Shown: piece by piece, positions 1-64,000 of the stretch
Layout: each line of letters begins with the position of its first letter
Numbering within the stretch: the first letter of the stretch is position 1
From: Puniceicoccaceae bacterium Marseille-Q1082
Lineage (GTDB): Bacteria > Verrucomicrobiota > Verrucomicrobiia > Opitutales > Intestinicryptomonadaceae
Assembly: GCA_904424815.1 (NCBI GenBank)
Contig: CAJGBI010000001.1
Coordinates: 1,507,671 to 1,571,670, forward strand
Length of the DNA stretch: 64,000 nucleotides
Direction of reading: 5' to 3'
Notes under the pieces: model-generated
What the model was told of the DNA's origin: nothing
Database searches by the model: none
What the model saw: the letters and a program-made list of their open reading frames with translations, nothing else
Program-made: the position numbers and the translations under genes

Positions 1-688
1 AGTCTTCATATCTTTCGTGGATATTAAAATCCATTGTCAGCAGATTCATCATAGCGTCTGCAAACTTTGCTTCATCTTCCGATATATAAACTACTTCGCA
101 CGTATCGGCTTTTAATTCCGCGAGCATTTCAAGTCTGCCTATGCCATTTATAACCTTTCCGTCGGGTGTGCAAACGATAGGCATGATAATTCCAGCCTTG
201 CGCAGAGTTCTTGCAATGCTCTTTGCATATTGAATCCACCTCCCGGAATTTATTTTGCAAAGTTTAGCTACAGACACCTTGCAAGGGTAAGCGCAACGGA
301 AGAACTCTTTGCTTTCCAACTCCTTATCTGGAATACTATTGGCGAGTTCCGAAAGATTTAGAGTTTCCAGTATGCGCTTAGCCTTTAAAGGTGTTTGGCA
401 AATATCTCCGTCATTTGTAGCCCGATTAAATACGATGTTCAAAGCTTTGCGCTTTTGTAATTCCATTGCGGGAATTCTAAAGACGGGCACATTCTTTAAT
501 CCCATTCGAGTTGCTACAAAATGCCTCTGGTGCCCTGAGAGAATTTCTCCGTTTGCGTCGGCGTAGATAGGTGCTATAAATCCCAGCTTCCTAAGTGAAA
601 GTTCTATTAAATCGAGACGCTTTGGATCCGCCGTTCTCGGATTGTAGGTTGACGGATTTACCGCCGAAAGTGGCTCAATTTTTATCAT
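1..688 (-). CDS. ParB/Srx-fold nuclease-like protein with two ParB domains (partial, runs off left edge)
   Basis: This is an open minus-strand frame from an ATG at 688 to the window edge, about 229 codons with no stop. Two ParB N-terminal-like motifs are visible: GEILSGHQRHFVA about 50 residues in, and GKVINGIGRLEMLAEL near residue 185. ParB/Srx-fold proteins of this kind in phages bind DNA or act as nuclease-like partners of methyltransferases; they are not necessarily partition proteins. Its start overlaps the stop of the upstream ParB-like gene in an ATGA arrangement, so the two are probably translationally coupled. The role is inferred from the family only. Confidence 0.75.
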   Translation of the reverse strand, partial: MIKIEPLSAVNPSTYNPRTADPKRLDLIELSLRKLGFIAPIYADANGEILSGHQRHFVATRMGLKNVPVFRIPAMELQKRKALNIVFNRATNDGDICQTPLKAKRILETLNLSELANSIPDKELESKEFFRCAYPCKVSVAKLCKINSGRWIQYAKSIARTLRKAGIIMPIVCTPDGKVINGIGRLEMLAELKADTCEVVYISEDEAKFADAMMNLLTMDFNIHERYED

Positions 689-1326
689 ATCGCAAGTCTC
701 CTACGGATTTCAGCGATTACCGCTTCCTTGTCGAAGCCTACTTCCTGCTTGAGCTTGTCTATCCAAATGCCGAAGTCTTCCTGCGACATTCTGAAGCGGT
801 AGTTTCCCGCCTGAATCGTTACTTCCGACTGCGACAGCTCCTTTTCCTTTTCGTCCCCAAAATCGGGCTTTTGTTCGCCCAAAAGGGCGTCAAGGTCTGT
901 CGGCTCAAAGCCCGCAAGAATTGTGTCGAAATCGCTTGCCTTAAAGCCGTCAATAATGTCCTGCAATCCGTTTAAATCGAGCGATGAAAGCTCCGCCAAT
1001 CGGTTGTCTCCCACGAGAACGGCAAGCTCGTTGTCCTCGGAAGCGAAATTCTGGTATTCCACGGGAACGATTGAAACGCCAAGCTCTTTGGCGGCTTCAA
1101 GGCGTCCATGCCCCGCCACAATATAACCGCTTAGCTTTGAAACTACAATCGGGTGCCGCCAACCGTGATAACGTATGTTCTGCGCAAGGATTTTAATCTG
1201 ATTCTGCGGGTGCGTATTCGGATTTTTCGGGTGCGGGATAAGTTCTTCAACTTTTACGAGCTTATCGTATGCGCACCATACTTCAATTCCGTCCGCTAAA
1301 ATTCGTGCCTTATTTTCGTCTGCCAT
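685..1326 (-). CDS. ParB-like N-terminal domain protein (phage type)
   Basis: A 213-residue protein. Residues 25-115 carry a ParB N-terminal fold: VEELIPHPKNPNTHP, then NIRYHGWRHPIVVS, the GYIVAGHGRLEAAKELG core and a VLVGDNRLAELS segment. The C-terminal 90 residues are acidic, then amphipathic, and I do not recognise them. Stand-alone ParB domains like this are frequent in phage packaging and modification regions. The stop overlaps the start of a second ParB-domain gene by four bases, so both lie in one leftward operon. Whether it binds a specific site or is catalytic cannot be told from sequence. Confidence 0.8.
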   Translation of the reverse strand: MADENKARILADGIEVWCAYDKLVKVEELIPHPKNPNTHPQNQIKILAQNIRYHGWRHPIVVSKLSGYIVAGHGRLEAAKELGVSIVPVEYQNFASEDNELAVLVGDNRLAELSSLDLNGLQDIIDGFKASDFDTILAGFEPTDLDALLGEQKPDFGDEKEKELSQSEVTIQAGNYRFRMSQEDFGIWIDKLKQEVGFDKEAVIAEIRRRLAI

Positions 1327-1351
1327 ATAGACAGACTATTTTGTCAAAATC

Positions 1352-1774
1352 CTATATTGAAATTCTGTTGCCGAAATCGTCTATCGCGGGAGCCGATTTT
1401 ATCCCATACTTGGCGTACATAGCTCTGGTTTGGGGATTGCTTTCTATTGCGAAAAATTGTTCGGGATTATTTCCGTGTTTTGGAAATATTCGCCATTTCA
1501 GTATCCACTCCTTTTTTATGTGAGGCAAATGCCTAAAGATAGAAAAAAAGCTCTCATTGGGCAGCCAATTCGTCTTAGTGTATATTCGATTTAGGGTAAA
1601 TATCTCGTATTTTTGCATTCGTGCCGTAGTGAGAATCACATATTTACCTTTTAACATATCAATCAGCCATTGGCGGTAGGTCTCAAGCTCTATTTGAAGT
1701 TCCATAGGACGAATTCTTGGTGCGTCCTTTTCCTTGTCCACGAGCGTATAATTTAGGTCAAGCAGGTATATCAT
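1352..1774 (-). CDS. HAD-superfamily-like hydrolase of phage type
   Basis: A 140-residue protein. The N-terminus YLLDLNYTLVD matches HAD motif I, although the usual DxDxT is DxNxT here, which could alter phosphatase activity. VILTTAR near residue 48 fits motif II, and a late AIDDFGNR resembles the acidic motif IV. Short HAD-like proteins of this size occur in phage genomes as nucleotide phosphatases or polynucleotide kinase-phosphatase remnants. It abuts the next upstream gene by one base, so it belongs to the same leftward operon. The substrate is unknown. Confidence 0.6.
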   Translation of the reverse strand: MIYLLDLNYTLVDKEKDAPRIRPMELQIELETYRQWLIDMLKGKYVILTTARMQKYEIFTLNRIYTKTNWLPNESFFSIFRHLPHIKKEWILKWRIFPKHGNNPEQFFAIESNPQTRAMYAKYGIKSAPAIDDFGNRISI

Positions 1775-2124
1775 TAGAAATCTCCCAGTCTGCGTTTTAC
1801 TCCGTTTACTCCTTGGGGCTTATTTGGATTATGCTTATAGGAGTTTATCTTTGCATATGTAGGGCTTATAGTCGGCGTCTCCTTATGGGAGCATATATCG
1901 CCTTCGGTTATCGGTTTCTTGTTTATTAGGGCATCAACTATCTCCCTTAAAACCTCTATCGGGATTTCCGTCACTGTGTAAATTAAGCCATAGAGGTTCT
2001 GGCGGCCTACCTTCTCCCTTAGAAGTTTCATTGCCGCCGAACGCGAAACGCATTGAAACCTACCTTCGTAAATTACCTTGTCTCTGCTTGTACAGAGTAT
2101 GTGGTAGAATTTATTAGTAGGCAT
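1774..2124 (-). CDS. Hypothetical phage-region protein
   Basis: About 116 residues and not recognised. The ATG at 2124 is preferred over the GTG two codons upstream because a strong AAGGAGG lies seven bases before it. The N-terminal half (residues 5-75) looks like a compact alpha/beta domain; the C-terminal 40 residues are polar and likely flexible. The start overlaps the end of the preceding gene, and the end touches the HAD-like gene, so it is part of a tightly packed leftward operon. No function is proposed. Confidence 0.55.
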   Translation of the reverse strand: MPTNKFYHILCTSRDKVIYEGRFQCVSRSAAMKLLREKVGRQNLYGLIYTVTEIPIEVLREIVDALINKKPITEGDICSHKETPTISPTYAKINSYKHNPNKPQGVNGVKRRLGDF

Positions 2125-2671
2125 ATTCACCCCTCCTTATGCGCTTATTCCATACTCTCATAGCCGAACTTATCGAGCTATAAGCTTTTCCGCCTTGGCG
2201 TTCTGGATTTGTATCCTCAAGAACCTTCTTCACAAATTCCGAATCTCCCATTTTCTCAAGCAATCCTGCGGTAAACGGTTCCGTCTTCATTTGCTCCACA
2301 AGTTGCGCTATCCACCTCGATTTTCGGGTGCCTATGGCCATTTCTTCATCCCCCATTGCAACATTGCTCTCGGTCGGCTTATCGACTTTAGGCTCGTTAT
2401 CAATATGTTTAGTCTCAGCTATTACAACAGTATCTCCGTTTTCAGTCTTTCCTGTTATTGCCTTTGTATCCGAAGCGGAGAGCTTGTTTAAAACTTCCGA
2501 GTCTATTTTGATTTTATTATTAGGTCTATCACTCCCCAAAGTCCCGTCCTTTTTTAAACGGTGTAGGAGACTGTATCCATCGCCTTTTTCAACGATTGAC
2601 CAATCGCCCACAGCTTTGGCGGGTAATTTGTATTGTTTAACCTGTTCTTCTGTTATTGTTATAGTTTTCAT
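2114..2671 (-). CDS. Hypothetical phage-region protein, acidic-lysine rich
   Basis: About 185 residues from an internal ATG at 2671 (MKTITITEEQVKQYKLP). A longer frame to 2809 exists, but its extra 46 codons are very AT-rich, run through the probable promoter region and look non-coding. The N-terminal 50 residues look folded. The middle (about 85-125) is acidic and disordered. The C-terminal 60 residues (SRWIAQLVEQMKTEPF through VWNKRIRRGEYAY) are helical and basic, compatible with DNA or virion binding. It is probably the first gene of the leftward operon that ends with the ParB-like genes. Not recognised. Confidence 0.55.
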   Translation of the reverse strand: MKTITITEEQVKQYKLPAKAVGDWSIVEKGDGYSLLHRLKKDGTLGSDRPNNKIKIDSEVLNKLSASDTKAITGKTENGDTVVIAETKHIDNEPKVDKPTESNVAMGDEEMAIGTRKSRWIAQLVEQMKTEPFTAGLLEKMGDSEFVKKVLEDTNPERQGGKAYSSISSAMRVWNKRIRRGEYAY

Positions 2672-2990
2672 TTTTTCTTTTATTTTTGGTTTTCCTATGT
2701 TGTTTATATTACCATAGTTCAATAAAATCTGCAACATTTTATTAGGTTTTTTTTCGTTTTTATTATTCAAAAATATTACGATTTTTCTTGCATTTTTTTG
2801 TACCGACACCTCGCAAAAAATAGCCCAATGCGGCTTCTTGCAATAGTTTGGAAATGTCAGTTCTCGGAGGCGTTTTGCGGATAAAATTCAAGATTATTTT
2901 TTATCTTTTTTTCATGAAAAACCGAATAAAAACATTGCAAATATTATACAAGTATGTTAATATCAATGATATAGAAGGACGAGAAAGACG
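2672..2990. promoter_or_regulatory. AT-rich divergent intergenic region
   Basis: About 320 bases separate a leftward from a rightward gene. On the plus strand, TTGCAA near 2935 followed by TATGTTAATAT near 2953 is a plausible promoter, and the downstream gene has AAGGACGAG before its ATG. On the minus strand, TTGAAC with a downstream ATAATAAA-like box near 2705 could serve the leftward operon. No operator or RNA gene was recognised. Confidence 0.35.
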
Positions 2991-3197
2991 ATGACAAAAA
3001 AAGAAGCAAAGAAACTAACTGATACGAAAACCAAATGTGATTTCATCAGAGGCGTAAATGACGCTCTCGAAGGAATCTATGATAAGTTCTACCGCTACAA
3101 CCGTTCTGATGAGGGACGCGAATATGACCACGGAATAAGGTGGGCGATAGATAATATTTCGGACGTCGAAATAAATACTTTTATCGAAAATAAGTAA
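2991..3197 (+). CDS. Small hypothetical protein
   Basis: A 68-residue charged, alpha-helical protein with an AAGGACGAG ribosome-binding site upstream of the ATG. It is the first gene of a short rightward operon with the DUF2786 protein and a small conserved mobile-element protein. No motif is recognised. The codon spacing and the close fit with the following gene (11 bases) support it being real. Confidence 0.5.
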   Translation: MTKKEAKKLTDTKTKCDFIRGVNDALEGIYDKFYRYNRSDEGREYDHGIRWAIDNISDVEINTFIENK

Positions 3198-3208
3198 TAA
3201 CCAATAAG

Positions 3209-3964
3209 ATGAACACTGAAAAATCAATCCTAAAGCGAATACAAAAGCTTCTAACTCTCTCCAAGGATAAGGGAGCAAGTAAGGCGGAAGCCGAAAGAGC
3301 AATGGAAATGGCTCAACGGCTTATGACAAAATACAATATCACTATGGCGAATATCGAAAACGATACTCCCGCATCAAAGATAAAACACGAATACTTCTTC
3401 TCAAGGGCGGTTCTCAATCCTGCCGACACGGAAATAACCGCAATACTTTGCAGGTTTTACAAGGTGAAAATCTTATATAACGGAAATTCTGGAATGGTGG
3501 TTATTGGGACTTCCGAAAATATTGAAATCGCAAAATACGTCCACGGCTATCTAAGAAACGTATTCTTCAAATGTTGGAATGAATTCAAACGAAGTGCGAA
3601 TGAGATTTCGGCGCAAGCCGAAAGACCCGAAGGGCGAGACGGTGCGAAGCACGCGAGTCAATTCAAAAATACCTGCTTTAGGCCAAACAAGGCGGATTAC
3701 TACTTCGGGCTTAGGTGCGGAATATACGAGCGAATGGAGCAAGCCGAAAAAGATACGCTTTCTGGAGAGGGGGAAGAATCCCGCCAAAACTATGAACTGG
3801 CCTTATCAAACAATGAACATGAGCTGGAGGTTTATATCAAAAACACTTTCAGAGTGATAGGAGAATCACGGAGAAGGCAGAGTACGAGAATGGACGCAAC
3901 ATCTTACCGTGCGGGGAGAGAGAAAGGAGCAACACTTCAAATTAACCAAGCAATAAAGGCATAG
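3209..3964 (+). CDS. DUF2786-family protein carrying an in-frame 26-codon insert
   Basis: 251 residues. The N-terminal region (ILKRIQKLLTLSKDKGASKAEAERAMEMAQRLMTKYNI) is the DUF2786 signature. That family is common in phages and integrative elements and its function is unestablished. The C-terminal half (YYFGLRCGIYERME) fits the usual second half of these proteins. Between them, codons from 3582 to 3659 are a copy of the structured repeat also found inside the tRNA-like gene at 6513-6594. The insert is exactly 78 nt, has no stop codon, and its removal gives a continuous CWNEFKNTCFRPNKADYY. Whether the extra 26 residues (rich in R, E, G and A) are tolerated as a surface loop is unknown. Confidence 0.75.
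   Translation: MNTEKSILKRIQKLLTLSKDKGASKAEAERAMEMAQRLMTKYNITMANIENDTPASKIKHEYFFSRAVLNPADTEITAILCRFYKVKILYNGNSGMVVIGTSENIEIAKYVHGYLRNVFFKCWNEFKRSANEISAQAERPEGRDGAKHASQFKNTCFRPNKADYYFGLRCGIYERMEQAEKDTLSGEGEESRQNYELALSNNEHELEVYIKNTFRVIGESRRRQSTRMDATSYRAGREKGATLQINQAIKA
3582..3659 (+). repeat. Palindromic structured insertion element, copy 1 (in a protein-coding gene)
   Basis: 78 nt starting AATTCAAAC and ending GCGAGTC, inserted after ATG and before AA. Three hairpins are visible in order: TTTCGGC/GCCGAAA closed by a GCAA tetraloop, CCC-GAA-GGG, and GTGC-GAA-GCAC. The segment GCGAATGAGATTT and the segment AAAGACCCGAAGGG followed by CGAGACG are shared with copy 2. The length is a multiple of three, so the host frame is kept. 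It resembles Rickettsia palindromic elements in behaviour, not in sequence as far as I can tell. Confidence 0.8.
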
Positions 3965-3965
3965 T

Positions 3966-4253
3966 ATGGAAACAATAATAGAAAGCAAATTCGACTTCGG
4001 GCGGGTAGTTGCAACCACGACGCTTGCGAACTATTGCGAAAAGAAGGGATTTTCAATGCTTCCTTATCTTATCCGCCACGCAAATGGAGATTGGGGTGAC
4101 GTATGCAAGGAAGACTGGAAGAGCAATGACGAGCCTCTCAAAAACGGCTTAAGGTTGCTCTCCGAATACAAACTCCCAGATGATAGGAGAATTTGGATAA
4201 TAACCGAGTGGGACAGAAGCGCAACCACTTTGCTTTTTCCAGAGGACTACTAA
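3966..4253 (+). CDS. Small conserved mobile-element protein of unknown function
   Basis: 95 residues. The pattern GxVVAT...ANY..., LIRHANGDWGDVCKEDWKSNDEPLKNG, then a LLSEYKL and IWIITEWDRSATTLLFPEDY ending matches a small family often annotated only as a plasmid-related or hypothetical protein. It begins two bases after the DUF2786 stop, so they are probably co-translated. The biochemical role is not known; its family context is plasmids, ICEs and prophages. Confidence 0.6.
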   Translation: METIIESKFDFGRVVATTTLANYCEKKGFSMLPYLIRHANGDWGDVCKEDWKSNDEPLKNGLRLLSEYKLPDDRRIWIITEWDRSATTLLFPEDY

Positions 4254-4305
4254 TAGTCTTGAAAATAATCACCATACTCTTACTATAAGACATCATTAAA
4301 TTAAA

Positions 4306-4851
4306 ATGAGCAAGATTGATGACATAAGCTTGGTAAAAGCACATAACTTGTTTGAGTCTGGGGACATTGCCAAATGCGAAATTGGCACATTAAAGGGCTT
4401 GCAACAAATCCATAAATACATTTTCGACGGGCTTTACGATTTCGCGGGAGAGATTCGCACAAAGAATATATCAAAAGGGAACTTCCGATTTGCAAATTTC
4501 ATATATCTACCTGAAGCACTCGCTAAAATCGAAAAAATGCCAGAATCTACATACGAAGAAATCATTGCAAAGTATGTAGAAATGAACGTTGCGCACCCTT
4601 TTATGGAAGGCAATGGACGTTCCACCAGAATTTGGTTAGACATGATTCTCAAAAAGAATTTAGGTAAGGTCGTAAATTGGCAAAATGTAGATAAAGATCT
4701 ATATTTGCAGGCAATGGAACGTAGCCCTGTAAACGACTTGGAACTAAGATTTTTGCTAAAGGAAAACTTGACGAGCGATGTCGATAACATAGAAGTAATT
4801 TTTAAGGGTATTGAACAATCCTACTATTACGAAGGATACGAAAAGAAATAG
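4306..4851 (+). CDS. fic: Class III Fic/DOC protein adenylyltransferase with C-terminal autoinhibitory motif
   Basis: 181 residues, typical for a minimal Fic protein. The catalytic loop [12 protein letters not shown] (about residue 97) has the full HPFx(D/E)GNGR signature. Upstream, [14 protein letters not shown] and [18 protein letters not shown] match the conserved Fic core and flap. The C-terminus has [10 protein letters not shown], which fits the (S/T)xxxE(G/N) inhibitory helix of class III (NmFic-like) enzymes, so no separate antitoxin is needed and none is seen. Family members attach AMP to target proteins such as gyrase. It probably has its own promoter (TTGAAA near 4259, TATAAG near 4284). 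Its likely role here is prophage-borne toxin or host-takeover factor (inference). Confidence 0.88.
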
Positions 4852-4852
4852 T

Positions 4853-5545
4853 TTAATCTTCAATATCCACAGGCTCCTTTATCGAGTCTGCGGCGATAGA
4901 GATTGCCTTGTAAGTCTCGTCGAGTACCTCCTGCAATTTCTCCCGAATTTGTATGGCATCGAGGGTTGTAAGAATTGGCGGAAGCTCGTTTAAAAATCTG
5001 CTTTCCAAGATTTGCCGTACTTGTCCTATATGGGCAGTCCATACTTCGCGAACCTTCTCAATGGCAACATACGTTCCTTCCATTACCTTGAGTTTAATTT
5101 CCGCTTGCTTTACCTCCGCCAATAGCTTGCGGGTTTTTAACTCCTCATCTTCGGGAGAGTCTGGCTCTTTTAAGTCGTGCTTCCTTACAAAATCCCGCCA
5201 CTTTGCCACATTGTGCTTGCCGTTAGAACAGGGTTTGGGAGAGCCTTTTAACTTTCGCATGCGCACTATTGTTTTGCGGCTAACGCCTAAAATCTCCGAA
5301 AGCTCTACGATAGTTTTTGCGAATTTAACGTCTCCACTTGTGCCATAGGCTTTCTCAACCAAGCTTCTCTCCGCACTTGTGAGAGTTTTGCCAGCAGCCA
5401 CTTTTTTTACTATGTTTTCAAGGTCTTTGCTTAATATTTTCTGTCCTATGTTTTCGTTCACAAAAAAAGGGACATCTGTCAAATGTCCCAATAATGTCGC
5501 ACTTCGTTTTCTGCCTGTAAATCCCGATAACTTAAGCGGATTCAA
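4853..5545 (-). CDS. Nu1-like terminase small subunit
   Basis: 230 residues. The centre (about 75-125) has a helix-turn-helix (IVELSEILGVSRKTIVRMRKLKGSP), followed by a KPC-NGKHNVAKWRDFVRKHD wing-like segment. A long C-terminal helix-rich part begins EELKTRKLLAEVKQAEIKLKVMEGTYV and contains REVWTAHIGQVRQILESR. This order (DNA-binding module, then 'LL..VKQAE..LKV.EG..V.IE.VRE') is typical of lambda Nu1-like small terminases that recognise the packaging site. The large terminase is not in view and may lie left of the window. It converges on fic with one base between them. Confidence 0.6.
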   Translation of the reverse strand: MNPLKLSGFTGRKRSATLLGHLTDVPFFVNENIGQKILSKDLENIVKKVAAGKTLTSAERSLVEKAYGTSGDVKFAKTIVELSEILGVSRKTIVRMRKLKGSPKPCSNGKHNVAKWRDFVRKHDLKEPDSPEDEELKTRKLLAEVKQAEIKLKVMEGTYVAIEKVREVWTAHIGQVRQILESRFLNELPPILTTLDAIQIREKLQEVLDETYKAISIAADSIKEPVDIED

Positions 5546-5570
5546 GGCGATAGGCTAAAGTAAAATGGGA

Positions 5571-5650
5571 CATTTCAAAAAATCCATTTGCAAGAAGAAA
5601 CGGGTCTGCCGAACGTCCCTGCTGTATATCAGCGTTTAATAGATTCCTTA
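5571..5650. repeat. Dispersed repeat family B, copy 1
   Basis: About 80 bp shared with 16419-16499 in the same orientation. A 28-base identical core begins AAGAAGAAACGGGTCTGCCG and is followed by a less conserved hairpin-forming stretch and then TTAATAGATTCCTTA, which is identical in both copies. The 3' end of the adjacent membrane-protein gene (last codons ESIKR) lies inside it. The nature is unknown: end of a mobile element, recombination site or small RNA are all possible. Confidence 0.7.
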
Positions 5651-6438
5651 AAATTAATTTTTTTTAGACCTGTAGTGCTGTCATAACACAATCTACTTTC
5701 TTCTCTAATGTTCTTAACATCAGAAGCTATGTAATATCCAATTGAAGTTTTATTTTCAACATAATCATATTCATACAATGGAATTATATTCCTTCCACTT
5801 GCTGTTTGATATGGTGTTATAACCACCTTATCTTCCGATAAAAATATTGTTTGTGTAGGATAATTCTTAAGCAAGAAGATTTTCAAAGTTCCTTTTTTTT
5901 GGCTTTTTTCATATGTAGATATTAAAAGGTTTATAGATGATATAATTTTGTCTTTTATTACTTCATATTCGGAATTAACTTTTTGGGATAAAATACGACA
6001 AAAATCACTATTGGGATTTACAAGAAAAAATTCTGTTTCGCTATTTCTATTAAATCTTAATTCCAATTCTTTTGAATTATTCCCTATCCAACGAAGTCCA
6101 TCATTCATTACTACGGAAAAAGAATCAGACTTCTCTATCATGTTTGTATAGTTATAATTCTTTGAATCGGTAATAATTTCATTTAAACCAGAATCATGTA
6201 CAGAATAAGATAATCTAAAAAGTTTTATCAGATTACGTTCTTCGTCTGATTTTAAAAATAAATTATAGATTATGGTGATAGTTGCAGTAACAATCAAAGT
6301 GTTGGCTATATTTCCACATGCAAAATACCAAAAACTGTTTGTATCTTCAATTTTCGTCTGACAAAGCAAAAGGAACAGTCCCAACGTAACTGCCAGTATA
6401 AAATATATCGTTTGACCTTTTTTCATTCCCCAATTCAC
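5629..6438 (-). CDS. Two-helix membrane protein with a cytoplasmic domain resembling DUF5919-type effectors
   Basis: 269 residues. Two N-terminal hydrophobic segments (about 10-28 and 38-60) precede a soluble domain. That domain contains ETEFFLVNPNSDFCRIL, a helical linker and LKIFLLKNYPTQTIFLSEDKVVITPYQ. This arrangement resembles the PLD-like, often non-catalytic domain found in some membrane-attached anti-phage effectors; the assignment is an inference from pattern memory, not a demonstrated match. Base composition is very AT-rich. It stands alone between a terminase gene and a tRNA-like gene, a typical location for prophage cargo (morons). The last five codons fall in repeat family B. Confidence 0.5.
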   Translation of the reverse strand: MNWGMKKGQTIYFILAVTLGLFLLLCQTKIEDTNSFWYFACGNIANTLIVTATITIIYNLFLKSDEERNLIKLFRLSYSVHDSGLNEIITDSKNYNYTNMIEKSDSFSVVMNDGLRWIGNNSKELELRFNRNSETEFFLVNPNSDFCRILSQKVNSEYEVIKDKIISSINLLISTYEKSQKKGTLKIFLLKNYPTQTIFLSEDKVVITPYQTASGRNIIPLYEYDYVENKTSIGYYIASDVKNIREESRLCYDSTTGLKKINFKESIKR

Positions 6439-6472
6439 TCATAAAAAGTTTAGATATTCAACTTTTTTTTGC

Positions 6473-6626
6473 GAGTAGGGGGCGGAATCGAACCGCCAAT
6501 CTCAAGGTTATGAATTCAAGCAAAGCGCGAATGAGATTTTGCCAAAGGCAAAAGACCCGAAGGGCGAGACGCTTTGCGTATGCAAAGGCGAGTCAACCTT
6601 GTGTCTTACCGTTAGACCACCCTGCA
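6473..6626 (-). tRNA. tRNA-Met(CAU)-like gene interrupted in the anticodon loop by an 82-nt element
   Basis: Read on the minus strand: TGCAGGG acceptor side, T8, D-arm GTCT-loop-AGAC with GG in the loop, anticodon stem CAAGG/CCTTG, variable AGATT, T-arm GGCGG-TTCGATT-CCGCC and CCCTACT. Removing 6513-6594 gives the loop TTCATAA with anticodon CAT, a perfect 7-base tRNA-Met loop on a perfect 5-bp stem. The acceptor stem has two mismatches of seven pairs and no CCA is encoded, so the gene could be decaying or diverged. A prophage origin is likely. Function would require removal of the insert at DNA or RNA level. Confidence 0.65.
6513..6594 (+). repeat. Palindromic structured insertion element, copy 2 (inside tRNA-Met-like gene)
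   Basis: 82 nt starting AATTCAAGC and ending GCGAGTC, inserted after ATG and before AA (plus strand). Hairpins: TTTTGCC/GGCAAAA, CCC-GAA-GGG, and CTTTGC-GTAT-GCAAAG; GCAAAGCG near the start can also pair with CGCTTTGC. Relative to copy 1, hairpin 1 differs at two pairs (T-A to C-G, C-G to G-C) with pairing kept, and hairpin 3 differs in sequence but still pairs, which is covariation. Orientation is antisense to the tRNA, whereas copy 1 is sense to its host gene. Confidence 0.8.
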
Positions 6627-6767
6627 AAAGCATCAGTTCTCGCCGAACTTATCCCTCTTGAGTTGCGAAAGCTCTTGGTAGATTCTGACTATTGCAGATA
6701 AGTCCAAGAGCAGTATATCGACAGTAGTTGCACTCATATCTTCAAGCGGGAACTTTTCCTTAAAACC

Positions 6768-7316
6768 CTAATACCATTTCACGAAACCGTCTATGTACTT
6801 GACGTGTTCTATGGTGTAGCTTTCAGGTACTTTCTCCTCCTTGAGTTCAGGTTCTTTGCGAGGAGGAAGAATGCCAGTTGCGATATAGGCGTCCTTGAGA
6901 GTCTTTGCAGGGAGTTTTTCAATAAAGTTATCTGCGTCATTTTTAGACGGTTCTTCATTTGAAGAACTTGAATCTTCGTTTCCCGACGTCTCGAAATTTG
7001 CCACTGGTGGCAAATTTGAGTCTTGGGTTGAAAGTTTTGCAACAGACTCAAAAAGCTTTATGTAACGATAAGAGGTTCTCTGTGAAAAATCGCAATTATT
7101 CTCTACCCACGGAAGCCAGTCTCCGTGATTCATTTTTGATTTCTGTTCCACCAAAAGCCTGCCACACTCAATGGCAACCTTGATTGCTTCCTGCGCCTTA
7201 TCTTTGGCAAGCTTCGAGAGTGCTTCGGCCTTCTCGTGGAGTGCGTTAATTCTCGAAGCTATGTCGAGTTCAGTTGAAGATGTTTCGGTAGCGGAGATTG
7301 TGTTTTCGTTTTCCAT
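6768..7316 (-). CDS. DUF3102-family phage protein
   Basis: About 182 residues from ATG 7316 (MENENTISATE). The longer frame to 7424 would overlap the neighbouring HTH gene, and GGGTGA precedes the chosen start. The central part (AIECGRLLVEQKSKMNHGDWLPWVENNCDFSQRTSYRYIKLFE) is the DUF3102 signature: a helical module followed by a winged-helix-like 'FSxRTAxRYMxL' element, seen in many phage and plasmid proteins and probably DNA-binding. The C-terminal 90 residues are acidic, Ser-rich and then Pro/Glu-rich, likely disordered. It is the last gene of the leftward replication operon. Confidence 0.7.
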   Translation of the reverse strand: MENENTISATETSSTELDIASRINALHEKAEALSKLAKDKAQEAIKVAIECGRLLVEQKSKMNHGDWLPWVENNCDFSQRTSYRYIKLFESVAKLSTQDSNLPPVANFETSGNEDSSSSNEEPSKNDADNFIEKLPAKTLKDAYIATGILPPRKEPELKEEKVPESYTIEHVKYIDGFVKWY

Positions 7317-7321
7317 ACCAA

Positions 7322-7603
7322 TCACCCGCTTGTCAAATTGCGCAATCTCGACTTTCGGTATGATTGGCATGCCGACGGTGACTTCATCGTTGATGTTGTG
7401 CGTAGCCCAAGAAATTTCTGCCAAGACTTAACGCGAGCCGATATAGCCGCCCTTGTTACGCCATACTTCTTGGCAAGTTCTGTCTGGCTCTTTACGCCGA
7501 GCATTTGCTCCATGCCAAGCGTCATCATCAAGGTGTCTATCTCAAGGCGACGTATTCCCTCGTTTTTTGCCCCTTGTAGGCGTTCAAACACCCAACGCAA
7601 CAT
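7322..7603 (-). CDS. Small helix-turn-helix protein
   Basis: 93 residues. KSQTELAKKYGVTRAAISARVKSWQKFLGL (about 38-67) is a clear helix-turn-helix of the sigma-70 region 4 or Xre type. The start is uncertain: the first ATG overlaps the upstream gene by 67 bases, and MMTLGMEQ at about 7528 would avoid that. It lies six bases before the DUF3102 gene. Proteins of this type often pair with phage replication genes as small regulators. No target site is evident, although the GGGATA boxes at 7920-8101 are near. Confidence 0.55.
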   Translation of the reverse strand: MLRWVFERLQGAKNEGIRRLEIDTLMMTLGMEQMLGVKSQTELAKKYGVTRAAISARVKSWQKFLGLRTTSTMKSPSACQSYRKSRLRNLTSG

Positions 7604-7839
7604 CTGAACCCATAAGCGATTTCAACGCCTTCTAAGGTCTCTGAGGGCTTTTCTTGACTATCGAGAAAATCGTAGTTAAAGTCGTATGAAGCCTTGTCGA
7701 AAGCCACGCTTGGGTCTGTCTTGAAAACTCTGTGGTCGTCTGCGAGAGGTTTGTCGATACCCTTAGCCGCCAGTTTAGCCCTCTGCTTAGGTGGCAGACT
7801 CTCCACCCATTTGCGGTACTCGTCCTCATAGCGGCTCAT
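7537..7839 (-). CDS. Small phage-region protein of unknown function
   Basis: About 100 residues from ATG 7839, chosen because GGAGGTG sits seven bases upstream; the longer frame to 7884 runs through GC-rich repeats. The N-terminus MSRYEDEYRKWVESLPPKQRAKL with GIDKPLADD recalls small conserved phage proteins seen near replication genes. A CCVGC motif near the end could bind metal. Function unknown. Confidence 0.5.
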   Translation of the reverse strand: MSRYEDEYRKWVESLPPKQRAKLAAKGIDKPLADDHRVFKTDPSVAFDKASYDFNYDFLDSQEKPSETLEGVEIAYGFRCCVGCLNAYKGQKTREYVALR

Positions 7840-8103
7840 AGGACACCTCCTCGCGCGTGCGTGCGCATGGGGAAAGGTTCGCACGAAAATCTGTACCGTC
7901 TCAATGGGGGATTCAGGTATATCCCTCCTCCTACTTTTAGTAGGAGGGGATACCTAATCCCCATTGGGGACAGAAGAAGAAAAATCCCCCAATCCCTAAT
8001 CCCCAAGGGATACCCAAGGGGATTGCAAAAGTCCGTTTCCCCTATCCCCTGAGGGATATTTTTTATCCCTACGGAATTTCTCAACATTACTAAGGTATCC
8101 CTA
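7840..8103. promoter_or_regulatory. Iterated TATCCC/GGGATA boxes, candidate replication origin or operator cluster
   Basis: About 260 bases without a gene, directly downstream of the primase-helicase. Seven exact TATCCC or GGGATA boxes occur at 7920, 7947, 8007, 8043, 8053, 8064 and 8096, in both orientations, along with further ATCCCC variants. One pair frames a hairpin (CCTCCTAC and GTAGGAGG around 7926-7947). Dense short repeats beside a primase-helicase are typical of origins in phages and plasmids; a transcriptional operator array is the alternative. Confidence 0.5.
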
Positions 8104-10113
8104 TTAGTCATTGTCGGCCCCTTTCTCCTCCGACAAGTCCACCTCGGGTATATAAAGCCTACCGTGCCAATATGGTTTGCGAAAGACTATAAGAGGGTTA
8201 TTCTTGCGTACTGCTTCGTACACCTTTACTGCACTTTCTGTATCGGCAGGGTCGCCAAATTTAGCAAGTTGACCTTGTATATAGGCTATAACTTCGCTCT
8301 TGTTTGGGTCTTTATCGTGTTTCTTTGGCGGCATTGTCTCCAGTTCAAGATATGTGTACTTGGAACGGGAAACTTTTTCGGATTTTACCTTTTTTAGAGG
8401 TTTCTCGCAAAGTTCCCATAAAACGGCGGTCTCCGAGTGCTTCATATAGGTAAAGGCACCTGTTCCCGATAGACTCGCGCGTTTAGCATGGATAAACTCA
8501 AATACATTGGGGTCTTCCGCATTTTCTCTAATTACCGAGACTGCACGTGCCCAGTTGGTTAATTCGGAAGAACCTATACCGAGATAGGATAAGGCGTGGT
8601 TTACATCTTTTGATTCCTTGGACGGTTTACCTGTATGGTGGATAAAAATAAGCCCGATATTATGCTTTGTGATGATCGGATTAAGAGTGTTCCGCAGAAA
8701 TGTCGCGCACATATCCTGTCTGCTAATATCGCAACCTATGTATGATAACAACGGGTCAACAATAACTAAGTCGGGCTTGTATTCTTCACACAGTTCGTCG
8801 AGAAGCTCCACAAACACCGTCCCCGTAGCGCTCTGCTCGTCCAATTCGATAAAATAATAATCGATTCTCTCATTCTCCTCATGGGTAAAATTCTCACTTC
8901 TTATGACAGAGTGGAATGGCCTTGCTATATCTATGGCGTTATTCTCAGCTTGAATAAATAACACTTTCATTTTCTTACTCGGCCTTAATCTCAGCGTACT
9001 TCTTCCCACGCAAAAATTGAGGGCAAGCTGCATAGCCAATACTGACTTGCCTATTCCAGATTGGGCAACGATAAGCCAAGAACCGTTCATCGTCAGAAAG
9101 CGATCGCCTACTAAATTGTCGCTCTTATCGTCTGGGTCGGTCGCGCGAATTTCCTTGCCCAATTTTACATTATATTTCCGCTTGCCGGCATTCTTTGCCC
9201 ACTCCTCATAAGATTTTCCGCCAATATTTACGGCAATTAGCCTTTGCCGCTTTCCATCTCTGGTGACGGCGGCAATTCGCGATAGGCGGCTTGCATTCTT
9301 GCAGGCCTTATCTACGGAAAAGCCGTTTTTTGCAAGAAACTCGTGAAGTTTGGACACCCGTTCCCGATAGAGCTTTTCGTCTTTTCCCGCGTCGATTTTT
9401 ACTATGGCATGAATCGACTTTCCTCCAGAATCGACAAGGGCAGAACACGGCAGATTTAATTCGCGTATCTTTCTTAATTGTTCCTCCTTGGGGAGTGAAT
9501 CGGATTCGATTAAACAATGCCTGAACTCCTCTACATCGGAATTCTTGCAACCTTCTCCCGACATTGGGTTAATCCTTGCCCAAGCTCCCGCCTTGGGATT
9601 CCAATCGCCAAGAATGTAGCCTATGTCCTCGTAAGTGTCGCAGGCTTTGATAAGTTCTTCAAAAGACTTATTGACGCCTTTACCGCTTGGCAGGAATTTT
9701 CCGTCCTTTTCAAACGAGCTTACTACAAAATTTACCGTATCACCCGGCCTGAATAAAGCCCTCAGATATTCCTTTAGCTCCAAATTTGGGGCTTTATTGG
9801 CGTTTTCACACCCGTTTGAACGTCCGATAGGGTCGTTCCAAGAAAAGCCGTCAGAGGGCTTGTAGCCGTTGTCTTTTGCCATTTGTACGATTGAACCTAT
9901 CCCGACGTTTGTTCCCGAATAGTTTCCGAATGTCTTCCAGTGCCGCTCGCAAGCTCCGTCTTGGTATTTGGGAGAGCGTTTGCTCCATTCGTCCCATACC
10001 GAGCAGGATTGCCCATCGGCGTGCAAGGCCATTCCGACTCTCAGCCAAGTATCATAGTCGTCAACTTGTGATTGTGTAAGGAATGATAAAATTTCGCTTA
10101 TATTTCTTTCCAT
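8104..10113 (-). CDS. Phage-type primase-helicase (PriCT-2, primase and RecA-like AAA_25 domains)
   Basis: 669 residues, three modules in order. Residues 1-85 resemble the primase C-terminal PriCT-2 fold (VDDYDTWLRVGMALHADG). Residues 120-310 look like an archaeo-eukaryotic-type primase (LIESDSLPKEEQ followed by ALVDSGGKSIHAIVKID), the pattern of RepB-like primases. Residues 335-560 form a RecA-like ATPase with Walker A QSGIGKSVLAMQLALNF, Walker B DLVIVDPLLSYIG and a LIFIHHTGK motif. It probably primes and unwinds DNA for replication of the element. The start overlaps the end of the helicase gene upstream by 16 bases, so translation is coupled. Confidence 0.85.
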   Translation of the reverse strand: MERNISEILSFLTQSQVDDYDTWLRVGMALHADGQSCSVWDEWSKRSPKYQDGACERHWKTFGNYSGTNVGIGSIVQMAKDNGYKPSDGFSWNDPIGRSNGCENANKAPNLELKEYLRALFRPGDTVNFVVSSFEKDGKFLPSGKGVNKSFEELIKACDTYEDIGYILGDWNPKAGAWARINPMSGEGCKNSDVEEFRHCLIESDSLPKEEQLRKIRELNLPCSALVDSGGKSIHAIVKIDAGKDEKLYRERVSKLHEFLAKNGFSVDKACKNASRLSRIAAVTRDGKRQRLIAVNIGGKSYEEWAKNAGKRKYNVKLGKEIRATDPDDKSDNLVGDRFLTMNGSWLIVAQSGIGKSVLAMQLALNFCVGRSTLRLRPSKKMKVLFIQAENNAIDIARPFHSVIRSENFTHEENERIDYYFIELDEQSATGTVFVELLDELCEEYKPDLVIVDPLLSYIGCDISRQDMCATFLRNTLNPIITKHNIGLIFIHHTGKPSKESKDVNHALSYLGIGSSELTNWARAVSVIRENAEDPNVFEFIHAKRASLSGTGAFTYMKHSETAVLWELCEKPLKKVKSEKVSRSKYTYLELETMPPKKHDKDPNKSEVIAYIQGQLAKFGDPADTESAVKVYEAVRKNNPLIVFRKPYWHGRLYIPEVDLSEEKGADND

Positions 10114-11645
10114 TGCTTCCTCCTCCAGCCGTTATTTGCAAGGGCTGTTATTAGTTTTGTTGCGAAATCGAATCCGTATTCGGCAGCGTTTTTGTAGCCG
10201 AAGCAGTTTAGAATTTTTATTTGTTTTGGTGTTGCCAGATTGCGCGATCTGCGGCTTATGGCGTTTCCTAAAAGCAGGGACGCAAATCCCTTGCTGTGTA
10301 TCGCGGACGTGTTGAACTGCATACGCTGAAGCGTATCCAACTGTTTTTGAGTCGGTGCTTCACGCTCCCACTTGAAGGCGGGAGAATAGCTTTGAAGAGC
10401 GTCGTCGTGGGTAAAAAGCGCGAATTCCATAGGGTCTATGAGTTTGCTTTTCTTTTGGGAATTTGCCCTTATAGCGTCGGCTAAGGATTTCTCGCGCTCT
10501 TGGCGGGCAGTGCATTCTGCTTCCTGCTCAAGCTCGCCTAAATCGAACAACTTACCGCCTTCGGCTATTTTGGTCATCTGCTCGGCAACATCTGGTTTAT
10601 TGGCAATGAGGTTAGCAGGGTGGCAAAGATTGTGTTGCTCTGATTGCCATAGAAAATCCAAGACAAGAAGATTATCTTTGCCTTCGCAGGTTCGAGTTCC
10701 GCGCCCTATAATTTGGGCGTATAGCGAGCGGATTTTAGTTGGTCTTAAACATACGACACAATCGACGCTTGCCTCGTCATAGCCTTCGGTAAGAAGCATT
10801 GAATTACATAGCACTGTACATTCGCCACTGTGGAAGCGTTCGAGAATTTTCTTTCTCTCGCCCGATTCTCCCGAAATATGCTCCGCCTTGTACCCAAGCG
10901 ATTTTAGGATTTGCGCCATTCGTTGAGATGTGGCAATTAGCGGAAGAAAGATTAGCGTCTTTCGCTCTCTTGGAATGTGTTTTGCGATTTCCTCAAGATA
11001 TGGGTCTATCGCGGACCCCAAGTCATCGGCAGAATAGTCTCCCGCCGTTGTCTTTACGCCTTTTAATGATATTTTAAGCGGGATTGTCTGTACGAGTATC
11101 TTCGACAGATACCCCTCTTTTATGGCGTCCCGAATTGAGTATTCATAGGCGATGTCCTCAAAATACTTCCCAAGATTTTGCTTGTCTCCTCGATCTGGCG
11201 TTGCCGTCACGCCCAACACCTTTGCCGACGAGAAATACCTTAAAATATTTTGATATGAATCGCTCAATGCGTGGTGGGCTTCGTCAACAATGATAGTTCC
11301 GTAATGGTCTGGAGAGAACCTCCTAAGCCTGCTTTCGCGCATTAGCGTCTGAACAGAAGCGCAAGTAATGGGATAAAGACTGTCTATAGCCGATTCTCCC
11401 GCCTTTTCAAATGCGCAAGAAAGCCCTGTCACAGCGGCTATTTTGTCTCTGGCTTGTGTCAGGAGTTCCTCACGGTGGGCGAGGACGAGGGCTTTACCCC
11501 CGTCCTTTAACGCACGCTCCGCAACCTTTGCGAAACACACGGTTTTTCCGCACCCTGTGGGAAGCACAAGCAATGTTTTATCGAACTCACCCCAAGACTT
11601 AAAGATAGAATCCACCGCCTTTTGCTGATACGGTCTAAGCTCCAT
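10098..11645 (-). CDS. Superfamily 2 DEAD/DEAH helicase of phage type
   Basis: About 515 residues from ATG 11645, where AAGGAGGG lies seven bases upstream; an upstream in-frame start adds nine codons. Motifs: Q-like LRPYQQKAV, Walker A LPTGCGKT, DEAH as IIVDEAHH, motif III VTATPDR, and motifs V/VI SMLLTEGYD and QIIGRGTRT. This resembles the UvsW/RadD-like restriction-type helicases that phages use for recombination-dependent replication. The C-terminal 130 residues are helical and unassigned. It sits between a RuvC-like resolvase and the primase-helicase, overlapping both, in one leftward operon. Confidence 0.88.
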   Translation of the reverse strand: MELRPYQQKAVDSIFKSWGEFDKTLLVLPTGCGKTVCFAKVAERALKDGGKALVLAHREELLTQARDKIAAVTGLSCAFEKAGESAIDSLYPITCASVQTLMRESRLRRFSPDHYGTIIVDEAHHALSDSYQNILRYFSSAKVLGVTATPDRGDKQNLGKYFEDIAYEYSIRDAIKEGYLSKILVQTIPLKISLKGVKTTAGDYSADDLGSAIDPYLEEIAKHIPRERKTLIFLPLIATSQRMAQILKSLGYKAEHISGESGERKKILERFHSGECTVLCNSMLLTEGYDEASVDCVVCLRPTKIRSLYAQIIGRGTRTCEGKDNLLVLDFLWQSEQHNLCHPANLIANKPDVAEQMTKIAEGGKLFDLGELEQEAECTARQEREKSLADAIRANSQKKSKLIDPMEFALFTHDDALQSYSPAFKWEREAPTQKQLDTLQRMQFNTSAIHSKGFASLLLGNAISRRSRNLATPKQIKILNCFGYKNAAEYGFDFATKLITALANNGWRRKQWKEI

Positions 11646-12123
11646 TGGAAACCCTCCTTCCGTATTCGGCAATAAGGATTGCGTCGGCTATTTTTAAGGT
11701 CGGCTTTAAGAACGCATACAGCTTGTATGCGTGTTCCCGAAGGCGGCGTTTTCGCTCGTTATATTCCAATCCTTTCACTTCGGGCAAAATTTCTCCTTGC
11801 CACTTTTGGGGAGTCACCGTCTTAAAGGGAATCTCCAAAGCGATAAGAATACCGATTACTTCTCCGTAAGACTTGCCGAGGACAAAGGAGCGGCTTGCGG
11901 GTTGGGCGTGTTTGCAACTTATATAGCCGCTTACTTGCTCAACATAAGCCTCCAAAGGAATATTGCACTTTTGGGAATATTCCTTCAATTTGCGCATTGC
12001 CTCAGCGAAGAACTGTATATCGTTCAGTGCGTCCGCTACATTCGCGCAGAGAGGGTGCGGGTGGAGGATTGCATATCCTCCGTTTACACCCGCGTCTATT
12101 CCGATTATGATTTTACCATTCAT
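11635..12123 (-). CDS. RuvC-like Holliday junction resolvase (phage type)
   Basis: About 162 residues from ATG 12123; AGGAGGA precedes it. The RNase H fold is supported by the acidic series GIDAG (first Asp), YVEQV (Glu), and IADAILIAEYG (last Asp with the following helix). GEVIGILIALEIPFKTVTPQKWQ is the typical RuvC 'TPxxWK'-like segment. It probably resolves branched intermediates before packaging or during replication. It overlaps the genes on both sides by about 10 bases, showing a compact replication operon. Confidence 0.85.
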   Translation of the reverse strand: MNGKIIIGIDAGVNGGYAILHPHPLCANVADALNDIQFFAEAMRKLKEYSQKCNIPLEAYVEQVSGYISCKHAQPASRSFVLGKSYGEVIGILIALEIPFKTVTPQKWQGEILPEVKGLEYNERKRRLREHAYKLYAFLKPTLKIADAILIAEYGRRVSNGA

Positions 12124-12568
12124 CGGAATCCTCCTCCCGTACAACACCCATAGCTTCGCCTATGCGCCGAATAGACAATACGTCGGATTTTAGCTTCTCG
12201 ATGGCGCGACTTGGGCTTATCTGCCACATTGCGTTGAAGTTTATTTCTTCGTCTTTGCGCTTTATCCCAAAGAATCGCGCTATATTGTCAAGAGATGCCT
12301 TCTCGAATGTCCCACACCCCCAGACTTGCAACAAATCTATGAAGTTGCCGTTAAGGTAGCGCCCATTGAGAATCTTCGGCACTATAACTCGGTTTGCCCA
12401 TGAACGCCTTACTAAGAATGGAATGGCCCAAGCGTAGATATTAAACCCAACAAACTTGCAATCCGCATTTGAACGGTAGTAATTCCAAAATTGCCTTAAA
12501 ATATCGGCTTCATTCTCGCCTATTAGATATCTTTTAGGCTTGAGCAATAATCGCAAATACGTTCGCAT
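12113..12568 (-). pseudogene. Truncated 3'-5' exonuclease (PolB-exo-like), fused to an IS30 fragment
   Basis: About 150 codons. ENEADILRQFWNYY, KFVGFNIYAWAIPFLVRRSW and the later FIDLLQVWG and SLDNIARFFGIKRK match the second half of the PolB-like 3'-5' exonuclease family used by phages. The N-terminal part with the catalytic DxE is missing, and the Asp expected after 'GFNI' appears replaced (YAWAIPFL). Upstream sequence is instead an IS30-type helix-turn-helix in the same frame. So an insertion or deletion replaced the 5' part of the gene, and exonuclease activity is unlikely. Confidence 0.6.
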
Positions 12569-12747
12569 AAACGCTCTGCCATGCGTGTAAACGCCTTCAA
12601 CACGATTGCGTGATAATTCACGGGATATGGTAGATTGCGATACTCCTATCGCATTTGCTATCTCCGATTGCGTTTTTTAGCTTTACACATGTTCTCTATT
12701 ACTCCTCTATCGTCGTATGCTAGACGGCGGTATTTCGGTTTTGTCAT
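12569..12747 (-). pseudogene. IS30-family transposase N-terminal fragment, frameshifted
   Basis: Starting at ATG 12747, translation gives MTKPKYRRLAYDDRGVIENM. After a one-base slip near a run of six A's (minus strand) it continues as QSEIANAIGVSQSTISRELSRNRVEG. That is the characteristic IS30 N-terminal helix-turn-helix. The reading then enters the exonuclease remnant without the DDE domain, so only the 5' end of the insertion sequence survives. Confidence 0.65.
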
Positions 12748-12873
12748 AGTGCTTTTCTTGGTCGAAAAACATCTACTCTACATTCCTTAAACCGCTTGTC
12801 TAACTCCTTTAGCTTTTATGCGCTGGAGTATTTAATTCGCGATTAAATTTGGAAATCATATAAAATATAATTA

Positions 12874-12902
12874 TTGACTATCCGCTAAAATTTCATAAAA
12901 CA
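12874..12902 (+). promoter_or_regulatory. Promoter of the Sel1-repeat gene, leaderless arrangement
   Basis: TTGACT at 12874, 17-base spacer, then a TAAAAC-like -10 at 12897. The ATG at 12909 lies only six bases after the -10, so the expected transcript begins at or next to the start codon. No ribosome-binding site is visible. The rest of 12748-12873 is AT-rich with no other feature seen. Confidence 0.45.
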
Positions 12903-12908
12903 TTTTAC

Positions 12909-15900
12909 ATGAAAAAGTATTCCATATGCCTATTAATTTTCTGCTATTTCGCAGCGTTTAAAATATCATTTTCCGCGGCTGATGTGGATTGTTCGGACGG
13001 TTCATGCACTATACCCGAGGAAATGTTTAATTTGATTAAAAATAAAAACACCCAATTAAGCAAACTAGACCACGCAAAGGCAATGTACGATACATTCGGT
13101 TATGTATCAGAGATCGTAGAGCTTGCCAAAAGCGATTCCGAGGCTGCCAAAGTCTTGGATTCTATAAAAAACGAGTTAAAAACCCAAGCAGACTCAGGTA
13201 AGGCGTTCGAAAAAATGCAGCTCGGGCAGATCTATTATCTGGAAGGCGATATGGACAATTTTAGGCGATATGCCAATCCACAGCATATTAAGAGTATAAA
13301 AATGCTTTCACAGGCATTTGGCATGGCGTTTGAAGATGATTCATTGATATCAAAAATCTCGGACGACCAGAACAACTATAATAATATTTCAAATTTAATT
13401 TTCAATTCGTACATGAATATCGGAAATATGGAGTTAGCCAAAAAGATGTTTGAGTCCGACCCCAGATTTGCGGACAACTGCAATTATGGGCAGGTTATAA
13501 ATATGTATGCAAATATGTATCGGCTTAGAAACAAAGAAGACATAAAAGATAATTTTGTAAGATATCTTGATTCTCTTGATGAAAATCAAAGAAATTCGGA
13601 TTATGTCGATGGATTGCTATTTATATTAACCGATAATGACGCAAAATATGAAAACATCGCCCAGAAAGTACGCGAAAAAATAAATGCTTATTCTCCGCAG
13701 CGCAGATGTAGGATCTTATTGGATGCGGCAAATAATTTAGGGGCCAATGAGATTTCAGACAAATATCTTGAAGAAGGCTGGAAATATAAAATATTAAATG
13801 ACTGGGAAATTTTAAACTATGCCAATAAAATTGTATACGGCTCGTCCAGATATTCGTACAACCATGAGTTCCTAACCAAAGAAGTTCTCAAAAATCCCAA
13901 GATAGATACCGCCATTGAGATTTTAGAAGATAAATATCTCGATGATATTAATTGCGTTAATACTCTATTATGTATATATAAATTAAAAGGGGATAAGGAT
14001 TCATATTTCAAGGTCATAGACAATATTATCCCACGCCTCACACGCCCCTATGAGTTGAAATTAATTGCGCAAACTCTGTTATTGCCACATACATGCTATT
14101 ACCAAGATCCGCAAAGAGCTGAGAAAATCTTAGAAACGCTGAATAAATATGAACGCGGTGAAATAATGTACAAAATCGCGTTGAGTATTTTAAATGCCGA
14201 CGATAGAGTTTGCGAATATTCGCCATCAAAAGCCTTAGACTATCTTTATAAGGCGCTAGACTACGGATATGTCGATGCCTTTAAAATGATAGACCGTTAT
14301 ATTGACTACGACTCTGCGATCGCCTTGTTTGATAAGTATCCCGATAATAAACTAATAGTTTTCATGAAAGCCATGTATTTGGCGGAAAACCAAAAATGGG
14401 AAGAGGCGATAAAGGAATTTGTACGCGCCAGAGAAATGGGGTGCAACAGGGCAACTGGCATTTTGTTTGGTATGAAATTGAATGGATTATATAAGGGAGA
14501 CGATAAAACCGACGCAAATGCAATGCTTTCAGAATTTTTGTCAAAGCTTGGGGATCCATGCTCGCAAACAAAACTAAACAATTACGGCGCAAAAAATAAT
14601 TTTAAGAAAATTTTTGGTTCAAGATCGAAAGTAATGCTCGAATTTTACAAGGAAGCGGCTAAAACGAAGAAATATTCCGACTGGGCGAATAATGAGATAA
14701 CATTATACAACCTCGATATGCCGATTTTAAGCGATGAAAAGGAAGCCCTTATTAAAAAACGCATAAAAGAGTTGGAGGATGAAAATAACCGGAATTTATA
14801 TCCCTTAATTTCATTATATTCCGACGTATTTAAAAACACTCCCAAAGCATTGGCTCTTTATAAAAAATTGGCAGATATAAATTTTTATGATAAAATTACC
14901 TATGCATTTAAATTGTTCAAACATGCCTATTCAGACGAGGATTTGAAACAAGCTTTTGATGTATTAAATAGGTCAAATACGGATTCCGAAATTCAAAAAG
15001 TCATGGTTGCAATGTGTTATGAAAATGGCCTAGGTATAGAAAAAGACCCCAAAAAAGCGCAGGAGATACGTTCAAAAATAATACCTGATAGAATAGTTTA
15101 TTATTATTCTAGTTTCCCATTTGGAACGCCAAAACAAGTCGCGAAGGAGAAGGAATTTTATATACAAAAGATGTTGAAACAGGTGCCTGAACAATCTCCG
15201 GCAAATCTTAAGAAACTTTATAAGGCTGTGGGGCAGTTTTATGAAAAGTCGCCTGCGCCATATAAAAATCCGGAAAAAGCGCTTGAATATTATATGAAGG
15301 CAAGCGAAATAAATCCATTGTATTTTGACAATGTGGTAAGGCTGTACAACTCAAACCCGTCTTTAAAAGACGACAAAAAATATTTTGACTCTTTGTTAAA
15401 ATACAAAGAAACAGTTTGGAATGGATTAAGTAATGGTTCCCGCGCAAAACTTATATACGATATCGCATTTTGCCATTTAAACGGGCGGGGGACAGGGAAA
15501 TCACCTGAAACAGCATATGCTCTTTTTAAGGAAATTCAAAAAATGCCCGCCAACAATTTTACGTTTAATGCCATGGAGGCCGAGGCATACTGCCTACAGC
15601 ATGGATTGGGCGTGAAAGCCGATCCTCAGCAAGCCGAGGCGATTCGTAAGCGCATAAAAGAAATTGCATTAAGCAATGCCAGCCCATTGACTTTATATAG
15701 AGCCGTGCGCATAGCTTATATGTACAACTCGCAAAATCTGCTTGGGAAAGATACCGATATGTACGAATATTGGGCGAATTTTGCCGTAAATGAAAATCCC
15801 GACAAAAATATCATAAACGGCCTATATATGCTATTCACAGATTATCCCAAAAACCGCGATATGAAAAAGGCGCAAAAATACGCCGATTTGTATGCAAAAT

Positions 15901-16298
15901 ATTGGGGATATGAGCCAAAATCATTGCACAGAATAGGTCTATTTGAGCTTTTTGGCATAAACCGCGCCCAGAATGCGCAAGCCGGATTGGAATTGTTAAA
16001 AAAGGCAGTATCCTACGAGAATGCTGCGGCAACGGAAACTCTCGCCTACGCCTACGAAAAGGGGATAGGGGTAGAAAAGGACGAAACTCGGGCTAAGGAA
16101 TATTTGGACGCTCTAAGACGGTTGAAGCCTAATTACGTAAGTTTGGCTGACAGTTATATACGTGGACGCTATGGTATTGAAGATATCGATAGGGCTAAAT
16201 TTATTCTTAAATTGGGCGCCGATGAGGGTTCAGAAGATGCCGCTAATAATCTCAAAGAATTTGACAGTTTCTTGGAAAAAGTGCGCGGAAACGGTTAA
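12909..16298 (+). CDS. Very large secreted Sel1/TPR-repeat protein
   Basis: 1129 residues with a signal peptide (MKKYSICLLIFCYFAAFKISFSA, cleavage near SA-AD). The rest is helical repeats. Clear Sel1-like units include MCYENGLGIEKDPKKAQEI, FCHLNGRGTGKSPETAYALF, CLQHGLGVKADPQQAEAI and AYEKGIGVEKDETRAKEYL, and earlier repeats are more diverged TPR-like. Sel1 proteins scaffold protein complexes in periplasm or at the surface; some are host-interaction factors. The gene is AT-rich like the prophage around it and is flanked by an IS30 fragment and repeat family B, so it is probably accessory cargo. No enzymatic motif is seen. Confidence 0.82.
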   Translation: MKKYSICLLIFCYFAAFKISFSAADVDCSDGSCTIPEEMFNLIKNKNTQLSKLDHAKAMYDTFGYVSEIVELAKSDSEAAKVLDSIKNELKTQADSGKAFEKMQLGQIYYLEGDMDNFRRYANPQHIKSIKMLSQAFGMAFEDDSLISKISDDQNNYNNISNLIFNSYMNIGNMELAKKMFESDPRFADNCNYGQVINMYANMYRLRNKEDIKDNFVRYLDSLDENQRNSDYVDGLLFILTDNDAKYENIAQKVREKINAYSPQRRCRILLDAANNLGANEISDKYLEEGWKYKILNDWEILNYANKIVYGSSRYSYNHEFLTKEVLKNPKIDTAIEILEDKYLDDINCVNTLLCIYKLKGDKDSYFKVIDNIIPRLTRPYELKLIAQTLLLPHTCYYQDPQRAEKILETLNKYERGEIMYKIALSILNADDRVCEYSPSKALDYLYKALDYGYVDAFKMIDRYIDYDSAIALFDKYPDNKLIVFMKAMYLAENQKWEEAIKEFVRAREMGCNRATGILFGMKLNGLYKGDDKTDANAMLSEFLSKLGDPCSQTKLNNYGAKNNFKKIFGSRSKVMLEFYKEAAKTKKYSDWANNEITLYNLDMPILSDEKEALIKKRIKELEDENNRNLYPLISLYSDVFKNTPKALALYKKLADINFYDKITYAFKLFKHAYSDEDLKQAFDVLNRSNTDSEIQKVMVAMCYENGLGIEKDPKKAQEIRSKIIPDRIVYYYSSFPFGTPKQVAKEKEFYIQKMLKQVPEQSPANLKKLYKAVGQFYEKSPAPYKNPEKALEYYMKASEINPLYFDNVVRLYNSNPSLKDDKKYFDSLLKYKETVWNGLSNGSRAKLIYDIAFCHLNGRGTGKSPETAYALFKEIQKMPANNFTFNAMEAEAYCLQHGLGVKADPQQAEAIRKRIKEIALSNASPLTLYRAVRIAYMYNSQNLLGKDTDMYEYWANFAVNENPDKNIINGLYMLFTDYPKNRDMKKAQKYADLYAKYWGYEPKSLHRIGLFELFGINRAQNAQAGLELLKKAVSYENAAATETLAYAYEKGIGVEKDETRAKEYLDALRRLKPNYVSLADSYIRGRYGIEDIDRAKFILKLGADEGSEDAANNLKEFDSFLEKVRGNG

Positions 16299-16418
16299 AT
16301 ATGGAATTTCCCGCCAGTGTTATTGGGTATAGATATAAAAATACTCTATAACACGCGGCGGATTTTATCATCTTTAATTTGTCCATCCTATGCGTTTGCC
16401 GTAAAGCCTACGGTGGAA

Positions 16419-16499
16419 CTTTTCAAAAATGCCATTCGTAAGAAGAAACGGGTCTGCCGAACGTCCCAGCTGTATTGGGCAAGTTAATAGATTCCTTAT
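16419..16499. repeat. Dispersed repeat family B, copy 2
   Basis: Matches 5571-5650 in the same orientation: the same 28-base core beginning AAGAAGAAACGGGTCTGCCG and the same TTAATAGATTCCTTA end, with a variable middle (CCCA/TGGG hairpin here, GCTG/CAGC in copy 1). It lies between the Sel1 gene and the transposase gene. The remaining intergenic bases from 16299 to 16566 show no other recognisable feature. Confidence 0.7.
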
Positions 16500-16566
16500 A
16501 GCCCCTCGGTTGCCTTTTAGCAACGGAGTTGAGGCGGTTTTAAGATAGGAGAAAAACTAAAAATCC

Positions 16567-17713
16567 TTAAGAGGCTTTCCGATAGTAAAAGTTTAATATG
16601 CCTCCGAACCGCCCCGTTTTTACGAGCAGACTCCCGCCGTTCTCCCATTTATAGGGGACTTTACCCTTATTTTGCTCTCTCGTCAAACGCAATTCTTCGT
16701 AGTGCTCATTCTCCTTAGGAGATATAAGCTCATTATCCAAGTTCTGATGAGGTCTTTCGGTGTTATAGTATATTTCATACTCCGAAACCGCCTTGCGGAG
16801 CATTCCTTCCGATAAAAACACAAAATTCCTCAGACATTCGTCCTTTATGCTCTTTACAAACCTTTCAGCATAGGGATTGCATACGGGCGACGGAACTTGT
16901 TGCACTTTTATACAGCTATTTTCCAAGATTCTCTTAAACTTTTGCGTATATAACGGATCCTTATCGCAGAAGAAAAACCTCTTGCCCTTTAAAAGACCGT
17001 CAAAATAATCCGTCATTTGGATTGCAAGCCTCTCCATAACCTCGCCGCAAAAACCGTTGCTTATATGCACTATCTTCACTTTCCTTGTGGCACAATCTAC
17101 TACAAAAAAAGACCATATACCTAACCAATCCATGCAAAGTTAAAACTTCTGCCGTAAAGAAATCGGCGCTACACATTAGATGAAAGTGGCTCTTTACAAA
17201 GGCAGTCCAGCTCTTATTGACCTTGTGTTGCCCTCCGTTTGGCAAAGGATCAAAGCCGTTATCTCTCATTATTCTCCAAACAGTGGCTTTGCTTCTACGA
17301 ATACCTATATGCTTTAAAGCTCCTGCGATTCTGCCGGCTCCCCAATTTATATTTGATGAAGCCATCTCGCATACAATTTTGCGCACATATTCTTTTGTCT
17401 GTTTTGCCAAGCTTGGATTTGGATTATTTGCGGTATATTTCTTCGCAATTAGCCTATTGTACCAGCGAAGGATAGTTTCCGGCGTTAAAAACTCGCACTT
17501 TTTAAGAAGGCTCCAAGACAACTTTCTTCCTTTCTTTGCCAATATCGCACGCTCGGAATCGGAATACTTTATGCGCCTGCCGTCGGATTCTAACTTTGAT
17601 TTTAAAATTCGATTGGCTACCAGCAAATACTCAATCATATGCGACTTTTCCTTTGATATCCAATTGGCAAGCGTCGTCAAAAATAGTATCTTAAGCTGAG
17701 TGGGAATATCCAT
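16567..17713 (-). pseudogene. Integrase-core (DDE, rve-type) transposase with a one-base frameshift
   Basis: Two overlapping frames make one transposase of about 375 residues. The first (17713 to about 17110) has N-terminal helices and a helix-turn-helix region (KCEFLTPETILRWYNRLIAKK, then NWGAGRIAGALKHIGI). The second carries the catalytic core. The acidic residues are intact across the junction: SADFFT, CDKDPLYT and NPYAERFVKSIKDE. Both frames encode the same region around a run of seven T's near 17107, and dropping one T joins YMVFF to VVDCATRKV. This is either a pseudogene, an error, or a slippage-expressed gene. Terminal inverted repeats were not defined by eye. Confidence 0.8.
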
Positions 17714-17771
17714 AAGTCTATAAAATCAAGCCCAATACTATATCAAAACCATCTTGATGGCAACTACTCAG

Positions 17772-18947
17772 TTACTTATTCATTTTGAGAGGCTTTTGAG
17801 GATAAATATTGAAATACCTATCAGCATCTTCTTTAGTCGCTACTCCTCGGTAGTGTTTAAAGAGTATATCTGTACCTTTATGTGACATTATCAAAGCCGT
17901 ATCTTGGAAGTCTCTTTTCCATGCGACGTGGTAGCTTGCGAAACTGTGCCTGAAAGCATTGTGGGGCGGTATCTTCTTTTGTGGGAATTTGCCATTCTCG
18001 TCTGGAGTCTTTATTTGTTTACCATTTACAAGCAATCCCGCTCTGCGCAGGGCACTCTCTCGGCGCTTCTTCCACTTGCGTTCACACCACCCAAAGGCAG
18101 ACTTTGGTGTCCGTTCCAACCAAGCCCAGAGATTGTCTGGGAGGTTTTCTATGTAGTTTCTGCGGTTTTTCTTGGTCTTTTCAGCGGGCGTTAAAATCCC
18201 TTGCCGCATTGTGATTTCTTCGTACTCAACCCGCGGAATTGCGGAAGTTCTCATTCCAGCAAATAGCCCCAGTGCCATTAAGCCGCAGACTTCTGGATCT
18301 ATCTTTTCGTTTGCTCGGAATAATCTTTCAGTTTCCTCCACAGTTAGTATTCCAATCTCGCCCATTTCAATTTTTGGCAATTCAAGTCCCTTGGCTATGT
18401 TCTTTTCAATTAGTTCGTTTTTCTCAAACCAGTTCCAAGCGGCAGTTATATTGGACCTCCAATTCTTTACCGTGACTGGAGCAAATTTTAGAGATTTTAG
18501 CCAATTTTCCAACTCCTTGCGGCTTATATCTTGCAGGAGCCTATCGCCAAATGATTCAACAAGAACTTCCAAGACTCGTCGGACGTGCCTTATATGCTCG
18601 GGCTTGGCTTTTTCAGTCTTGCGCATATCACGCAGATATTCGTCGCAAGCGTCCCAAAGAGTTAATACACGCCTTGATTTGTGGTTCTTTGCCCAAAATT
18701 CCCACATATCGCGGAAACTTACGTTCCCCCTTATAGACTCGATGTAGGAGATGTCCGAAATGGTATTTTCGTCAATTCCCAAAAGTGCCTCAAAAGAGCG
18801 CTTATCCAAGTGCCCATTAAGCCTTAAAAAATCGTCCCTTGCTTCCTCCGTTTCAAAGAACCTTGAATGCCTTACGCCACCCTCAATCCAGAACAGTTGA
18901 TAGGGTGATTTTCTACCTTCACAATATCTCTTAGTAATCTTCGCCAT
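17772..18947 (-). CDS. int: Tyrosine recombinase (phage-type integrase)
   Basis: About 391 residues from ATG 18947. An upstream in-frame ATG at 18986 is rejected because it lies in the -35 box. N-terminal Arm/SAM-like domain: KRYCEGRKSPYQLFW and a core-binding stretch LTLWDACDEYLRDM. Catalytic residues: Arg in LFAGMRTSAIPR, HxxR in HNAFRHSFASYH, His in MSHKGTDILF and Tyr in KHYRG. It would integrate or excise the element; its position at the right end of the AT-rich region, facing inward, is typical of integrases next to att. A decayed relative is found at 20607-20830. Confidence 0.92.
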   Translation of the reverse strand: MAKITKRYCEGRKSPYQLFWIEGGVRHSRFFETEEARDDFLRLNGHLDKRSFEALLGIDENTISDISYIESIRGNVSFRDMWEFWAKNHKSRRVLTLWDACDEYLRDMRKTEKAKPEHIRHVRRVLEVLVESFGDRLLQDISRKELENWLKSLKFAPVTVKNWRSNITAAWNWFEKNELIEKNIAKGLELPKIEMGEIGILTVEETERLFRANEKIDPEVCGLMALGLFAGMRTSAIPRVEYEEITMRQGILTPAEKTKKNRRNYIENLPDNLWAWLERTPKSAFGWCERKWKKRRESALRRAGLLVNGKQIKTPDENGKFPQKKIPPHNAFRHSFASYHVAWKRDFQDTALIMSHKGTDILFKHYRGVATKEDADRYFNIYPQKPLKMNK

Positions 18948-18956
18948 AGTGGCGTA

Positions 18957-18986
18957 ATTATAATAAAAAATATTGATAAATGTCAA
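18957..18986 (-). promoter_or_regulatory. Consensus promoter of the integrase gene, near-leaderless
   Basis: On the minus strand TTGACA (18986-18981), 18-base spacer, TATAAT (18962-18957): both hexamers are perfect consensus. The integrase ATG starts at 18947, nine bases after the -10, so the mRNA leader would be about zero to three bases. No Shine-Dalgarno sequence is present. Confidence 0.7.
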
Positions 18987-19003
18987 GATTATTCTTTCTG
19001 TTC

Positions 19004-19576
19004 GTGAGTAGGGTTTACGATTATCAAAAGAAAACGAGCGATTTTATTAGGCAGAATTCGATTGTTCAAAATTTCACAAAAAATAGCTGGTGTATATTGA
19101 ACCCGATCGAACAATCCATTAAGGATAAAATTGAAAAAATTGGAGTTCCTTTAAAGGATTGGGACATTAAAATTTATAGAGGTATTTTGACTGGTTGTAA
19201 CGAAGCATTTATCATAGACGGAGCTACCAAAGATGCGCTTATTGCCCAAGACCCAAAATCTGCCGAAATTATACGACCGATTTTGCGCGGCAGAGACATT
19301 AAACGCTATTCCTACGAATTCGCAGATAAATGGCTGATCTATGTACCTTGGCATTTCCCATTACACAAGGATACAAGCATAACAGGTGCGTCAAAAGAGG
19401 CAGAACATGAATTTGAAAAGCAATACCCTGCAATATATAATAGACTTTTGTCTTATAAGCCCATTTTAGAAAAACGCAATAAAGCTGAAACTGGAATTAG
19501 ATATGAATGGTATGCCCTACAAAGATGTGCGGCAACTTATATGGACCTATTACCTATACCATTGATGTTATTCTAA
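19004..19576 (+). pseudogene. Fragment of a type IIG / Eco57I-like restriction-modification enzyme (specificity domain)
   Basis: About 190 codons. SWCILNPIEQSIKDKIEKIG, IYRGILTGCNEAFIID, SAEIIRPILRGRDIKRY, WLIYVPW and YPAIYNRLLSYKP are hallmarks of the TaqI-like target-recognition domain in single-chain restriction-methyltransferases. The methyltransferase part is absent, and the C-terminus stops abruptly at a dyad after EWYALQRCAATY. Homology begins just beyond the integrase promoter, so the left end is probably the element junction. It may be a silent specificity cassette or debris from integration. Confidence 0.75.
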
Positions 19577-19583
19577 CGTCAAT
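19561..19583. repeat. Imperfect 23-bp dyad, candidate inversion or crossover site
   Basis: ATTGATGTTA-TTC-TAACGTCAAT pairs 9 of 10 positions. It lies at the point where the specificity-domain homology ends and 33 bases before the serine invertase gene. Recombinases of this family act at short dyad sites near their genes. A partner site was not found within the window by eye. Confidence 0.45.
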
Positions 19584-19615
19584 GCAAATCTAAAATAGGG
19601 AAAGGATAAGAAAAT

Positions 19616-20257
19616 ATGGTATACTGTTACATAAGGGTAAGTACAGATAAACAAACCACAGAAAATCAACGCCTTGAGATAGAGAATTTTTGTGTACAGA
19701 AAGAATACATAGTAAATTCTTGGATAGAAGAAACAATTAGCGGAACAAAGCGAATTGAAGATCGGAAATTAGGAAGATTACTAAAAAGAATGTCCAAAAA
19801 CGATATTCTGGTTGTAACAGAGCTTTCAAGGTTAGGAAGAAATCTAATGCAAATAATGAGTATATTGCACTTTTGTATGGAGAAAAATATTATGGTTATA
19901 ACAACAAAAGAGCATTACGAATTGGGCAACAATATAAACTCTCAAGTCTTGGCTTTTGCATTTGGATTATCCGCCCAAATTGAAAGGAATCTTATTTCCG
20001 CAAGAACAAAAGAAGCTCTTGCCCGAAAAAAAGCGGAAGGCGTTGTTTTAGGGCGTCCCAAGGGGCGTAAATCTACAAATGTAAAATTGTCTGGGAAGGA
20101 AAATGTAATTCAGGCTATGTTGGATAAAAACTTCTCAAAATCTAAAATAGCAAGAAAACTAAAAGTTCATAGAGCCACCCTCACAAAATTCATTTGTGAA
20201 AGGCTTACTCCTATATCGCAAGTTGAGAATGATTCCTCTAATTTGTTATCGGCTTGA
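19616..20257 (+). CDS. Serine recombinase, Mpi/Hin-type DNA invertase
   Basis: 213 residues. N-terminal resolvase domain: YCYIRVSTDKQTTENQ with the catalytic Ser, then LVVTELSRLGRNLMQIM, and FAFGLSAQIERNLISARTKEALARKKAEG leading into the long E-helix. The C-terminal HTH is KNFSKSKIARKLKVHRATLTKFI. Size and layout match the Bacteroides Mpi-like master invertases that flip promoters and specificity genes, as well as transposon resolvases. AAAGGA precedes the ATG. The specificity-domain fragment and dyad just upstream suggest it acts, or acted, on that locus (inference). Confidence 0.88.
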   Translation: MVYCYIRVSTDKQTTENQRLEIENFCVQKEYIVNSWIEETISGTKRIEDRKLGRLLKRMSKNDILVVTELSRLGRNLMQIMSILHFCMEKNIMVITTKEHYELGNNINSQVLAFAFGLSAQIERNLISARTKEALARKKAEGVVLGRPKGRKSTNVKLSGKENVIQAMLDKNFSKSKIARKLKVHRATLTKFICERLTPISQVENDSSNLLSA

Positions 20258-20606
20258 AAGAATATGTATAACCTAAGCTGATTAGTTACCCTCTCACAAT
20301 ATCGTCGCCAAGTTGTGGTGCCAAGTGGCGGTTGCAGTTTAATTGCACATTTGGTGTGCTCGGGCTTTTGTTGAACCCTAATAATCAAGTAGTTGCAAAC
20401 GGGGGGTGTTGTCTCATAAATAAGCCCAGATTCAGAACTTACTGAAAATGGGCTTGTTGCGCGAAATTTTAAACGGAGAGAGAGGGAAAAAATTTGACGA
20501 TTTTCTTAAGTCCACAATTACCAATATAACCATTTTAATAGCATTGCTTGGTTTCTGTTTAGTTGCAGATTTTTGGCATATATTTTTCAAAATCTCTTCA
20601 ATTCAG

Positions 20607-20830
20607 GAGATGTCCGAAATTGCATTTTCGCCAATTCCCGCAAAAACCTCAAAAAATATTTATCTGAATGTCTACGCCAAGCCTCTGGAGGCTGTCCGAA
20701 GTAACTTCCCTTTCAATAAGCGGGAAGCCTGCCGCTCAGTTTCCGGCGCGGAACAGTTGACGGGACGGCTTTGCACCCCAGAGCAATACCCATTTGCAAT
20801 CTTTGCTGCAGGGGCGATATTCTGCCATCT
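20607..20830 (-). pseudogene. Decayed N-terminus of a second tyrosine integrase
   Basis: The plus-strand text from GGAGATGTCCGAAAT onward repeats, with many changes, the N-terminal coding region of the integrase at 18750-18940. On the minus strand, pieces such as GIGENAISDIS and YCSGVQSRP-VN align with GIDENTISDIS and YCEGRKSPYQLF of the live enzyme, with stop codons between them. The plus-strand open frame 20448-20894 over this region is therefore probably spurious. Bases 20258-20606 show no other gene. Confidence 0.6.
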
Positions 20831-20959
20831 CAAGGCAACGCCTATTTGCCGGGGCTTTCCCTCAATAGATGTTGCAAGCGGCTGCTATGCATAATCAAGC
20901 AAAGTTTATCTGCTATTACGCGGAGAGGAAGATAAACTTACACGAACGCATAAAATTTA

Positions 20960-20987
20960 TTGACATTTATTTTACGTGTGTATTAAA
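20960..20987 (+). promoter_or_regulatory. Promoter of pentapeptide gene 1 with degenerate dyad
   Basis: TTGACA at 20960, then TTTATTTTACGTGTGTATTAAAAC. The same arrangement precedes the two paralogues, where the spacer holds a perfect TTATTA-N8-TAATAA dyad; here it is degenerate. An upstream ACACGAACGCATAAAA box is also shared with gene 3 (ACACGTGCGTATAAAA). This looks like a shared operator. Confidence 0.5.
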
Positions 20988-21055
20988 ACATCTTCGTAAA
21001 ATGAACAAAGAAGTCTATTTTGAATAATAGAAACCCAGAACGAAGGCGGCGTATC

Positions 21056-23962
21056 ATGAACAAGAAAACATATTTTGCGGCATTGGCTTTGGCTGCGGGG
21101 CTTGGCTCATTGCTCCGTGCAGACAACGAGAATTTCACCTACGGCGAGCTTAGCGGGCGCGACTTCTCCAACCAGTCGCTTAAAAACAGCACATGGACCC
21201 ACGCCGACCTTTCAAACGTGTCTTTTGCGGGGGCGAATCTCGACGGGGCGAATTTTGAAGACGCAAGTCTAAACGGCACCGACTTTACAGACGCCATTAT
21301 CACAAACATGTATTGGGGAGCCAGCTTCACCAGGAATCAGCTATACTCCACCGCAAGCTATAAAAATAAGGATTTAAGCGGGCTTAAGCTGGAGTATTAC
21401 AAGTTTAACAACAATCTCGATCTTTCCGGACAAAACCTAAACGGGGCGAGTTTCAGAAACTGCACTCTCGGAATGGTCGATTTTACGGACGCGTGGATAA
21501 ACAATGTGAACTTCTACTCTGCAAAGAGCTTTTCGGCCGAGCAGCTGTACTCCACCGCAAGCTATAAAAATAAGGATCTAAGCGGAATAAATTTTCGCTT
21601 CGTCGACGTGAAGAACTGGAATTTTTCGGGTCAAAATTTAAGCGGGGTAGACTTTTTCAGAAAGGATTTTACCGGCGTAGATTTTACGGATTCAATAATA
21701 ACAAACACCGATTTAAGCGGCAGCAATCTCACCTTCGACCAGCTAAAATCCACGGCGAGCTACAAGAACAAGGATTTGAGCGGCGCAAGCTTTTCGTCGG
21801 TGGACTTGGCGGGTTTCGACTTTTCGGACCAGATAATAAAAAACGTGTCTTTTGGCAATGCAAAGAATCTCACAGCAAGCCAGATTGCAAGCACGGCAAG
21901 CTACAAAAATAAGGATTTAAGCGGCGTAGATTTTGAGGGCTTGGATTTGACGGGGCTCGACTTTAGCGGCCAGATTATCAAAAACGCCTCCTTTTGTAAT
22001 TCCAATTATTCCTCGGGAGTCGCCGCGGTCATCACCGAGGAGCAGCTGTATTCGACAAAAAGCTATGCGGTGGACAAAGATTTAAGCGGCGTAGATTTTA
22101 CAAGGAGCACTGTGAGCGGATGGAGCTTTGCCGGGCAAAATTTGGAAGGCGCAAATTTCTACTACGGCGATGTCGCCGAGGCGGACTTTACGGGAGCGAC
22201 GATTAAAAACGTCAGTTTTGAGAGTGTCAAAAACTTTACCAAAGAGCAGCTGTATTCAACCAAAAGCTATGCGGTGGACAAGGATTTAAGCGGCATAAAT
22301 TTCACCTACTTTAACGTTATTGGGTGGGATTTTACCGGCCAGAGTTTGGACGGAGTGGACTTCTACTACTCGGATGTCAAGGGGGCGAACTTTGAGGACG
22401 CCGTCATTACAAACGCCATCATGACTGATGCAAAAAACTTTACCGCCGAGCAGCTGAAAAGCACGGCAAGCTACAAGAACAAGGATTTGCACGGGGTAAG
22501 GCTCAGCACGAATATTGAAAACTTGGATTTTTCGGATGCGAATCTTAGAGGCTCATATTTGAAATTAGACGGCGAAAACTTAAATTTCAAAGGGGCGGAT
22601 TTGACGGACAGCACCTTGGTGGACGGAGGCCGCGTTGACAATGCGGACTTTAGCGGCGCGACATTAAAGAACGTCCTAATAAACGGTGTCACGCTTAGAA
22701 ATGCAAAGGTCGAGGGGGCTGATTTTACCGAAGCGAGATTTCTTTCGGGTTCGTTTAGCTTTATCGGGTTCACCGAGGATCAGTTTCGCTCGACAATGAC
22801 CTATAGAATGCGCTTCATTCGCGGGTCGAGATTTTCCAGCATGGATATGTCGGGGTGGGATTTCTCAAACTTTACCTTTATGGACGACTTGACTAATGAT
22901 CCGGAATTTTCGAGCGTGAATTTGTCGGGCGCCAATTTCAGCGGCTCCAACATGCTAAATCTCGGATTCTATTATTCAGACCTGACAAATGCGGATTTTT
23001 CAAACACAACGGCCACCGAAACCGTCCAGTTCTACTATTCGGATTTGACGGGCGCAAATTTTACCGACGCCGTATTGGACTACGTCAATTTTTACGGTCT
23101 CCAAAGCATTTCCGCCGAGCAGTTTTACTCCACGGCAACCTATAAAAACAAGACAAAGGCCAATATCAATTTCACGGATATGGACATGAGCGGGTGGGAT
23201 TTGTCGGGTTTGAGCTTTGGGAAAGGCAACTTCGAGAACACCAATTTGAAAGGGGCGAATTTCATGAACACAAAAATCGATGAATATTCGTCTTCGTTCA
23301 GCGGCAACAACGACTTTACCGCGGCGGATTTCCGCGGCAGCAACATGACTTTGGATAGGTTTAAAAGCACCGATACGCTCAAAAACACGATAATGACCGA
23401 CGGCACGATACAAAACTTTTCCATGGCATCCGCCGAAGACAGCTTCTCGATACGCGAGTATGTCCTGCTGGAGGGCGGAGAAGTTATTTCTGCAAAGATA
23501 GCCCAAAGCGCCTCTATCTCCGGCGGAGCCGATTTGACGCTTGAAACGGGCGCCTACCTTGAGGTAGTTGACGGCGCAGTACTCACAGTGGAAGACGGTT
23601 CCGCGATAACAATAAACACCGACGGTTCCACAATTTTTGAAGTCGGCGAAAACTCCGGACTTGTGTTTGCAGACGGCTCTGTTTTGAAAGTAAACTTAGA
23701 GGGAGTTTTCACGGAGCCCGAGGAATATTCCTTCGCATTCATAAACGCGAATGACAGCTCCACCATAAGCGGGCTTGATGAGCTTATGGGAGGAGAGAAT
23801 TTCCTTCTCTCGCTAAACGGCGAGCTGTTCGACGGAGAATGGGACTATTATATGGAAGGCAATAGCTTTGGGATACGCATGCAGGTTCCAGAACCTGCCA
23901 CTTATGCGGCGATTTTCGGGGCTTTGGCGCTTGCATTTGCTGTATGCCGCAGAAGAAAGTAG
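21056..23962 (+). CDS. Pentapeptide-repeat protein with PEP-CTERM sorting tail, paralogue 1
   Basis: 968 residues from ATG 21056 (GAAGGCGGC upstream; an earlier in-frame ATG at 21020 gives an implausible Arg-rich start). Signal peptide MNKKTYFAALALAAGLGSLLRA. Residues 25-770 are pentapeptide repeats A(D/N)F/L-type, arranged in larger units of about 65-70 residues, each with an EQLYSTASYKNKDLSG segment. Residues 780-930 form a beta-rich domain (ISGGADLTLETGAYLEV). The C-terminus VPEPATYAAIFGALALAF plus a CRRRK tail is a PEP-CTERM-type exosortase signal, so it is probably exported and surface-attached or released into extracellular matrix. First of three tandem paralogues. Confidence 0.88.
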   Translation: MNKKTYFAALALAAGLGSLLRADNENFTYGELSGRDFSNQSLKNSTWTHADLSNVSFAGANLDGANFEDASLNGTDFTDAIITNMYWGASFTRNQLYSTASYKNKDLSGLKLEYYKFNNNLDLSGQNLNGASFRNCTLGMVDFTDAWINNVNFYSAKSFSAEQLYSTASYKNKDLSGINFRFVDVKNWNFSGQNLSGVDFFRKDFTGVDFTDSIITNTDLSGSNLTFDQLKSTASYKNKDLSGASFSSVDLAGFDFSDQIIKNVSFGNAKNLTASQIASTASYKNKDLSGVDFEGLDLTGLDFSGQIIKNASFCNSNYSSGVAAVITEEQLYSTKSYAVDKDLSGVDFTRSTVSGWSFAGQNLEGANFYYGDVAEADFTGATIKNVSFESVKNFTKEQLYSTKSYAVDKDLSGINFTYFNVIGWDFTGQSLDGVDFYYSDVKGANFEDAVITNAIMTDAKNFTAEQLKSTASYKNKDLHGVRLSTNIENLDFSDANLRGSYLKLDGENLNFKGADLTDSTLVDGGRVDNADFSGATLKNVLINGVTLRNAKVEGADFTEARFLSGSFSFIGFTEDQFRSTMTYRMRFIRGSRFSSMDMSGWDFSNFTFMDDLTNDPEFSSVNLSGANFSGSNMLNLGFYYSDLTNADFSNTTATETVQFYYSDLTGANFTDAVLDYVNFYGLQSISAEQFYSTATYKNKTKANINFTDMDMSGWDLSGLSFGKGNFENTNLKGANFMNTKIDEYSSSFSGNNDFTAADFRGSNMTLDRFKSTDTLKNTIMTDGTIQNFSMASAEDSFSIREYVLLEGGEVISAKIAQSASISGGADLTLETGAYLEVVDGAVLTVEDGSAITINTDGSTIFEVGENSGLVFADGSVLKVNLEGVFTEPEEYSFAFINANDSSTISGLDELMGGENFLLSLNGELFDGEWDYYMEGNSFGIRMQVPEPATYAAIFGALALAFAVCRRRK

Positions 23963-23989
23963 AGCGCAAGGTTGCAGGCAATTTTCTTG

Positions 23990-24020
23990 GAGCTTTCCGA
24001 ATCGGGAAGCTCTTTTTTTT
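23990..24020 (+). terminator. Intrinsic terminator after pentapeptide gene 1
   Basis: GAGCTTTCCGA pairs with TCGGGAAGCTC, followed by eight T's. Bases 24021-24330 show no gene or other feature. Confidence 0.8.
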
Positions 24021-24334
24021 GCCGTTTATTTAGTTAAACGGGCGCATGGCAAAATTTCCCGCAGCTATTGTGCGGTATAGGGCAGGAATTCGGATTTTGC
24101 CAAGGTGCGGATTTTTCTATGCAGTTGCAAAATGAATCGCTATTGCGGACTGTTGTTTTGTGGGGAGAGATAATTGGCTTTTTTTACGTCAAAAGGCTTT
24201 GGAGGTTAAAGATGTTTGCAGCTTTTATTGCAATGCGGCAAGGCGTTGCGCCCGTTTGTTATGGATGTCCGGACAAACTTTAGCCGCCAGGCCGCGGAAA
24301 TCAAAACAAAATCATACTAGCGTAAAAAAACATC

Positions 24335-24365
24335 TTGACATTATTATACAACCGTAATAAAAGGT
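24335..24365 (+). promoter_or_regulatory. Promoter of pentapeptide gene 2 with dyad operator candidate
   Basis: TTGACA at 24335 is followed directly by a perfect dyad TTATTA-TACAACCG-TAATAA (24341-24360) lying between the -35 and the start point. The sequence around it (ATACAACCGTAATAAAAG) is nearly the same before gene 3. Confidence 0.55.
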
Positions 24366-24427
24366 CCTCATAAAACATGCAGAAAGTTTTTTTGAAAGTG
24401 TAAACAACCGGAGAAAGGCGGCATGCC

Positions 24428-26356
24428 ATGAACAAAACCAGTACACGCGCTATGAACAAGTTTATTAAATTATCGTTTCTCGCCTCTAATGCTCTTATTT
24501 TAAGCCTTCCGCTGCTCGCAGCTGAAAATTCTTACGACAGACAGAACGTAAGCGATAGGGATTTTAGCGGAACCCCGCACGCCAACTCCAGCTGGATAGG
24601 CTGCACTGCAATAAATACGGTATTTTCAAGCTCCAGAAACCCCACGGACTACACAAATTCAAATTTCGCCTCGGCAAATCTGACCAATGCTTCTTTCATC
24701 GACGCCACGCTTTCGGGCGCCAATTTCACAAACGCCAACCTCAACTACGTCTCTTTCGTCGACGCCTTGCTCGATGGTGCCAATTTCACAAACAGCATAA
24801 TTACAAACACCAATATGGGAAAGGTCGTAGTGCGCGGCTTTACGAAAGAGCAGCTCTACAGCACTGCAAGCTACAAAAATAGGGATTTAACGGGAATATG
24901 GCTGGCCAATAACAATCTGAAGGATTGGAATTTTTCGGGGCAAAACCTCACCAACGCCTACTTCCACCTTGCCGACCTTATGGGCGTCGATTTTACGAAC
25001 AGCATCATAACAGGCGCCTACATTGGACATAGCGATAACTTCACGAAGGAGCAGCTCTACAGCACGGCAAGCTACAAAAACAAGGATTTGACGGGAGTTC
25101 AATTTGACGATCTCAAGATGAACGGCTGGAATTTCGCGGGGCAAAATCTTACCAACGTTTCGTTCAGCGGCACGTCATTGTCGAATGCCGATTTTACGGA
25201 CAGCATCATTACCGGTGCCTCGCTATACTTCGCAACGGACAGAGGCTTCAAGAAAGAGCAGTTCTACAGCACGTTAAGCTACAAAAATAAGGATCTGACG
25301 GGTGTGGACCTGGGCGACAACGATCTGGCAGGTTGGAATTTCGCGGGGCAAAATCTCACAAATGTTTCTTTTTACGCATCGGATCTCACGGATACCAACC
25401 TTACGGACAGCATCATAACAGGCGCCTCCTTCTGGAGGGCCTCCGCCACCTTGACCGAGCATCAGTTCTACAGCACGCTAAGCTACAAGAATAAAAGCTT
25501 GGTGGGGTTAAACATGAAAAACAATACTTTGGACGGCTGGGATTTTTCGGGGCAAAATCTCGCAAGTACCACCTTTGAAAGGGCAAATTTAGTCACAGCT
25601 AATTTTTCGGGCGCAAATCTCACCAACGTCAATTTCGCCTACGCCGATCTTAGCGGCGCCAATTTTGCGGGTGCGATATTTAACAATACCACGCTCACGG
25701 GCGTCGATATTACGAATACGGACTTCCGCGGCGCAAACATAGAATCAATCGTCGGAACACCCACGTACAAAAATACGATATGGTCCGACGGCACAATACA
25801 AAACTTTACAATGAAATCCTCCAGCGACAGCTTTTCAATTAGCAAGTATGTTCCGCTTTCGGGCGGGGAGTCTATTTCCGCAAAGATTACCCAAGACGCA
25901 TCCATATCAAGCAGAGCCCAGCTTACTCTTGAAACCGGAGCGGAATTGGAGGTAACTAACAATGCAACGCTTACAGTTTCAAACGGCTCTTCAATTATAA
26001 TAAACATGGATCCCGAAGGTTCGACAAGTTTTGCCGTAGCATCTGGTTCGGGTTTAACATTTGAAAAAGGCGCAATCCTGAAAGTAAATATTGAGAAGGC
26101 TTTTAGGTCTTCAGATTTGCAAATATTTACAATTATGAGCTGGAATGAAAATTCCCTCATAAGCGGCCTTAACGATTTTATAATAGACGAAACTTTATTC
26201 CTTTCTGTAAACGGCGAAGTATACGAAGGAGATTGGAATTATTTCATAGAAAATAACAATTTTATAATAAGCATGCAGGTTCCCGAGCCCGCCGTCTGTG
26301 CCGCAATATTGGGAGCATTGGCTATCGCCTTCGCGGCGCTACGCAGAAGAAAATAG
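24428..26356 (+). CDS. Pentapeptide-repeat protein with PEP-CTERM sorting tail, paralogue 2
   Basis: 642 residues. Signal peptide within the first 35 residues (KLSFLASNALILSLPLLAA). About six long units of pentapeptide repeat follow, with the same linker as paralogue 1 (EQLYSTASYKNKDLTG) and the repeated phrases FTDSIITGA and WNFAGQNLTNVSF. A beta-rich region (about 470-610) precedes the tail VPEPAVCAAILGALAIAF with RRRK. Ribosome-binding site GAGAAAGGCGG. Probably a quadrilateral beta-helix rod exported through the exosortase route. Adhesion, matrix or structural roles are possible, and nothing in the sequence decides between them. Confidence 0.87.
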   Translation: MNKTSTRAMNKFIKLSFLASNALILSLPLLAAENSYDRQNVSDRDFSGTPHANSSWIGCTAINTVFSSSRNPTDYTNSNFASANLTNASFIDATLSGANFTNANLNYVSFVDALLDGANFTNSIITNTNMGKVVVRGFTKEQLYSTASYKNRDLTGIWLANNNLKDWNFSGQNLTNAYFHLADLMGVDFTNSIITGAYIGHSDNFTKEQLYSTASYKNKDLTGVQFDDLKMNGWNFAGQNLTNVSFSGTSLSNADFTDSIITGASLYFATDRGFKKEQFYSTLSYKNKDLTGVDLGDNDLAGWNFAGQNLTNVSFYASDLTDTNLTDSIITGASFWRASATLTEHQFYSTLSYKNKSLVGLNMKNNTLDGWDFSGQNLASTTFERANLVTANFSGANLTNVNFAYADLSGANFAGAIFNNTTLTGVDITNTDFRGANIESIVGTPTYKNTIWSDGTIQNFTMKSSSDSFSISKYVPLSGGESISAKITQDASISSRAQLTLETGAELEVTNNATLTVSNGSSIIINMDPEGSTSFAVASGSGLTFEKGAILKVNIEKAFRSSDLQIFTIMSWNENSLISGLNDFIIDETLFLSVNGEVYEGDWNYFIENNNFIISMQVPEPAVCAAILGALAIAFAALRRRK

Positions 26357-26447
26357 CGCATTGGCATAGGCAGTTTCTCGGGGCTTTCCGAATCAGTTTT
26401 AACTTCGTCCGCGAAAACTTTTATATTGATGCAGGCAGTTGCTTGGA

Positions 26448-26477
26448 GAGCTTCCCGAATCGGGAAGCTCATTTTCT
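26448..26477 (+). terminator. Intrinsic terminator after pentapeptide gene 2
   Basis: Perfect GAGCTTCCCGA/TCGGGAAGCTC hairpin followed by ATTTTCTTT. A partial copy of the same hairpin's left arm (GGCTTTCCGAATC near 26380) precedes it, suggesting duplication of the terminator region. Confidence 0.7.
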
Positions 26478-26573
26478 TTGCCAGTTCATTCGGTTGCCTT
26501 GACGCGCGGCAAAAATTTCCCGCCCGATTCCCGCGGCAGCGGAAATGCAATTACACGTGCGTATAAAAATTTG

Positions 26574-26605
26574 TTGACATTTATTATACAAACGTAATAA
26601 AAGAT
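26574..26605 (+). promoter_or_regulatory. Promoter of pentapeptide gene 3 with dyad operator candidate
   Basis: TTGACA at 26574, then TTATTA-TACAAACG-TAATAA (26581-26600) and AAAG. An additional ACACGTGCGTATAAAA box sits just upstream at about 26553, again shared with gene 1. Confidence 0.55.
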
Positions 26606-26651
26606 TGGCGGAAAAATGAGGAAAATCTTTTTAAATGTAAGGCGACATACC

Positions 26652-28622
26652 ATGAATAGAAAGACATATTTTGCGATATTAACTATTGCGGCTGGGCTAA
26701 GTCAGCTGCTCTATGCGGACAACGATGTTTACGATAACACAACGGTGACGGAGAATTTCATAAACGCGTCCCTTGTCGATTCGTCGTGGTACAAAACCAT
26801 TGCTTCGGGAGTGCAGTTTACGGGATCAAATCTCACCAACGCAAACTTCAACTCCGCAACGCTTAACGATACCGATTTTACCGATACAAATCTGACAAAC
26901 GCCAATTTCAGAGGGGCGACGCTCACCGGCGCCGACCTTAGCGGCGCGGAAATTCGCGGGGCAAAGTTTATCTATGCCACGGGGTTCACCTCGGAAATGC
27001 TGTGTTCGACGGCAAGCTATGCGAACAAGGACTTGTCGGGCGTGCGTATGAGCTATGTGACAATTGACGGCTTAGATTTTGACGGCGTAAATCTGAACGG
27101 CGCGTCTTTTTATTATTGCACAATATCGAATGTAGATTTTACAAAAACGGCAACTCCGGATTTTAACCTGAGCTTGGAAGGTTCCACTTTGTCGAACGTA
27201 AACTTCACGGGATTAAATTTGGAAAAAGTCCAATTATCCGGGGTTACCTACGGCGAGGGCGTGAATTATACCGACGTAATTCTTCCCTCCGGCAGTGCAC
27301 ATTTGGGAGAAATTCCTACGGAGGTGCTGATACAGACTTGGAATTACAAATCCCGCACCTTGAATTTGGCTTTATTCAACAATAATCGCCTCAACGGGCT
27401 GGATCTTGAAGGTTTCAGGGTCAGTTCCAACTTTTCCCGCTCCAGCCTACAAAACGCCAATTTTAAAGACGCCGATTTAACGGGTTCGAATTTTGGTCAC
27501 GCAGACCTTAGCGGAGCCGACTTTACAGACGCCACAATAAACAATGTATACCTGGACCGCTCCAACATCACAAGCCAGCAGCTTGAGTCCACAAAAAGTT
27601 ATAAGCAGAAAGACCTGTCGGGCGTGGACATGACCCGCCTCAACATTTCTTTTGAAGGCAAGGATTTATCCGGCTTTGATTTAAGCAATACAAACCTTGA
27701 ACGCATAAATTTAAAAAACGCAATATTTGAAGACGCGATAATAAATGATGCGCGTTTTTACGGAAGCAGTATAGAGCAAGAAATCACGCTTGCGCAAATC
27801 ATGCAAACCAAGAGCTATAAAGACAAAGATTTAAGCGGAGCATCTTTCCATTATACGATCTTTGAGAATGCCGATTTTTCGGGATTCAATCTGCAGGAAA
27901 CAAGTTTTGGTTCATCTTCTTCCAAACTTTTTAAGAACGTAAACTTTACAAATGCCGACCTTAGAGGCGCAGGCGGAACCGAGCGGGGAGGATGGGATAC
28001 CGCAATATTTAAAAATACCATATTGAAAGACGGCTCAATAACGGCCTTGGAGATGGATTCACCCGACGATTATATTCTTGTGAGGGAATACAAATATACG
28101 GACTCTTACGGGACTATTTACGTAAAATTTGCCGAAGACGCCTCCATTTCCGGGGGAGCAAACCTCATTCTTGACAAAAAAGCGCGCCTTATGGTTAATA
28201 GCGCCGTCACAGTCAATGTAGAAGACGGGGGCATTGTCAGCTATGATATGGACCTCTCAAATGGCGAGGATGAAAGCTATATATATGTTTTAAACGGCGG
28301 CGATCTCAATTTTGCGGAAGGCTCGAAGTTGAATATAAATGTGGACGGAGATTTGGAGGCCTATACGGAATATTACAAATACATTCTGTATGCCGACGAC
28401 ACATCTACTCTCAATGATATATATAACGATATTTTGGGGCTCTATGAAAATGGAGATGTTTATTTTTCAAACAACGGCGAGGAACTCAACGGCGATTGGT
28501 ATTTCTTTGAGAAGGGAAAATGGCTCGTAGTATCTTACACCGCGGTTCCAGAGCCCGCCGCCTACGCGGCAATATTTGGAGCGTTGGCGCTTGCTTTCGC
28601 GGCGTATCGCAGAAGAAAATAG
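26652..28622 (+). CDS. Pentapeptide-repeat protein with PEP-CTERM sorting tail, paralogue 3
   Basis: 656 residues from ATG 26652 (AAGGCGAC upstream). Signal peptide MNRKTYFAILTIAAGLSQLLYA is almost the same as in paralogue 1. The pentapeptide region (about 30-450) is more diverged, with units such as FTGSNLTNANF and LTGADLSGAEIRGAKF, a non-repeat interruption near residue 210-240 (LGEIPTEVLIQTWNYK), and fewer STxSYKxKDLSG linkers. A beta-rich C-terminal domain precedes VPEPAAYAAIFGALALAF with AYRRRK. Last of the tandem array and followed by a convergent TetR gene. Confidence 0.87.
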   Translation: MNRKTYFAILTIAAGLSQLLYADNDVYDNTTVTENFINASLVDSSWYKTIASGVQFTGSNLTNANFNSATLNDTDFTDTNLTNANFRGATLTGADLSGAEIRGAKFIYATGFTSEMLCSTASYANKDLSGVRMSYVTIDGLDFDGVNLNGASFYYCTISNVDFTKTATPDFNLSLEGSTLSNVNFTGLNLEKVQLSGVTYGEGVNYTDVILPSGSAHLGEIPTEVLIQTWNYKSRTLNLALFNNNRLNGLDLEGFRVSSNFSRSSLQNANFKDADLTGSNFGHADLSGADFTDATINNVYLDRSNITSQQLESTKSYKQKDLSGVDMTRLNISFEGKDLSGFDLSNTNLERINLKNAIFEDAIINDARFYGSSIEQEITLAQIMQTKSYKDKDLSGASFHYTIFENADFSGFNLQETSFGSSSSKLFKNVNFTNADLRGAGGTERGGWDTAIFKNTILKDGSITALEMDSPDDYILVREYKYTDSYGTIYVKFAEDASISGGANLILDKKARLMVNSAVTVNVEDGGIVSYDMDLSNGEDESYIYVLNGGDLNFAEGSKLNINVDGDLEAYTEYYKYILYADDTSTLNDIYNDILGLYENGDVYFSNNGEELNGDWYFFEKGKWLVVSYTAVPEPAAYAAIFGALALAFAAYRRRK

Positions 28623-28649
28623 CTGATAGTTGTTGCAAATAATTTCTTA

Positions 28650-28677
28650 GGGCTTCCCCATTACGGAAGCTCTTTTC
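28650..28677 (+). terminator. Terminator after pentapeptide gene 3
   Basis: GGGCTTCC-loop-GGAAGCTC hairpin followed by TTTT; the same stem sequence as the two terminators upstream but shorter. Confidence 0.6.
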
Positions 28678-28747
28678 CCATTCGTCCATTCCGCCAATTT
28701 GACGCATGCGGATTTTAAGCTCCGCATTCTTTGCCTGAGAGATTCAA

Positions 28748-29446
28748 TTATTCCTTTATAGACCACGGGTCCGGACGGTCGGGGACGGGAAGTCCGAGTG
28801 TAACACAACATACATACGCCACCTTGAAAGCCAAAGAATCCAAGAAATCCGCCGAATAATTCTTTTCTCCGCTTTCGGAAAGCAATAGAAGCTCTCCGTA
28901 CATCGGATAAAAGATTAGCGCCCAAAACATGTGGCTCCACCAATATATGTCGGTGCGAGTCAGGCGCGGATTTGCCTCGCACAAAATCCGGTACACGTCC
29001 GCCATAGTGTCGTCTCCCAGAAGCTGAACCATTTTGTTAGCCTCTTTGCCCCCGTCTTTTAATAGAGTCATCATCAACCCGTTTATTTGCTTTATCCTAA
29101 CTTTCGGCTTATGGCAGATGTAAACAATATTTTTTATGCTCTCATACATGGCAGCGGAAATGCTTTCCGGAGAAGCAGCGTCGGCTTTTTCAAATGGAGC
29201 GAACAAGGTTTCGAGCTTGGCGTTATTTAATATAAAATGCTCTATTGTCTGTTTAAAGAGATTTTTCTTTGTCTTGAAATGAAATGTAATTAAGGCAAAC
29301 GGAACTCCGGCGGCATCTGCAATATCTCTTACAGAGGCAGCTTCGTATCCTTTTTGCGCAAATACACTTCCAGCCGCGTTTAGAAGGCGTGAACGGGTTT
29401 TCCTTCCATTTTTATTCTCTTTCTGTTTTTTCTTCAATGTTGACAT
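28748..29446 (-). CDS. TetR-family transcriptional regulator
   Basis: 232 residues. The N-terminal TetR HTH reads RSRLLNAAGSVFAQKGYEAASVRDIADAAGVPFALITFHFKTKKNLF, fully typical. The C-terminal ligand domain is long and includes YWWSHMFWALIFYPMYGELLL, resembling the DUF1956-like (CerR/YbiH) group. It converges on the last pentapeptide gene. The three pentapeptide promoters hold conserved dyads of the size TetR dimers bind, so it is a candidate regulator of them (inference). Its own upstream region was invaded by an ISL3 insertion about 150 bases away, which may have changed its expression. Confidence 0.85.
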   Translation of the reverse strand: MSTLKKKQKENKNGRKTRSRLLNAAGSVFAQKGYEAASVRDIADAAGVPFALITFHFKTKKNLFKQTIEHFILNNAKLETLFAPFEKADAASPESISAAMYESIKNIVYICHKPKVRIKQINGLMMTLLKDGGKEANKMVQLLGDDTMADVYRILCEANPRLTRTDIYWWSHMFWALIFYPMYGELLLLSESGEKNYSADFLDSLAFKVAYVCCVTLGLPVPDRPDPWSIKE

Positions 29447-29618
29447 ACCTATGCTTCAGATACTAATAGTCGATAAACAAGTTAAAAGACAACAAAAGAT
29501 GAATGTAAAATGAAAAATCGTAACATAAGAATATGTGCTCAAAGGCGTCTTTTTTATTGCAAAAAAAAATTAATATCGTCGCAACAAGTTTTGTTCGCTC
29601 TACGTCAAAGATTGTGGA

Positions 29619-30845
29619 ATGGTGGAAAAAAAAGAGGGCAAAGAGAATAAAAAATGTTCTACAATGCCCAATGTGTTAATCAAGGGTTACAAGATACTCA
29701 GGACAGTAAGAGTTGGTCAAGACTTTTCGCTTGCGGAAGTTGAGCATAAGCAGTCGGGTATACCCGACTGCTTATGCGGGTCGCATCGTTTGATACATTA
29801 CGATTCCTACCGGCGTTATATTAAGCACGTCTCTGAAAACGGAGCTATTTATCATCTCAAGGTAAAATGCAAGCGTTACAAGTGTCTCGATTGCGGAAGG
29901 GTCTTTCGCGAAAGGCTTGAGGGAGTAAGGCCTTACGCTCGTCACTCGGAGAGGTTCAAAAACAGGCTCGTAAGTGAATACGCTCGGAACGTTTGCAATA
30001 AGGCTATTGCCCGGATTTACCGCATATCTGCAAGCACGGTTGAGCGGGCAATCCACAGTAGGTACGAGCAAAAGCTCAAAGAGCAAATCAACTATCCTTG
30101 TCCTGAAATTATAGGAATAGACGAGCACACAATCCACAAGGGTTACAAGTTTGCGACTACGATAGCCGACTTATCGCACCACAGGGTATACGATGTTATT
30201 AAAGGGAAGAGACATATCGATATAGCAGGCGCGCTAATGTCGTACAAAGGCAGGGAAAATGTGAAGGTAGTGTGCATGGATTTATCGAGCGGATATCGAA
30301 GTATCGTAAGGAGATGTTTTCCGAGGGCGAAGATAGTAGCGGATAGGTTTCATGTGATACGATTAGTGCTCCACCACTTTATGGAATTTTGCAAGAGTGC
30401 GCAGGAAGAAGTAAAGTGGAAGAGAAAGATTACTTATCCTTTGCGGAAAAGGAGAGAGAGGCTAAAAGCGCAAGAGATGGAGCGGCTTAAAAGCTTTTTT
30501 AGGGGAAATCCGGCAATAGAGCTTGCGTACGAATTTAAGGAGCGATTATGCGGGCTATTGAATAAAAAGAGTCAGACGGCAAAGCAATGCAAGAATAACA
30601 TAAGGAAGTTAAAGGGAATGATGAAAGTGATGAGATACGAAGCGCCGACAGAGTTTGGGAAACTTGCGGAAACGATAAGCGAATGGTTTGCGCCAATAAT
30701 CAGAATGTGGAGATTTACGAAGAATAACGGAATTACAGAAGGCTTCCACCGCAAGATGAAGCTAATCCAAAGACGAGCCTACGGATACAGAAACTTTAAA
30801 AATTACCGCTTGAGAGTACTTGTAGAATGCGGGGTGAAACTATGA
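29619..30845 (+). CDS. ISL3-family transposase
   Basis: 408 residues. The N-terminal zinc-finger-like part has CLCGSHRLIHYDSY and YKCLDCGRVFRERL. An HTH follows (NVCNKAIARIYRISASTVERAI). The DDE-type domain shows IIGIDEHTIHKGYKFATTIADL, VVCMDLSSGYRSIVRRCFPRAKIVADRFHVIRL and late WFAPIIRMWRFTKNNGITEGFHRKMKLIQRRAYGYRNF, all ISL3 hallmarks with the acidic residues intact. The first ATG overlaps the left inverted repeat, and MPNVLIKGY at codon 16 is an alternative start. It seems intact and may be active. Confidence 0.92.
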   Translation: MVEKKEGKENKKCSTMPNVLIKGYKILRTVRVGQDFSLAEVEHKQSGIPDCLCGSHRLIHYDSYRRYIKHVSENGAIYHLKVKCKRYKCLDCGRVFRERLEGVRPYARHSERFKNRLVSEYARNVCNKAIARIYRISASTVERAIHSRYEQKLKEQINYPCPEIIGIDEHTIHKGYKFATTIADLSHHRVYDVIKGKRHIDIAGALMSYKGRENVKVVCMDLSSGYRSIVRRCFPRAKIVADRFHVIRLVLHHFMEFCKSAQEEVKWKRKITYPLRKRRERLKAQEMERLKSFFRGNPAIELAYEFKERLCGLLNKKSQTAKQCKNNIRKLKGMMKVMRYEAPTEFGKLAETISEWFAPIIRMWRFTKNNGITEGFHRKMKLIQRRAYGYRNFKNYRLRVLVECGVKL

Positions 30846-30991
30846 AAGACAAATCTAAAAAATCAACCTATTCCACAACCTTTGGTGTTGACCCGAAAAT
30901 TACAGACTGAGAGTCCTCGTGGAATGCGGGGTGAATCTATGAAAGGCAAATCTAAAAAATCAACCTATTCCACAACCTTTGGTGTTGACCC
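30797..30991 (+). repeat. Tandem duplication of the ISL3 right end
   Basis: Two units of about 98 bp (30797-30892 and 30893-30991), roughly 90 percent alike, each including the last transposase codons, the terminal repeat and GTTGACCC. The second unit is out of frame and carries point changes, so it is the relic right end of a second related copy rather than a recent duplication. Confidence 0.7.
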
Positions 30992-31060
30992 ATTTTTAGC
31001 GCATTGCAGCTTTCTGACTAAAACTGTCTAACACCCTTGCAGTGTGAAAGTTATAAACGC

Positions 31061-31146
31061 GGAGAGAGAGGGATTTGAACCCCCGGTACGGTTGCCCGCA
31101 CACCTGATTTCGAGTCAGGCACAATCGGCCACTCTGTCATCTCTCC
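31061..31146 (-). tRNA. tRNA-Ser(CGA)
   Basis: 86 nt on the minus strand with acceptor GGAGAGA/TCTCTCC, a D-arm containing GGCC and an anticodon stem CCTGA/TCAGG around loop CTCGAAA (anticodon CGA). It has a long class II variable arm (GCGGG...CCGTAC-type) and T-arm GGGGG-TTCAAAT-CCCTC with weak pairing at one position. No CCA is encoded. A serine tRNA beside an insertion sequence is a common integration hot spot. Confidence 0.9.
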
Positions 31147-31792
31147 TTTTTAAAGCTTTGTAATATACTATATGGCGCCGTCGCGGGTCAACATATATTT
31201 CTGAATTTTTTGCGGGCGCCTCTGGGAATCCGAGGTTTTGCGCCTGTGCGGTTTTTTGTTTTGCGGGAAATGTCGAACGTTTAAAGGGAAAATATCCGTG
31301 CAAGACTTTGATTGAGATTTTGGCGGAATGTTTTTTTGGGAAAGAGGATGAGGGAGAAGCAATATTTGGCGGAAAAAATCGCTGATTTTGATTTTTTTGA
31401 GGGATGATGTAGGCGCGCTTCAAATGGGTTCCGTTCAAAAATCACGGTGGGGCCGAATGTGCGCCATTTTTCCAATATGAATGTTGCAATTGCCGCATGA
31501 CGACGGAATGCGGCGAAAGTTGCATGGCGATTCAACGTAAGCGGCGGATTCATTGGAAATATGCGACGAAAGGCATACAATAAAAAGCATGCGGCAGAAA
31601 CGCGCGGTAAAAGGCGTGTGGGCTGAGTCGTAGGCTGAGGCGGCGAAGACGCGCCGGCACGCCTGCGCCAACGGAGCGTTCAGTTATAGGAGAAAAAAAA
31701 GCTGCGGATAACTTGCGGCATACGGGACAGACCGGAGGAAATGAAACCGCCGCGAGGCTTTTGTTTGACAAGCGCGCGCTTCCGCGGTTTGA
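31147..31792. other. Intergenic region without a supported gene
   Basis: About 645 bases. Several open frames exist but lack ribosome-binding sites, recognisable domains or consistent codon use. A TTGACA at 31765 with a weak TTTGAT near 31788 may be the promoter of the downstream glycosidase gene, again very close to its ATG. Confidence 0.4.
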
Positions 31793-31801
31793 TTGGGGAT
31801 T

Positions 31802-33982
31802 ATGAACAGCCGCCTGCTTAAAACCGCCATAGCAATAATTTCCGCCTCATGCATTCCGCTTTTCGCGGAGTGGAAAATCGACTTCGACGAACAGTCTTCC
31901 TCCCTGCGAGCCTCGGACGGCGCGGCGAAAATCGAGGGCGCGCTGAGTTTCTCGTCAGGCGGAAAAAATTGGAAGGTCGCGGCCTCGCGCGACGGGGTTA
32001 AAGACCGCCTCGCGATAGTAGACCACAAAGGCGACGTCCAAGGCTACATCGTCTTCCCCGAAAAATCAGGGCGCCTCGAAATATTTTTCTACCACCGCAC
32101 GGCGCAAGCCTACAAAGGAAGGCTGGCGTTCGACGGCAGGATAGCTTTCGAGCCCGACGCCTTCGCCTGCCGCACCGATGCGCAAAAGGGCGAAAGGGTG
32201 TTGCAGCTGGGCGCAAATTCTCCGGATTCCGAACTCAATGACTCCGTCTTTTCGCCCAAAACGGACTCCGCGCTCAAGCTGCGCGCCGCGGATCTCAAAA
32301 TAAAATCGCTCGGAGGCGGAAAATTCGAGTTCGCAATGTCGGGCGAGATTTCGGAAGCCGCCGAAGCCGCGTTTTCCTTCGACCTCCAAAAGGATTATTT
32401 AAAAAACAGATATGTGCCCTATTACAGGCCGCTCGACAGAAAGCGCTGCCCCAAGACCCCCACCGGCTGGATGTCTTGGAACACGTATTTCGACAAGGCG
32501 ACCGCCGAGGACAATCTCGCCGAAGCGCGGGTCGGGCAAAAATACCTGCAACCGTTCGGCTGCGAAATATGGTCGATAGAGTCCTGGCAGGGAAATTCCG
32601 ACCAGCTCCCCGTCTCCAAATTTTACAACATGAATTTGGAGGTGAACGAAAGGCAATTTCCCAAAGGCATGAAAAAGCTCGCCGAGGACATACGCGCGCT
32701 CGGCTTCCGCCCCGGGATATGGATGGCGCCGTTCGGCACGGGCAACGAGGAGTTTTACCGCGGGCATAAAGACTGGTTTTTGCACGGCGCGGACGGAGCC
32801 CCCCTGCGCTGCTGGAACGGCAAATACACCCTCGACCCCACCGTGCCCGAAGCGCGCGAGCACCTGAAAAAAATCTTCAAAACCGCGCGCGAAGACTGGG
32901 GCTACGAATTTTTCAAAATCGACGGAATGTCCGGCAGAAGCTCGGGGTATTGCGCGCATATGTACGAGCGCCCCGAGGTGCGCGCGCGCTTCAAAGACCC
33001 CTCCTGCCCCAACCCTTTCGAGCTATGCGTCAAGGCGTTCAGGGAGGGGATCGGCGACGACGCCATATTTCTCGCCTGCCAGGGGCACACCTCGGGGCCG
33101 GAAGCGGCATATGCGGAAATGTCGCGCACCGGCGCGGACGTAGTGCACCCCAACCAGCCGGTAAAATGGGCGAACGTGCTCAACCAGGCGCGATGCACCG
33201 TCAACCAGATTTTCACGCACAACATTTCAATGATAGCCGACCCCGACACGGTTCTCGTAAAAGACCTCCCGCTCGAGACGGCGCGCGCGGAGGCGACGAT
33301 AGTAGCGCTGCCCGGACAGCTGACGTTCTTCGGCGACAGGCTCGCGGAGCTCGACGACCAAAAGATGAAAATCCTGCAACAGACCCTGCCCGTCGCCGAT
33401 GTGCGGCCCGCCGCTATTTACCCGCACTTTTCGATGCTGCCGGTCTGGAATCTCGCCGTCAGAAGTCCGGTTTTCGGGCAGTACAACGCCGTCGCGCTCT
33501 TCAACTGGGGCGACGAAGACGCCGACATTTCCGCTTCCGCCAAGGAGCTCGGGCTGCCCGAGGGCGCGGAGTTTGACGCCTACGAATTTTGGACGAAAAA
33601 GCCGATGGGCAAAATCCGGCTTCCGCTATCCGTGCGCGTTCCGGCGCGCGGCGTCAGGGTGGTGGTTCTCCGCCCCGCCTCGGCGAATCCCCAGATCCTC
33701 GGAACGGACAGGCATGTCGCCCAGACCGGATTTGAATTCAAGTCCGCAAAGTGGAATCCGGCGGAAAACTCCCTCGACGGAGAAATATCCCTCGTGCGCG
33801 GCTTCCCGATCGAAGTCGCCGTATCGCTCCCCGACGGGTATGAATTTGTGGGGGCGGAAGCCGAGGGCGCGGAGTGCTCCGCAAAAGCCTCGGAAGGTTG
33901 CGCCGCCGTGACTTTCAAGGGCAAGGATCCATCTAAAAACTCCGACTGCAAATTCAGGATATTCTTTAAAAAACGGCGGTAG
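31802..33982 (+). CDS. Secreted clan GH-D glycoside hydrolase (alpha-galactosidase-like, GH36/GH27/GH31-related)
   Basis: About 726 residues from ATG 31802, with signal peptide LLKTAIAIISASCIPLFA. A beta-rich N-terminal domain covers about 20-215. The barrel begins TPTGWMSWNTYFDKATAEDN, the GW.SW pattern typical of clan D. LGFRPGIWMAPFG, then GYEFFKIDGM carries the nucleophile Asp (KxD), and LACQGHTSGPEA plus the following ADVVHPNQPVKWANVL segment holds the expected acid/base side. A C-terminal beta-sandwich follows. It probably removes alpha-linked galactose or a related sugar from plant or host glycans in the periplasm or outside. The exact substrate cannot be read from the sequence. Confidence 0.8.
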   Translation: MNSRLLKTAIAIISASCIPLFAEWKIDFDEQSSSLRASDGAAKIEGALSFSSGGKNWKVAASRDGVKDRLAIVDHKGDVQGYIVFPEKSGRLEIFFYHRTAQAYKGRLAFDGRIAFEPDAFACRTDAQKGERVLQLGANSPDSELNDSVFSPKTDSALKLRAADLKIKSLGGGKFEFAMSGEISEAAEAAFSFDLQKDYLKNRYVPYYRPLDRKRCPKTPTGWMSWNTYFDKATAEDNLAEARVGQKYLQPFGCEIWSIESWQGNSDQLPVSKFYNMNLEVNERQFPKGMKKLAEDIRALGFRPGIWMAPFGTGNEEFYRGHKDWFLHGADGAPLRCWNGKYTLDPTVPEAREHLKKIFKTAREDWGYEFFKIDGMSGRSSGYCAHMYERPEVRARFKDPSCPNPFELCVKAFREGIGDDAIFLACQGHTSGPEAAYAEMSRTGADVVHPNQPVKWANVLNQARCTVNQIFTHNISMIADPDTVLVKDLPLETARAEATIVALPGQLTFFGDRLAELDDQKMKILQQTLPVADVRPAAIYPHFSMLPVWNLAVRSPVFGQYNAVALFNWGDEDADISASAKELGLPEGAEFDAYEFWTKKPMGKIRLPLSVRVPARGVRVVVLRPASANPQILGTDRHVAQTGFEFKSAKWNPAENSLDGEISLVRGFPIEVAVSLPDGYEFVGAEAEGAECSAKASEGCAAVTFKGKDPSKNSDCKFRIFFKKRR

Positions 33983-34205
33983 CGGCGCGGAATCCCGCGC
34001 CAGAATCCGCCGCGCTGCCCGCCGAAAAAATTGCAGAAGGCAATACGTATCGAGCAGCGTGGACTTCATTCCGCCCAAAAGGTCAGCGACAATTCCAAGC
34101 GGGGTATGCCGGGCGCGCCCCCTCCGCCGGAGAAAAACAATCTTCGGCCGAAAAAAAGTAATTGCTTGACAATCCTCCGAAGAGGGAAAAATTCGGTTGT
34201 TTATT

Positions 34206-34597
34206 TGAAAGCGTTAATGACAGTCTTATTGTTCGCCGTGTCGCTCGCGTCGTCTCTTGCGGGGCAGCCGGCCGACTGCCGAACCGACGAATTTCCGTGC
34301 GGCTCGGGGACGTTTATTGACGCGCAGAGCGACACTTCAAAAGTTTACGGGCTTCCGCAGTCGGTGTCGCCGGCTTCGTTGGACAAACACCGCGACAGGC
34401 GCGCAAAACAGCGCGAAAGGCTCGACTGCTTTGATTCCGCGTGTTCCCCTGAATGCGCGGCGGTTCAATACTGCGATTTGTTTTGTTTCCGCAATGCGGC
34501 GGCGCCCCATTGCGAAAGCGGTTGCGGAATTCCGATGGCGGACTCCCGCAACACCGGCGCCGGCGCGCCTGTAAAAATCCGCAACCTTCTGCTTTGA
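34206..34597 (+). CDS. Possible small secreted Cys-rich protein (doubtful)
   Basis: An open frame that reads well from a TTG at 34206 or ATG at 34218: LKALMTVLLFAVSLASSLAGQPA resembles a signal peptide, followed by Cys-containing segments (DCRTDEFPCGSG, CFDSACSPECAAVQYCDLFC). No homologue is recognised and no good ribosome-binding site is seen. Codon use is weakly GC3-biased compared with neighbours. It could be a real lineage-specific secreted protein or chance. The interval 33983-34205 has nothing else recognisable. Confidence 0.3.
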
Positions 34598-34736
34598 GGC
34601 TTTCGCGCGCCGAGCCCCGCCGAGGACGGGGCGCAGGCGATGCCGGCCGTGTCTTTAAACCGCGCACAATTTTTTGCGCACGACGGGATTTTTGCGTTCT
34701 CTTTCTCGTCACCCCTTCAAAACAATAGCAGAAATT

Positions 34737-36068
34737 ATGGAATACATACACGATTTTGCCCAATCCCACGCTGTGGCACTCTCGGCGGGAATTCTGATAA
34801 TTGCCTACATATTCATAGCCGCCGAAAAGATAAGCAAGGTAACGGTGGCCCTGATAGGCGCGTGCGCCGCGATTTTCCTCGGGCTGGTCAGCGAGGACAA
34901 GCTCTTGGAAAACGGGGCGGCGAACCTCGCGTACTACGTGAACTACATCGACTTCAACGTCATATTCCTGCTGATTTCGATGATGATAATCGTCTCCATC
35001 GCGGCGGGAAGCGGCATATTCAACTACGCCGCGGCAAAGATGCTCGCCCTAACGCGCGGAAGGCCCGTTCTGATCCTTCCGGCGCTCGCGTTCTTCACGG
35101 CTTTCGTGAGCGCGTTTCTCGACAACGTGACGACCGTCATCCTCGTAATGCCCATGACATTTGCGATAGCCGAAAAGCTTGAAATCAACCCCGTCCCGTT
35201 CTTAATAACCGAAGTGTTCGCCTCCAATATCGGCGGAACCGCAACCCTCATCGGCGACCCGCCGAACATCATAATAGGAAGCGCTGCGGGGCTTTCATTC
35301 ATGGATTTCGTGCGGGAGCTCACTCCGATAGTCGCGCTCATAATGGTGGCGGTATGCGCGTTTCTGCTCTTTGCGTTCCGCAAAAGCCTCAAAGCCCCAA
35401 AGGAAAAAATGGACGAACTCATGCGCTCCGAAGGCGGGGTGGGGGCAATCACCGACCGCGCTTGCGCGATAAGGTCGATAATCGTGTTGTCGCTCGTCAT
35501 CCTCGGGTTCATGTTGCACGACGCGATAGGGTTCCAGACCTCCACGATAGCCCTCGCTGGCGCCGCCGTGCTCCTGATTTTCGAAAAGCCCGAAAAGATT
35601 TTCAGGGATCTGGAATGGAACACTATATTCTTTTTCATAGGGCTATTCATAATAGTCGGCGCGCTCGAGGCGTCCGGCGGAATCAAGATGATGGCCGACG
35701 CAATCTTAAAGGCCACCCACGGCTCCCAGGCGGCGACTTCCATGATAATCCTCTGGGGCTCCGGTTTCATATCCGGAATAATAGACAATATCCCCTACAC
35801 TGCGACTATGACGCCCATGATTCTCGAAATCGAAAAGGCAATGGGCGCCGAATACGCCTATCCGCTCTGGTGGAGCCTATCGCTCGGGGCGTGCCTTGGC
35901 GGCAACATGACGATAATAGGGGCGGCCGCCAACGTCATAGTGTCCGAAAACTCCGCAAAGCACGGGCATAAAATAACCTTCATGCAGTTTTTCAAATACG
36001 GGTTTATCGTCATGCTCATATCGCTCGCAATCAGCGCGGCATGCCTGTGGCTCAAATTCTTCATCTAA
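34737..36068 (+). CDS. NhaD/ArsB-superfamily ion transporter (probable Na+/H+ antiporter)
   Basis: 443 residues from ATG 34737; the longer frame to 34674 adds an unlikely basic stretch. About 11-12 hydrophobic helices with the ion-transporter superfamily signatures FLDNVTTVILVMPMTFAIA, EVFASNIGGTATLIGDPPNIIIGS and the second-repeat SGIIDNIPYTATMTPMI and GNMTIIGAAANVIVSE. This arrangement is typical of NhaD-type and related citrate/arsenite permeases. Next to OadG and OadB genes it is most simply a Na+/H+ antiporter that uses or balances the sodium gradient, though an organic acid substrate is possible. Confidence 0.8.
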   Translation: MEYIHDFAQSHAVALSAGILIIAYIFIAAEKISKVTVALIGACAAIFLGLVSEDKLLENGAANLAYYVNYIDFNVIFLLISMMIIVSIAAGSGIFNYAAAKMLALTRGRPVLILPALAFFTAFVSAFLDNVTTVILVMPMTFAIAEKLEINPVPFLITEVFASNIGGTATLIGDPPNIIIGSAAGLSFMDFVRELTPIVALIMVAVCAFLLFAFRKSLKAPKEKMDELMRSEGGVGAITDRACAIRSIIVLSLVILGFMLHDAIGFQTSTIALAGAAVLLIFEKPEKIFRDLEWNTIFFFIGLFIIVGALEASGGIKMMADAILKATHGSQAATSMIILWGSGFISGIIDNIPYTATMTPMILEIEKAMGAEYAYPLWWSLSLGACLGGNMTIIGAAANVIVSENSAKHGHKITFMQFFKYGFIVMLISLAISAACLWLKFFI

Positions 36069-36082
36069 AAAAAGGAGACAAT

Positions 36083-36247
36083 ATGATTATAGCCGAAATG
36101 CTAATACCAATGCACCCGAACCTCATGCAGATGGCCGGGTTTTGCGCGGCGGGTTTTTTGCTCGTGATGTTCGTGCTCGCGTTCCAGTCGGTGCTGACGT
36201 CGCTGATAGGCAAAATATTCACGTCCATTGAAAATCAGAAAAAATAA
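36083..36247 (+). CDS. OadG-like small membrane subunit of a sodium pump
   Basis: 54 residues from ATG 36083 with AAGGAG seven bases upstream. One hydrophobic helix (AGFCAAGFLLVMFVLAFQSVLTSLIG), preceded by a short N-terminus (MLIPMHPNLMQM) that closely matches the larger OadG-like protein at 51634-52071 (LIPAHPNFEQM). Such gamma/delta subunits anchor and assemble Na+-translocating decarboxylases. It lacks the C-terminal soluble region of its paralogue. It is followed after 18 bases by the beta subunit. Confidence 0.75.
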   Translation: MIIAEMLIPMHPNLMQMAGFCAAGFLLVMFVLAFQSVLTSLIGKIFTSIENQKK

Positions 36248-36265
36248 CTTCAACCTCCGTAAATT

Positions 36266-37858
36266 ATGCTGCAAAGTCTGATCGATCTGGCCTGCGACAC
36301 AGGTTTTCTGTACGTCGACTGGCGAATGATAGTAATGTGGGGCGTCGTCGCGGTGCTGATGTATCTGGCGGTGTTCAAGGAATTCGAGCCGCTGCTGCTC
36401 GTGCCGATAGCGTTCGGCGCTCTGTTGGCGAACCTTCCGACCGAAGGCGTGCTCAACAAGCCCGCCGGAGCTCTGATCGCGCCCGCCGAGGGCACGGCGA
36501 CAACCGTATTCGTCTCCGAAGGCGACAAGGTGTTCGTTCCGCGCGTGGTAAAGCACCTGCCAAAGTCCGTCTCGGAAATGATAAGAAACGCCGACGCCAC
36601 CCAAGCCGAAGCGCAAAAGGACGTCGAAGGATACTTCAAGTTCCTTGAAGACGTCACCAGCTCCGCGAGCCGCGAAGACACCCTTAAAAAGGCAAAGGGC
36701 ATTCCGGATCTCGTGGCGATAGTCCGCCCGGACACCGCCCAGTCCGATACCGACAAGGAAGCGGCGGAAGCTTCCATGGCGTTTAAAGTCGCCTTTAAAG
36801 GAAAACAGGTAGACCTGCGGGGCTCCGACCTTCTCGTGTTCGCGCAGGCCTCCGGAGACGTCACCGACGTAATGGTAAAGGCGGGCGAGCGCGTCGCCAA
36901 CGGGCAGAAGCTCGTAGACGTGTACAGCGCGCGCACGGGCGGCCTTTATTACTATCTGCAAATGGGCGTACTGCTCGAAATCTTCCCGCCGCTCATCTTC
37001 CTCGGCGTCGGGGCCCTCACCGACTTCGGCCCGCTCATCGCCCGCCCGAAAACCCTCCTTCTGGGCGGCGCGGCGCAGTTCGGCGTGTTCGCGACCTTCA
37101 TCGGAGCCGTTTGGCTCGGCTTCACCTCGCAGGAGGCCGCCTCAATCGGCATCATCGGCGGCGCGGACGGCCCGACCTCCATATTCATCACCAACAAGCT
37201 CGCGCCCCATCTGCTCGCGCCGATTGCGGTTGCGGCGTACAGCTACATGGCGCTCGTGCCGATAATCCAGCCGCCCATCATGCGCGCGCTAACGACGGAA
37301 GCCGAGCGCAAAATCCGCATGAAGAGCCTCCGCAAGGTTTCGCGCCTCGAAAAGCTGATATTTGCGCTAATCGTCACGATATTCTGCATACTGCTCGTCC
37401 CGGACGTATCGGCGCTCGTTGCGATGCTCATGCTCGGCAACTTCCTGCGCGAATGCGGCGTCTGCGAGCGCCTCAGCAAGGCGGCGCAGAACGAGCTCAT
37501 CAACGTTGTGACAATCTTCCTCGGAACTTCGGTGGGCATAACGATGACTGGCGACAGGTTCCTGCGCGTGGACACGCTCTCCATTCTCTCGCTCGGGGTG
37601 GTCGCATTCGGATTCTCGACCGCGGCGGGCGTTGTGATGGCGAAAATCATGAACCTATTCGGCGGCGACAAGGTGAACCCGCTCATAGGATCTGCGGGCG
37701 TCTCGGCCGTCCCGATGGCCGCGCGCGTATCGCAGGTGGAAGGGCAAAAGGCCGATCCCACGAACTATCTGCTCATGCACGCAATGGGCCCGAACGTCGC
37801 CGGCGTTATAGGCACGGCGCTCGTTGCCGGATACTTTATCGCAACTATAGGAAACTAA
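36266..37858 (+). CDS. oadB: Na+-translocating decarboxylase beta subunit (OadB-like) with inserted domain, orphan copy
   Basis: 530 residues, versus about 375-430 for usual OadB. The N-terminal helix and [22 protein letters not shown] (40-61), then the membrane domain from [35 protein letters not shown] onward, are canonical, including [10 protein letters not shown] and NLFGG...[17 protein letters not shown]. Residues about 63-222 are an insert with two half-motifs of biotinyl/lipoyl-like barrels (EGTATTVFVSEGDKV and [25 protein letters not shown]) separated by a helical part. A second, full complex is at 49.5-54.2 kb; this copy has no alpha or biotin subunit beside it and may share those in trans. 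Confidence 0.85.
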   Translation: MLQSLIDLACDTGFLYVDWRMIVMWGVVAVLMYLAVFKEFEPLLLVPIAFGALLANLPTEGVLNKPAGALIAPAEGTATTVFVSEGDKVFVPRVVKHLPKSVSEMIRNADATQAEAQKDVEGYFKFLEDVTSSASREDTLKKAKGIPDLVAIVRPDTAQSDTDKEAAEASMAFKVAFKGKQVDLRGSDLLVFAQASGDVTDVMVKAGERVANGQKLVDVYSARTGGLYYYLQMGVLLEIFPPLIFLGVGALTDFGPLIARPKTLLLGGAAQFGVFATFIGAVWLGFTSQEAASIGIIGGADGPTSIFITNKLAPHLLAPIAVAAYSYMALVPIIQPPIMRALTTEAERKIRMKSLRKVSRLEKLIFALIVTIFCILLVPDVSALVAMLMLGNFLRECGVCERLSKAAQNELINVVTIFLGTSVGITMTGDRFLRVDTLSILSLGVVAFGFSTAAGVVMAKIMNLFGGDKVNPLIGSAGVSAVPMAARVSQVEGQKADPTNYLLMHAMGPNVAGVIGTALVAGYFIATIGN

Positions 37859-37879
37859 TAGTTCAAAAGGCAATAGCGA

Positions 37880-37911
37880 GGGCGCACCCTGGCGGGTGCG
37901 CCCTTTTCTTT
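37880..37911 (+). terminator. Intrinsic terminator of the antiporter-OadG-OadB operon
   Basis: GGGCGCACC-CTGGC-GGGTGCGCCC stem-loop followed by TTTTCTTTT. Bases 37912-38100 hold nothing else recognisable. Confidence 0.85.
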
Positions 37912-38106
37912 TGCAGGCCGCGGGCGCGGAAAACGAAAAAAGCGCAAAAACGCACTGTCCGCGCGGCGGGCGGGCAAAAAATGCCGGCGGCGAAATCAAT
38001 TCGGGCTTGCCCCATTTGCCGCGCCGAAATTTCCGACAACCGGCCAGGCAAAAACGGCGAAAATAAAACTAAGACACGCCGGCGATAAATATCTTAATTG
38101 TCTTTA

Positions 38107-38240
38107 TATAATCTTTCATAAATTGAAGGTTAAATATGCAAGATTTTCTCTCGGGTTTAAATCCAGCCCCCCCCCCCAATCCAAACCGTTAAAAATTGCG
38201 CTTGCCTGAAAAATCCCGCGCGTTTTGATATCGTTTAATG
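38107..38240 (+). promoter_or_regulatory. Leader with poly-C tract and overlapping leader ORF before a GT8 gene
   Basis: TATAAT at 38107 is a good -10; GAAGG six bases before ATG 38136 is a good ribosome-binding site for a leader ORF (MQDFLSGLNPAPPP...). The ORF runs into 11 consecutive C's (38167-38177) and, as sequenced, stops at 38190-38192. With 10 or 13 C's it would run on and stop at TAA 38236, overlapping the glycosyltransferase ATG at 38238 (TAATG), a classic coupling arrangement. This looks like a slippage switch on glycosyltransferase translation. Confidence 0.5.
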
Positions 38241-39194
38241 AAAAAACTTCCGCGGGTTGAAATCTTTATGGCGTGCGACGCCAATTACGCGCCGCACCTG
38301 TGCGCGGCGATGGCGTCTGTTATGGACAACACCCGGCGGGACCTGCGCTTCAACATACTAAGCAACGCTCTGCCGGAGGAAATTCGCGCAAAAATCGCCG
38401 AATGCGCCGGAACATGCGCGGAAGTCGAATTTCTCGAAATTGACAAATCGCTGTTCGCGGGTTTCGACGTAAAGCTGAAACACCTCTCGATAGAGGCGTG
38501 CTACCGCTACTGCGCGGCGAAAATCCGCCCCGAACTCGCCAAGGCGGTCTATCTGGATTGCGACACGGTAGTCCTCGGGGACATAGGCGAACTTTTCGAC
38601 TTCGACATCTCGGGCGTCTGCGCGGGGGTTGTGGACGACGTCATAAAAGAATCCTACGTGAAATCGCTCGGGCTCGGCAGGTATTTCAATTCGGGCGTAA
38701 TGCTGCTAAACCTTGCAAAAATGCGCGAAACCCGCGCGGACGAAAGGCTGTTTAAAAAAACCGCCGAACTCTCCGGCAAAAGCAGATACCTCGACCAGGA
38801 CGCCCTGAATATCGTCTTTGCGGGCGACGAGATTTTCCTGCCGCAAAAATGGAACGCCGTCGCCCCGCTTTTCAGAAGGATTCCGAAATCGAAATTCGCG
38901 CCGCCCCGCGAGCTTGCCGAAGCGGCGGAAAACCCCGCAATTGCGCATTTCACGGGCCCCGACAAGCCGTGGAAAATCCCGCGTTCAATGCTCGCGCACC
39001 CGTTCGCGCCCGCCTATTTTTATTACCTCTCAAAAACTCCGTTCGCCGCCGAAGCCCAAAAGTTCCGCGCCGCATTCCGCCCGCTCCCCGCCCTCGCGAA
39101 CTATTTCAAACGCCACCTGTTCTTCTTTTTGCGCCCGCAATTTTGGAAGATGCGCCGCCTGCGCGCGCGCAACCTCGAACGCTTCCGCACCTGA
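38238..39194 (+). CDS. Glycosyltransferase family 8 (LPS/surface glycan type)
   Basis: 318 residues. EIFMACDANYAPHLCAAMASVMDN is the nucleotide-sugar binding N-terminus of GT8; YLDCDTVVLGDIGELFDFD carries the DxD metal-binding motif; YFNSGVMLLNL and RYLDQDALNIVF then IAHFTGPDKPW complete the family pattern (galactosyl- and glucosyltransferases of LPS cores). The C-terminal 60 residues are basic. No membrane helix. It heads a small glycan cluster with another glycosyltransferase and a PIG-L deacetylase. No strong ribosome-binding site is seen before the ATG, consistent with coupling to the leader ORF. Confidence 0.88.
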   Translation: MKKLPRVEIFMACDANYAPHLCAAMASVMDNTRRDLRFNILSNALPEEIRAKIAECAGTCAEVEFLEIDKSLFAGFDVKLKHLSIEACYRYCAAKIRPELAKAVYLDCDTVVLGDIGELFDFDISGVCAGVVDDVIKESYVKSLGLGRYFNSGVMLLNLAKMRETRADERLFKKTAELSGKSRYLDQDALNIVFAGDEIFLPQKWNAVAPLFRRIPKSKFAPPRELAEAAENPAIAHFTGPDKPWKIPRSMLAHPFAPAYFYYLSKTPFAAEAQKFRAAFRPLPALANYFKRHLFFFLRPQFWKMRRLRARNLERFRT

Positions 39195-39287
39195 CCCCGC
39201 CGCGCGAAGTCGGGAGTTGACACGCGCGCCGTTTTGCGGGTATAACTTTTGGCTTATTTATCAAATCCATCTTTTCGACGGCGGCAT

Positions 39288-40013
39288 ATGTACACGGTTG
39301 TTTGCATGAAATGGGGCGACAAATACGGCCCCGAATACGTCAACAGGCTATTCAATATGGTCGCGCGCAATACGACGCTGCCGTTCAAATTCGTCTGCTT
39401 TACCGACGACTCAAAAGGGTTGCTTCCGGAAATCGACGCCCGCCCCCTCCCGCAAATGGATCTGCCTCCCGACAAGGAGCGCGGCTGGCGCAAGCTCTCC
39501 CTTTTCAGAAAGGATGTCGGGCTCGAAGGCCGCGTGCTCTTCCTCGACCTCGACACCGTGATAGTCGGCAACATCGACGGCTACTTCACGATGGACGGGA
39601 AATTCATCTTCATCAAGCACTGGAAACCCTCCGAAAAACACGGAATCGGCGAAACGGGCGTCTACCGCTTTGAGGCGGGCGAGCTGCAATTCCTCTACGA
39701 CGACTTCATGGCGAACATGGAAAAGATAAAGGCCTCCTACCGCCATGAACAGGCGTACGTCGGCGACGTCCTCTCAAAGAGGGGGCTTGCCGCTTTCTGG
39801 CCGCAGGAGTGGATGCCGAGCTTCAAATACACCTGCATGAGGCCGTTTCCGCTGAACTTTTTCCTCGAACCCGTCCTGCCGAAAGGCGCGAAGATGGTGA
39901 TATTCCACGGCAATCCCACGCCCGACCAGGCGCTCTCCGGCAAAGTCAAGGGCATAAAAAAATTTGTGAGATTCGTCAAAACCCCTGAATGGCTCAAACG
40001 CAACTGGCGCTAA
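39288..40013 (+). CDS. DxD-containing glycosyltransferase (GT-A fold)
   Basis: About 241 residues from ATG 39288; the longer frame from 39249 gives an unlikely start. MYTVVCMKWGDKYGPEYVNRLF and FVCFTDD at the N-terminus, VLFLDLDTVIVGNID with the DxD motif, GIGETGVYRFEAGEL and MVIFHGNPTPDQAL near the end. This is the pattern of small bacterial GT-A enzymes adding sugars to surface polysaccharides. The stop is one base before the PIG-L gene start, so the two are coupled. Acceptor and donor unknown. Confidence 0.75.
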   Translation: MYTVVCMKWGDKYGPEYVNRLFNMVARNTTLPFKFVCFTDDSKGLLPEIDARPLPQMDLPPDKERGWRKLSLFRKDVGLEGRVLFLDLDTVIVGNIDGYFTMDGKFIFIKHWKPSEKHGIGETGVYRFEAGELQFLYDDFMANMEKIKASYRHEQAYVGDVLSKRGLAAFWPQEWMPSFKYTCMRPFPLNFFLEPVLPKGAKMVIFHGNPTPDQALSGKVKGIKKFVRFVKTPEWLKRNWR

Positions 40014-40014
40014 A

Positions 40015-40698
40015 ATGAAAAAAACCGTACTCGTACTCGCCCCGCACAATGACGACGAAACCCTCGGCTGCGGCGCGACCATCGCAAAGCACGCCGACAT
40101 GGGCGACGACGTATACGTCGCGACCCTCACCTCGATAGAGGACGGGCACCCCGTGATGAAGCCCAACAAAGACGTCATACGCGCCGAGACCATAGAGGCC
40201 ATGCGGATTTTGGGGGTTCCGCGCCAAAACATAATTTTCAGGGATCTGCCCAACGTGCTGCTCAACGATATTCCGATGCACGAAGTCAACAAAGTTGTGC
40301 ACGACGTAATCGAACAGGTCTCGCCCGACGTGCTGTACGTGCCGTTCATGTACGACCTGCACAAGGACCACCGCGAAATCCTCTACGCGGCGCAGGTTGC
40401 GGCGCGCACCTGCACGCCGACCGGAAGGAAAATCAAGGAAATTTACATGTACGAAACGCTCTCGGAAACCCACTGGAACATAGACCACACCGAGGGCGGA
40501 TTCCTCCCCAATGTTTTCAACAACATAGAGGAGTACATCGACAAAAAAGTCGAGGCGGTAAAAGCCTACAAGAGCCAGTTGAAAACCTATCCCGACGTTC
40601 GCTGCGTAGAGGCGATAAAGGCGCTCGCCCTCTTCCGCGGATCCGTAATGGGAATGGAGCACGCCGAAGCCTTCGTCCTGGTCCGCAAACTGATGTAA
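40015..40698 (+). CDS. PIG-L (LmbE-like) family deacetylase
   Basis: 227 residues. LVLAPHNDDETLGCGATIAKHADMG carries the family zinc-binding motif, here PHNDDE instead of the common HPDDE; DVLYVPFMYDLHKDHREILYAAQVA supplies the later HxxH ligand pair. These enzymes remove N-acetyl groups from amino sugars such as GlcNAc-linked lipids or LPS intermediates. Position behind two glycosyltransferases suggests deacetylation of a surface glycan precursor. GpmA-like or bacillithiol roles are not supported by the context. Confidence 0.85.
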   Translation: MKKTVLVLAPHNDDETLGCGATIAKHADMGDDVYVATLTSIEDGHPVMKPNKDVIRAETIEAMRILGVPRQNIIFRDLPNVLLNDIPMHEVNKVVHDVIEQVSPDVLYVPFMYDLHKDHREILYAAQVAARTCTPTGRKIKEIYMYETLSETHWNIDHTEGGFLPNVFNNIEEYIDKKVEAVKAYKSQLKTYPDVRCVEAIKALALFRGSVMGMEHAEAFVLVRKLM

Positions 40699-41253
40699 AG
40701 CCGCCGCAATGCCGGCTTTCATTGAAGCCCCTTTTCAATTCACCGTTTCCATAAAAAGGGCTCCATTACGGGCGCAAGAGGCGCTTTCCATTTAATGCAA
40801 GCCCACTGTTGCGATTGCTTCGCAATTCTTCTATCCACATGCTTCCGGAGTTCGCCCCAAAAACCGCTTTTCCGATTTTGCGCAATGAAAACGAATTTTT
40901 GTTTAATCCGAAGCGCAACGAAGCTATAAAATAAAGTTTTCGGGAAGGATAAAACGCGTCGGCATTTTATTCGGATATATACAAAACTCCATATGCGGAA
41001 ACTTCGGGGGCAGGCGCATTGGCTTTGTCAATCGCCAGGGGGCTTGCCCCCCTCTGCGGCAGGCGCGCCCGCGCCCGCCGCAGCGCAACCAAGCCAGCGA
41101 ATCCATTTTGGATGAAGAGCGAGGGCGGGCGGCGGTGCCGCTTCCGTTGAAGAGGCTGACGCCCCTTACGGGCGCAAGGTGCGCCAGCCATTGAAGGGCT
41201 GCGTCCTTACGAAGATTGGCTTCGCCAATGCTTCTATCCCCTCCCCGTTCCTC

Positions 41254-41286
41254 ACAAAAAAACGAACCTCCCATGGGAGGTTCGTT
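41254..41286 (-). terminator. Palindromic terminator in repeat unit 1 (minus direction)
   Basis: AACGAACCTCCC pairs perfectly with GGGAGGTTCGTT (26 bp palindrome), and on the minus strand is followed by seven T's. It would stop transcription coming from the right. Confidence 0.7.
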
Positions 41287-41703
41287 AATACTTCCGGAGT
41301 TCGTTCTGAAAACCAAAGGTTCCCGATTTGGCGCAATGAAAACGAAAGCTTATTTTATCCGAAGCGCAGCGAGGCTATAAAATAAGGCTTTCGGGAAGGA
41401 TAAAATGCGTTGGCATTTTATTCGGATATATACAAAACTCCATATGCGGAAACTTCGGGGGCAGGCGCATTGGCTTTGCCAATCGCCAGGGGGCTTGCCC
41501 CCTCTGCGGCAGGCGCGCCCCGCGCCCGCCCAGCGCAACCAAGCGAGCGAATCCATTTTGAATGAAGAGCGAGGGCGGGCGGCAGTGCCGCTTCCATAGA
41601 AGGGGCTGGCGCCCCTTACGGGCGCAAGGTGCGCCAGCCATTGAAGGGCTGCGCCCTTACGAAGATTGGCTTCGCCAATGCTTCTATCCCCTCCCCATTC
41701 CCC

Positions 41704-41736
41704 TCAAAAAAACGAACCTCCCATGAGAGGTTCGTT
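41704..41736 (-). terminator. Palindromic terminator in repeat unit 2 (minus direction)
   Basis: Same palindrome as unit 1 with one base change (CCATGAGAGG), with seven T's after it on the minus strand. It lies about 160 bases downstream of the oxidoreductase gene and probably ends that transcript. Confidence 0.7.
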
Positions 41737-41894
41737 AATACTTCCGGAGTTCGTTCTGAAAACCAAAGGTTTCCGATTTGGCGCAATGATTTTGGATGCG
41801 GGGCGAGTATAAGAAAGCCTTTAAGGGCGCGTGGCGTATTAAACATACGCGAGCGTAAAGGTTTTCTTAACGGAACCCCGCGCAAAAGCATTCG

Positions 41895-43058
41895 TCAAAC
41901 CATGGGAGTCCAAGCCGCGGAGTTTTTATTGCTCTCGAGGCAAGCGTCGATGAACACGAGGCCCATGCGTCCGTCGAGAACCGTGGCGTAGCGCGTATGG
42001 TCGTAGGAGAACGGCTTGCCTTCCTTCCACGCGCGTATGTCCTTTTCAAACTCGCGGTGCAGGCGCGCGTAGGCGTCGTGGAAGCCTTCGGCGTGGCCGG
42101 CGGGAATTTTGGGCTCTTTGAGAAGCTCCTCGGGGATATCTTTGAAGAAGCCGTCGTTGGGCATGACATTGCCGCGCCAGTAGACTCTGTCGGGCTGTCC
42201 TGGAAGCATGATTTTCACCTTTTCGGACTCTTCCTGACGCCATACGAGCGTGCCTTCGGAGCCGACAACTTCGAGCGCGAGGTCGTTTCTGTGTCCAATG
42301 CTGATTTGAGAAGCTCTTACCATCGCCTTGGCGCCGTTGGAAAGTTCGCAGTAGACGGTAGAATGGTCGTCGAGGTTGTTTACAACGGACTCCATGTGAG
42401 CCGAAACTTTCACGACATCGAGGCCTGTGACAAAGCGCAGCTGCATGAGCGCGTGGGTGCCGATGTCGCCGAGGCAGAGGGAACCGCCGGAGAATTTCGG
42501 GTCGGTGCGCCAATTCGCGCTCTTTTCACTCTTTTTGGCGAGCCATCCCTGGATGTAGGAGGCGTCCGCCCAGCGGATTTCGCCGAGAAGGCCGCTGGTG
42601 ACTATAAAGCGAGAAAGCCAGGAAGTCCAGTGACCGAGGTATGTGTGGGCGACGGCGAAAGGCAGGCCGCGCTTCACGGCTTCGTCGGCGAGGATGTCTG
42701 CCTGCTCGCGGTTCACGGTGAGCGGCTTTTCGCACATGACGGGAATTCCGGCCTCTATTGCCTTGATGGCCGGGTCGAAGTGGACGAAATTGGGGGTGAC
42801 GATAAGGATATAGTCGAGCTTCTGGTCGTCGGGCAGATTTTTCTGGTCGTTGATCATGTCGACGTAAGAGGGGTATCCCTTGATGGGATAGGGCCATTTT
42901 GCCGCCTCGTCCATGGCGATCTTCGGGTCGGGGTGGAGGGCCGCCGCCGTCACGCGGCGCGTGCCGTCCGAAAAAATCGCCTTCTGATGGGGCTGGGCGA
43001 TAAACGCCCCGCAGCCGCCGCCTACGAGTCCTACATTTAGAGGTCTGGGTGATGCCAT
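41895..43058 (-). CDS. Gfo/Idh/MocA family NAD(P)-dependent oxidoreductase
   Basis: About 387 residues from ATG 43058 with AAAGGATAT upstream; the frame extends to 43142 without a good start. Rossmann motif NVGLVGGGCGAFIAQPHQ, then ILIVTPNFVHFDPAIKAIEAGIPVMCEKPLTVN with the EKP motif, and GDIGTHALMQLRFVTG in the C-terminal substrate domain (the G-D-x-G-x-H catalytic region). Family members oxidise or epimerise sugars and inositols. It has no signal peptide, in contrast to the paralogue at 56097. Monocistronic. Confidence 0.88.
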   Translation of the reverse strand: MASPRPLNVGLVGGGCGAFIAQPHQKAIFSDGTRRVTAAALHPDPKIAMDEAAKWPYPIKGYPSYVDMINDQKNLPDDQKLDYILIVTPNFVHFDPAIKAIEAGIPVMCEKPLTVNREQADILADEAVKRGLPFAVAHTYLGHWTSWLSRFIVTSGLLGEIRWADASYIQGWLAKKSEKSANWRTDPKFSGGSLCLGDIGTHALMQLRFVTGLDVVKVSAHMESVVNNLDDHSTVYCELSNGAKAMVRASQISIGHRNDLALEVVGSEGTLVWRQEESEKVKIMLPGQPDRVYWRGNVMPNDGFFKDIPEELLKEPKIPAGHAEGFHDAYARLHREFEKDIRAWKEGKPFSYDHTRYATVLDGRMGLVFIDACLESNKNSAAWTPMV

Positions 43059-43559
43059 TTTTATATCCTTTTTTTGCGTTAAAAAAATCTTCGGCGGGCT
43101 TCCTTCTGAAGCCGCGCGGGAGCTTAGAACCCCCGCGCCCATAACGCCGCCGCATTGGAGACAACGCTAACGAAACGCCGCCGCGTTTCAACAATTTTTT
43201 TGAGAAACGTTTTTGAGCGCCCCAAAGGCGGGCTGATTTTCAGGTTTATTGTAAAAAATCCAACTATGCCGCGGGCGAAAACCAGATTAACCTCCCCAAT
43301 AGCGGAGATTCAGCCCCCGCGACTTTTGCCCAACATCCGAAAAAGCGGCGATTTCCTGCGGGCGCAATATCCGAAACCCCAAGACCTCAAGGGCGGCTCT
43401 TCCCGAGCAATCGGGCAACCGGCGCCTCTGCCGCGCCCGCGCTATTTGCGCGCGGCTTTCAAAAAAAATCCGGCAAAAAAAAAGCGCAAAATCAGCCGCG
43501 CTTCCAATATCCGAAATTTATTCTCGATTTTTGACCGCCGCATGAAATATTAAGCGGAT
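43059..43559. other. Intergenic region, no supported gene
   Basis: About 500 bases between divergent genes. A plus-strand frame 43155-43553 exists but has a Lys/Arg/Pro-rich composition, no ribosome-binding site and no recognisable domain. The region likely holds the promoters of the oxidoreductase and of the Tol operon. Nothing else seen. Confidence 0.4.
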
Positions 43560-44471
43560 ATGTATTGTGCATTCGTATCTTTCCTCGGATCCCCCGTGTT
43601 GGCGTCGTCGCTAACAGACTACTTTTTCCAATCGAACTTCGCGGGACAGGTCATAGTCGTCATATTGCTCGGATTCAGCCTTCTGGCGTGGGGAGCGATG
43701 TTCTGCAAAAAAGCGGATCTTTCGGAAATGAAAAAGCAAAACGCCGCGGCCGCCCGCGCCCTCGCGCGCTCCGATTCGGTCGCCGAAGCCGCCGCCGCCA
43801 GGGGATTGGCCGGCCCGTACGCGGCCATTATCCGCGACGCAGCGGCAGCCCTCGAACAGTCCGGAGCGAAAAACGCAGCGTCAAGCGACGACAAAAACTC
43901 CGCCATGACTTTTGTCGACAACGCGCTCCAACGCTCGCTGTCCCGCCAGCTGATGAAATACGAATCGAACATGATTCTGCTTGGAACCGTGATCAGCGGC
44001 GCGCCGTTTCTCGGGCTTCTCGGGACTGCGTGGGGCGTTATGGACTGTTTCGGCTCTATGAGCGCGCAGGCGTCGGTGACGCTGCAACAGCTCGCCCCGG
44101 GCGTTGCGGGCGCGCTGCTGACGACGGTCGCGGGGCTGTTCGTCGCAATCCCCGCGGTATTCGGCTACAACTATTTGACAAGCAAATCGCGCGAGCTCAT
44201 TACGGAAACCGAAAACTTCGCGAGCCTGGTTTCGGACATAATCGAAATGCAGATGCGCACGTCCGCAGCATACGCGGGGGCGGCATACGCGCCCGCCGCG
44301 CAGCGGCCTTCGGAGCCGGAGCGCCGGCAATTCGCGCCGCCGCCCGAACCCGCGCGCCGCGCGCCGGCTTTCCAGAATCAAGCGGAAAGCGCGGAGCGCG
44401 CGGAGACGATAGACTTTTCGCTCGACGACGACCCTGACTCCCCCACCCCACCCCGCGACTTCGACGATTAG
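43560..44471 (+). CDS. tolQ: TolQ/ExbB/MotA-family proton channel protein
   Basis: 303 residues. Three membrane segments: about 28-48 (FAGQVIVVILLGFSLLAWGAMF), 140-165 (YESNMILLGTVISGAPFLGLLGTAWGVMD) and 180-205 (APGVAGALLTTVAGLFVAIPAVFGYNYL), with the typical MotA_ExbB signature GLLGTAWGVMDCF. The C-terminal 60 residues (PAAQRPSEPERRQFAPPPEPARR) are a Pro/Ala-rich tail longer than usual. With the next two genes it forms a TolQRA-like operon that uses the proton motive force to energise outer-membrane constriction or maintenance. Confidence 0.88.
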   Translation: MYCAFVSFLGSPVLASSLTDYFFQSNFAGQVIVVILLGFSLLAWGAMFCKKADLSEMKKQNAAAARALARSDSVAEAAAARGLAGPYAAIIRDAAAALEQSGAKNAASSDDKNSAMTFVDNALQRSLSRQLMKYESNMILLGTVISGAPFLGLLGTAWGVMDCFGSMSAQASVTLQQLAPGVAGALLTTVAGLFVAIPAVFGYNYLTSKSRELITETENFASLVSDIIEMQMRTSAAYAGAAYAPAAQRPSEPERRQFAPPPEPARRAPAFQNQAESAERAETIDFSLDDDPDSPTPPRDFDD

Positions 44472-44478
44472 GGAAGCC

Positions 44479-44892
44479 ATGAAAATCAGACGCCATATAC
44501 CGCCGCCAGCCGCAATGACGGAGCTCAACGTCACGCCCCTGATGGACTTGGCGTTTTCGCTTCTCATAATATTTATGATAAGCACCCCGCTATTGGAGCA
44601 GACCATACCGGTCAACCTTCCCCGGCAGGACTCCAACAGCGCGAGCGCGCGCCCCGACATCGACTTCCAGCTCATAACGATAAAGGAGGACGGCAGCGTC
44701 TACTGGGGCAGGCAGCGCGTGGACTTTCCGGAGCTCAACTCGCTGTTGGGTTCGCTATCGAAAATGCCCGAGCCGCCCGCTATCAGCCTGAGGGCGGACA
44801 GAAACCTGCGCTACCAGCAGGTGGTGGACGTCATAGACGCCATAAAGCGCAACAACCTCACCAAGCTGCACCTCGACACCGAAGTCAAATAA
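44479..44892 (+). CDS. tolR: TolR/ExbD-family protein
   Basis: 137 residues. N-terminal cytoplasmic stretch, a membrane helix MTELNVTPLMDLAFSLLIIFMISTPLL with the conserved Asp (PLMDLAF) that carries protons, then a periplasmic domain (IKEDGSVYWGRQRVDFPELNSLL, ISLRADRNLRYQQVVDVIDAIKRNNLTKLHLDTE) in the usual ExbD/TolR form. It lies seven bases after tolQ and is immediately followed by the TolA/TonB-like gene, so the three are co-translated. Confidence 0.9.
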   Translation: MKIRRHIPPPAAMTELNVTPLMDLAFSLLIIFMISTPLLEQTIPVNLPRQDSNSASARPDIDFQLITIKEDGSVYWGRQRVDFPELNSLLGSLSKMPEPPAISLRADRNLRYQQVVDVIDAIKRNNLTKLHLDTEVK

Positions 44893-45714
44893 ATGGAAGA
44901 GAAAAGCCATACGAAACTCGGGGCGTACTGCTCGATTGCGCTGCACGCGACTGTCGCGCTCGCCGCGGTCGTATCGGTGTTCGCAAAGGCGGTATTCAAA
45001 TCCGACGAGCCCCCTCCGCCGCCCGTGGTGTTCGAAATGGTAGAGCCCCTCCCTGAACCCGCGCCCGCCGCGCCCGCGCCTGCGGCGACCGAAATAGAGC
45101 TGCCGAAAATAGAAAATATAGAAAAGCCGAAACTTCCGGAGCCGGAACCTGAACCCGAGCCGGAGCCTGAACCCGAGCCGGAGCCTGAACCCGAGCCGAC
45201 GCCTGAACCCGAGCCGACGCCCGCGCCCGCACCGAAACCGAAACCCGCGCCGAAGCCGAAGCCAAAGCCGCAAAAAAAAGTCTCATACGAAGAATTTTTG
45301 AGAAGAAACCCCGGCAAGCGAAACGCCAAGCCCTCCAAGCCGCGCCCGACAACGCGCAAAATCACAGTGGGAAAAGTCTACGCGAATTCTTCCAACCTCG
45401 ACAGCCTTGTGAAGATATCGGCGTCCGCAACCACTGGAGCCGCGATGAAAAATGAGCTCGCCGCCTACACGCAATACATAAATCTGACGGCAAAGCGCAA
45501 CTGGGTCTCCCCGCAGGATATCTACGACCCCCTTGAAGCGGAGATTTCGTTTAAAATTTCAAAACACGGCGCGATATCCGACGTTCGGATTTTGAAGAGC
45601 AGCGGCAACGCCGCGTTTGACAATTCCGTAGTTGCGACGTTCAAGACTATATCGCTAATGCCGCCGCCCGACAAACAGCCCCACACGGTGACGCTAACCT
45701 TCCGGGCCGATTAG
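44893..45714 (+). CDS. TolA/TonB-like energy transducer with Glu-Pro repeat tract
   Basis: 273 residues. One N-terminal membrane helix (GAYCSIALHATVALAAVVSVFAKAVF), then a rigid spacer of alternating Glu-Pro and Lys-Pro repeats (about residues 75-135), and a C-terminal TonB/TolA-like domain (YINLTAKRNWVSPQDIYDPLEAEISFKISKHGAISDVRILKSSGNAAFDNSVV) typical of periplasm-spanning transducers. The start follows the tolR stop directly. The (EP)n part is a low-complexity DNA tract that could vary in length between strains. Whether it serves Tol-Pal or TonB-dependent receptors is undecided; tolB and pal are not nearby. Confidence 0.8.
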   Translation: MEEKSHTKLGAYCSIALHATVALAAVVSVFAKAVFKSDEPPPPPVVFEMVEPLPEPAPAAPAPAATEIELPKIENIEKPKLPEPEPEPEPEPEPEPEPEPEPTPEPEPTPAPAPKPKPAPKPKPKPQKKVSYEEFLRRNPGKRNAKPSKPRPTTRKITVGKVYANSSNLDSLVKISASATTGAAMKNELAAYTQYINLTAKRNWVSPQDIYDPLEAEISFKISKHGAISDVRILKSSGNAAFDNSVVATFKTISLMPPPDKQPHTVTLTFRAD

Positions 45715-46102
45715 CGCGCAACCGCAATTCTCCCGCCTTAATCGGCACAACAAGGGAAAAAACGCTGCATAAAAGAAAAGCCGCTTTACGCCCCCATATC
45801 GCAAAAAACCCCCCGCCCCAAAGGCCATTTAATCCGCGCTCCGCAGACTTTGGGGCCTATGAACCCCAACCCAACGCGGCTGCGCCGTTGCGGAAGAGAA
45901 AGCCGTTTGTTTGATTTTATGCCGCGCGCAAATAAATAAACGGCAAATGAAACTCGGGCTTCGGTTTTTACCCAATATCCAGCCAATCCCCGTCAAACAC
46001 GCTTTTCTTTGCCAAACCTTCCGGCAACCTCAATGGGGACAGGCGCATTGCAAATTCAATCGCCGCGAGGGGCACGCTTTCAACGGCGGGAGCGCCGCGG
46101 TG
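45715..46102. other. Intergenic region, no supported gene
   Basis: About 390 bases between convergent genes. A stretch near 46020-46075 (CAGGCGCATTGCAAATTCAATCGCC) loosely resembles the repeat unit at 41 kb (CAGGCGCATTGGCTTTGCCAATCGCC), suggesting a degraded relative of that repeat. No terminator is obvious for either gene. Confidence 0.4.
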
Positions 46103-47815
46103 CTATTTGCCGAATTGCGGAAGGAAAGGTTTCAGTATCTGCACCTGGGAGGACAGCGGCAGGCCGGAATTTGCCACATTCCATGCCAATATAACGGCGT
46201 CCGCTCCGAGGCCCGCTGCGATTTCAAAACCCTTTTTGGCGGCTTGCGGATTCGACTTTGCCACCTCCGCGGAAAGCGCGCAAAGCCTGTCGTGCGGGAA
46301 ACTCGCGGCGCGGTAAATGTTCTCAGCAACGAAGTCTATCGCCGCCGCCGCATTGCCCGCCTTGGCGAAATTGCGCGCAATCGCTATCGCCACGGGGGAA
46401 ATCTCCTTGGCGCCTTTGAGCTCGGCGATTGCGGCGCCGTTTATCTTTTCGCACAGCGCCTTGTCGGCGGAGGCGGCGATATACGCGAAATCCGCGAGGG
46501 CCGCGGCGCGGTATAGTTCGGGGTTTTTAGCGCGTTGGCAACTTGTCTTCGCAAGGCGCGAGCATGTCGGCGAAATTTTCTCGAGAACCTCCGGATAGGC
46601 GAGCGAAACTTTCGACGCCGCCCGCGCGAGAGCCTTGGTATTTTTTCCGAAAGCCGCGGCGGCGATCCTCGCGTGGGAATAGTCGCGCGACGCCGGGTCT
46701 TTTATGGTTTCGGCGATGGAAAATGCGGCCTCGAAATACCCGCGCCGCGCGACGCCGGCTACTAGGTCGGAAAGGAAGTCGTTTTTCTGGCGGCCGTCCG
46801 GCATTCTGGAGGCGAGCGCAATTGCGTCCATGTAGTTTTCGGAATTGCCGGCGGTGCTTGCAATTTTCGCGAACGTGCCCTCAAAGAGCCTGGCTTCGGC
46901 GACTTTCCTCGCGACTTCTATGGCCTTGTTTTCCATTCCGACATCGGCGAACAGCACGGACATGTCCGCGTAGGCTTTGTCGCGTATCTGCGGGGCGTTT
47001 ATTTTAGAAATGTTTTCGAGCGCGCCTTCGAGAATTTTCACGAACTCCGCAAAAAGTTCGGGCGAGTCCGCCCTGGCGGAAAGCGCCTTTGCGCGCAGCG
47101 CCGGAACGGCGCTTATGTCGTAGGCGACCATCGCCGCCTGCGTCCTTGCCTCGGAGATGAAGAGCTTTTTGTCGGCGATTTTCTTGGCGCGCGGCGCGGG
47201 CTTCGGCCTGGAGGGGGATAAAACCTTCGCTATGTCGGCGGCAGCGTCCGACTGCGAGCCGAGCCGCGAGGCGAAGTCGGAGAAATCCCCGCGCTCTATC
47301 CTGCTTTTGTCAAACACGTCCGAAACGGATTTCGCGAGCTCGGCCGAAATCCGCTTTTGGGCCTCTTCGGAAATTTTCCCGTCGGCGGCCGCCGCCTGCA
47401 CGAGAGCCGCGAGAACGCAAACGTCCCCTCCGCTGAGCCCTTCGTTTACGACTACCGGCCACGCGATGCCAACTTCCGCGAGGTTCGGGTTGTAAAGCAG
47501 AGCAAGCTTGGGAATAATTTTAGAGACGAGCTCGGAATACGCGACGGGGCCGATACGGGTGGCGGAATCTGTCATGACTTTGAGCGCTATCGTCGATTCC
47601 GGATATCTTTCGACGATTTTCCTGACGGACGCAACCGCGTCGTCGCAAAGATTTTTTGCCGTCTTGTAGTCGGCCTCTCCAAACGCCTTTGCGGCGCGCT
47701 CGACGTTTGCGGACGCCCCGACATACTCCCGGTTTGCGTCCTTTTCGGAGGACGCCGAACACGCCGAAACGAACGCGGCGCTCACCGCTACAATCGCTGT
47801 AAAAATTTTCTGCAT
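46103..47815 (-). CDS. Lipoprotein with helical-repeat body
   Basis: 570 residues. Lipobox VSAC near residue 19 (signal MQKIFTAIVAVSAAFVSAC), so probably outer-membrane or periplasmic lipoprotein. The body is Ala-rich helices with TPR-like character (KAFGEADYKTAKNLCDDAVASVRKIVERYPES, and AIEVARKVAEARLFEGTFAKIASTAG, AIDFVAENIYRAASFPHDRLCALS). No catalytic motif is recognised. It converges on the TolA-like gene and may serve envelope maintenance, but that is only a suggestion from position. Confidence 0.75.
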   Translation of the reverse strand: MQKIFTAIVAVSAAFVSACSASSEKDANREYVGASANVERAAKAFGEADYKTAKNLCDDAVASVRKIVERYPESTIALKVMTDSATRIGPVAYSELVSKIIPKLALLYNPNLAEVGIAWPVVVNEGLSGGDVCVLAALVQAAAADGKISEEAQKRISAELAKSVSDVFDKSRIERGDFSDFASRLGSQSDAAADIAKVLSPSRPKPAPRAKKIADKKLFISEARTQAAMVAYDISAVPALRAKALSARADSPELFAEFVKILEGALENISKINAPQIRDKAYADMSVLFADVGMENKAIEVARKVAEARLFEGTFAKIASTAGNSENYMDAIALASRMPDGRQKNDFLSDLVAGVARRGYFEAAFSIAETIKDPASRDYSHARIAAAAFGKNTKALARAASKVSLAYPEVLEKISPTCSRLAKTSCQRAKNPELYRAAALADFAYIAASADKALCEKINGAAIAELKGAKEISPVAIAIARNFAKAGNAAAAIDFVAENIYRAASFPHDRLCALSAEVAKSNPQAAKKGFEIAAGLGADAVILAWNVANSGLPLSSQVQILKPFLPQFGK

Positions 47816-47899
47816 ACGCGCTAAATTAACACCGCTTTCGCCGTTGTAAAGCCTATCTTTAACGACGCCGAACCGCGGCGGAAAGCAGGGGAAGGCTCG

Positions 47900-47935
47900 A
47901 AAAAAAACGCGGCGGGCGCAAGGCGCCGAGCCGCG
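47900..47935 (-). terminator. Intrinsic terminator of the CoA-transferase / decarboxylase operon
   Basis: On the minus strand CGCGGC-T-C-GGCGC / GCGCC-C-GCCGCG hairpin followed by eight T's, just after the CoA-transferase stop. Confidence 0.8.
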
Positions 47936-47962
47936 GTTCGCAATCAGAAAGGAACGAAAATA

Positions 47963-49447
47963 TCAGTCGAACCTCGCCTTGCGCATGTCCTTTTCGCGCA
48001 GGAAAGCCTCATGGAGCGCGTAGGCCTTCGAGAGCGTGAGCGGCGTGTGGCCGCACGGCACCGCTTTGAGAAAGTCGCGCAGAATCGGCTTATAGTCCTC
48101 GTGGGCGCAGTTTTCGATGATGATGTGCGCGCGCTCCAGCGGGGTTTTCCCGCGCAGATCCGCAACGCCGTTTTCCGTGGCGATGACGTTTACGCTGTGC
48201 TCGGTGTGGTCGCAGTGCGAGACGTTGGGGACTATCGCGCTTATCAATCCGCCCTTGGCGACGGACGGGCAGGTGTATATGGAAAGATACGCCGCCCTCG
48301 TGAAGTCGCCGCTGCCGCCAATGCCGTTCATTATGTTTTTGCCCATAATGTGCGAGCTGTTGACGTTGCCGGAGAGATCAACCTCGATGGCGGTGTTCAT
48401 CGAAATCACGCCTATCCTGCGCGCGACCTCCGGACTGTTGGAAATCTCCTGCGGGCGGAGAACGAGCTTGTCCTTAAAGAATTTGATGTTTTGGTACACT
48501 TCGTCGATTTTTCCGGCCGTGCACGTCAGCGACGTTGCGGAAGCGCACTTGATGTGGCCGTGCTCGATGAGGTCGATGACGGAGTCCTGCAAAACCTCGG
48601 AGTACATGGAGAACTGCGGAATGTCGGGGTTGTCGCCGAGAGCCCCGAGAACCGCGTTTGCTATGTTGCCGACGCCGCTTTGTATCGGCAAAAACTGCGG
48701 GGGTATTCTGCCCGCCTTCATTTCGGCGGCGAGGAAGTCGGCGACATTGTGGCCTATTTTCTGCGTGACGGGGTCGCCTGGCTTGAACGGAGCCACCTGG
48801 TCGGGCATATCGGTGTTGACGATGCCGACGATTTTCCCGGGGTCAACCTTTACGACGGGGCTGCCTATGCGGTCGCCCGCGGAGTAAATGGGAATCTCGC
48901 GGCGGAACGGGGGATTGGCGGTCTCGTAGATGTCGTGGATGCCGTAGAGCTCCCTGGACTGGTGCGCGTTGAGCTCTATCAGGATTTTGTCGGCGAGCTT
49001 CAGCCCCGTGGGCGATATGCCGACGGAAGTGGTGAGGAGAATCTCGCCGCTGTCGCTGACGTCGGCGGCCTCGACTATCGCCCAGTCAAACTTGCCCATG
49101 AAGCCGTAGTTCATGTACTGGGGCGTCATCGAGAGGTGGAGGTCGGTGTAGCGTATCTCGCCCGAATTCGCGCCGGCGCGGATGTCGGCGTTGGTCTGGT
49201 ACGGCGCGCGGTAGCTTATCGCCTTGGCGCGCGCTAGAACACCTTCGCACAGGTCGCCGGAAGAGGCGCCCGTGATGACGGCGACTTTGAATTCCCTGCC
49301 TTCGGCGTGCTCCTTTTCGGCCTTGGCCGCTATGGCCGAAGGAATCGCCTTTGTCGCGCCCGCGGGGGTAAATCCGCTGAACGCGATCTGTTGACCGTTT
49401 TGAATGAGGCTCGCGGCCTCTTCGGGTGTGAGATGTTGGTAGCTCAT
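47963..49447 (-). CDS. Succinyl/propionyl-CoA:acetate or succinate CoA-transferase (acetyl-CoA hydrolase/transferase family)
   Basis: 494 residues, the usual length. N-terminal GQQIAFSGFTPAGATKAIPSAIAAKA, then GEILLTTSVGISPTG, GVGNIANAVLGALGD and FSMYSEVLQDSVIDLIEHG, which holds the catalytic Glu (SEV). The C-terminal GGSGDFTRAAYLSIYTCPSVAKGG fits the family too. Such enzymes move CoA between propionyl-CoA and succinate or acetate, releasing propionate. As the last gene after a methylmalonyl-CoA decarboxylase cluster, it fits the final step of the succinate-propionate route (ScpC/Cat1-like). Acceptor specificity is inferred from context. Confidence 0.88.
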   Translation of the reverse strand: MSYQHLTPEEAASLIQNGQQIAFSGFTPAGATKAIPSAIAAKAEKEHAEGREFKVAVITGASSGDLCEGVLARAKAISYRAPYQTNADIRAGANSGEIRYTDLHLSMTPQYMNYGFMGKFDWAIVEAADVSDSGEILLTTSVGISPTGLKLADKILIELNAHQSRELYGIHDIYETANPPFRREIPIYSAGDRIGSPVVKVDPGKIVGIVNTDMPDQVAPFKPGDPVTQKIGHNVADFLAAEMKAGRIPPQFLPIQSGVGNIANAVLGALGDNPDIPQFSMYSEVLQDSVIDLIEHGHIKCASATSLTCTAGKIDEVYQNIKFFKDKLVLRPQEISNSPEVARRIGVISMNTAIEVDLSGNVNSSHIMGKNIMNGIGGSGDFTRAAYLSIYTCPSVAKGGLISAIVPNVSHCDHTEHSVNVIATENGVADLRGKTPLERAHIIIENCAHEDYKPILRDFLKAVPCGHTPLTLSKAYALHEAFLREKDMRKARFD

Positions 49448-49529
49448 TTTTCGATTGCGTAATTAGTTGAAATAACTGCACAAAAAAGGACGGCGCGCGG
49501 GGCTCCATCCGATTTTGCGGCAAGCCCCG

Positions 49530-51113
49530 CTAATGGCTTGCGAGAGTCGCTATGAAAAATCCCGCGACCATCGCCGTGCCTATGACGCCCGCGACGTTCG
49601 GCCCCATCGCGTGCATCAGCAGGAAGTTTGCGGGATCGGCCTTCGCGCCCTCGACCTGCGATACGCGCGCGGCCATCGGAACGGCCGAGACGCCCGCAGA
49701 CCCTATGAGCGGGTTGATTTTTTCCCTCAGAAACAGGTTCATGCCCTTTGCCATCAAAACGCCCGCCGCAGTCGAGAATCCGAATGCGACCACCCCGAGC
49801 GCGAGGATGGAAAGCGTGTCCACGCGGATAAACCTGTCGCCCGTCATCGTTATGCCCACCGAAGTTCCGAGGAATACGGTGACGATGTTTATGGTCTCGT
49901 TCTGGGCCGCCTTGCTGAGGCGCTCGCAGACGCCGCACTCGCGTATGAAATTGCCGAGCATGAGCATTCCGATGAGCGCCGAGACGTCCGGGACGAGCAG
50001 TATGCAGAATATCGTGACGACCAGTGCGAAAATAAGCTTTTCGAGGCGCGAAACCTTGCGGAGGCTTTTCATGCGGATTTTGCGCTCGGCTTCCGTCGTT
50101 AGCGCGCGCATGATGGGCGGCTGGATTATCGGCACGAGCGCCATGTAGCTGTACGCCGCAACCGCAATCGGCGCGAGAATATGGGGCGCAAGCTTGTTTG
50201 AAATGAATATGGAAGTCGGGCCGTCCGCGCCGCCGATGATGCCGATTGAGGCGGCCTCCTGAGAGGTGAAGCCGAGCCATATTGCGCCTATGAAAGTCGC
50301 GAACACTCCGAACTGCGCCGCTCCTCCCAGAAGGAGCATTTTGGGGTTGGCGATGAGCGGGCCGAAGTCTGTGAGAGCCCCGACGCCGAGGAAGATGAGC
50401 GGCGGGAAGATTTCGAGCAGTACGCCCATCTGTATGTAATAATACAGCCCGCCCGTGCGCGCGCTGTACACGTCCACGAGCTTCTGGCCGTTGGCGACGG
50501 CATCTCCGGGCCTGGCGAGCACGGCGTCAACATCGCCGGTTGCGGAAGCCCAGACGAGCCTGTCCTCGCCTTTGAGGGAAAGCTCCCTGCCCTTGTAGCG
50601 CACGTTGAATACAACGCCGGCTTCGGCGGCTTCGAGCTCCGTCTGCGGATTGCCCTCCGCGGGGCGGACGACGCAGACCAAATCCGGAATGCCCTTCGAC
50701 TTTTTAAACGTGTCCTTACGCGCTTCCGCCGATGTGACGTCCTCGAGCATGGCGAAATACTCCGCCACGTCCGACTGCGCGGTTTCCTTTGAAAGCGCTA
50801 TGTCCGAAACTTTCGCGGGAACCTGGCGGACGACGCGCGGGGCGAAAACTTTCCCGCCCTTCTCGGCGAACACCGAAACAACCGCGCCCTTTGCGGGCGA
50901 AACCAAATAGGAGGCCGGCTTGTTTACAACCCCCTCCGTGGGAAGGTTTGCGAGCAGCGCGCCGAAAGCTATGGGAACGAGCAAAAGGGGCTCGAACTGC
51001 TTGAAAACCGCCAGATACAGGAGAACGCACACGACCGCCCACATGACTATCATGCGCCAGTCGACGTAAAAGAATCCCGTATCGAGAACCAAGTCGATTA
51101 AACTTTGCAACAT
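49530..51113 (-). CDS. mmdB: Na+-translocating methylmalonyl-CoA decarboxylase beta subunit, with inserted domain
   Basis: 527 residues from ATG 51113; an upstream frame adds six codons. N-terminal helix and [19 protein letters not shown]; from [35 protein letters not shown] the canonical OadB channel region, with [10 protein letters not shown] and [17 protein letters not shown]. Residues about 63-219 form the same insert as in the orphan OadB, more diverged than the channel domain: [15 protein letters not shown] and [25 protein letters not shown] again look like barrel halves. It carries Na+ outward, coupled to decarboxylation. Co-transcribed with mmdC, mmdD, mmdA and the epimerase gene. Confidence 0.9.
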
Positions 51114-51199
51114 AGGAAAGAAATTTGGCAATAAAAGTTATGAAACGGACATTGGCGGGACGAAAAGCCGCCCGCCAATGCCACGAAATTTGCGAATTC

Positions 51200-51619
51200 T
51201 TAGCTGAGGCTCAGAAGGACTTCGCCCTCGTTCACGCTCTGGCCCGCGCTCACGCAAATCTTTGCCACAGTGCCGTCGGCGGGGGAGTTGACGGGGGTGT
51301 TCATCTTCATGGCCTCGAGCGTGACGAGCAAATCGCCCGCCTTGACCTGCTGGCCTTCCTTGACGTTTACAGCCACCACGACCGCCGCGAGGGGGCAGGC
51401 GACGTCGTTGGCGCCGGCCGGCGCGGGAGCCGCCTTCTTGGGGGCGGGAGCCGCGGGAGCGGCAGCGGGCGCCGAAACCACGGGAGCGGCAGCCGCGGGA
51501 GCGGGGGCAGCCGCGGGAGCGGGGGCCGCCGCGGGAGCGACGGACGCGATTCTCGAGCCGAGAATTTCAACTTCGACTTCGTACGTTTTGCCTTCTACTG
51601 TTATGCGCAACTTTTTCAT
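51200..51619 (-). CDS. mmdC: Biotin carboxyl carrier protein (mmdC-like)
   Basis: 139 residues. N-terminal MKKLRITVEGKTYEVEVE, a long Ala-Pro linker (about 28-70), and a biotinyl domain whose EAMKM motif holds the biotinylated Lys (LLVTLEAMKMNTPV). The AP-rich linker is the flexible arm between carboxyltransferase and membrane pump. It carries CO2 from the alpha subunit to the beta subunit. It lies 15 bases from the OadG-like gene. Confidence 0.92.
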   Translation of the reverse strand: MKKLRITVEGKTYEVEVEILGSRIASVAPAAAPAPAAAPAPAAAAPVVSAPAAAPAAPAPKKAAPAPAGANDVACPLAAVVVAVNVKEGQQVKAGDLLVTLEAMKMNTPVNSPADGTVAKICVSAGQSVNEGEVLLSLS

Positions 51620-51633
51620 AAAAACGGTTCCTT

Positions 51634-52071
51634 TTAATTGAATTTAACGGGTGTGTAATTTTTTGACGCAAAAATCTGCATTCTGCCCTGGCGCGCGAAA
51701 GACATGTCAGGTGCGGCGAGCTTCACGGATACGACCCTGCACTCCTCCTCGATAGCGACTGCCGCCGCCGCGGAAAGAACCGCGATCAGCTCGGCCCGCT
51801 CGTCGCGGAGCTCGGGGAGCACGGAGGCGACTGCCGCGGAAATAGCGAACGCGTGGCCTTCAGGAATCTCGTGCTTGGAAGCTGCCGCGGGTTTCGCTGC
51901 GGCGGGCTTGGAAGCCCCCCCCTGAGCGAGGGAGAAAAACTTTCCGATGAACGACGTCATTAGCGACAGGAACATCAGAACAAAAAGCACTACCAGAAAT
52001 CCGACAGCGGAAAACATTACCATCTGCTCGAAGTTCGGGTGCGCCGGAATCAATGTGGCGATTGTCTGCAT
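51634..52071 (-). CDS. mmdD: OadG-like membrane subunit with C-terminal soluble domain
   Basis: 145 residues. One membrane helix (FEQMVMFSAVGFLVVLFVLMFLSLMTSFIGKFF, roughly 15-45), then an Ala/Lys linker and a small C-terminal domain (HAFAISAAVASVLPELRDERAELIAVLSAAAAVAIEEE). The first 45 residues match the tiny orphan OadG at 36083, which lacks the extra domain. Delta/gamma subunits of this type hold the decarboxylase complex together on the membrane. Confidence 0.85.
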   Translation of the reverse strand: MQTIATLIPAHPNFEQMVMFSAVGFLVVLFVLMFLSLMTSFIGKFFSLAQGGASKPAAAKPAAASKHEIPEGHAFAISAAVASVLPELRDERAELIAVLSAAAAVAIEEECRVVSVKLAAPDMSFARQGRMQIFASKNYTPVKFN

Positions 52072-52171
52072 AAGCTTTCCTTATTTTGCCCTCCCGCAAC
52101 TCCACCCGCTGCCGCCGGCGCCCGTGCGGCGCGGCCGGCGGATGCGGCGGCGGATTCGGGGGCGGGCGGTC

Positions 52172-53725
52172 TTACATGGGAATGTTGCCGTGCTTTTTGG
52201 GCATGCGGGTTTGGCGCTTTCCTATCGTGGCCCTGAGCGCGTGCGCGATGACGCCGCGCGTTTCGGCGGGCTCTATGACGTCGGTTATCATTCCCTTTTC
52301 CGCGGCCTGGTAGGGGCTTTCAAACTTCTCGCTGTACTCGGCGCGCAATTTGGCGGCGAGCTCCTGCGGGTTTTCGGCGGTTTTGAGCTCCTTGCCGTAG
52401 AGCACGTTCACGGCGCCCTTTGCGCCCATGACGGCGATTTCGGCGGTCGGCCATGCGAACACCATGTCGGCGCCCATGTCGACGCAGCACATAGCAAGAT
52501 ACGCGCCGCCGTAGGCCTTGCGCATGATGAGGGTAATCTTGGGAACCGTCGCCGAGGCGTAGGCAAACAGCATCTTGGCGCCGTGGCGGATAATGCCGCC
52601 CCTCTCCTGCGCGAGCCCCGGCATGAACCCGGGAACGTCCACGAGGTTGACGATCGGCACGTTGAAGGCGTTGCAGGTGCGGATGAAGCGCGAAGCCTTG
52701 TCGGAGGCGTCGATGTCGAGGCACCCCGCCTTGTATGCGGGCTGGTTGGCGATAATGCCGGCGACTATCCCCTGGAAGCGCGCAAACCCCACAACTATGT
52801 TGCGGGCAAAAGAGCCCTGTATCTCGAAAAATTCGCCGTTGTCCACAATTCTGTTGATTACCTTGTAGACGTCGAGAGCCTCTTTGGAAGTCTCGGGGAC
52901 GATTTCGTTGAGCTCGGGGTCGTAGGTCTTTTCGAGCGGCACGGAGAAGTCGTGCGGGGGCTCCTGCATATTGTTGGACGGCAGGTAAGACAGCAGCTTG
53001 GCGGCGAGCTCGAGCGCGTGGCGGTCGTCGTTGGCAACCAAATGTATGTTGCCGGAAACCGTCGCGTGGGCGTCGGCGGTGGCGAACATTTCAAGGGCCG
53101 CCTCCTCGCCCGTGGCGGCCTTGATGACCTGCGGGCCGCAGATGAAGAGGTTGGAGTTCTTCTTCGTCATTATGATGAAGTCCATCAGCGCGGGGCTGTA
53201 CGCCGCTCCGCCCGCGCAGGGGCCGGCGATAATCGAAACCTGCGGCACGACGCCCGAAAGGTTGACGTTCTGCCAGAAGATTTTTCCGTAGCCGGAGAGG
53301 GATTCAACGCCCTCCTGAATGCGCGCGCCGCCCGAGTCGTTGACGCCGATTACGGGCATTCCGTTTTCGCCGGCAAACTTCATGAGGTCGCAGATTTTCT
53401 TGGCGTGGTTGGAGCCGAGCGACCCGCCGGCGACCGTGAAGTCCTGGCTGAACGCCGCGACCTGCCTGCCGTTGACGGTTCCGATGCCGCACACTATGCC
53501 GTCGGTGGGGAGGACTTTCTTCTCCATGCCAAAGTTGTGGCAGTTGTGCTGGACGTGCATTCCGAACTCCATGAAAGAGCCCGCGTCGAACAGGGCTTCA
53601 ATCCTGTCGCGGGCCGTCATGAGGCCCTTCTGGCGGCGGGCTTCAAGTTTAGCCTTTCCGCCCGCATTGTACGCCTCTTCGCGGCGCCTTGCGAGCTCTT
53701 CCATCAATTTTTTTGCTATGGCCAT
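52172..53725 (-). CDS. mmdA: Methylmalonyl-CoA decarboxylase alpha subunit (carboxyltransferase)
   Basis: 517 residues, usual for MmdA/PccB. Acyl-CoA carboxyltransferase folds: DRIEALFDAGSFMEFG, GGSLGSNHAKKICDLMKFAGENGMPVIGVNDSGGARIQEG, IIAGPCAGGAAYSPALMDFIIM in the N-half; FNVPIVNLVDVPGFMPGLAQERGGIIRHGAKMLFAYA, MRKAYGGAYLAMCC and WPTAEIAVMGAKGAVNVL in the C-half, with both oxyanion Gly-Gly motifs. Transfers the carboxyl of (S)-methylmalonyl-CoA to biotin. Neighbours (epimerase upstream, biotin carrier and sodium pump downstream) favour decarboxylase rather than propionyl-CoA carboxylase. No biotin carboxylase gene is seen here. Confidence 0.92.
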   Translation of the reverse strand: MAIAKKLMEELARRREEAYNAGGKAKLEARRQKGLMTARDRIEALFDAGSFMEFGMHVQHNCHNFGMEKKVLPTDGIVCGIGTVNGRQVAAFSQDFTVAGGSLGSNHAKKICDLMKFAGENGMPVIGVNDSGGARIQEGVESLSGYGKIFWQNVNLSGVVPQVSIIAGPCAGGAAYSPALMDFIIMTKKNSNLFICGPQVIKAATGEEAALEMFATADAHATVSGNIHLVANDDRHALELAAKLLSYLPSNNMQEPPHDFSVPLEKTYDPELNEIVPETSKEALDVYKVINRIVDNGEFFEIQGSFARNIVVGFARFQGIVAGIIANQPAYKAGCLDIDASDKASRFIRTCNAFNVPIVNLVDVPGFMPGLAQERGGIIRHGAKMLFAYASATVPKITLIMRKAYGGAYLAMCCVDMGADMVFAWPTAEIAVMGAKGAVNVLYGKELKTAENPQELAAKLRAEYSEKFESPYQAAEKGMITDVIEPAETRGVIAHALRATIGKRQTRMPKKHGNIPM

Positions 53726-53809
53726 TTTAAATTAAGGTTTCGATGAGTGTTGTTTAAAAAATCCCGGGGTTTGCCGCGCGGCAAACCCGCGCTTCCCGCA
53801 AAAACGGGG

Positions 53810-54229
53810 CTATTTGCAACCGCAGTCGCCGTCCTGGCAGAATTCGGTGAGAACCCCCTTGGTGAACTTGGGGTGCAGGAACGCTATTTTCTTGGCGTGG
53901 GCGCCGATTTTGGGCTCCTCGTTTATGAGGCCGACCCCCTGGGCCTTGGCGTGGGCGAGGTCGGAGACGATATCGTCGGTGTTGAAAGCGACGTGGTGAA
54001 CTCCGCCGTGGGGGTTCTTTTCCAGAAACTTGGCTATTGGGCTGTCGGGCGAAGTGGGCTCGAGCAGCTCGATGTGAACCCCGCCGATGGAGAAGAAAGC
54101 CGTCTTGACTTTCTGGTCGGCGACTTCCTCGACGCCCTCGCACTTGAGTCCGAGAACGTTTTCGTAATAGGGAACCGCATCGTCAATCGATTTAACGGCG
54201 ATGCCGAGATGGTCAATTTTCTTCAGCAT
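53810..54229 (-). CDS. mce: Methylmalonyl-CoA epimerase
   Basis: 139 residues, vicinal oxygen chelate fold. HLGIAVKSIDDAVPYYENVLGL holds the first His; IGGVHIELLEPTSPDSPIAKFL and HGGVHHVAFNTDDI supply further metal ligands; LTEFCQ ends with the last Glu. Converts (R)- to (S)-methylmalonyl-CoA so that the decarboxylase can act. First gene of the leftward mce-mmdADCB-CoA-transferase operon. The C-terminal CQDGDCGCK is Cys-rich, a short extra tail compared with usual. A methylmalonyl-CoA mutase is needed but not in this window. Confidence 0.92.
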   Translation of the reverse strand: MLKKIDHLGIAVKSIDDAVPYYENVLGLKCEGVEEVADQKVKTAFFSIGGVHIELLEPTSPDSPIAKFLEKNPHGGVHHVAFNTDDIVSDLAHAKAQGVGLINEEPKIGAHAKKIAFLHPKFTKGVLTEFCQDGDCGCK

Positions 54230-54393
54230 AATAATAACCTTTTTTTTAAAAAATTGCGCCGATTACCTCACTTGCGGCAAATTTTGTCAACACTTTTATG
54301 ACGCGCCGCGCATGCGGGCGGGAAACGGATCGGCGGGAATTTTCGCTCGCGCTTGCAACGGGCGCCCGCGCCTCGCCTTTCCACTCCGAAACG

Positions 54394-54430
54394 AAAAAAA
54401 TCCGGAGCGGAGGCGTGCGCTCCGCTCCGG
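54394..54430 (-). terminator. Intrinsic terminator of gpmA
   Basis: On the minus strand, perfect 11-bp stem CCGGAGCGGAG/CTCCGCTCCGG with a seven-base loop, followed by A and seven T's. A second perfect palindrome GCGCCCGAAAG/CTTTCGGGCGC lies just before it (about 54443-54464). Confidence 0.85.
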
Positions 54431-54491
54431 AAAAGGCGCCGCGCCCGAAAGCTTTCGGGCGCGCGGGGGAAAAGCCGGAAAAAACCGCCCG

Positions 54492-55226
54492 TCAGGAGAG
54501 CAAAATTCCTCTGAATCCCGCGCCTCCCCCGCAATCCGAAGCCCGCCGGCCGCGGCCGGCGGGCTCGAGGGACGAGTCGAACTCGTAAAGAATCGGGACG
54601 CCCGTCGGTATTTCAAATCCGGCGATTTCGTCGTCGCCCATGCCGTCGAGAAATTTGACGAGCCCCCTAAGGCTGTTGCCGTGGGCTGACACTATGGCGT
54701 CCGCGCCTCCGGCTAGCGCCGGCGCTATGCGGTCGAACCAAAACGGCAGAACGCGCGCGACGGCGTCTTGCAGGGACTCGCCTAACGGCAACGCCCTGCA
54801 ATCAATGCCTGCGTACTTTTCCTCAAAGCGGGGGTTTCGCGGGTCGTCGCTCCGCAGGAGGGGCGGCCTTGCTGCGTAGCTCCTGCGCCATATCCTGACC
54901 TGCTCCTCGCCGTGCTTCGCAACGGTTTCCGCCTTGTCGAGACCCTGCAAGGCCCCGTAATGGCGCTCGTTGAGCCTCCAGCTCTTCTCGAGCGGAACCC
55001 ACATCCTGCCCGAAACGCGCGAGACTATGTTCCAAGTCTCGACGGCGCGCCTTAAAACCGACGTGAACGCGACCGCGGGGCGCAAGCCCTCGCGGCTCAA
55101 AATTCTGCCGGCGTTTTCGGCCTCAGCCATTCCCGCGTCGGACAAGCCGACGTCGGTCCAGCCGGTAAACCGGTTTTCCAGATTCCACTCGCTCTGGCCG
55201 TGCCTCAAAAGTATAAGTTTGGACAT
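54492..55226 (-). CDS. gpmA: 2,3-bisphosphoglycerate-dependent phosphoglycerate mutase
   Basis: About 244 residues from ATG 55226 (MSKLILLRHGQSEWN); the frame extends far upstream, but those codons do not look like a mutase. The catalytic His motif LLRHGQSEWNLENRFTGWTDVGLS, then LNERHYGALQGLDKAE, and the second catalytic His in IVSAHGNSLRGLVKFLDG are typical of dPGM. Glycolytic 3-phosphoglycerate to 2-phosphoglycerate conversion. The C-terminal 25 residues are Gly/Arg-rich and lengthen the usual end. Single gene with its own terminator. Confidence 0.93.
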   Translation of the reverse strand: MSKLILLRHGQSEWNLENRFTGWTDVGLSDAGMAEAENAGRILSREGLRPAVAFTSVLRRAVETWNIVSRVSGRMWVPLEKSWRLNERHYGALQGLDKAETVAKHGEEQVRIWRRSYAARPPLLRSDDPRNPRFEEKYAGIDCRALPLGESLQDAVARVLPFWFDRIAPALAGGADAIVSAHGNSLRGLVKFLDGMGDDEIAGFEIPTGVPILYEFDSSLEPAGRGRRASDCGGGAGFRGILLS

Positions 55227-55264
55227 GCGGCTTTCGACAGCGTAAAAAACGTTTTGTTCGGAAC

Positions 55265-55939
55265 TCAAACGCCGGCCGCAAGCGCGGCGAGCGAAAACAG
55301 GGCCGCGGCAATCAGCGCATTGCGCCCAAAATGCGGGTATTCCTCGCGCACCGACCTGCGGAGAATCCCGAAAAACTCCGCGCGGGAAAGCTCGTCGCGC
55401 CACAGCCCCTCCCCCTTCGGGGGATTGTCCGAAAACGAACGCACCGCGAGCGTCCAGAAGAGAAAAAACAGCGCCGCGTTTATAGCCGCCGCCCCCAATC
55501 CGTACGGTGAAAACCCGCCTGAAAAAACCTTAACCGCAAATTGGAAAATCGGGAGAAGAAAGGCGGCCGCCACCGCAATCTTCCAGACCGCGCAATACTG
55601 CGGGGCGCCCATGGGGGCGTTGCGCACCGCGCGCGCGAAAATATATATTAAGAGCCACTCGGCGGCAAACGCCGCGCACGAGAGCGCTGCGGAATTGAAG
55701 GCGAAAACGAACGCCCCCGCGACGCTCCGCAGGGCGTGGGACGCCGCCGCCGCCCGCGATTCAAAAACAAATCCCGAACCGTTCAAAAAGGTTTCCGCCG
55801 CTGCGCAGGCCAACCTCCACGCCCCGAACGCGAACCCAGAAAATGCGCCCGCTAGCAACCCCAAAAAGAGCGTCCGCCCAACGAGCGATTTCGGCAGGGC
55901 GCATATTCGGGGCAATCCTTTTGGATTCGCATTTTCCAC
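55265..55939 (-). CDS. Hypothetical integral membrane protein
   Basis: 224 residues starting at GTG 55939. About five hydrophobic helices (around 20-45, 75-105, 120-140, 150-170 and at the end 205-222), with a short charged loop RSFSDNPPKGEGLWRDELSRAEFFGILRR before the last. High Ala content like the neighbours. No family recognised. It precedes gpmA on the same strand with 38 bases between, so they may share a transcript. Confidence 0.6.
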   Translation of the reverse strand: MENANPKGLPRICALPKSLVGRTLFLGLLAGAFSGFAFGAWRLACAAAETFLNGSGFVFESRAAAASHALRSVAGAFVFAFNSAALSCAAFAAEWLLIYIFARAVRNAPMGAPQYCAVWKIAVAAAFLLPIFQFAVKVFSGGFSPYGLGAAAINAALFFLFWTLAVRSFSDNPPKGEGLWRDELSRAEFFGILRRSVREEYPHFGRNALIAAALFSLAALAAGV

Positions 55940-56096
55940 GCATCAAATATCGCTCCCTTACCCTCAAAAGGCAAGCGTATTTTGAAGCTTAATGTCAAAA
56001 TATTCCAAATAAAAACTACTTGCGTGCATTGCAATTTTGGAATACTTCCTCTAACATATAAAGCGATTCAACGCATATCGCACAAAAGGAATACAT

Positions 56097-57398
56097 ATGA
56101 CAAGAAACGACTTTATAAAAACGGCGGCCCTCGCGGGGGCGGCGGGGCTTGCCATGCCGAAATTCTCGTTCGGCGCGGCAAAGGGTTCGGACAGGATAAA
56201 AATAGCAATCGTCGGCTGCGGCGGGCGCGGAACGGACGCGCTCAGAAACATGATCTCCGCCGACAAGAACATCGAGATCGTCGCCGCGGCAGACCTCTAT
56301 TCGGAAAGGATCGCCGCGTGCGCCGAAAGCGTCAAAAAATTCGCCAAAGGCGCTGGGCTCAATCCGGACGAAATCTGGAAAGTATCGCCCGACACCTCCT
56401 TTACCGGCCTCGACGCGATAGACAAGGCATTGCAGACCGACGCCGACGTCGTCGCCCTCGTCACCCCTCCGGTATTCCGCACTTCTCACATAGAAAAGGC
56501 GCTCAACGCCAACAAGCACGTGTTCGCCGAAAAGCCGATATGCATCGACTGCGTGCAGCTCAGAAAAATCTACGACGAGCTTATTCCGCTCGCCGACAAG
56601 AAGGGCCTGAATGTGCTCTGCGGAACACAAATGCGCTACCAGACCGCCATCAGGGAGGCCGTTGACCGCGTCCGCGACGGGCAGATAGGCGACATCACCT
56701 CCGTCGTCTGCCTGCGCTACGAACCCACCTACCTCACGGGCTGGTACGAAGTCCCCGACAGCCTCGAGCCCGAAGACGTGCGATACCAGCTGCTAAGGTG
56801 GCTCGCGTTTACGTGGACTTCCGGAGACCAGTTTGTGGAGCAGTACATCCACAACCTCGACCTCGCCCTGTGGGCGATCGGCAAGCTCCCCGTCGAAGTG
56901 GTGGGCAGCGGCGGCAGGCAGACGGACATACCCTACCCGAAATTCGGCGACAGGCAGTCAAACACGCACGCGCACTTCGAGTTCGACGGCGGAATTTCCC
57001 TCACGGCGGCTTGCCGCCAGGAAAACGGAACCTCGCCCTTCAGCCCTCTAAAAGTGTACGGCACGAAGGGTGTTTTGGACATGACTTTCGGAAGGCAGAC
57101 CATCACGGGCGAAAAGCCGTGGAAATCCGAAATGCCCAAAAAGCAGGCGCTCGTCTGCGAGCACGAAGCGCTCTTCGGCGCGCTCAGAAGCGGCGGGCAT
57201 CTCAACACGATGAAGCAGTGCGCGGATTCGTGCTTTGTCGCAATAGCGGGGCGCGAAGCCTCCTATGCGGGCAAGAGGGTGAAAACCGCGTGGTTTAGGG
57301 AAAAATCCCGCCTGAGCCTGCTGCCCGAAAACCTTTCCCTCGACGCGAAAAAGCCTGTCGCGCCGATACCGAACCCGACAAACTACAAGCTCGTATAA
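56097..57398 (+). CDS. Exported Gfo/Idh/MocA-family oxidoreductase
   Basis: 433 residues. N-terminal MTRNDFIKTAALAGAAGLAMPKFSFGA resembles a Tat signal but has a single Arg (RND) in place of the usual RR, so export might be inefficient or through Sec. Rossmann motif IKIAIVGCGGRGTDALRNM, then DVVALVTPPVFRTSHIEKALNANKHVFAEKPICID, EQYIHNLDLALWAIGKLPVEV in the C-terminal domain. Secreted members are common in Verrucomicrobiota and Planctomycetota and act on sugars or polyols. A ribosome-binding site AAGGA and a TATAAA -10 precede it. It is followed by a sodium/solute symporter gene, perhaps for the same substrate. Confidence 0.85.
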   Translation: MTRNDFIKTAALAGAAGLAMPKFSFGAAKGSDRIKIAIVGCGGRGTDALRNMISADKNIEIVAAADLYSERIAACAESVKKFAKGAGLNPDEIWKVSPDTSFTGLDAIDKALQTDADVVALVTPPVFRTSHIEKALNANKHVFAEKPICIDCVQLRKIYDELIPLADKKGLNVLCGTQMRYQTAIREAVDRVRDGQIGDITSVVCLRYEPTYLTGWYEVPDSLEPEDVRYQLLRWLAFTWTSGDQFVEQYIHNLDLALWAIGKLPVEVVGSGGRQTDIPYPKFGDRQSNTHAHFEFDGGISLTAACRQENGTSPFSPLKVYGTKGVLDMTFGRQTITGEKPWKSEMPKKQALVCEHEALFGALRSGGHLNTMKQCADSCFVAIAGREASYAGKRVKTAWFREKSRLSLLPENLSLDAKKPVAPIPNPTNYKLV

Positions 57399-57634
57399 GC
57401 CTATGCCGGGCTTGACCGAAAACGCCGCAACTCCAAAGGAACGGCGTTTTTTTTCAGCGCGAGACGGGAAGATCCGCCCCGGCCGCCGCGAACCCAAGCA
57501 TGCGGAAAATCTCCGGCCGCCTCCCCGCGCGCCGGTCTCGCGCGGCGCGGCAAACGGAGCGGGCGCGGCGCGCGGAATGCGGCGGCCACAATAGTGTTGA
57601 AAACGGGAAAAAATTCCTGCAATCTCGTCTCATT

Positions 57635-59668
57635 ATGACATTAAATGTACTGATAGATATCTTGGTATTCGCCGCGTTCGTCGTGGCGGTCGTGGCTCTC
57701 GGCCTCTACAAGAGCCGCGGCGAAAACGGCAGCGAAGGATACTTCCTCGCAGGCCGCGGCCTCACGTGGTGGCTGATAGGCATATCGCTCATAGCGGCCA
57801 ACATTTCCACAGAACAGTTCGTGGGAATGAGCGGCAGCGCGTCGGGGCTCTCGGGGCTGGCGATAGCAAGCTACGAATGGATGGCGGCTATCACGCTCGT
57901 GTTCGTCGCGTTCCTATTCCTGCCGAAATTCCTCAAAAGCGGCATGTACACGGTTCCGCAGTTTCTGGAATACCGCTTCGACGCGCTTTCGCGCTCCGTC
58001 ATGTCCTTCATGATGGTGGTTGTGCTGGTGCTCGTGAACATCACGGCCGTCATATACTCCGGCGCGACCGTCGCCGACACGGTGTTCGGCCACAGCGCGG
58101 ATTTGCCGATCGACCTCGACGTCGCCACGTGCTGCTGGGCGATAGGCCTGATCGCCGCAGTCTACGTCTGCGCGGGCGGCCTCAAAGCCTGCGCATGGGC
58201 GGACCTTCTGCAGGGCACGGCTCTCATAGCGGGCGGCGCGCTGATTGCGTACTTTGCGTTCGACGCTTTTGCGGCGCGGCCCGTGGCGGAAATCGCGACG
58301 ACCGCCGCGGTCTCCCCCGAAACGCTCTCCTCGCTCTCCGACGCGGGCGTCTTTGAAAAGTTCTTCAAGCTCAATACCGACAAGCTCACGATGTTCCTGC
58401 CCGCCGACCATCCGGAAGTCCCGTGGACGGCGCTTATCATAGGGCTCTGGATTCCCAATTTCTACTACTGGGGCTTCAACCAGTACATAATCCAGAGAAC
58501 GCTCGGCGCATCGAGCCTCGCGGAGGGGCAGAAGGGCGTCATATTCGCCGCGAGCCTCAAGCTCATAATCCCGTTCATCATCGTAATCCCCGGAATCATC
58601 GCTTTCAACCTCTTCGCAGCAGACCAGGCGAAATCCGCGATGAACGACCAGAAAATTCTCGCGACAAATGCGGGAAGCTATTCCATAGTTTACTTCGACA
58701 TGATGGAGGCGATGAAAAAGCCCGTGACCGCCAAGGACACCGTCGCCCGCTTCACCTACACCATACAGAAGTCGGAAGCCCCGTCAAAAGTTGCCGTAAT
58801 CAGCGAGGCGGAAGCCGGCGCGCTCTACGACTCCTACAAGGCGGCAAAAGCCGACGGGTCGCTCGCCAAAGTGCGCTTCGAATACGACGACGGATGGGCT
58901 AAAACCCACGGCGGCGAAAACGGCCCCAAGGTTCTCGTTGACCGCTGGAACCAAAAGCACGCCGCCACAAACGGAGGCGGCGACGCCGTTGTCAAAAAGC
59001 TCTACGGCTATAAGTACGACTCCGCATTCGGGCTTCTCATCAGCAAGGTTCTCCCCGAGGGATTCGGGATGAGGGGCTTCATATTTGCCGCCCTCCTCGG
59101 CGCGGTGGTGAGCTCTCTGGCCGCCATGCTCAACGCCGCGAGCACGATATTTACGATAGACATATACAAGAAGTTCATCGTCCCGAGCGCGGGCGACAAG
59201 CACCAGGTGCTCGTCGGCAGAATCGCCGTGATAGTGTTCGCAATCATAGGCTGCATCGTGGCCCCGATGCTCGCCAATCCGAAACTCGGCGGCGTGTTCA
59301 CCTTCATACAGGAATTCCAGGGGTACCTCTCGCCGGGCATTCTGGCGGTGTTCATCTTCGGGATGTTCTCCAAGAGGGCGCCGCGCTTCTCGGGCGCAAT
59401 CGGCATATTGACGAGCCCCATAGTATACGGCTTCCTGCAATGGCAGTTCGGCGACATCGCCTTCCTGAACAGAATGGCAATCACCTTCGCGTGCTCGCTC
59501 GGCATAATGGCGGCGCTCACGCTGGCAAAGCCGCTCAAACAGGACATCGAAATGCCCGTAAACACCTCGATGGACCTATCCTCCTCAACGGGGGCGAAAA
59601 TCGGCGGAGCCGCGGTGCTCGCGATAAGCGCGCTGCTTTACTTCATATTCTCCGGCCTCTGGTTCTAA
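57635..59668 (+). CDS. Sodium/solute symporter (SSS family) with an unusual inserted domain
   Basis: 677 residues from ATG 57635, longer than the usual 500-550. About 14 hydrophobic helices. Family signatures: YFLAGRGLTWWLIGISLIAANISTEQFVGMSG (first helix pair with the sodium site), YCWGFNQ-like YYWGFNQYIIQRTLGA, and FAALLGAVVSSLAAMLNAASTIFTIDIYKK. Residues about 331-462, located between two membrane segments, form a hydrophilic insert (QKSEAPSKVAVISEAEAGALYDSYKAAK). Transports a sugar, polyol or organic acid with Na+. Same strand as the exported oxidoreductase, 237 bases after it. Confidence 0.85.
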   Translation: MTLNVLIDILVFAAFVVAVVALGLYKSRGENGSEGYFLAGRGLTWWLIGISLIAANISTEQFVGMSGSASGLSGLAIASYEWMAAITLVFVAFLFLPKFLKSGMYTVPQFLEYRFDALSRSVMSFMMVVVLVLVNITAVIYSGATVADTVFGHSADLPIDLDVATCCWAIGLIAAVYVCAGGLKACAWADLLQGTALIAGGALIAYFAFDAFAARPVAEIATTAAVSPETLSSLSDAGVFEKFFKLNTDKLTMFLPADHPEVPWTALIIGLWIPNFYYWGFNQYIIQRTLGASSLAEGQKGVIFAASLKLIIPFIIVIPGIIAFNLFAADQAKSAMNDQKILATNAGSYSIVYFDMMEAMKKPVTAKDTVARFTYTIQKSEAPSKVAVISEAEAGALYDSYKAAKADGSLAKVRFEYDDGWAKTHGGENGPKVLVDRWNQKHAATNGGGDAVVKKLYGYKYDSAFGLLISKVLPEGFGMRGFIFAALLGAVVSSLAAMLNAASTIFTIDIYKKFIVPSAGDKHQVLVGRIAVIVFAIIGCIVAPMLANPKLGGVFTFIQEFQGYLSPGILAVFIFGMFSKRAPRFSGAIGILTSPIVYGFLQWQFGDIAFLNRMAITFACSLGIMAALTLAKPLKQDIEMPVNTSMDLSSSTGAKIGGAAVLAISALLYFIFSGLWF

Positions 59669-59694
59669 TAGCGAAAACGGAGGCAAACAAAAGG

Positions 59695-59722
59695 GCGCGG
59701 ACGTTGTCCGCGCTTTTTTTTT
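59695..59722 (+). terminator. Intrinsic terminator after the symporter gene
   Basis: GCGCGG-ACGTTGT-CCGCGC stem-loop followed by nine T's. Confidence 0.85.
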
Positions 59723-60172
59723 GCAAACCGGACATTCGTTTTTTTTTAAAACGCGGGCGCAGAAAGCCGCCTTTGTGCGGGTATTGCGGCCCGTCTTGGA
59801 GTGACGCCGCGCTGCGCGCCGACCGCGCGCGGAGAAAAGCCTCCGCGCATCGAAAAAACGGCGCGCATCTGGCGGAAACATTTTATTTTAAGCGCGCGCG
59901 GAATGAAATCCGGAAAAATTTCGGGCGGTAAAATCCGCCCGAAAAACAATCTCAAAATGTCCGAAATCCCCCGCGGGACTGCCGTGATTCCGCCGCGGAC
60001 ATTCGGAAAATTTCGCGCGCGCGGAAAAATTTTCGCAACCGCCGCAGACCATTTTAAAAGAGGCGCGCCGCTATTTTCCACGGCCGCCGCGAGAAAAAAA
60101 ACGCTCCCGCGCGGATTGCCGCTAGCGAGCGTAATACAAAAACCCGCGCTCCGGCAAACGCGAAAGCCCCCG
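59723..60172. other. Intergenic region, no supported gene
   Basis: About 450 bases between convergent genes. Open frames on both strands are GC-rich shadows without start signals or domains. No RNA gene, repeat or second terminator recognised. Confidence 0.45.
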
Positions 60173-61114
60173 TCAGGCTCTGCGCGATTTGGCGAAATAT
60201 GCGCGCGCGGCGGCGCGGTCTTCGGCGATTTGCGCTTTCAGCGCGCCCAGGCTTTCAAACTTTTTTTCGGGCCTCAAAAACTTTAGAAATTCCGCGCGGA
60301 TTTTCGCGCCCGTCCCGAAATCGGGAGTCTCGAAGAGGTTTGCCTCGACGACGGGCCGCGCTAGCTCGCCCGCCGACGGAGCCACTCCGTAGTTTGCGAC
60401 CCCCTCAAAGGCGCGCCCCCCTTCCAGAACGCGCGCGGCGTAGACGCCGTAGGGCGGACGGCACTCCGGCTCCCACGGCAAATTCAGCGTCGGGAATCCG
60501 ATTTCCCTGCCGAGCCGCTTTCCGCCCTCTACCGCGCCCTCCGCGGCGTAGCTTCCTCCGGCGAGCCGCGCGTATTCGGGCATATCGCCCTCCGAGAGGC
60601 AGCGGCGCAGCCGCGTGGAGCTCACGCGCTCGCCGTCGCGGAAGAGCCCCCCGACGGCCCTGTATTTCCAGCCGCTTTCGCGGCATATCCTGCGCAGCAG
60701 GGCGGAATCGCCCACAGCTCCCCTTCCGAAAAGAAAGTTTTCGCCGGTGACGATTCCGCGCAGATTCGGAAATTTCTCCCCCAGAAAACCCGCGAATCCC
60801 TCCGGCGGCAAATCCGCAAAATCGCGGTCGAAGCGCTTGAAGAAAACCGCGCCGAGCCCCGCTTCCAGAAAATGTCCGGCGCGCTGTTCGGGCGGGAATA
60901 TCATGTCCACGGGCGGGCGGCCTGTCGAAATCACCCGCGAAGGGTGGGGGTCGAAAGTCAGCGCGCCCGCGAGCGCGCCCGCCGCGCGCGCCGTCTTTTT
61001 CGCGCACTCCAAAACCTTGCGGTGGCCGAGGTGCAGCCCGTCGAATATTCCGACCGCCAGAACGCACGGCTCCGCAAAGCCGGCCATTTCGTCGATCCGC
61101 CAAACGCCGCGCAT
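60173..61114 (-). CDS. ribF: Bifunctional riboflavin kinase/FAD synthetase
   Basis: 313 residues. N-terminal FAD synthetase nucleotidyltransferase: LAVGIFDGLHLGHRKVLE (GxFDGxHxGH), ALTFDPHPSRVI, then ILFG-type NFLFGRGAVGDSALLRRI and SSTRLRRCLSEGDMPEYARLAGGSY. C-terminal riboflavin kinase: EIGFPTLNL and PPYGVYAARVLEGGRAFEGVANYGVAPS. Makes FMN and FAD. It lies seven bases after truB in the conserved translation/RNA block. Confidence 0.93.
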   Translation of the reverse strand: MRGVWRIDEMAGFAEPCVLAVGIFDGLHLGHRKVLECAKKTARAAGALAGALTFDPHPSRVISTGRPPVDMIFPPEQRAGHFLEAGLGAVFFKRFDRDFADLPPEGFAGFLGEKFPNLRGIVTGENFLFGRGAVGDSALLRRICRESGWKYRAVGGLFRDGERVSSTRLRRCLSEGDMPEYARLAGGSYAAEGAVEGGKRLGREIGFPTLNLPWEPECRPPYGVYAARVLEGGRAFEGVANYGVAPSAGELARPVVEANLFETPDFGTGAKIRAEFLKFLRPEKKFESLGALKAQIAEDRAAARAYFAKSRRA

Positions 61115-61120
61115 GGGACG

Positions 61121-61852
61121 CTAAAACGCAAAGCTCGGAACCGCCGAGCGCACGGGTATTAAAATTTTCTTTACGGCGCTCGGATTCATCCGGGCGAGCT
61201 CGTCTAACGTGACGGCGTCGGCGACGTCGAACTTGTCGCTCGAAACCCTGCGGAGGGCGGTCATGCGCGCCCCGCAGCCTATGCGCCTGCCGAGGTCGTG
61301 GCAGAGCGTGCGCACGTACGTGCCCTTGCTGCACGAGAGAACAAACCTCCCCTTCGGCCTGTTCCACGACAGAAGCTCGAAGCGCGAAACCCTGATGAAG
61401 CGCGGCTCGCGCGCGACCTCCTGCCCCTGGCGCGCGAGCTTGTATAGGGGGATTCCGCCGATTTTTTTGGCGGAAAACATCGGGGGCGTCTGGTATTGGT
61501 CGCCGATAAAGCGCGCCATGTGTTCCCGGAGGGAATCCTCCGTCAGCCCTTCGGGGACGGGGGATTCGGCGACGACCTCGCCGTCGGAGTCGTGCGAGTC
61601 GGTCTCCACGCCGAGCTCGAACTCGCCCTCGTAGGTCTTGTCGAGGCTCATGAGGTACTGCGACGCCTTTGTCGCCTTTCCGACGAGCAGCACGAGCAGC
61701 CCCGTCGCGTTTGGGTCGAGCGTGCCCGCGTGGCCTATCGAGCGCATTTTCAGTATGCGGCGCGCCCTGTCCACCACGTCGTGCGACGTGCAACCCGCCT
61801 CCTTGTCTATCAGCAGAATGCCCTCGAAGTCTGAAAGCTGTTGTTTTTGCAT
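61121..61852 (-). CDS. truB: tRNA pseudouridine(55) synthase
   Basis: 243 residues. [44 protein letters not shown] with the catalytic Asp (TLD), [44 protein letters not shown] and [30 protein letters not shown] are all TruB motifs. Forms pseudouridine 55 in the T-loop. No long C-terminal PUA domain. Neighbours nrnA and ribF are the usual ones. Confidence 0.94.
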
Positions 61853-61855
61853 CTT

Positions 61856-62872
61856 TTATTTCTTTCGTGAATCGTATTCGCGCAGATGTTCGCCAACAAT
61901 CCGGACGATTTTCTCCCTGAACGTTTCGAGCCTCTCGCCCTCGGCGGTAAAGCCCGCCGCCGCGAGGTGCCCGCCGCCGCCGAAGCGCGCGGCGATTTCG
62001 TTGACGCGCATCTCGGGGGTCTTGGCGCGCAGGCTGCCCTTGACCCCGTCCGGCATCTGTTCGAGAAGCAGGGCGATTTCCACGCCGTCTATCGAGCGCG
62101 CGTAGTCCACGAGCCCGTCGCTGTCGGCCTTTTCGGAGCCGGTTTCCGCAAATATTCCCGCCTTCAAAACGCCCATGCACGCGCGGGAGTTTTCAAAGAG
62201 CTCGAGCGTCTCCAAAAACCTGCCGAGCAATTTCAGCTTGCCCATCGTCTCGCGCTGGTAGAGCTCCACAGCCACACCAGCGGCTTCCGCGCCGCATTCA
62301 AGCAGGCGGGCGGCGATTTCAAAAGTTGTCGGGCGCGTAGACGGGGTCGTGAATTGCCGCGTGTCGGTGGCTATCCCCATGTAGAGGCGGCCGGCGTTTT
62401 CGGGGGAAATTTCAAGGCCGGCGTCGAACGCCATTCCGGCGATGAGCTCCGCAGTCGCGCTCGCCGAGGGGTCTATTGCGTTTATGCGCGCGGACGAATG
62501 GTTTGAAAAGTGGTGGTCTATGCATCCGAGCGGCGACGGAAACCTTTCGCAAAGGCGCAGGTTTGTGCGCGCGTAGTCGGCGCAATCGACCGTCACGACC
62601 TCGAACGACCGGTCGTCAAACGCCCCGGCGTCGAGAAATTCGCGGCCGCGCGCGAAGTTTTCGTAGAGGCGCGGAAGAGGGTTTTGGTTGACGCATACAA
62701 CCTCGGCCGCGCCCGCGCCGGACAGTATGTCCGCGAGCGCAAACTGAGAGGCCGCGCAGTCTCCGTCGGGGCGCATGTGGCCCGCCACCGCGATTTTTTT
62801 GCCGCGGCAGGCTGCGAGAAGTTCGGAAAATGCCCCTTCGAGTTCCGGAAAAAATTTCTTCATTTGCGCCAT
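61856..62872 (-). CDS. nrnA: DHH/DHHA1 family oligoribonuclease / pAp phosphatase (NrnA-like)
   Basis: About 338 residues; ATG 62872 is chosen, with 62863 or a TTG at 62887 also possible. DHH domain: GHMRPDGDCAASQFALADIL, VTVDCADYARTNL, GCIDHHFSNHSSA (DHH), GIATDTRQFTTPST. DHHA1 part ends in FGGGGHLAAAGF, the GGGH substrate loop. Degrades nano-RNA and pAp in bacteria lacking Orn. Sits between rbfA and truB, the classic position. Confidence 0.9.
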   Translation of the reverse strand: MAQMKKFFPELEGAFSELLAACRGKKIAVAGHMRPDGDCAASQFALADILSGAGAAEVVCVNQNPLPRLYENFARGREFLDAGAFDDRSFEVVTVDCADYARTNLRLCERFPSPLGCIDHHFSNHSSARINAIDPSASATAELIAGMAFDAGLEISPENAGRLYMGIATDTRQFTTPSTRPTTFEIAARLLECGAEAAGVAVELYQRETMGKLKLLGRFLETLELFENSRACMGVLKAGIFAETGSEKADSDGLVDYARSIDGVEIALLLEQMPDGVKGSLRAKTPEMRVNEIAARFGGGGHLAAAGFTAEGERLETFREKIVRIVGEHLREYDSRKK

Positions 62873-62911
62873 CTGTTTTTTGTGCAAATCCGCGCGGCAA
62901 AACCGCGAAGG

Positions 62912-63277
62912 CTAACCCCGCCCGCCGCCCTCCCGATGCCCTTCGGCGTCGAGCCCGTCGATTACGGAAAGGATTTTCATGCCGCGCTCTATGGACGGGT
63001 CGTAGGCGAATTCGAGCTCCGGAGTGTACTTCAGCACCACGTTTTTGCCGAGCATTTTCCGCAGCTCGCCGCGCTTTGACATCAGGAATTTCGCGGCCTT
63101 CGCCGCCTCATCGCGCCCGCCGAGGACGGAATAATATATGCGCGCCCTCTTCAAGTCGGGCGACACGTCGGCCTCGGTGAGCGTGATGCGCACCGCCTCC
63201 GAGCGCCACCTGCCGTGTATTATCCCGCTGAGCTCCCTCTTGACGAGCTCGCCGACCCTTATCTTGCGTTCGCCCAT
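62912..63277 (-). CDS. rbfA: Ribosome-binding factor A
   Basis: 121 residues. RKIRVGELVKRELSGIIHG, VRITLTEADVSPDLKRARIYYSVLG and ELRKMLGKNVVLKYTPELEFAYDPSIERGMKI match the KH-like RbfA fold. 30S maturation and cold adaptation. Immediately after infB (49 bases), with the usual order infB-rbfA. The C-terminus ends in a Gly/Arg-rich tail. Confidence 0.93.
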   Translation of the reverse strand: MGERKIRVGELVKRELSGIIHGRWRSEAVRITLTEADVSPDLKRARIYYSVLGGRDEAAKAAKFLMSKRGELRKMLGKNVVLKYTPELEFAYDPSIERGMKILSVIDGLDAEGHREGGGRG

Positions 63278-63326
63278 TTTTTCAATTCCGTAAAGCCGAA
63301 TTCGCGCCGTATGCGACGATACCGCG

Positions 63327-64000
63327 TCAGAGCTCCGGCCTGATCTCGAGTATCTCGAAGCATTCTATCACGTCTCCGGGCTCGAAATCCGAGAAGTTGT
63401 TGAGCGTTATGCCGCACTCGTAGCCGGCGCGAACCTCCGAGACGTCGTCCTTGAACCTCTTGATTTCGGCGACCCTGCCCTTGGAAATCTCCCTGCCCTT
63501 GCGGAACACGCGCGCAAACTTGCCGTTCTTGACGATTCCCTCGGTGACCATGCAGCCGGCGACCTTTCCGCCCTTGGAGATGTTGAAGAGCTGCCTGACC
63601 TCCGCCGCGCCGAGCTTGTTTTCGCGCAGTTCGGGGTCGAGAAGGTTTTTCATGGCGTCCTTGACTGTGTTTATGAGCTCGTAAATTATGTTGTGGGAGA
63701 CGATTTCCACTCCCTTGTGCTTGGCCAGCCCCGCCACGCCGTTTTCCTGCTTGACGTTGAACGCCACTATCGACGCCCCCGCCGTCGCCGCCAAATCGAC
63801 GTCGTTCTTGGTTATCTGGCCGACCGAATCCGCGATGACCTCGAGGCCCACCTTGTCGCTCTTGATGTCTTTGAGGCAGGCGACGAGCGCCTCGACCGTT
63901 CCGGAAACGTCGCTTTTTACGACGCATTTGTATACTTTGTGGTCTTTATTCTCAATGGCCGCCATGAGCTCCTCGATGCTCGCGGGCGGCGCTTCGACCT
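63327..64000 (-). CDS. infB: Translation initiation factor IF-2, C-terminal part (runs off right edge)
   Basis: The visible 224 codons are the end of IF-2: VYKCVVKSDVSGTVEALVACL and VGLEVIADSVGQITKNDVDLAA (domain III), VGVG-like ASIVAFNV, then domain IV IVKNGKFARVFRKGREISKGRVAEIKRFKDDVSEVRAGYECGITLNNFSDFEPGDVIECFE, which binds initiator tRNA. The frame is open to the window end, so the G domain lies beyond it. First gene seen of the infB-rbfA-nrnA-truB-ribF block. Confidence 0.95.
   Translation of the reverse strand, partial: VEAPPASIEELMAAIENKDHKVYKCVVKSDVSGTVEALVACLKDIKSDKVGLEVIADSVGQITKNDVDLAATAGASIVAFNVKQENGVAGLAKHKGVEIVSHNIIYELINTVKDAMKNLLDPELRENKLGAAEVRQLFNISKGGKVAGCMVTEGIVKNGKFARVFRKGREISKGRVAEIKRFKDDVSEVRAGYECGITLNNFSDFEPGDVIECFEILEIRPEL

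Follow-up and report, generated by a model that had tools for sequence, protein, structure and literature searches.

A palindromic element of Opitutales interrupting a prophage tRNA-Met(CAT) gene at the anticodon loop

A prophage of Puniceicoccaceae bacterium Marseille-Q1082 carries a tRNA-Met(CAT) gene whose anticodon loop is interrupted by 82 nt that belong to a repeat family of Opitutales. The favoured reading, to which we give a probability of roughly three quarters, is that a palindromic element resembling the Rickettsia palindromic elements (RPEs) struck a dispensable tRNA of the prophage, thereby disabling it. The insert represents a small palindromic element of Opitutales, mobile but non-autonomous, that acts like the RPEs. 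To judge from the flanks, this element seems to target TT/AATT-like sites with a short duplication, the same site often being reused. One insertion landed in the anticodon loop of the tRNA gene, and the interrupted gene is now carried by three prophages or phage-like regions of mosaic build within the genus. A single tRNA insertion is the simplest reading because, among the matches whose sequence was read, the only element copies sitting in a tRNA are those of three homologous tRNA copies. The features found in the window, i.e. the whole stretch of 64,000 nt that was analysed, are collected in Table 1.

Table 1. Coordinates of the interrupted tRNA gene, the element and neighbouring features in the window
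Feature	Position	Strand	Basis
Prophage tRNA-Met(CAT) gene, anticodon loop interrupted	6473..6626	-	Rfam RF00005, 40.4 bits; ARAGORN with introns
82-nt insert, copy of the palindromic element	6514..6595	-	ARAGORN i(32,82); R1 match, 108.9 bits
Hairpin 1 of the element, variable, compensated among copies	6566..6594	-	A1 columns 3-31
Hairpin 2 of the element (CCCTTCGGG)	6555..6565	-	A1 columns 32-44
Hairpin 3 of the element	6537..6553	-	A1 columns 46-63
Hairpin 4 of the element	6514..6532	-	A1 columns 68-116
Second element copy, antisense to the gene interrupted in frame	3582..3661	-	R1 match G000:C1:1511252-1511331
DUF2786/DUF7168 prophage gene (phrog_421), open frame through the element	3209..3964	+	phrog_421
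DUF3102 prophage gene, upstream of the tRNA	6768..7424	-	Context
Terminase small subunit-like gene, downstream of the tRNA	4853..5545	-	phrog_57; context

The interrupted tRNA gene and its prophage setting

As the initial annotation had described, the two strands of an anticodon stem (CAAGG/CCTTG) are divided by 82 nt on the minus strand, within a cloverleaf read from 6626 to 6473. The tRNA identity of the locus is borne out by the Rfam model RF00005, whose match covers model positions 1-71 with the extra bases falling in the anticodon loop (cut-off 29 bits; E values of 4.4e-5 over the window and 4.4e-7 genome-wide). The interrupted tRNA is absent from the output of a default ARAGORN scan of the window. 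With introns allowed, the program calls tRNA-Met(cat) i(32,82) for this gene and for two further copies described below, and it calls tRNA-Met(cat) for all three once the insert is deleted. The 82 nt lie between U33 and the anticodon. As either end has a TT, three placements of the insert are equivalent (6513-6594, 6514-6595 or 6515-6596), and each, read from the sequence, leaves the canonical loop TTCATAA that had been foreseen. None of the three copies has an uninterrupted 7-nt anticodon loop, each containing 82 extra nt. The two acceptor-stem mismatches noticed at first are real in the window copy (1-72 T.T and 3-70 C.A); CGCA stands where an encoded CCA end would be, and the gene folded together with its insert does not adopt the cloverleaf at minimum energy. 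Promoter and terminator scans at the locus gave sites not above chance. Known self-splicing introns and ribozymes were rejected as candidates, tRNA being the sole Rfam match at E ≤ 1 over positions 6400-6700; in the same search, the conserved core of a group I or group II intron was not recognised.

A second interrupted copy, hereafter copy A, is found in another prophage of the same genome (G000, C1:968838). It was missed by the Rfam search of the genome, which is not fully sensitive, and recovered by a separate scan; all of its tRNA pairs are standard and it scores 46.7 bits with RF00005. A third copy, with an identical insert, occurs in another species of the genus (G009), the same 300 bases being present in CALXLK010000001.1 ('uncultured Opitutales bacterium'). 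The three copies differ at 8 of 158 positions, none of them in the 82-nt insert, one before it and seven in the last 19. Read from the sequence, the G009 copy has T-stem mismatches and a 1-72 mismatch, so that pairs are broken in two of the three copies, those of the window and of G009. The 3' ends of these two would pair with other 5' strands and look as if they were pieces of other tRNAs.

The window tRNA lies within a 36,657-base viral contig of IMG/VR (UViG_2914150438_000003), the fetched stretches of which are 100% identical to window positions 209-6961. It is placed between replication genes (primase, helicase, resolvase) and the terminase small subunit gene. The two prophages of the genome are mosaics: the sole aligned piece around the tRNA spans 163 nt, little beyond the tRNA itself, and alignment resumes 2.6 kb before it and 0.8 kb behind. 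Homology between the window and G009 stops just behind the tRNA block. From such a pattern it may be imagined that the block is retained as a recombination point of mosaic phages rather than for any tRNA function, the insert being a passenger. The homology limits with both the second prophage and G009, the clustering of seven of the eight variable sites in the last 19 of the 158 positions, and the 3' ends of the window and G009 copies, which would fit other 5' strands and seem to come from other tRNAs, are all consistent with this idea. However, it leaves the element family unexplained, and the tRNA sits between replication and packaging genes; we regard it as unlikely.

Three further CAT tRNAs are carried by the host, two identified by ARAGORN (L006, L020) and one read from the sequence at C2:760343. 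Apart from the first base, copy A has the same acceptor stem as the latter tRNA. As the C2:760343 tRNA looks like an initiator tRNA from its sequence, the prophage tRNA may be initiator-like too. No empty version of the prophage tRNA was found among the genomes and phage records searched. The insert-less tRNA as a query gave matches in 37 of 372 genomes, in a genome search that is not fully sensitive; apart from the interrupted copies, these are partial only, and those that were read (L058-L060, L063, L065, L078) are other CAT tRNAs. Among phages, the same query retrieved five distant records, one of which (H2) was read as tRNA-Met. Two tRNA patterns gave 0 matches in viral contigs, and the interrupted tRNA had no match among named phages.

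Other features were observed in the window. Three large, repeat-rich open frames at 21020-28622 end with VPEPA...RRRK, which we take to resemble PEP-CTERM signals. An inverted repeat of 1104 nt (84%; 36758-37861 and 49530-50633), with arms 11.7 kb apart, has two shorter arm pairs next to it, and a direct repeat of 300 nt, 92% identical and spaced by 450 nt start to start, occupies 41039-41788.

Structure and distribution of the element family

The element is a unit of about 80 nt made of four consecutive hairpins and forms a repeat family of Opitutales. Of seven copies that were aligned, six measure 80-84 nt and one 116 nt. Linkers are fixed among copies; stems vary yet remain paired. In a covariation test on seven sequences, whose structure was derived from these same sequences with hairpin 1 partly misaligned, paired cells amount to 99.0% versus 94.0 after shuffling, double-changed cells to 12 versus 3.9, and pairs with a double change to 6 versus 3.3, a value of 6 being reached in 6 of 500 shuffles. 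Further pair types number 8 versus 9.9, i.e. fewer than in the shuffled sets.

An exact core pattern recovers five copies in the own genome and three in 2 of the 18 other genomes of the family. In the genome_contigs collection, from which records near the window were possibly excluded, it is found at only three loci of two Opitutales/Verrucomicrobiota genomes, and among viral contigs only in the two prophages of the own genome. The initial annotation had proposed a covariance-model search with 'the two copies', probably the tRNA insert and its relative at 3582-3661. Such a model, R1, built here from seven copies, detects a dispersed element family, with at least 33 matches spread over 11 of the 372 genomes of the order, these counts being lower bounds since at most 12 candidates were scored per genome and the own genome reached 12. 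The window insert is itself one of the seven founding copies of R1. Positive genomes comprise 9 of the 19 in the family and two of another family, f21, whose copies have the same linkers and hairpins with different stems. Weak R1 matches (e.g. G003:C15, G006, G007) are, judging by sequence, looser relatives.

Some copies are intergenic and some form tandems; others interrupt genes, in either orientation and mostly, though not always, in frame. One head-to-tail array, read as a whole, comprises 9.1 units of 79 nt with 99% matches (L133 1241-1960; G000:C1:87740-88459). Looser palindromic repeats (CTCGCTCGCAC...GTCTCGCCCTTCGGG) were observed at L119 (G003), L114, L123 and L126 (G006), L109 (G004) and L068 (G007), that of L109 adjoining a tRNA-like sequence. 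Two diverged element copies, L067 and L073 (G012:C34), face each other about 0.9 kb apart.

Insertions in protein genes and repeated filling of sites

In the window itself, the copy in the DUF2786 gene adds 26 residues, in frame, relative to an empty viral relative (L181, 47% identical); the protein has no match among named phages. A copy in a tyrosine recombinase gene (PF00589) is shared by two genera (G009 and G005) and adds 27 residues, also in frame; the G005 stretch is cut and scores 25 bits with PF00589, under the cut-off of 27.1. With one locus per genome (L149-L161), this site is filled in 2 of 13 family loci, the other 11 showing a 27-residue gap; a further fragment, L168, does not reach the insertion site. 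A third in-frame copy, close to the end of a gene for a DDE-type transposase (rve_3) in genome G129, accounts for 75 net nt or 25 residues and is missing from the other transposase copies whose end was read. In G017, the element lies, in the other orientation, within an open fragment that matches ISL3 transposases on either side of it. Two further loci of this genome share the junction, giving three (L055, L117, L124) with divergent element copies at the same point of ISL3-type transposase sequence. From this analysis, most gene copies appear to behave like translated inserts of the RPE type, not all of them.

Indeed, a mid-gene site of the same G129 transposase is empty in three of five copies and holds exactly 77 nt in the other two, where the frame is broken; one of these inserts contains a stop codon. 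The element is therefore able to break genes. Both 77-nt elements (L112 811-887 and L122) are inserted at the identical base. Between them, 9 of 77 positions differ, a divergence close to that of the gene (40 and 36 of 300). Synonymous codon changes outnumber the others in both parts of the broken transposases (29 to 8 in the N half, 30 to 4 in the C half). In trees of the five copies, with weak support, the two filled ones are not grouped. Either two recent insertions struck this site, or the genes persisted with the insert.

Identical sites are filled repeatedly by element copies. At the recombinase site, the elements are identical at 82 of 85 positions (96.5%) between genera (L071, G009:C10:32374-32456; L057, G005:C407:2965-3047), versus 132 of 200 and 128 of 193 positions (66%) in the flanks, a sequence pattern for which homing or gene conversion is possible. 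For the tRNA with its insert, 3 of 158 positions differ overall between the window and G009 and none of the first 143, a span picked after the differences had been seen. Upstream, the differences number 6 in 60, 14 in 150, 27 in 300 and 34 in 600 positions, giving uncorrected Fisher p values against the first 143 positions of 6e-4, 9e-5, 2e-5 and 1e-3, respectively. For the insert alone, the corresponding uncorrected values are 0.005, 0.003, 0.002 and 0.03. Homing or conversion of the element to the same sites may be the cause, or its sequence may be constrained.

Fate of the interrupted tRNA and relation to known systems

In the RNA, the 82 nt part U33 from the anticodon, so that the tRNA is most likely unable to decode, the gene being a pseudogene or becoming one. 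Loss of the prophage tRNA would be tolerated because the host has its own CAT tRNAs. Two kinds of RNA ligase, RtcB and PF09414, were searched for in the host genome (96.15% complete), and neither was found. The initial annotation had also drawn on the acceptor-stem mismatches as an argument for inactivation. This point weighs less, because copy A has none, than the insert itself and the missing RtcB and PF09414, on which inactivation mainly rests. Several observations run counter to a pseudogene. The tRNA body of copy A is perfect. The 0 of 143 differences against 27 of 300 upstream are not predicted for a drifting pseudogene; recent recombination or gene conversion could be the source of this conservation. 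Finally, the broken transposases keep both halves with mostly synonymous differences; their RNA or protein could be mended, or the insertions could merely be recent.

These counterpoints lead to another view, in which the insert is a new kind of small removable sequence. The 82 nt would leave the RNA through self-cleavage or through host nucleases acting at the hairpins, the halves would be rejoined and the tRNA would work. More generally, a homing-like mobile palindrome would be removed at the RNA level, the prophage tRNA and the interrupted transposases still functioning. Removal restores a canonical loop, every tRNA pair is kept in copy A, the 5' part of the tRNA and the insert are unusually conserved between species, and the homology of the two prophages is confined here to the 163-nt block. 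To this may be added the frame-breaking 77-nt transposase copies, one with a stop codon, in which both halves stay open and differ mostly by synonymous changes, and the refilling of the same sites, reminiscent of homing introns. Against it, Rfam recognises nothing besides the tRNA, RtcB and PF09414, the ligases searched for, were not found in the host, and pairs are broken in two of the three tRNA copies. Moreover, copies at three sites with empty relatives are in frame, and keeping the frame would be needless if the element were removed. As the filled transposases are ungrouped in their poorly supported trees, recent separate insertions are possible. We therefore hold both the removal of the 82 nt and its extension to a homing-like element to be quite unlikely. 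Of the two alternatives offered at the outset, the mobile palindromic repeat in a prophage tRNA stands, whereas the small self-removing element has found no direct evidence. To our knowledge, no small bacterial tRNA intron outside groups I and II was known previously; if true, an RNA-removable element would be the first.

A last scheme would have the RNA cut and not rejoined. RNase III cuts the hairpins of 23S rRNA intervening sequences, and a nuclease cleaving those of the element would produce a nicked tRNA-like decoy serving the phage. The element has hairpins and the tRNA body is partly conserved; phage tRNAs and defence are a published topic, as parts of two articles indicate (PMC10264068; PMC11555353). 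Yet promoter-like sites are not above chance and the tRNA body is damaged in two copies; the scheme is very improbable.

RPEs are among the described systems closest to the element. In the sections consulted of two articles, RPEs are described as 105-146 bp long, interrupting 19 protein genes in frame and also two RNA genes, those of tmRNA and M1 RNA (PMC2229807), their insertions affecting intergenic regions, functional RNAs and genes whose frames are kept (PMC4316617). In both families, a short palindrome is found between genes, in frame within protein genes and within structural RNA genes (PMC2229807, in part). For the Opitutales element, this likeness is carried by dispersed copies with compensating changes, by in-frame inserts facing empty homologues at three sites and by the structural RNA gene. 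It concerns structure and behaviour, the two families being set side by side by description. In contrast, the Opitutales element is shorter (80-84 nt in six of seven copies, one having 116, against the 105-146 bp of RPEs in the same portion of PMC2229807), has four consecutive hairpins, belongs to another phylum and includes some frame-breaking copies. The tRNA anticodon loop as a target is not mentioned for RPEs in that portion (PMC2229807).

YPAL/RU-2 and MITE-like repeats share a non-autonomous nature, internal inverted repeats and co-translated copies, according to the same partial source (PMC2229807), and differ in sequence, size and host. YPAL targets adjoin dyad symmetry and are duplicated, as also stated there (PMC2229807); the anticodon arm would fit likewise. 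A transposon with ends matching the element was not found in a search confined to Y1. REP/RAYT elements are small palindromic repeats with tandem clusters as well; however, Opitutales copies lie inside genes, and PF01797 is lacking in the 19 family genomes searched. A REP system driven by a Y1 transposase was accordingly rejected (Y1_Tnp, PF01797, in 0 of 19 family genomes at E ≤ 0.001). Introns of tRNA genes, either bacterial group I or archaeal and eukaryotic, also bring extra sequence into the anticodon loop. The Opitutales insert differs from them by its 82 nt, by the lack of an intron family match and by its location between positions 33 and 34; the canonical site of protein-spliced tRNA introns is separated from the anticodon by one base on its 3' side (PMC4090602). 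In the literature searched, which comprises few subscription papers, neither a tRNA anticodon loop nor Opitutales was found reported to house an element of this kind.

With the present data, a gene-invading palindrome system resembling that of RPEs is now seen in Verrucomicrobiota and their prophages. It offers clean empty sites, in-frame as well as frame-breaking copies, a tandem array and multiply filled sites. Thereby, the question of how such elements move becomes testable, and the copies in the tRNA and in the transposases are natural tests of exit of the element at the RNA level.
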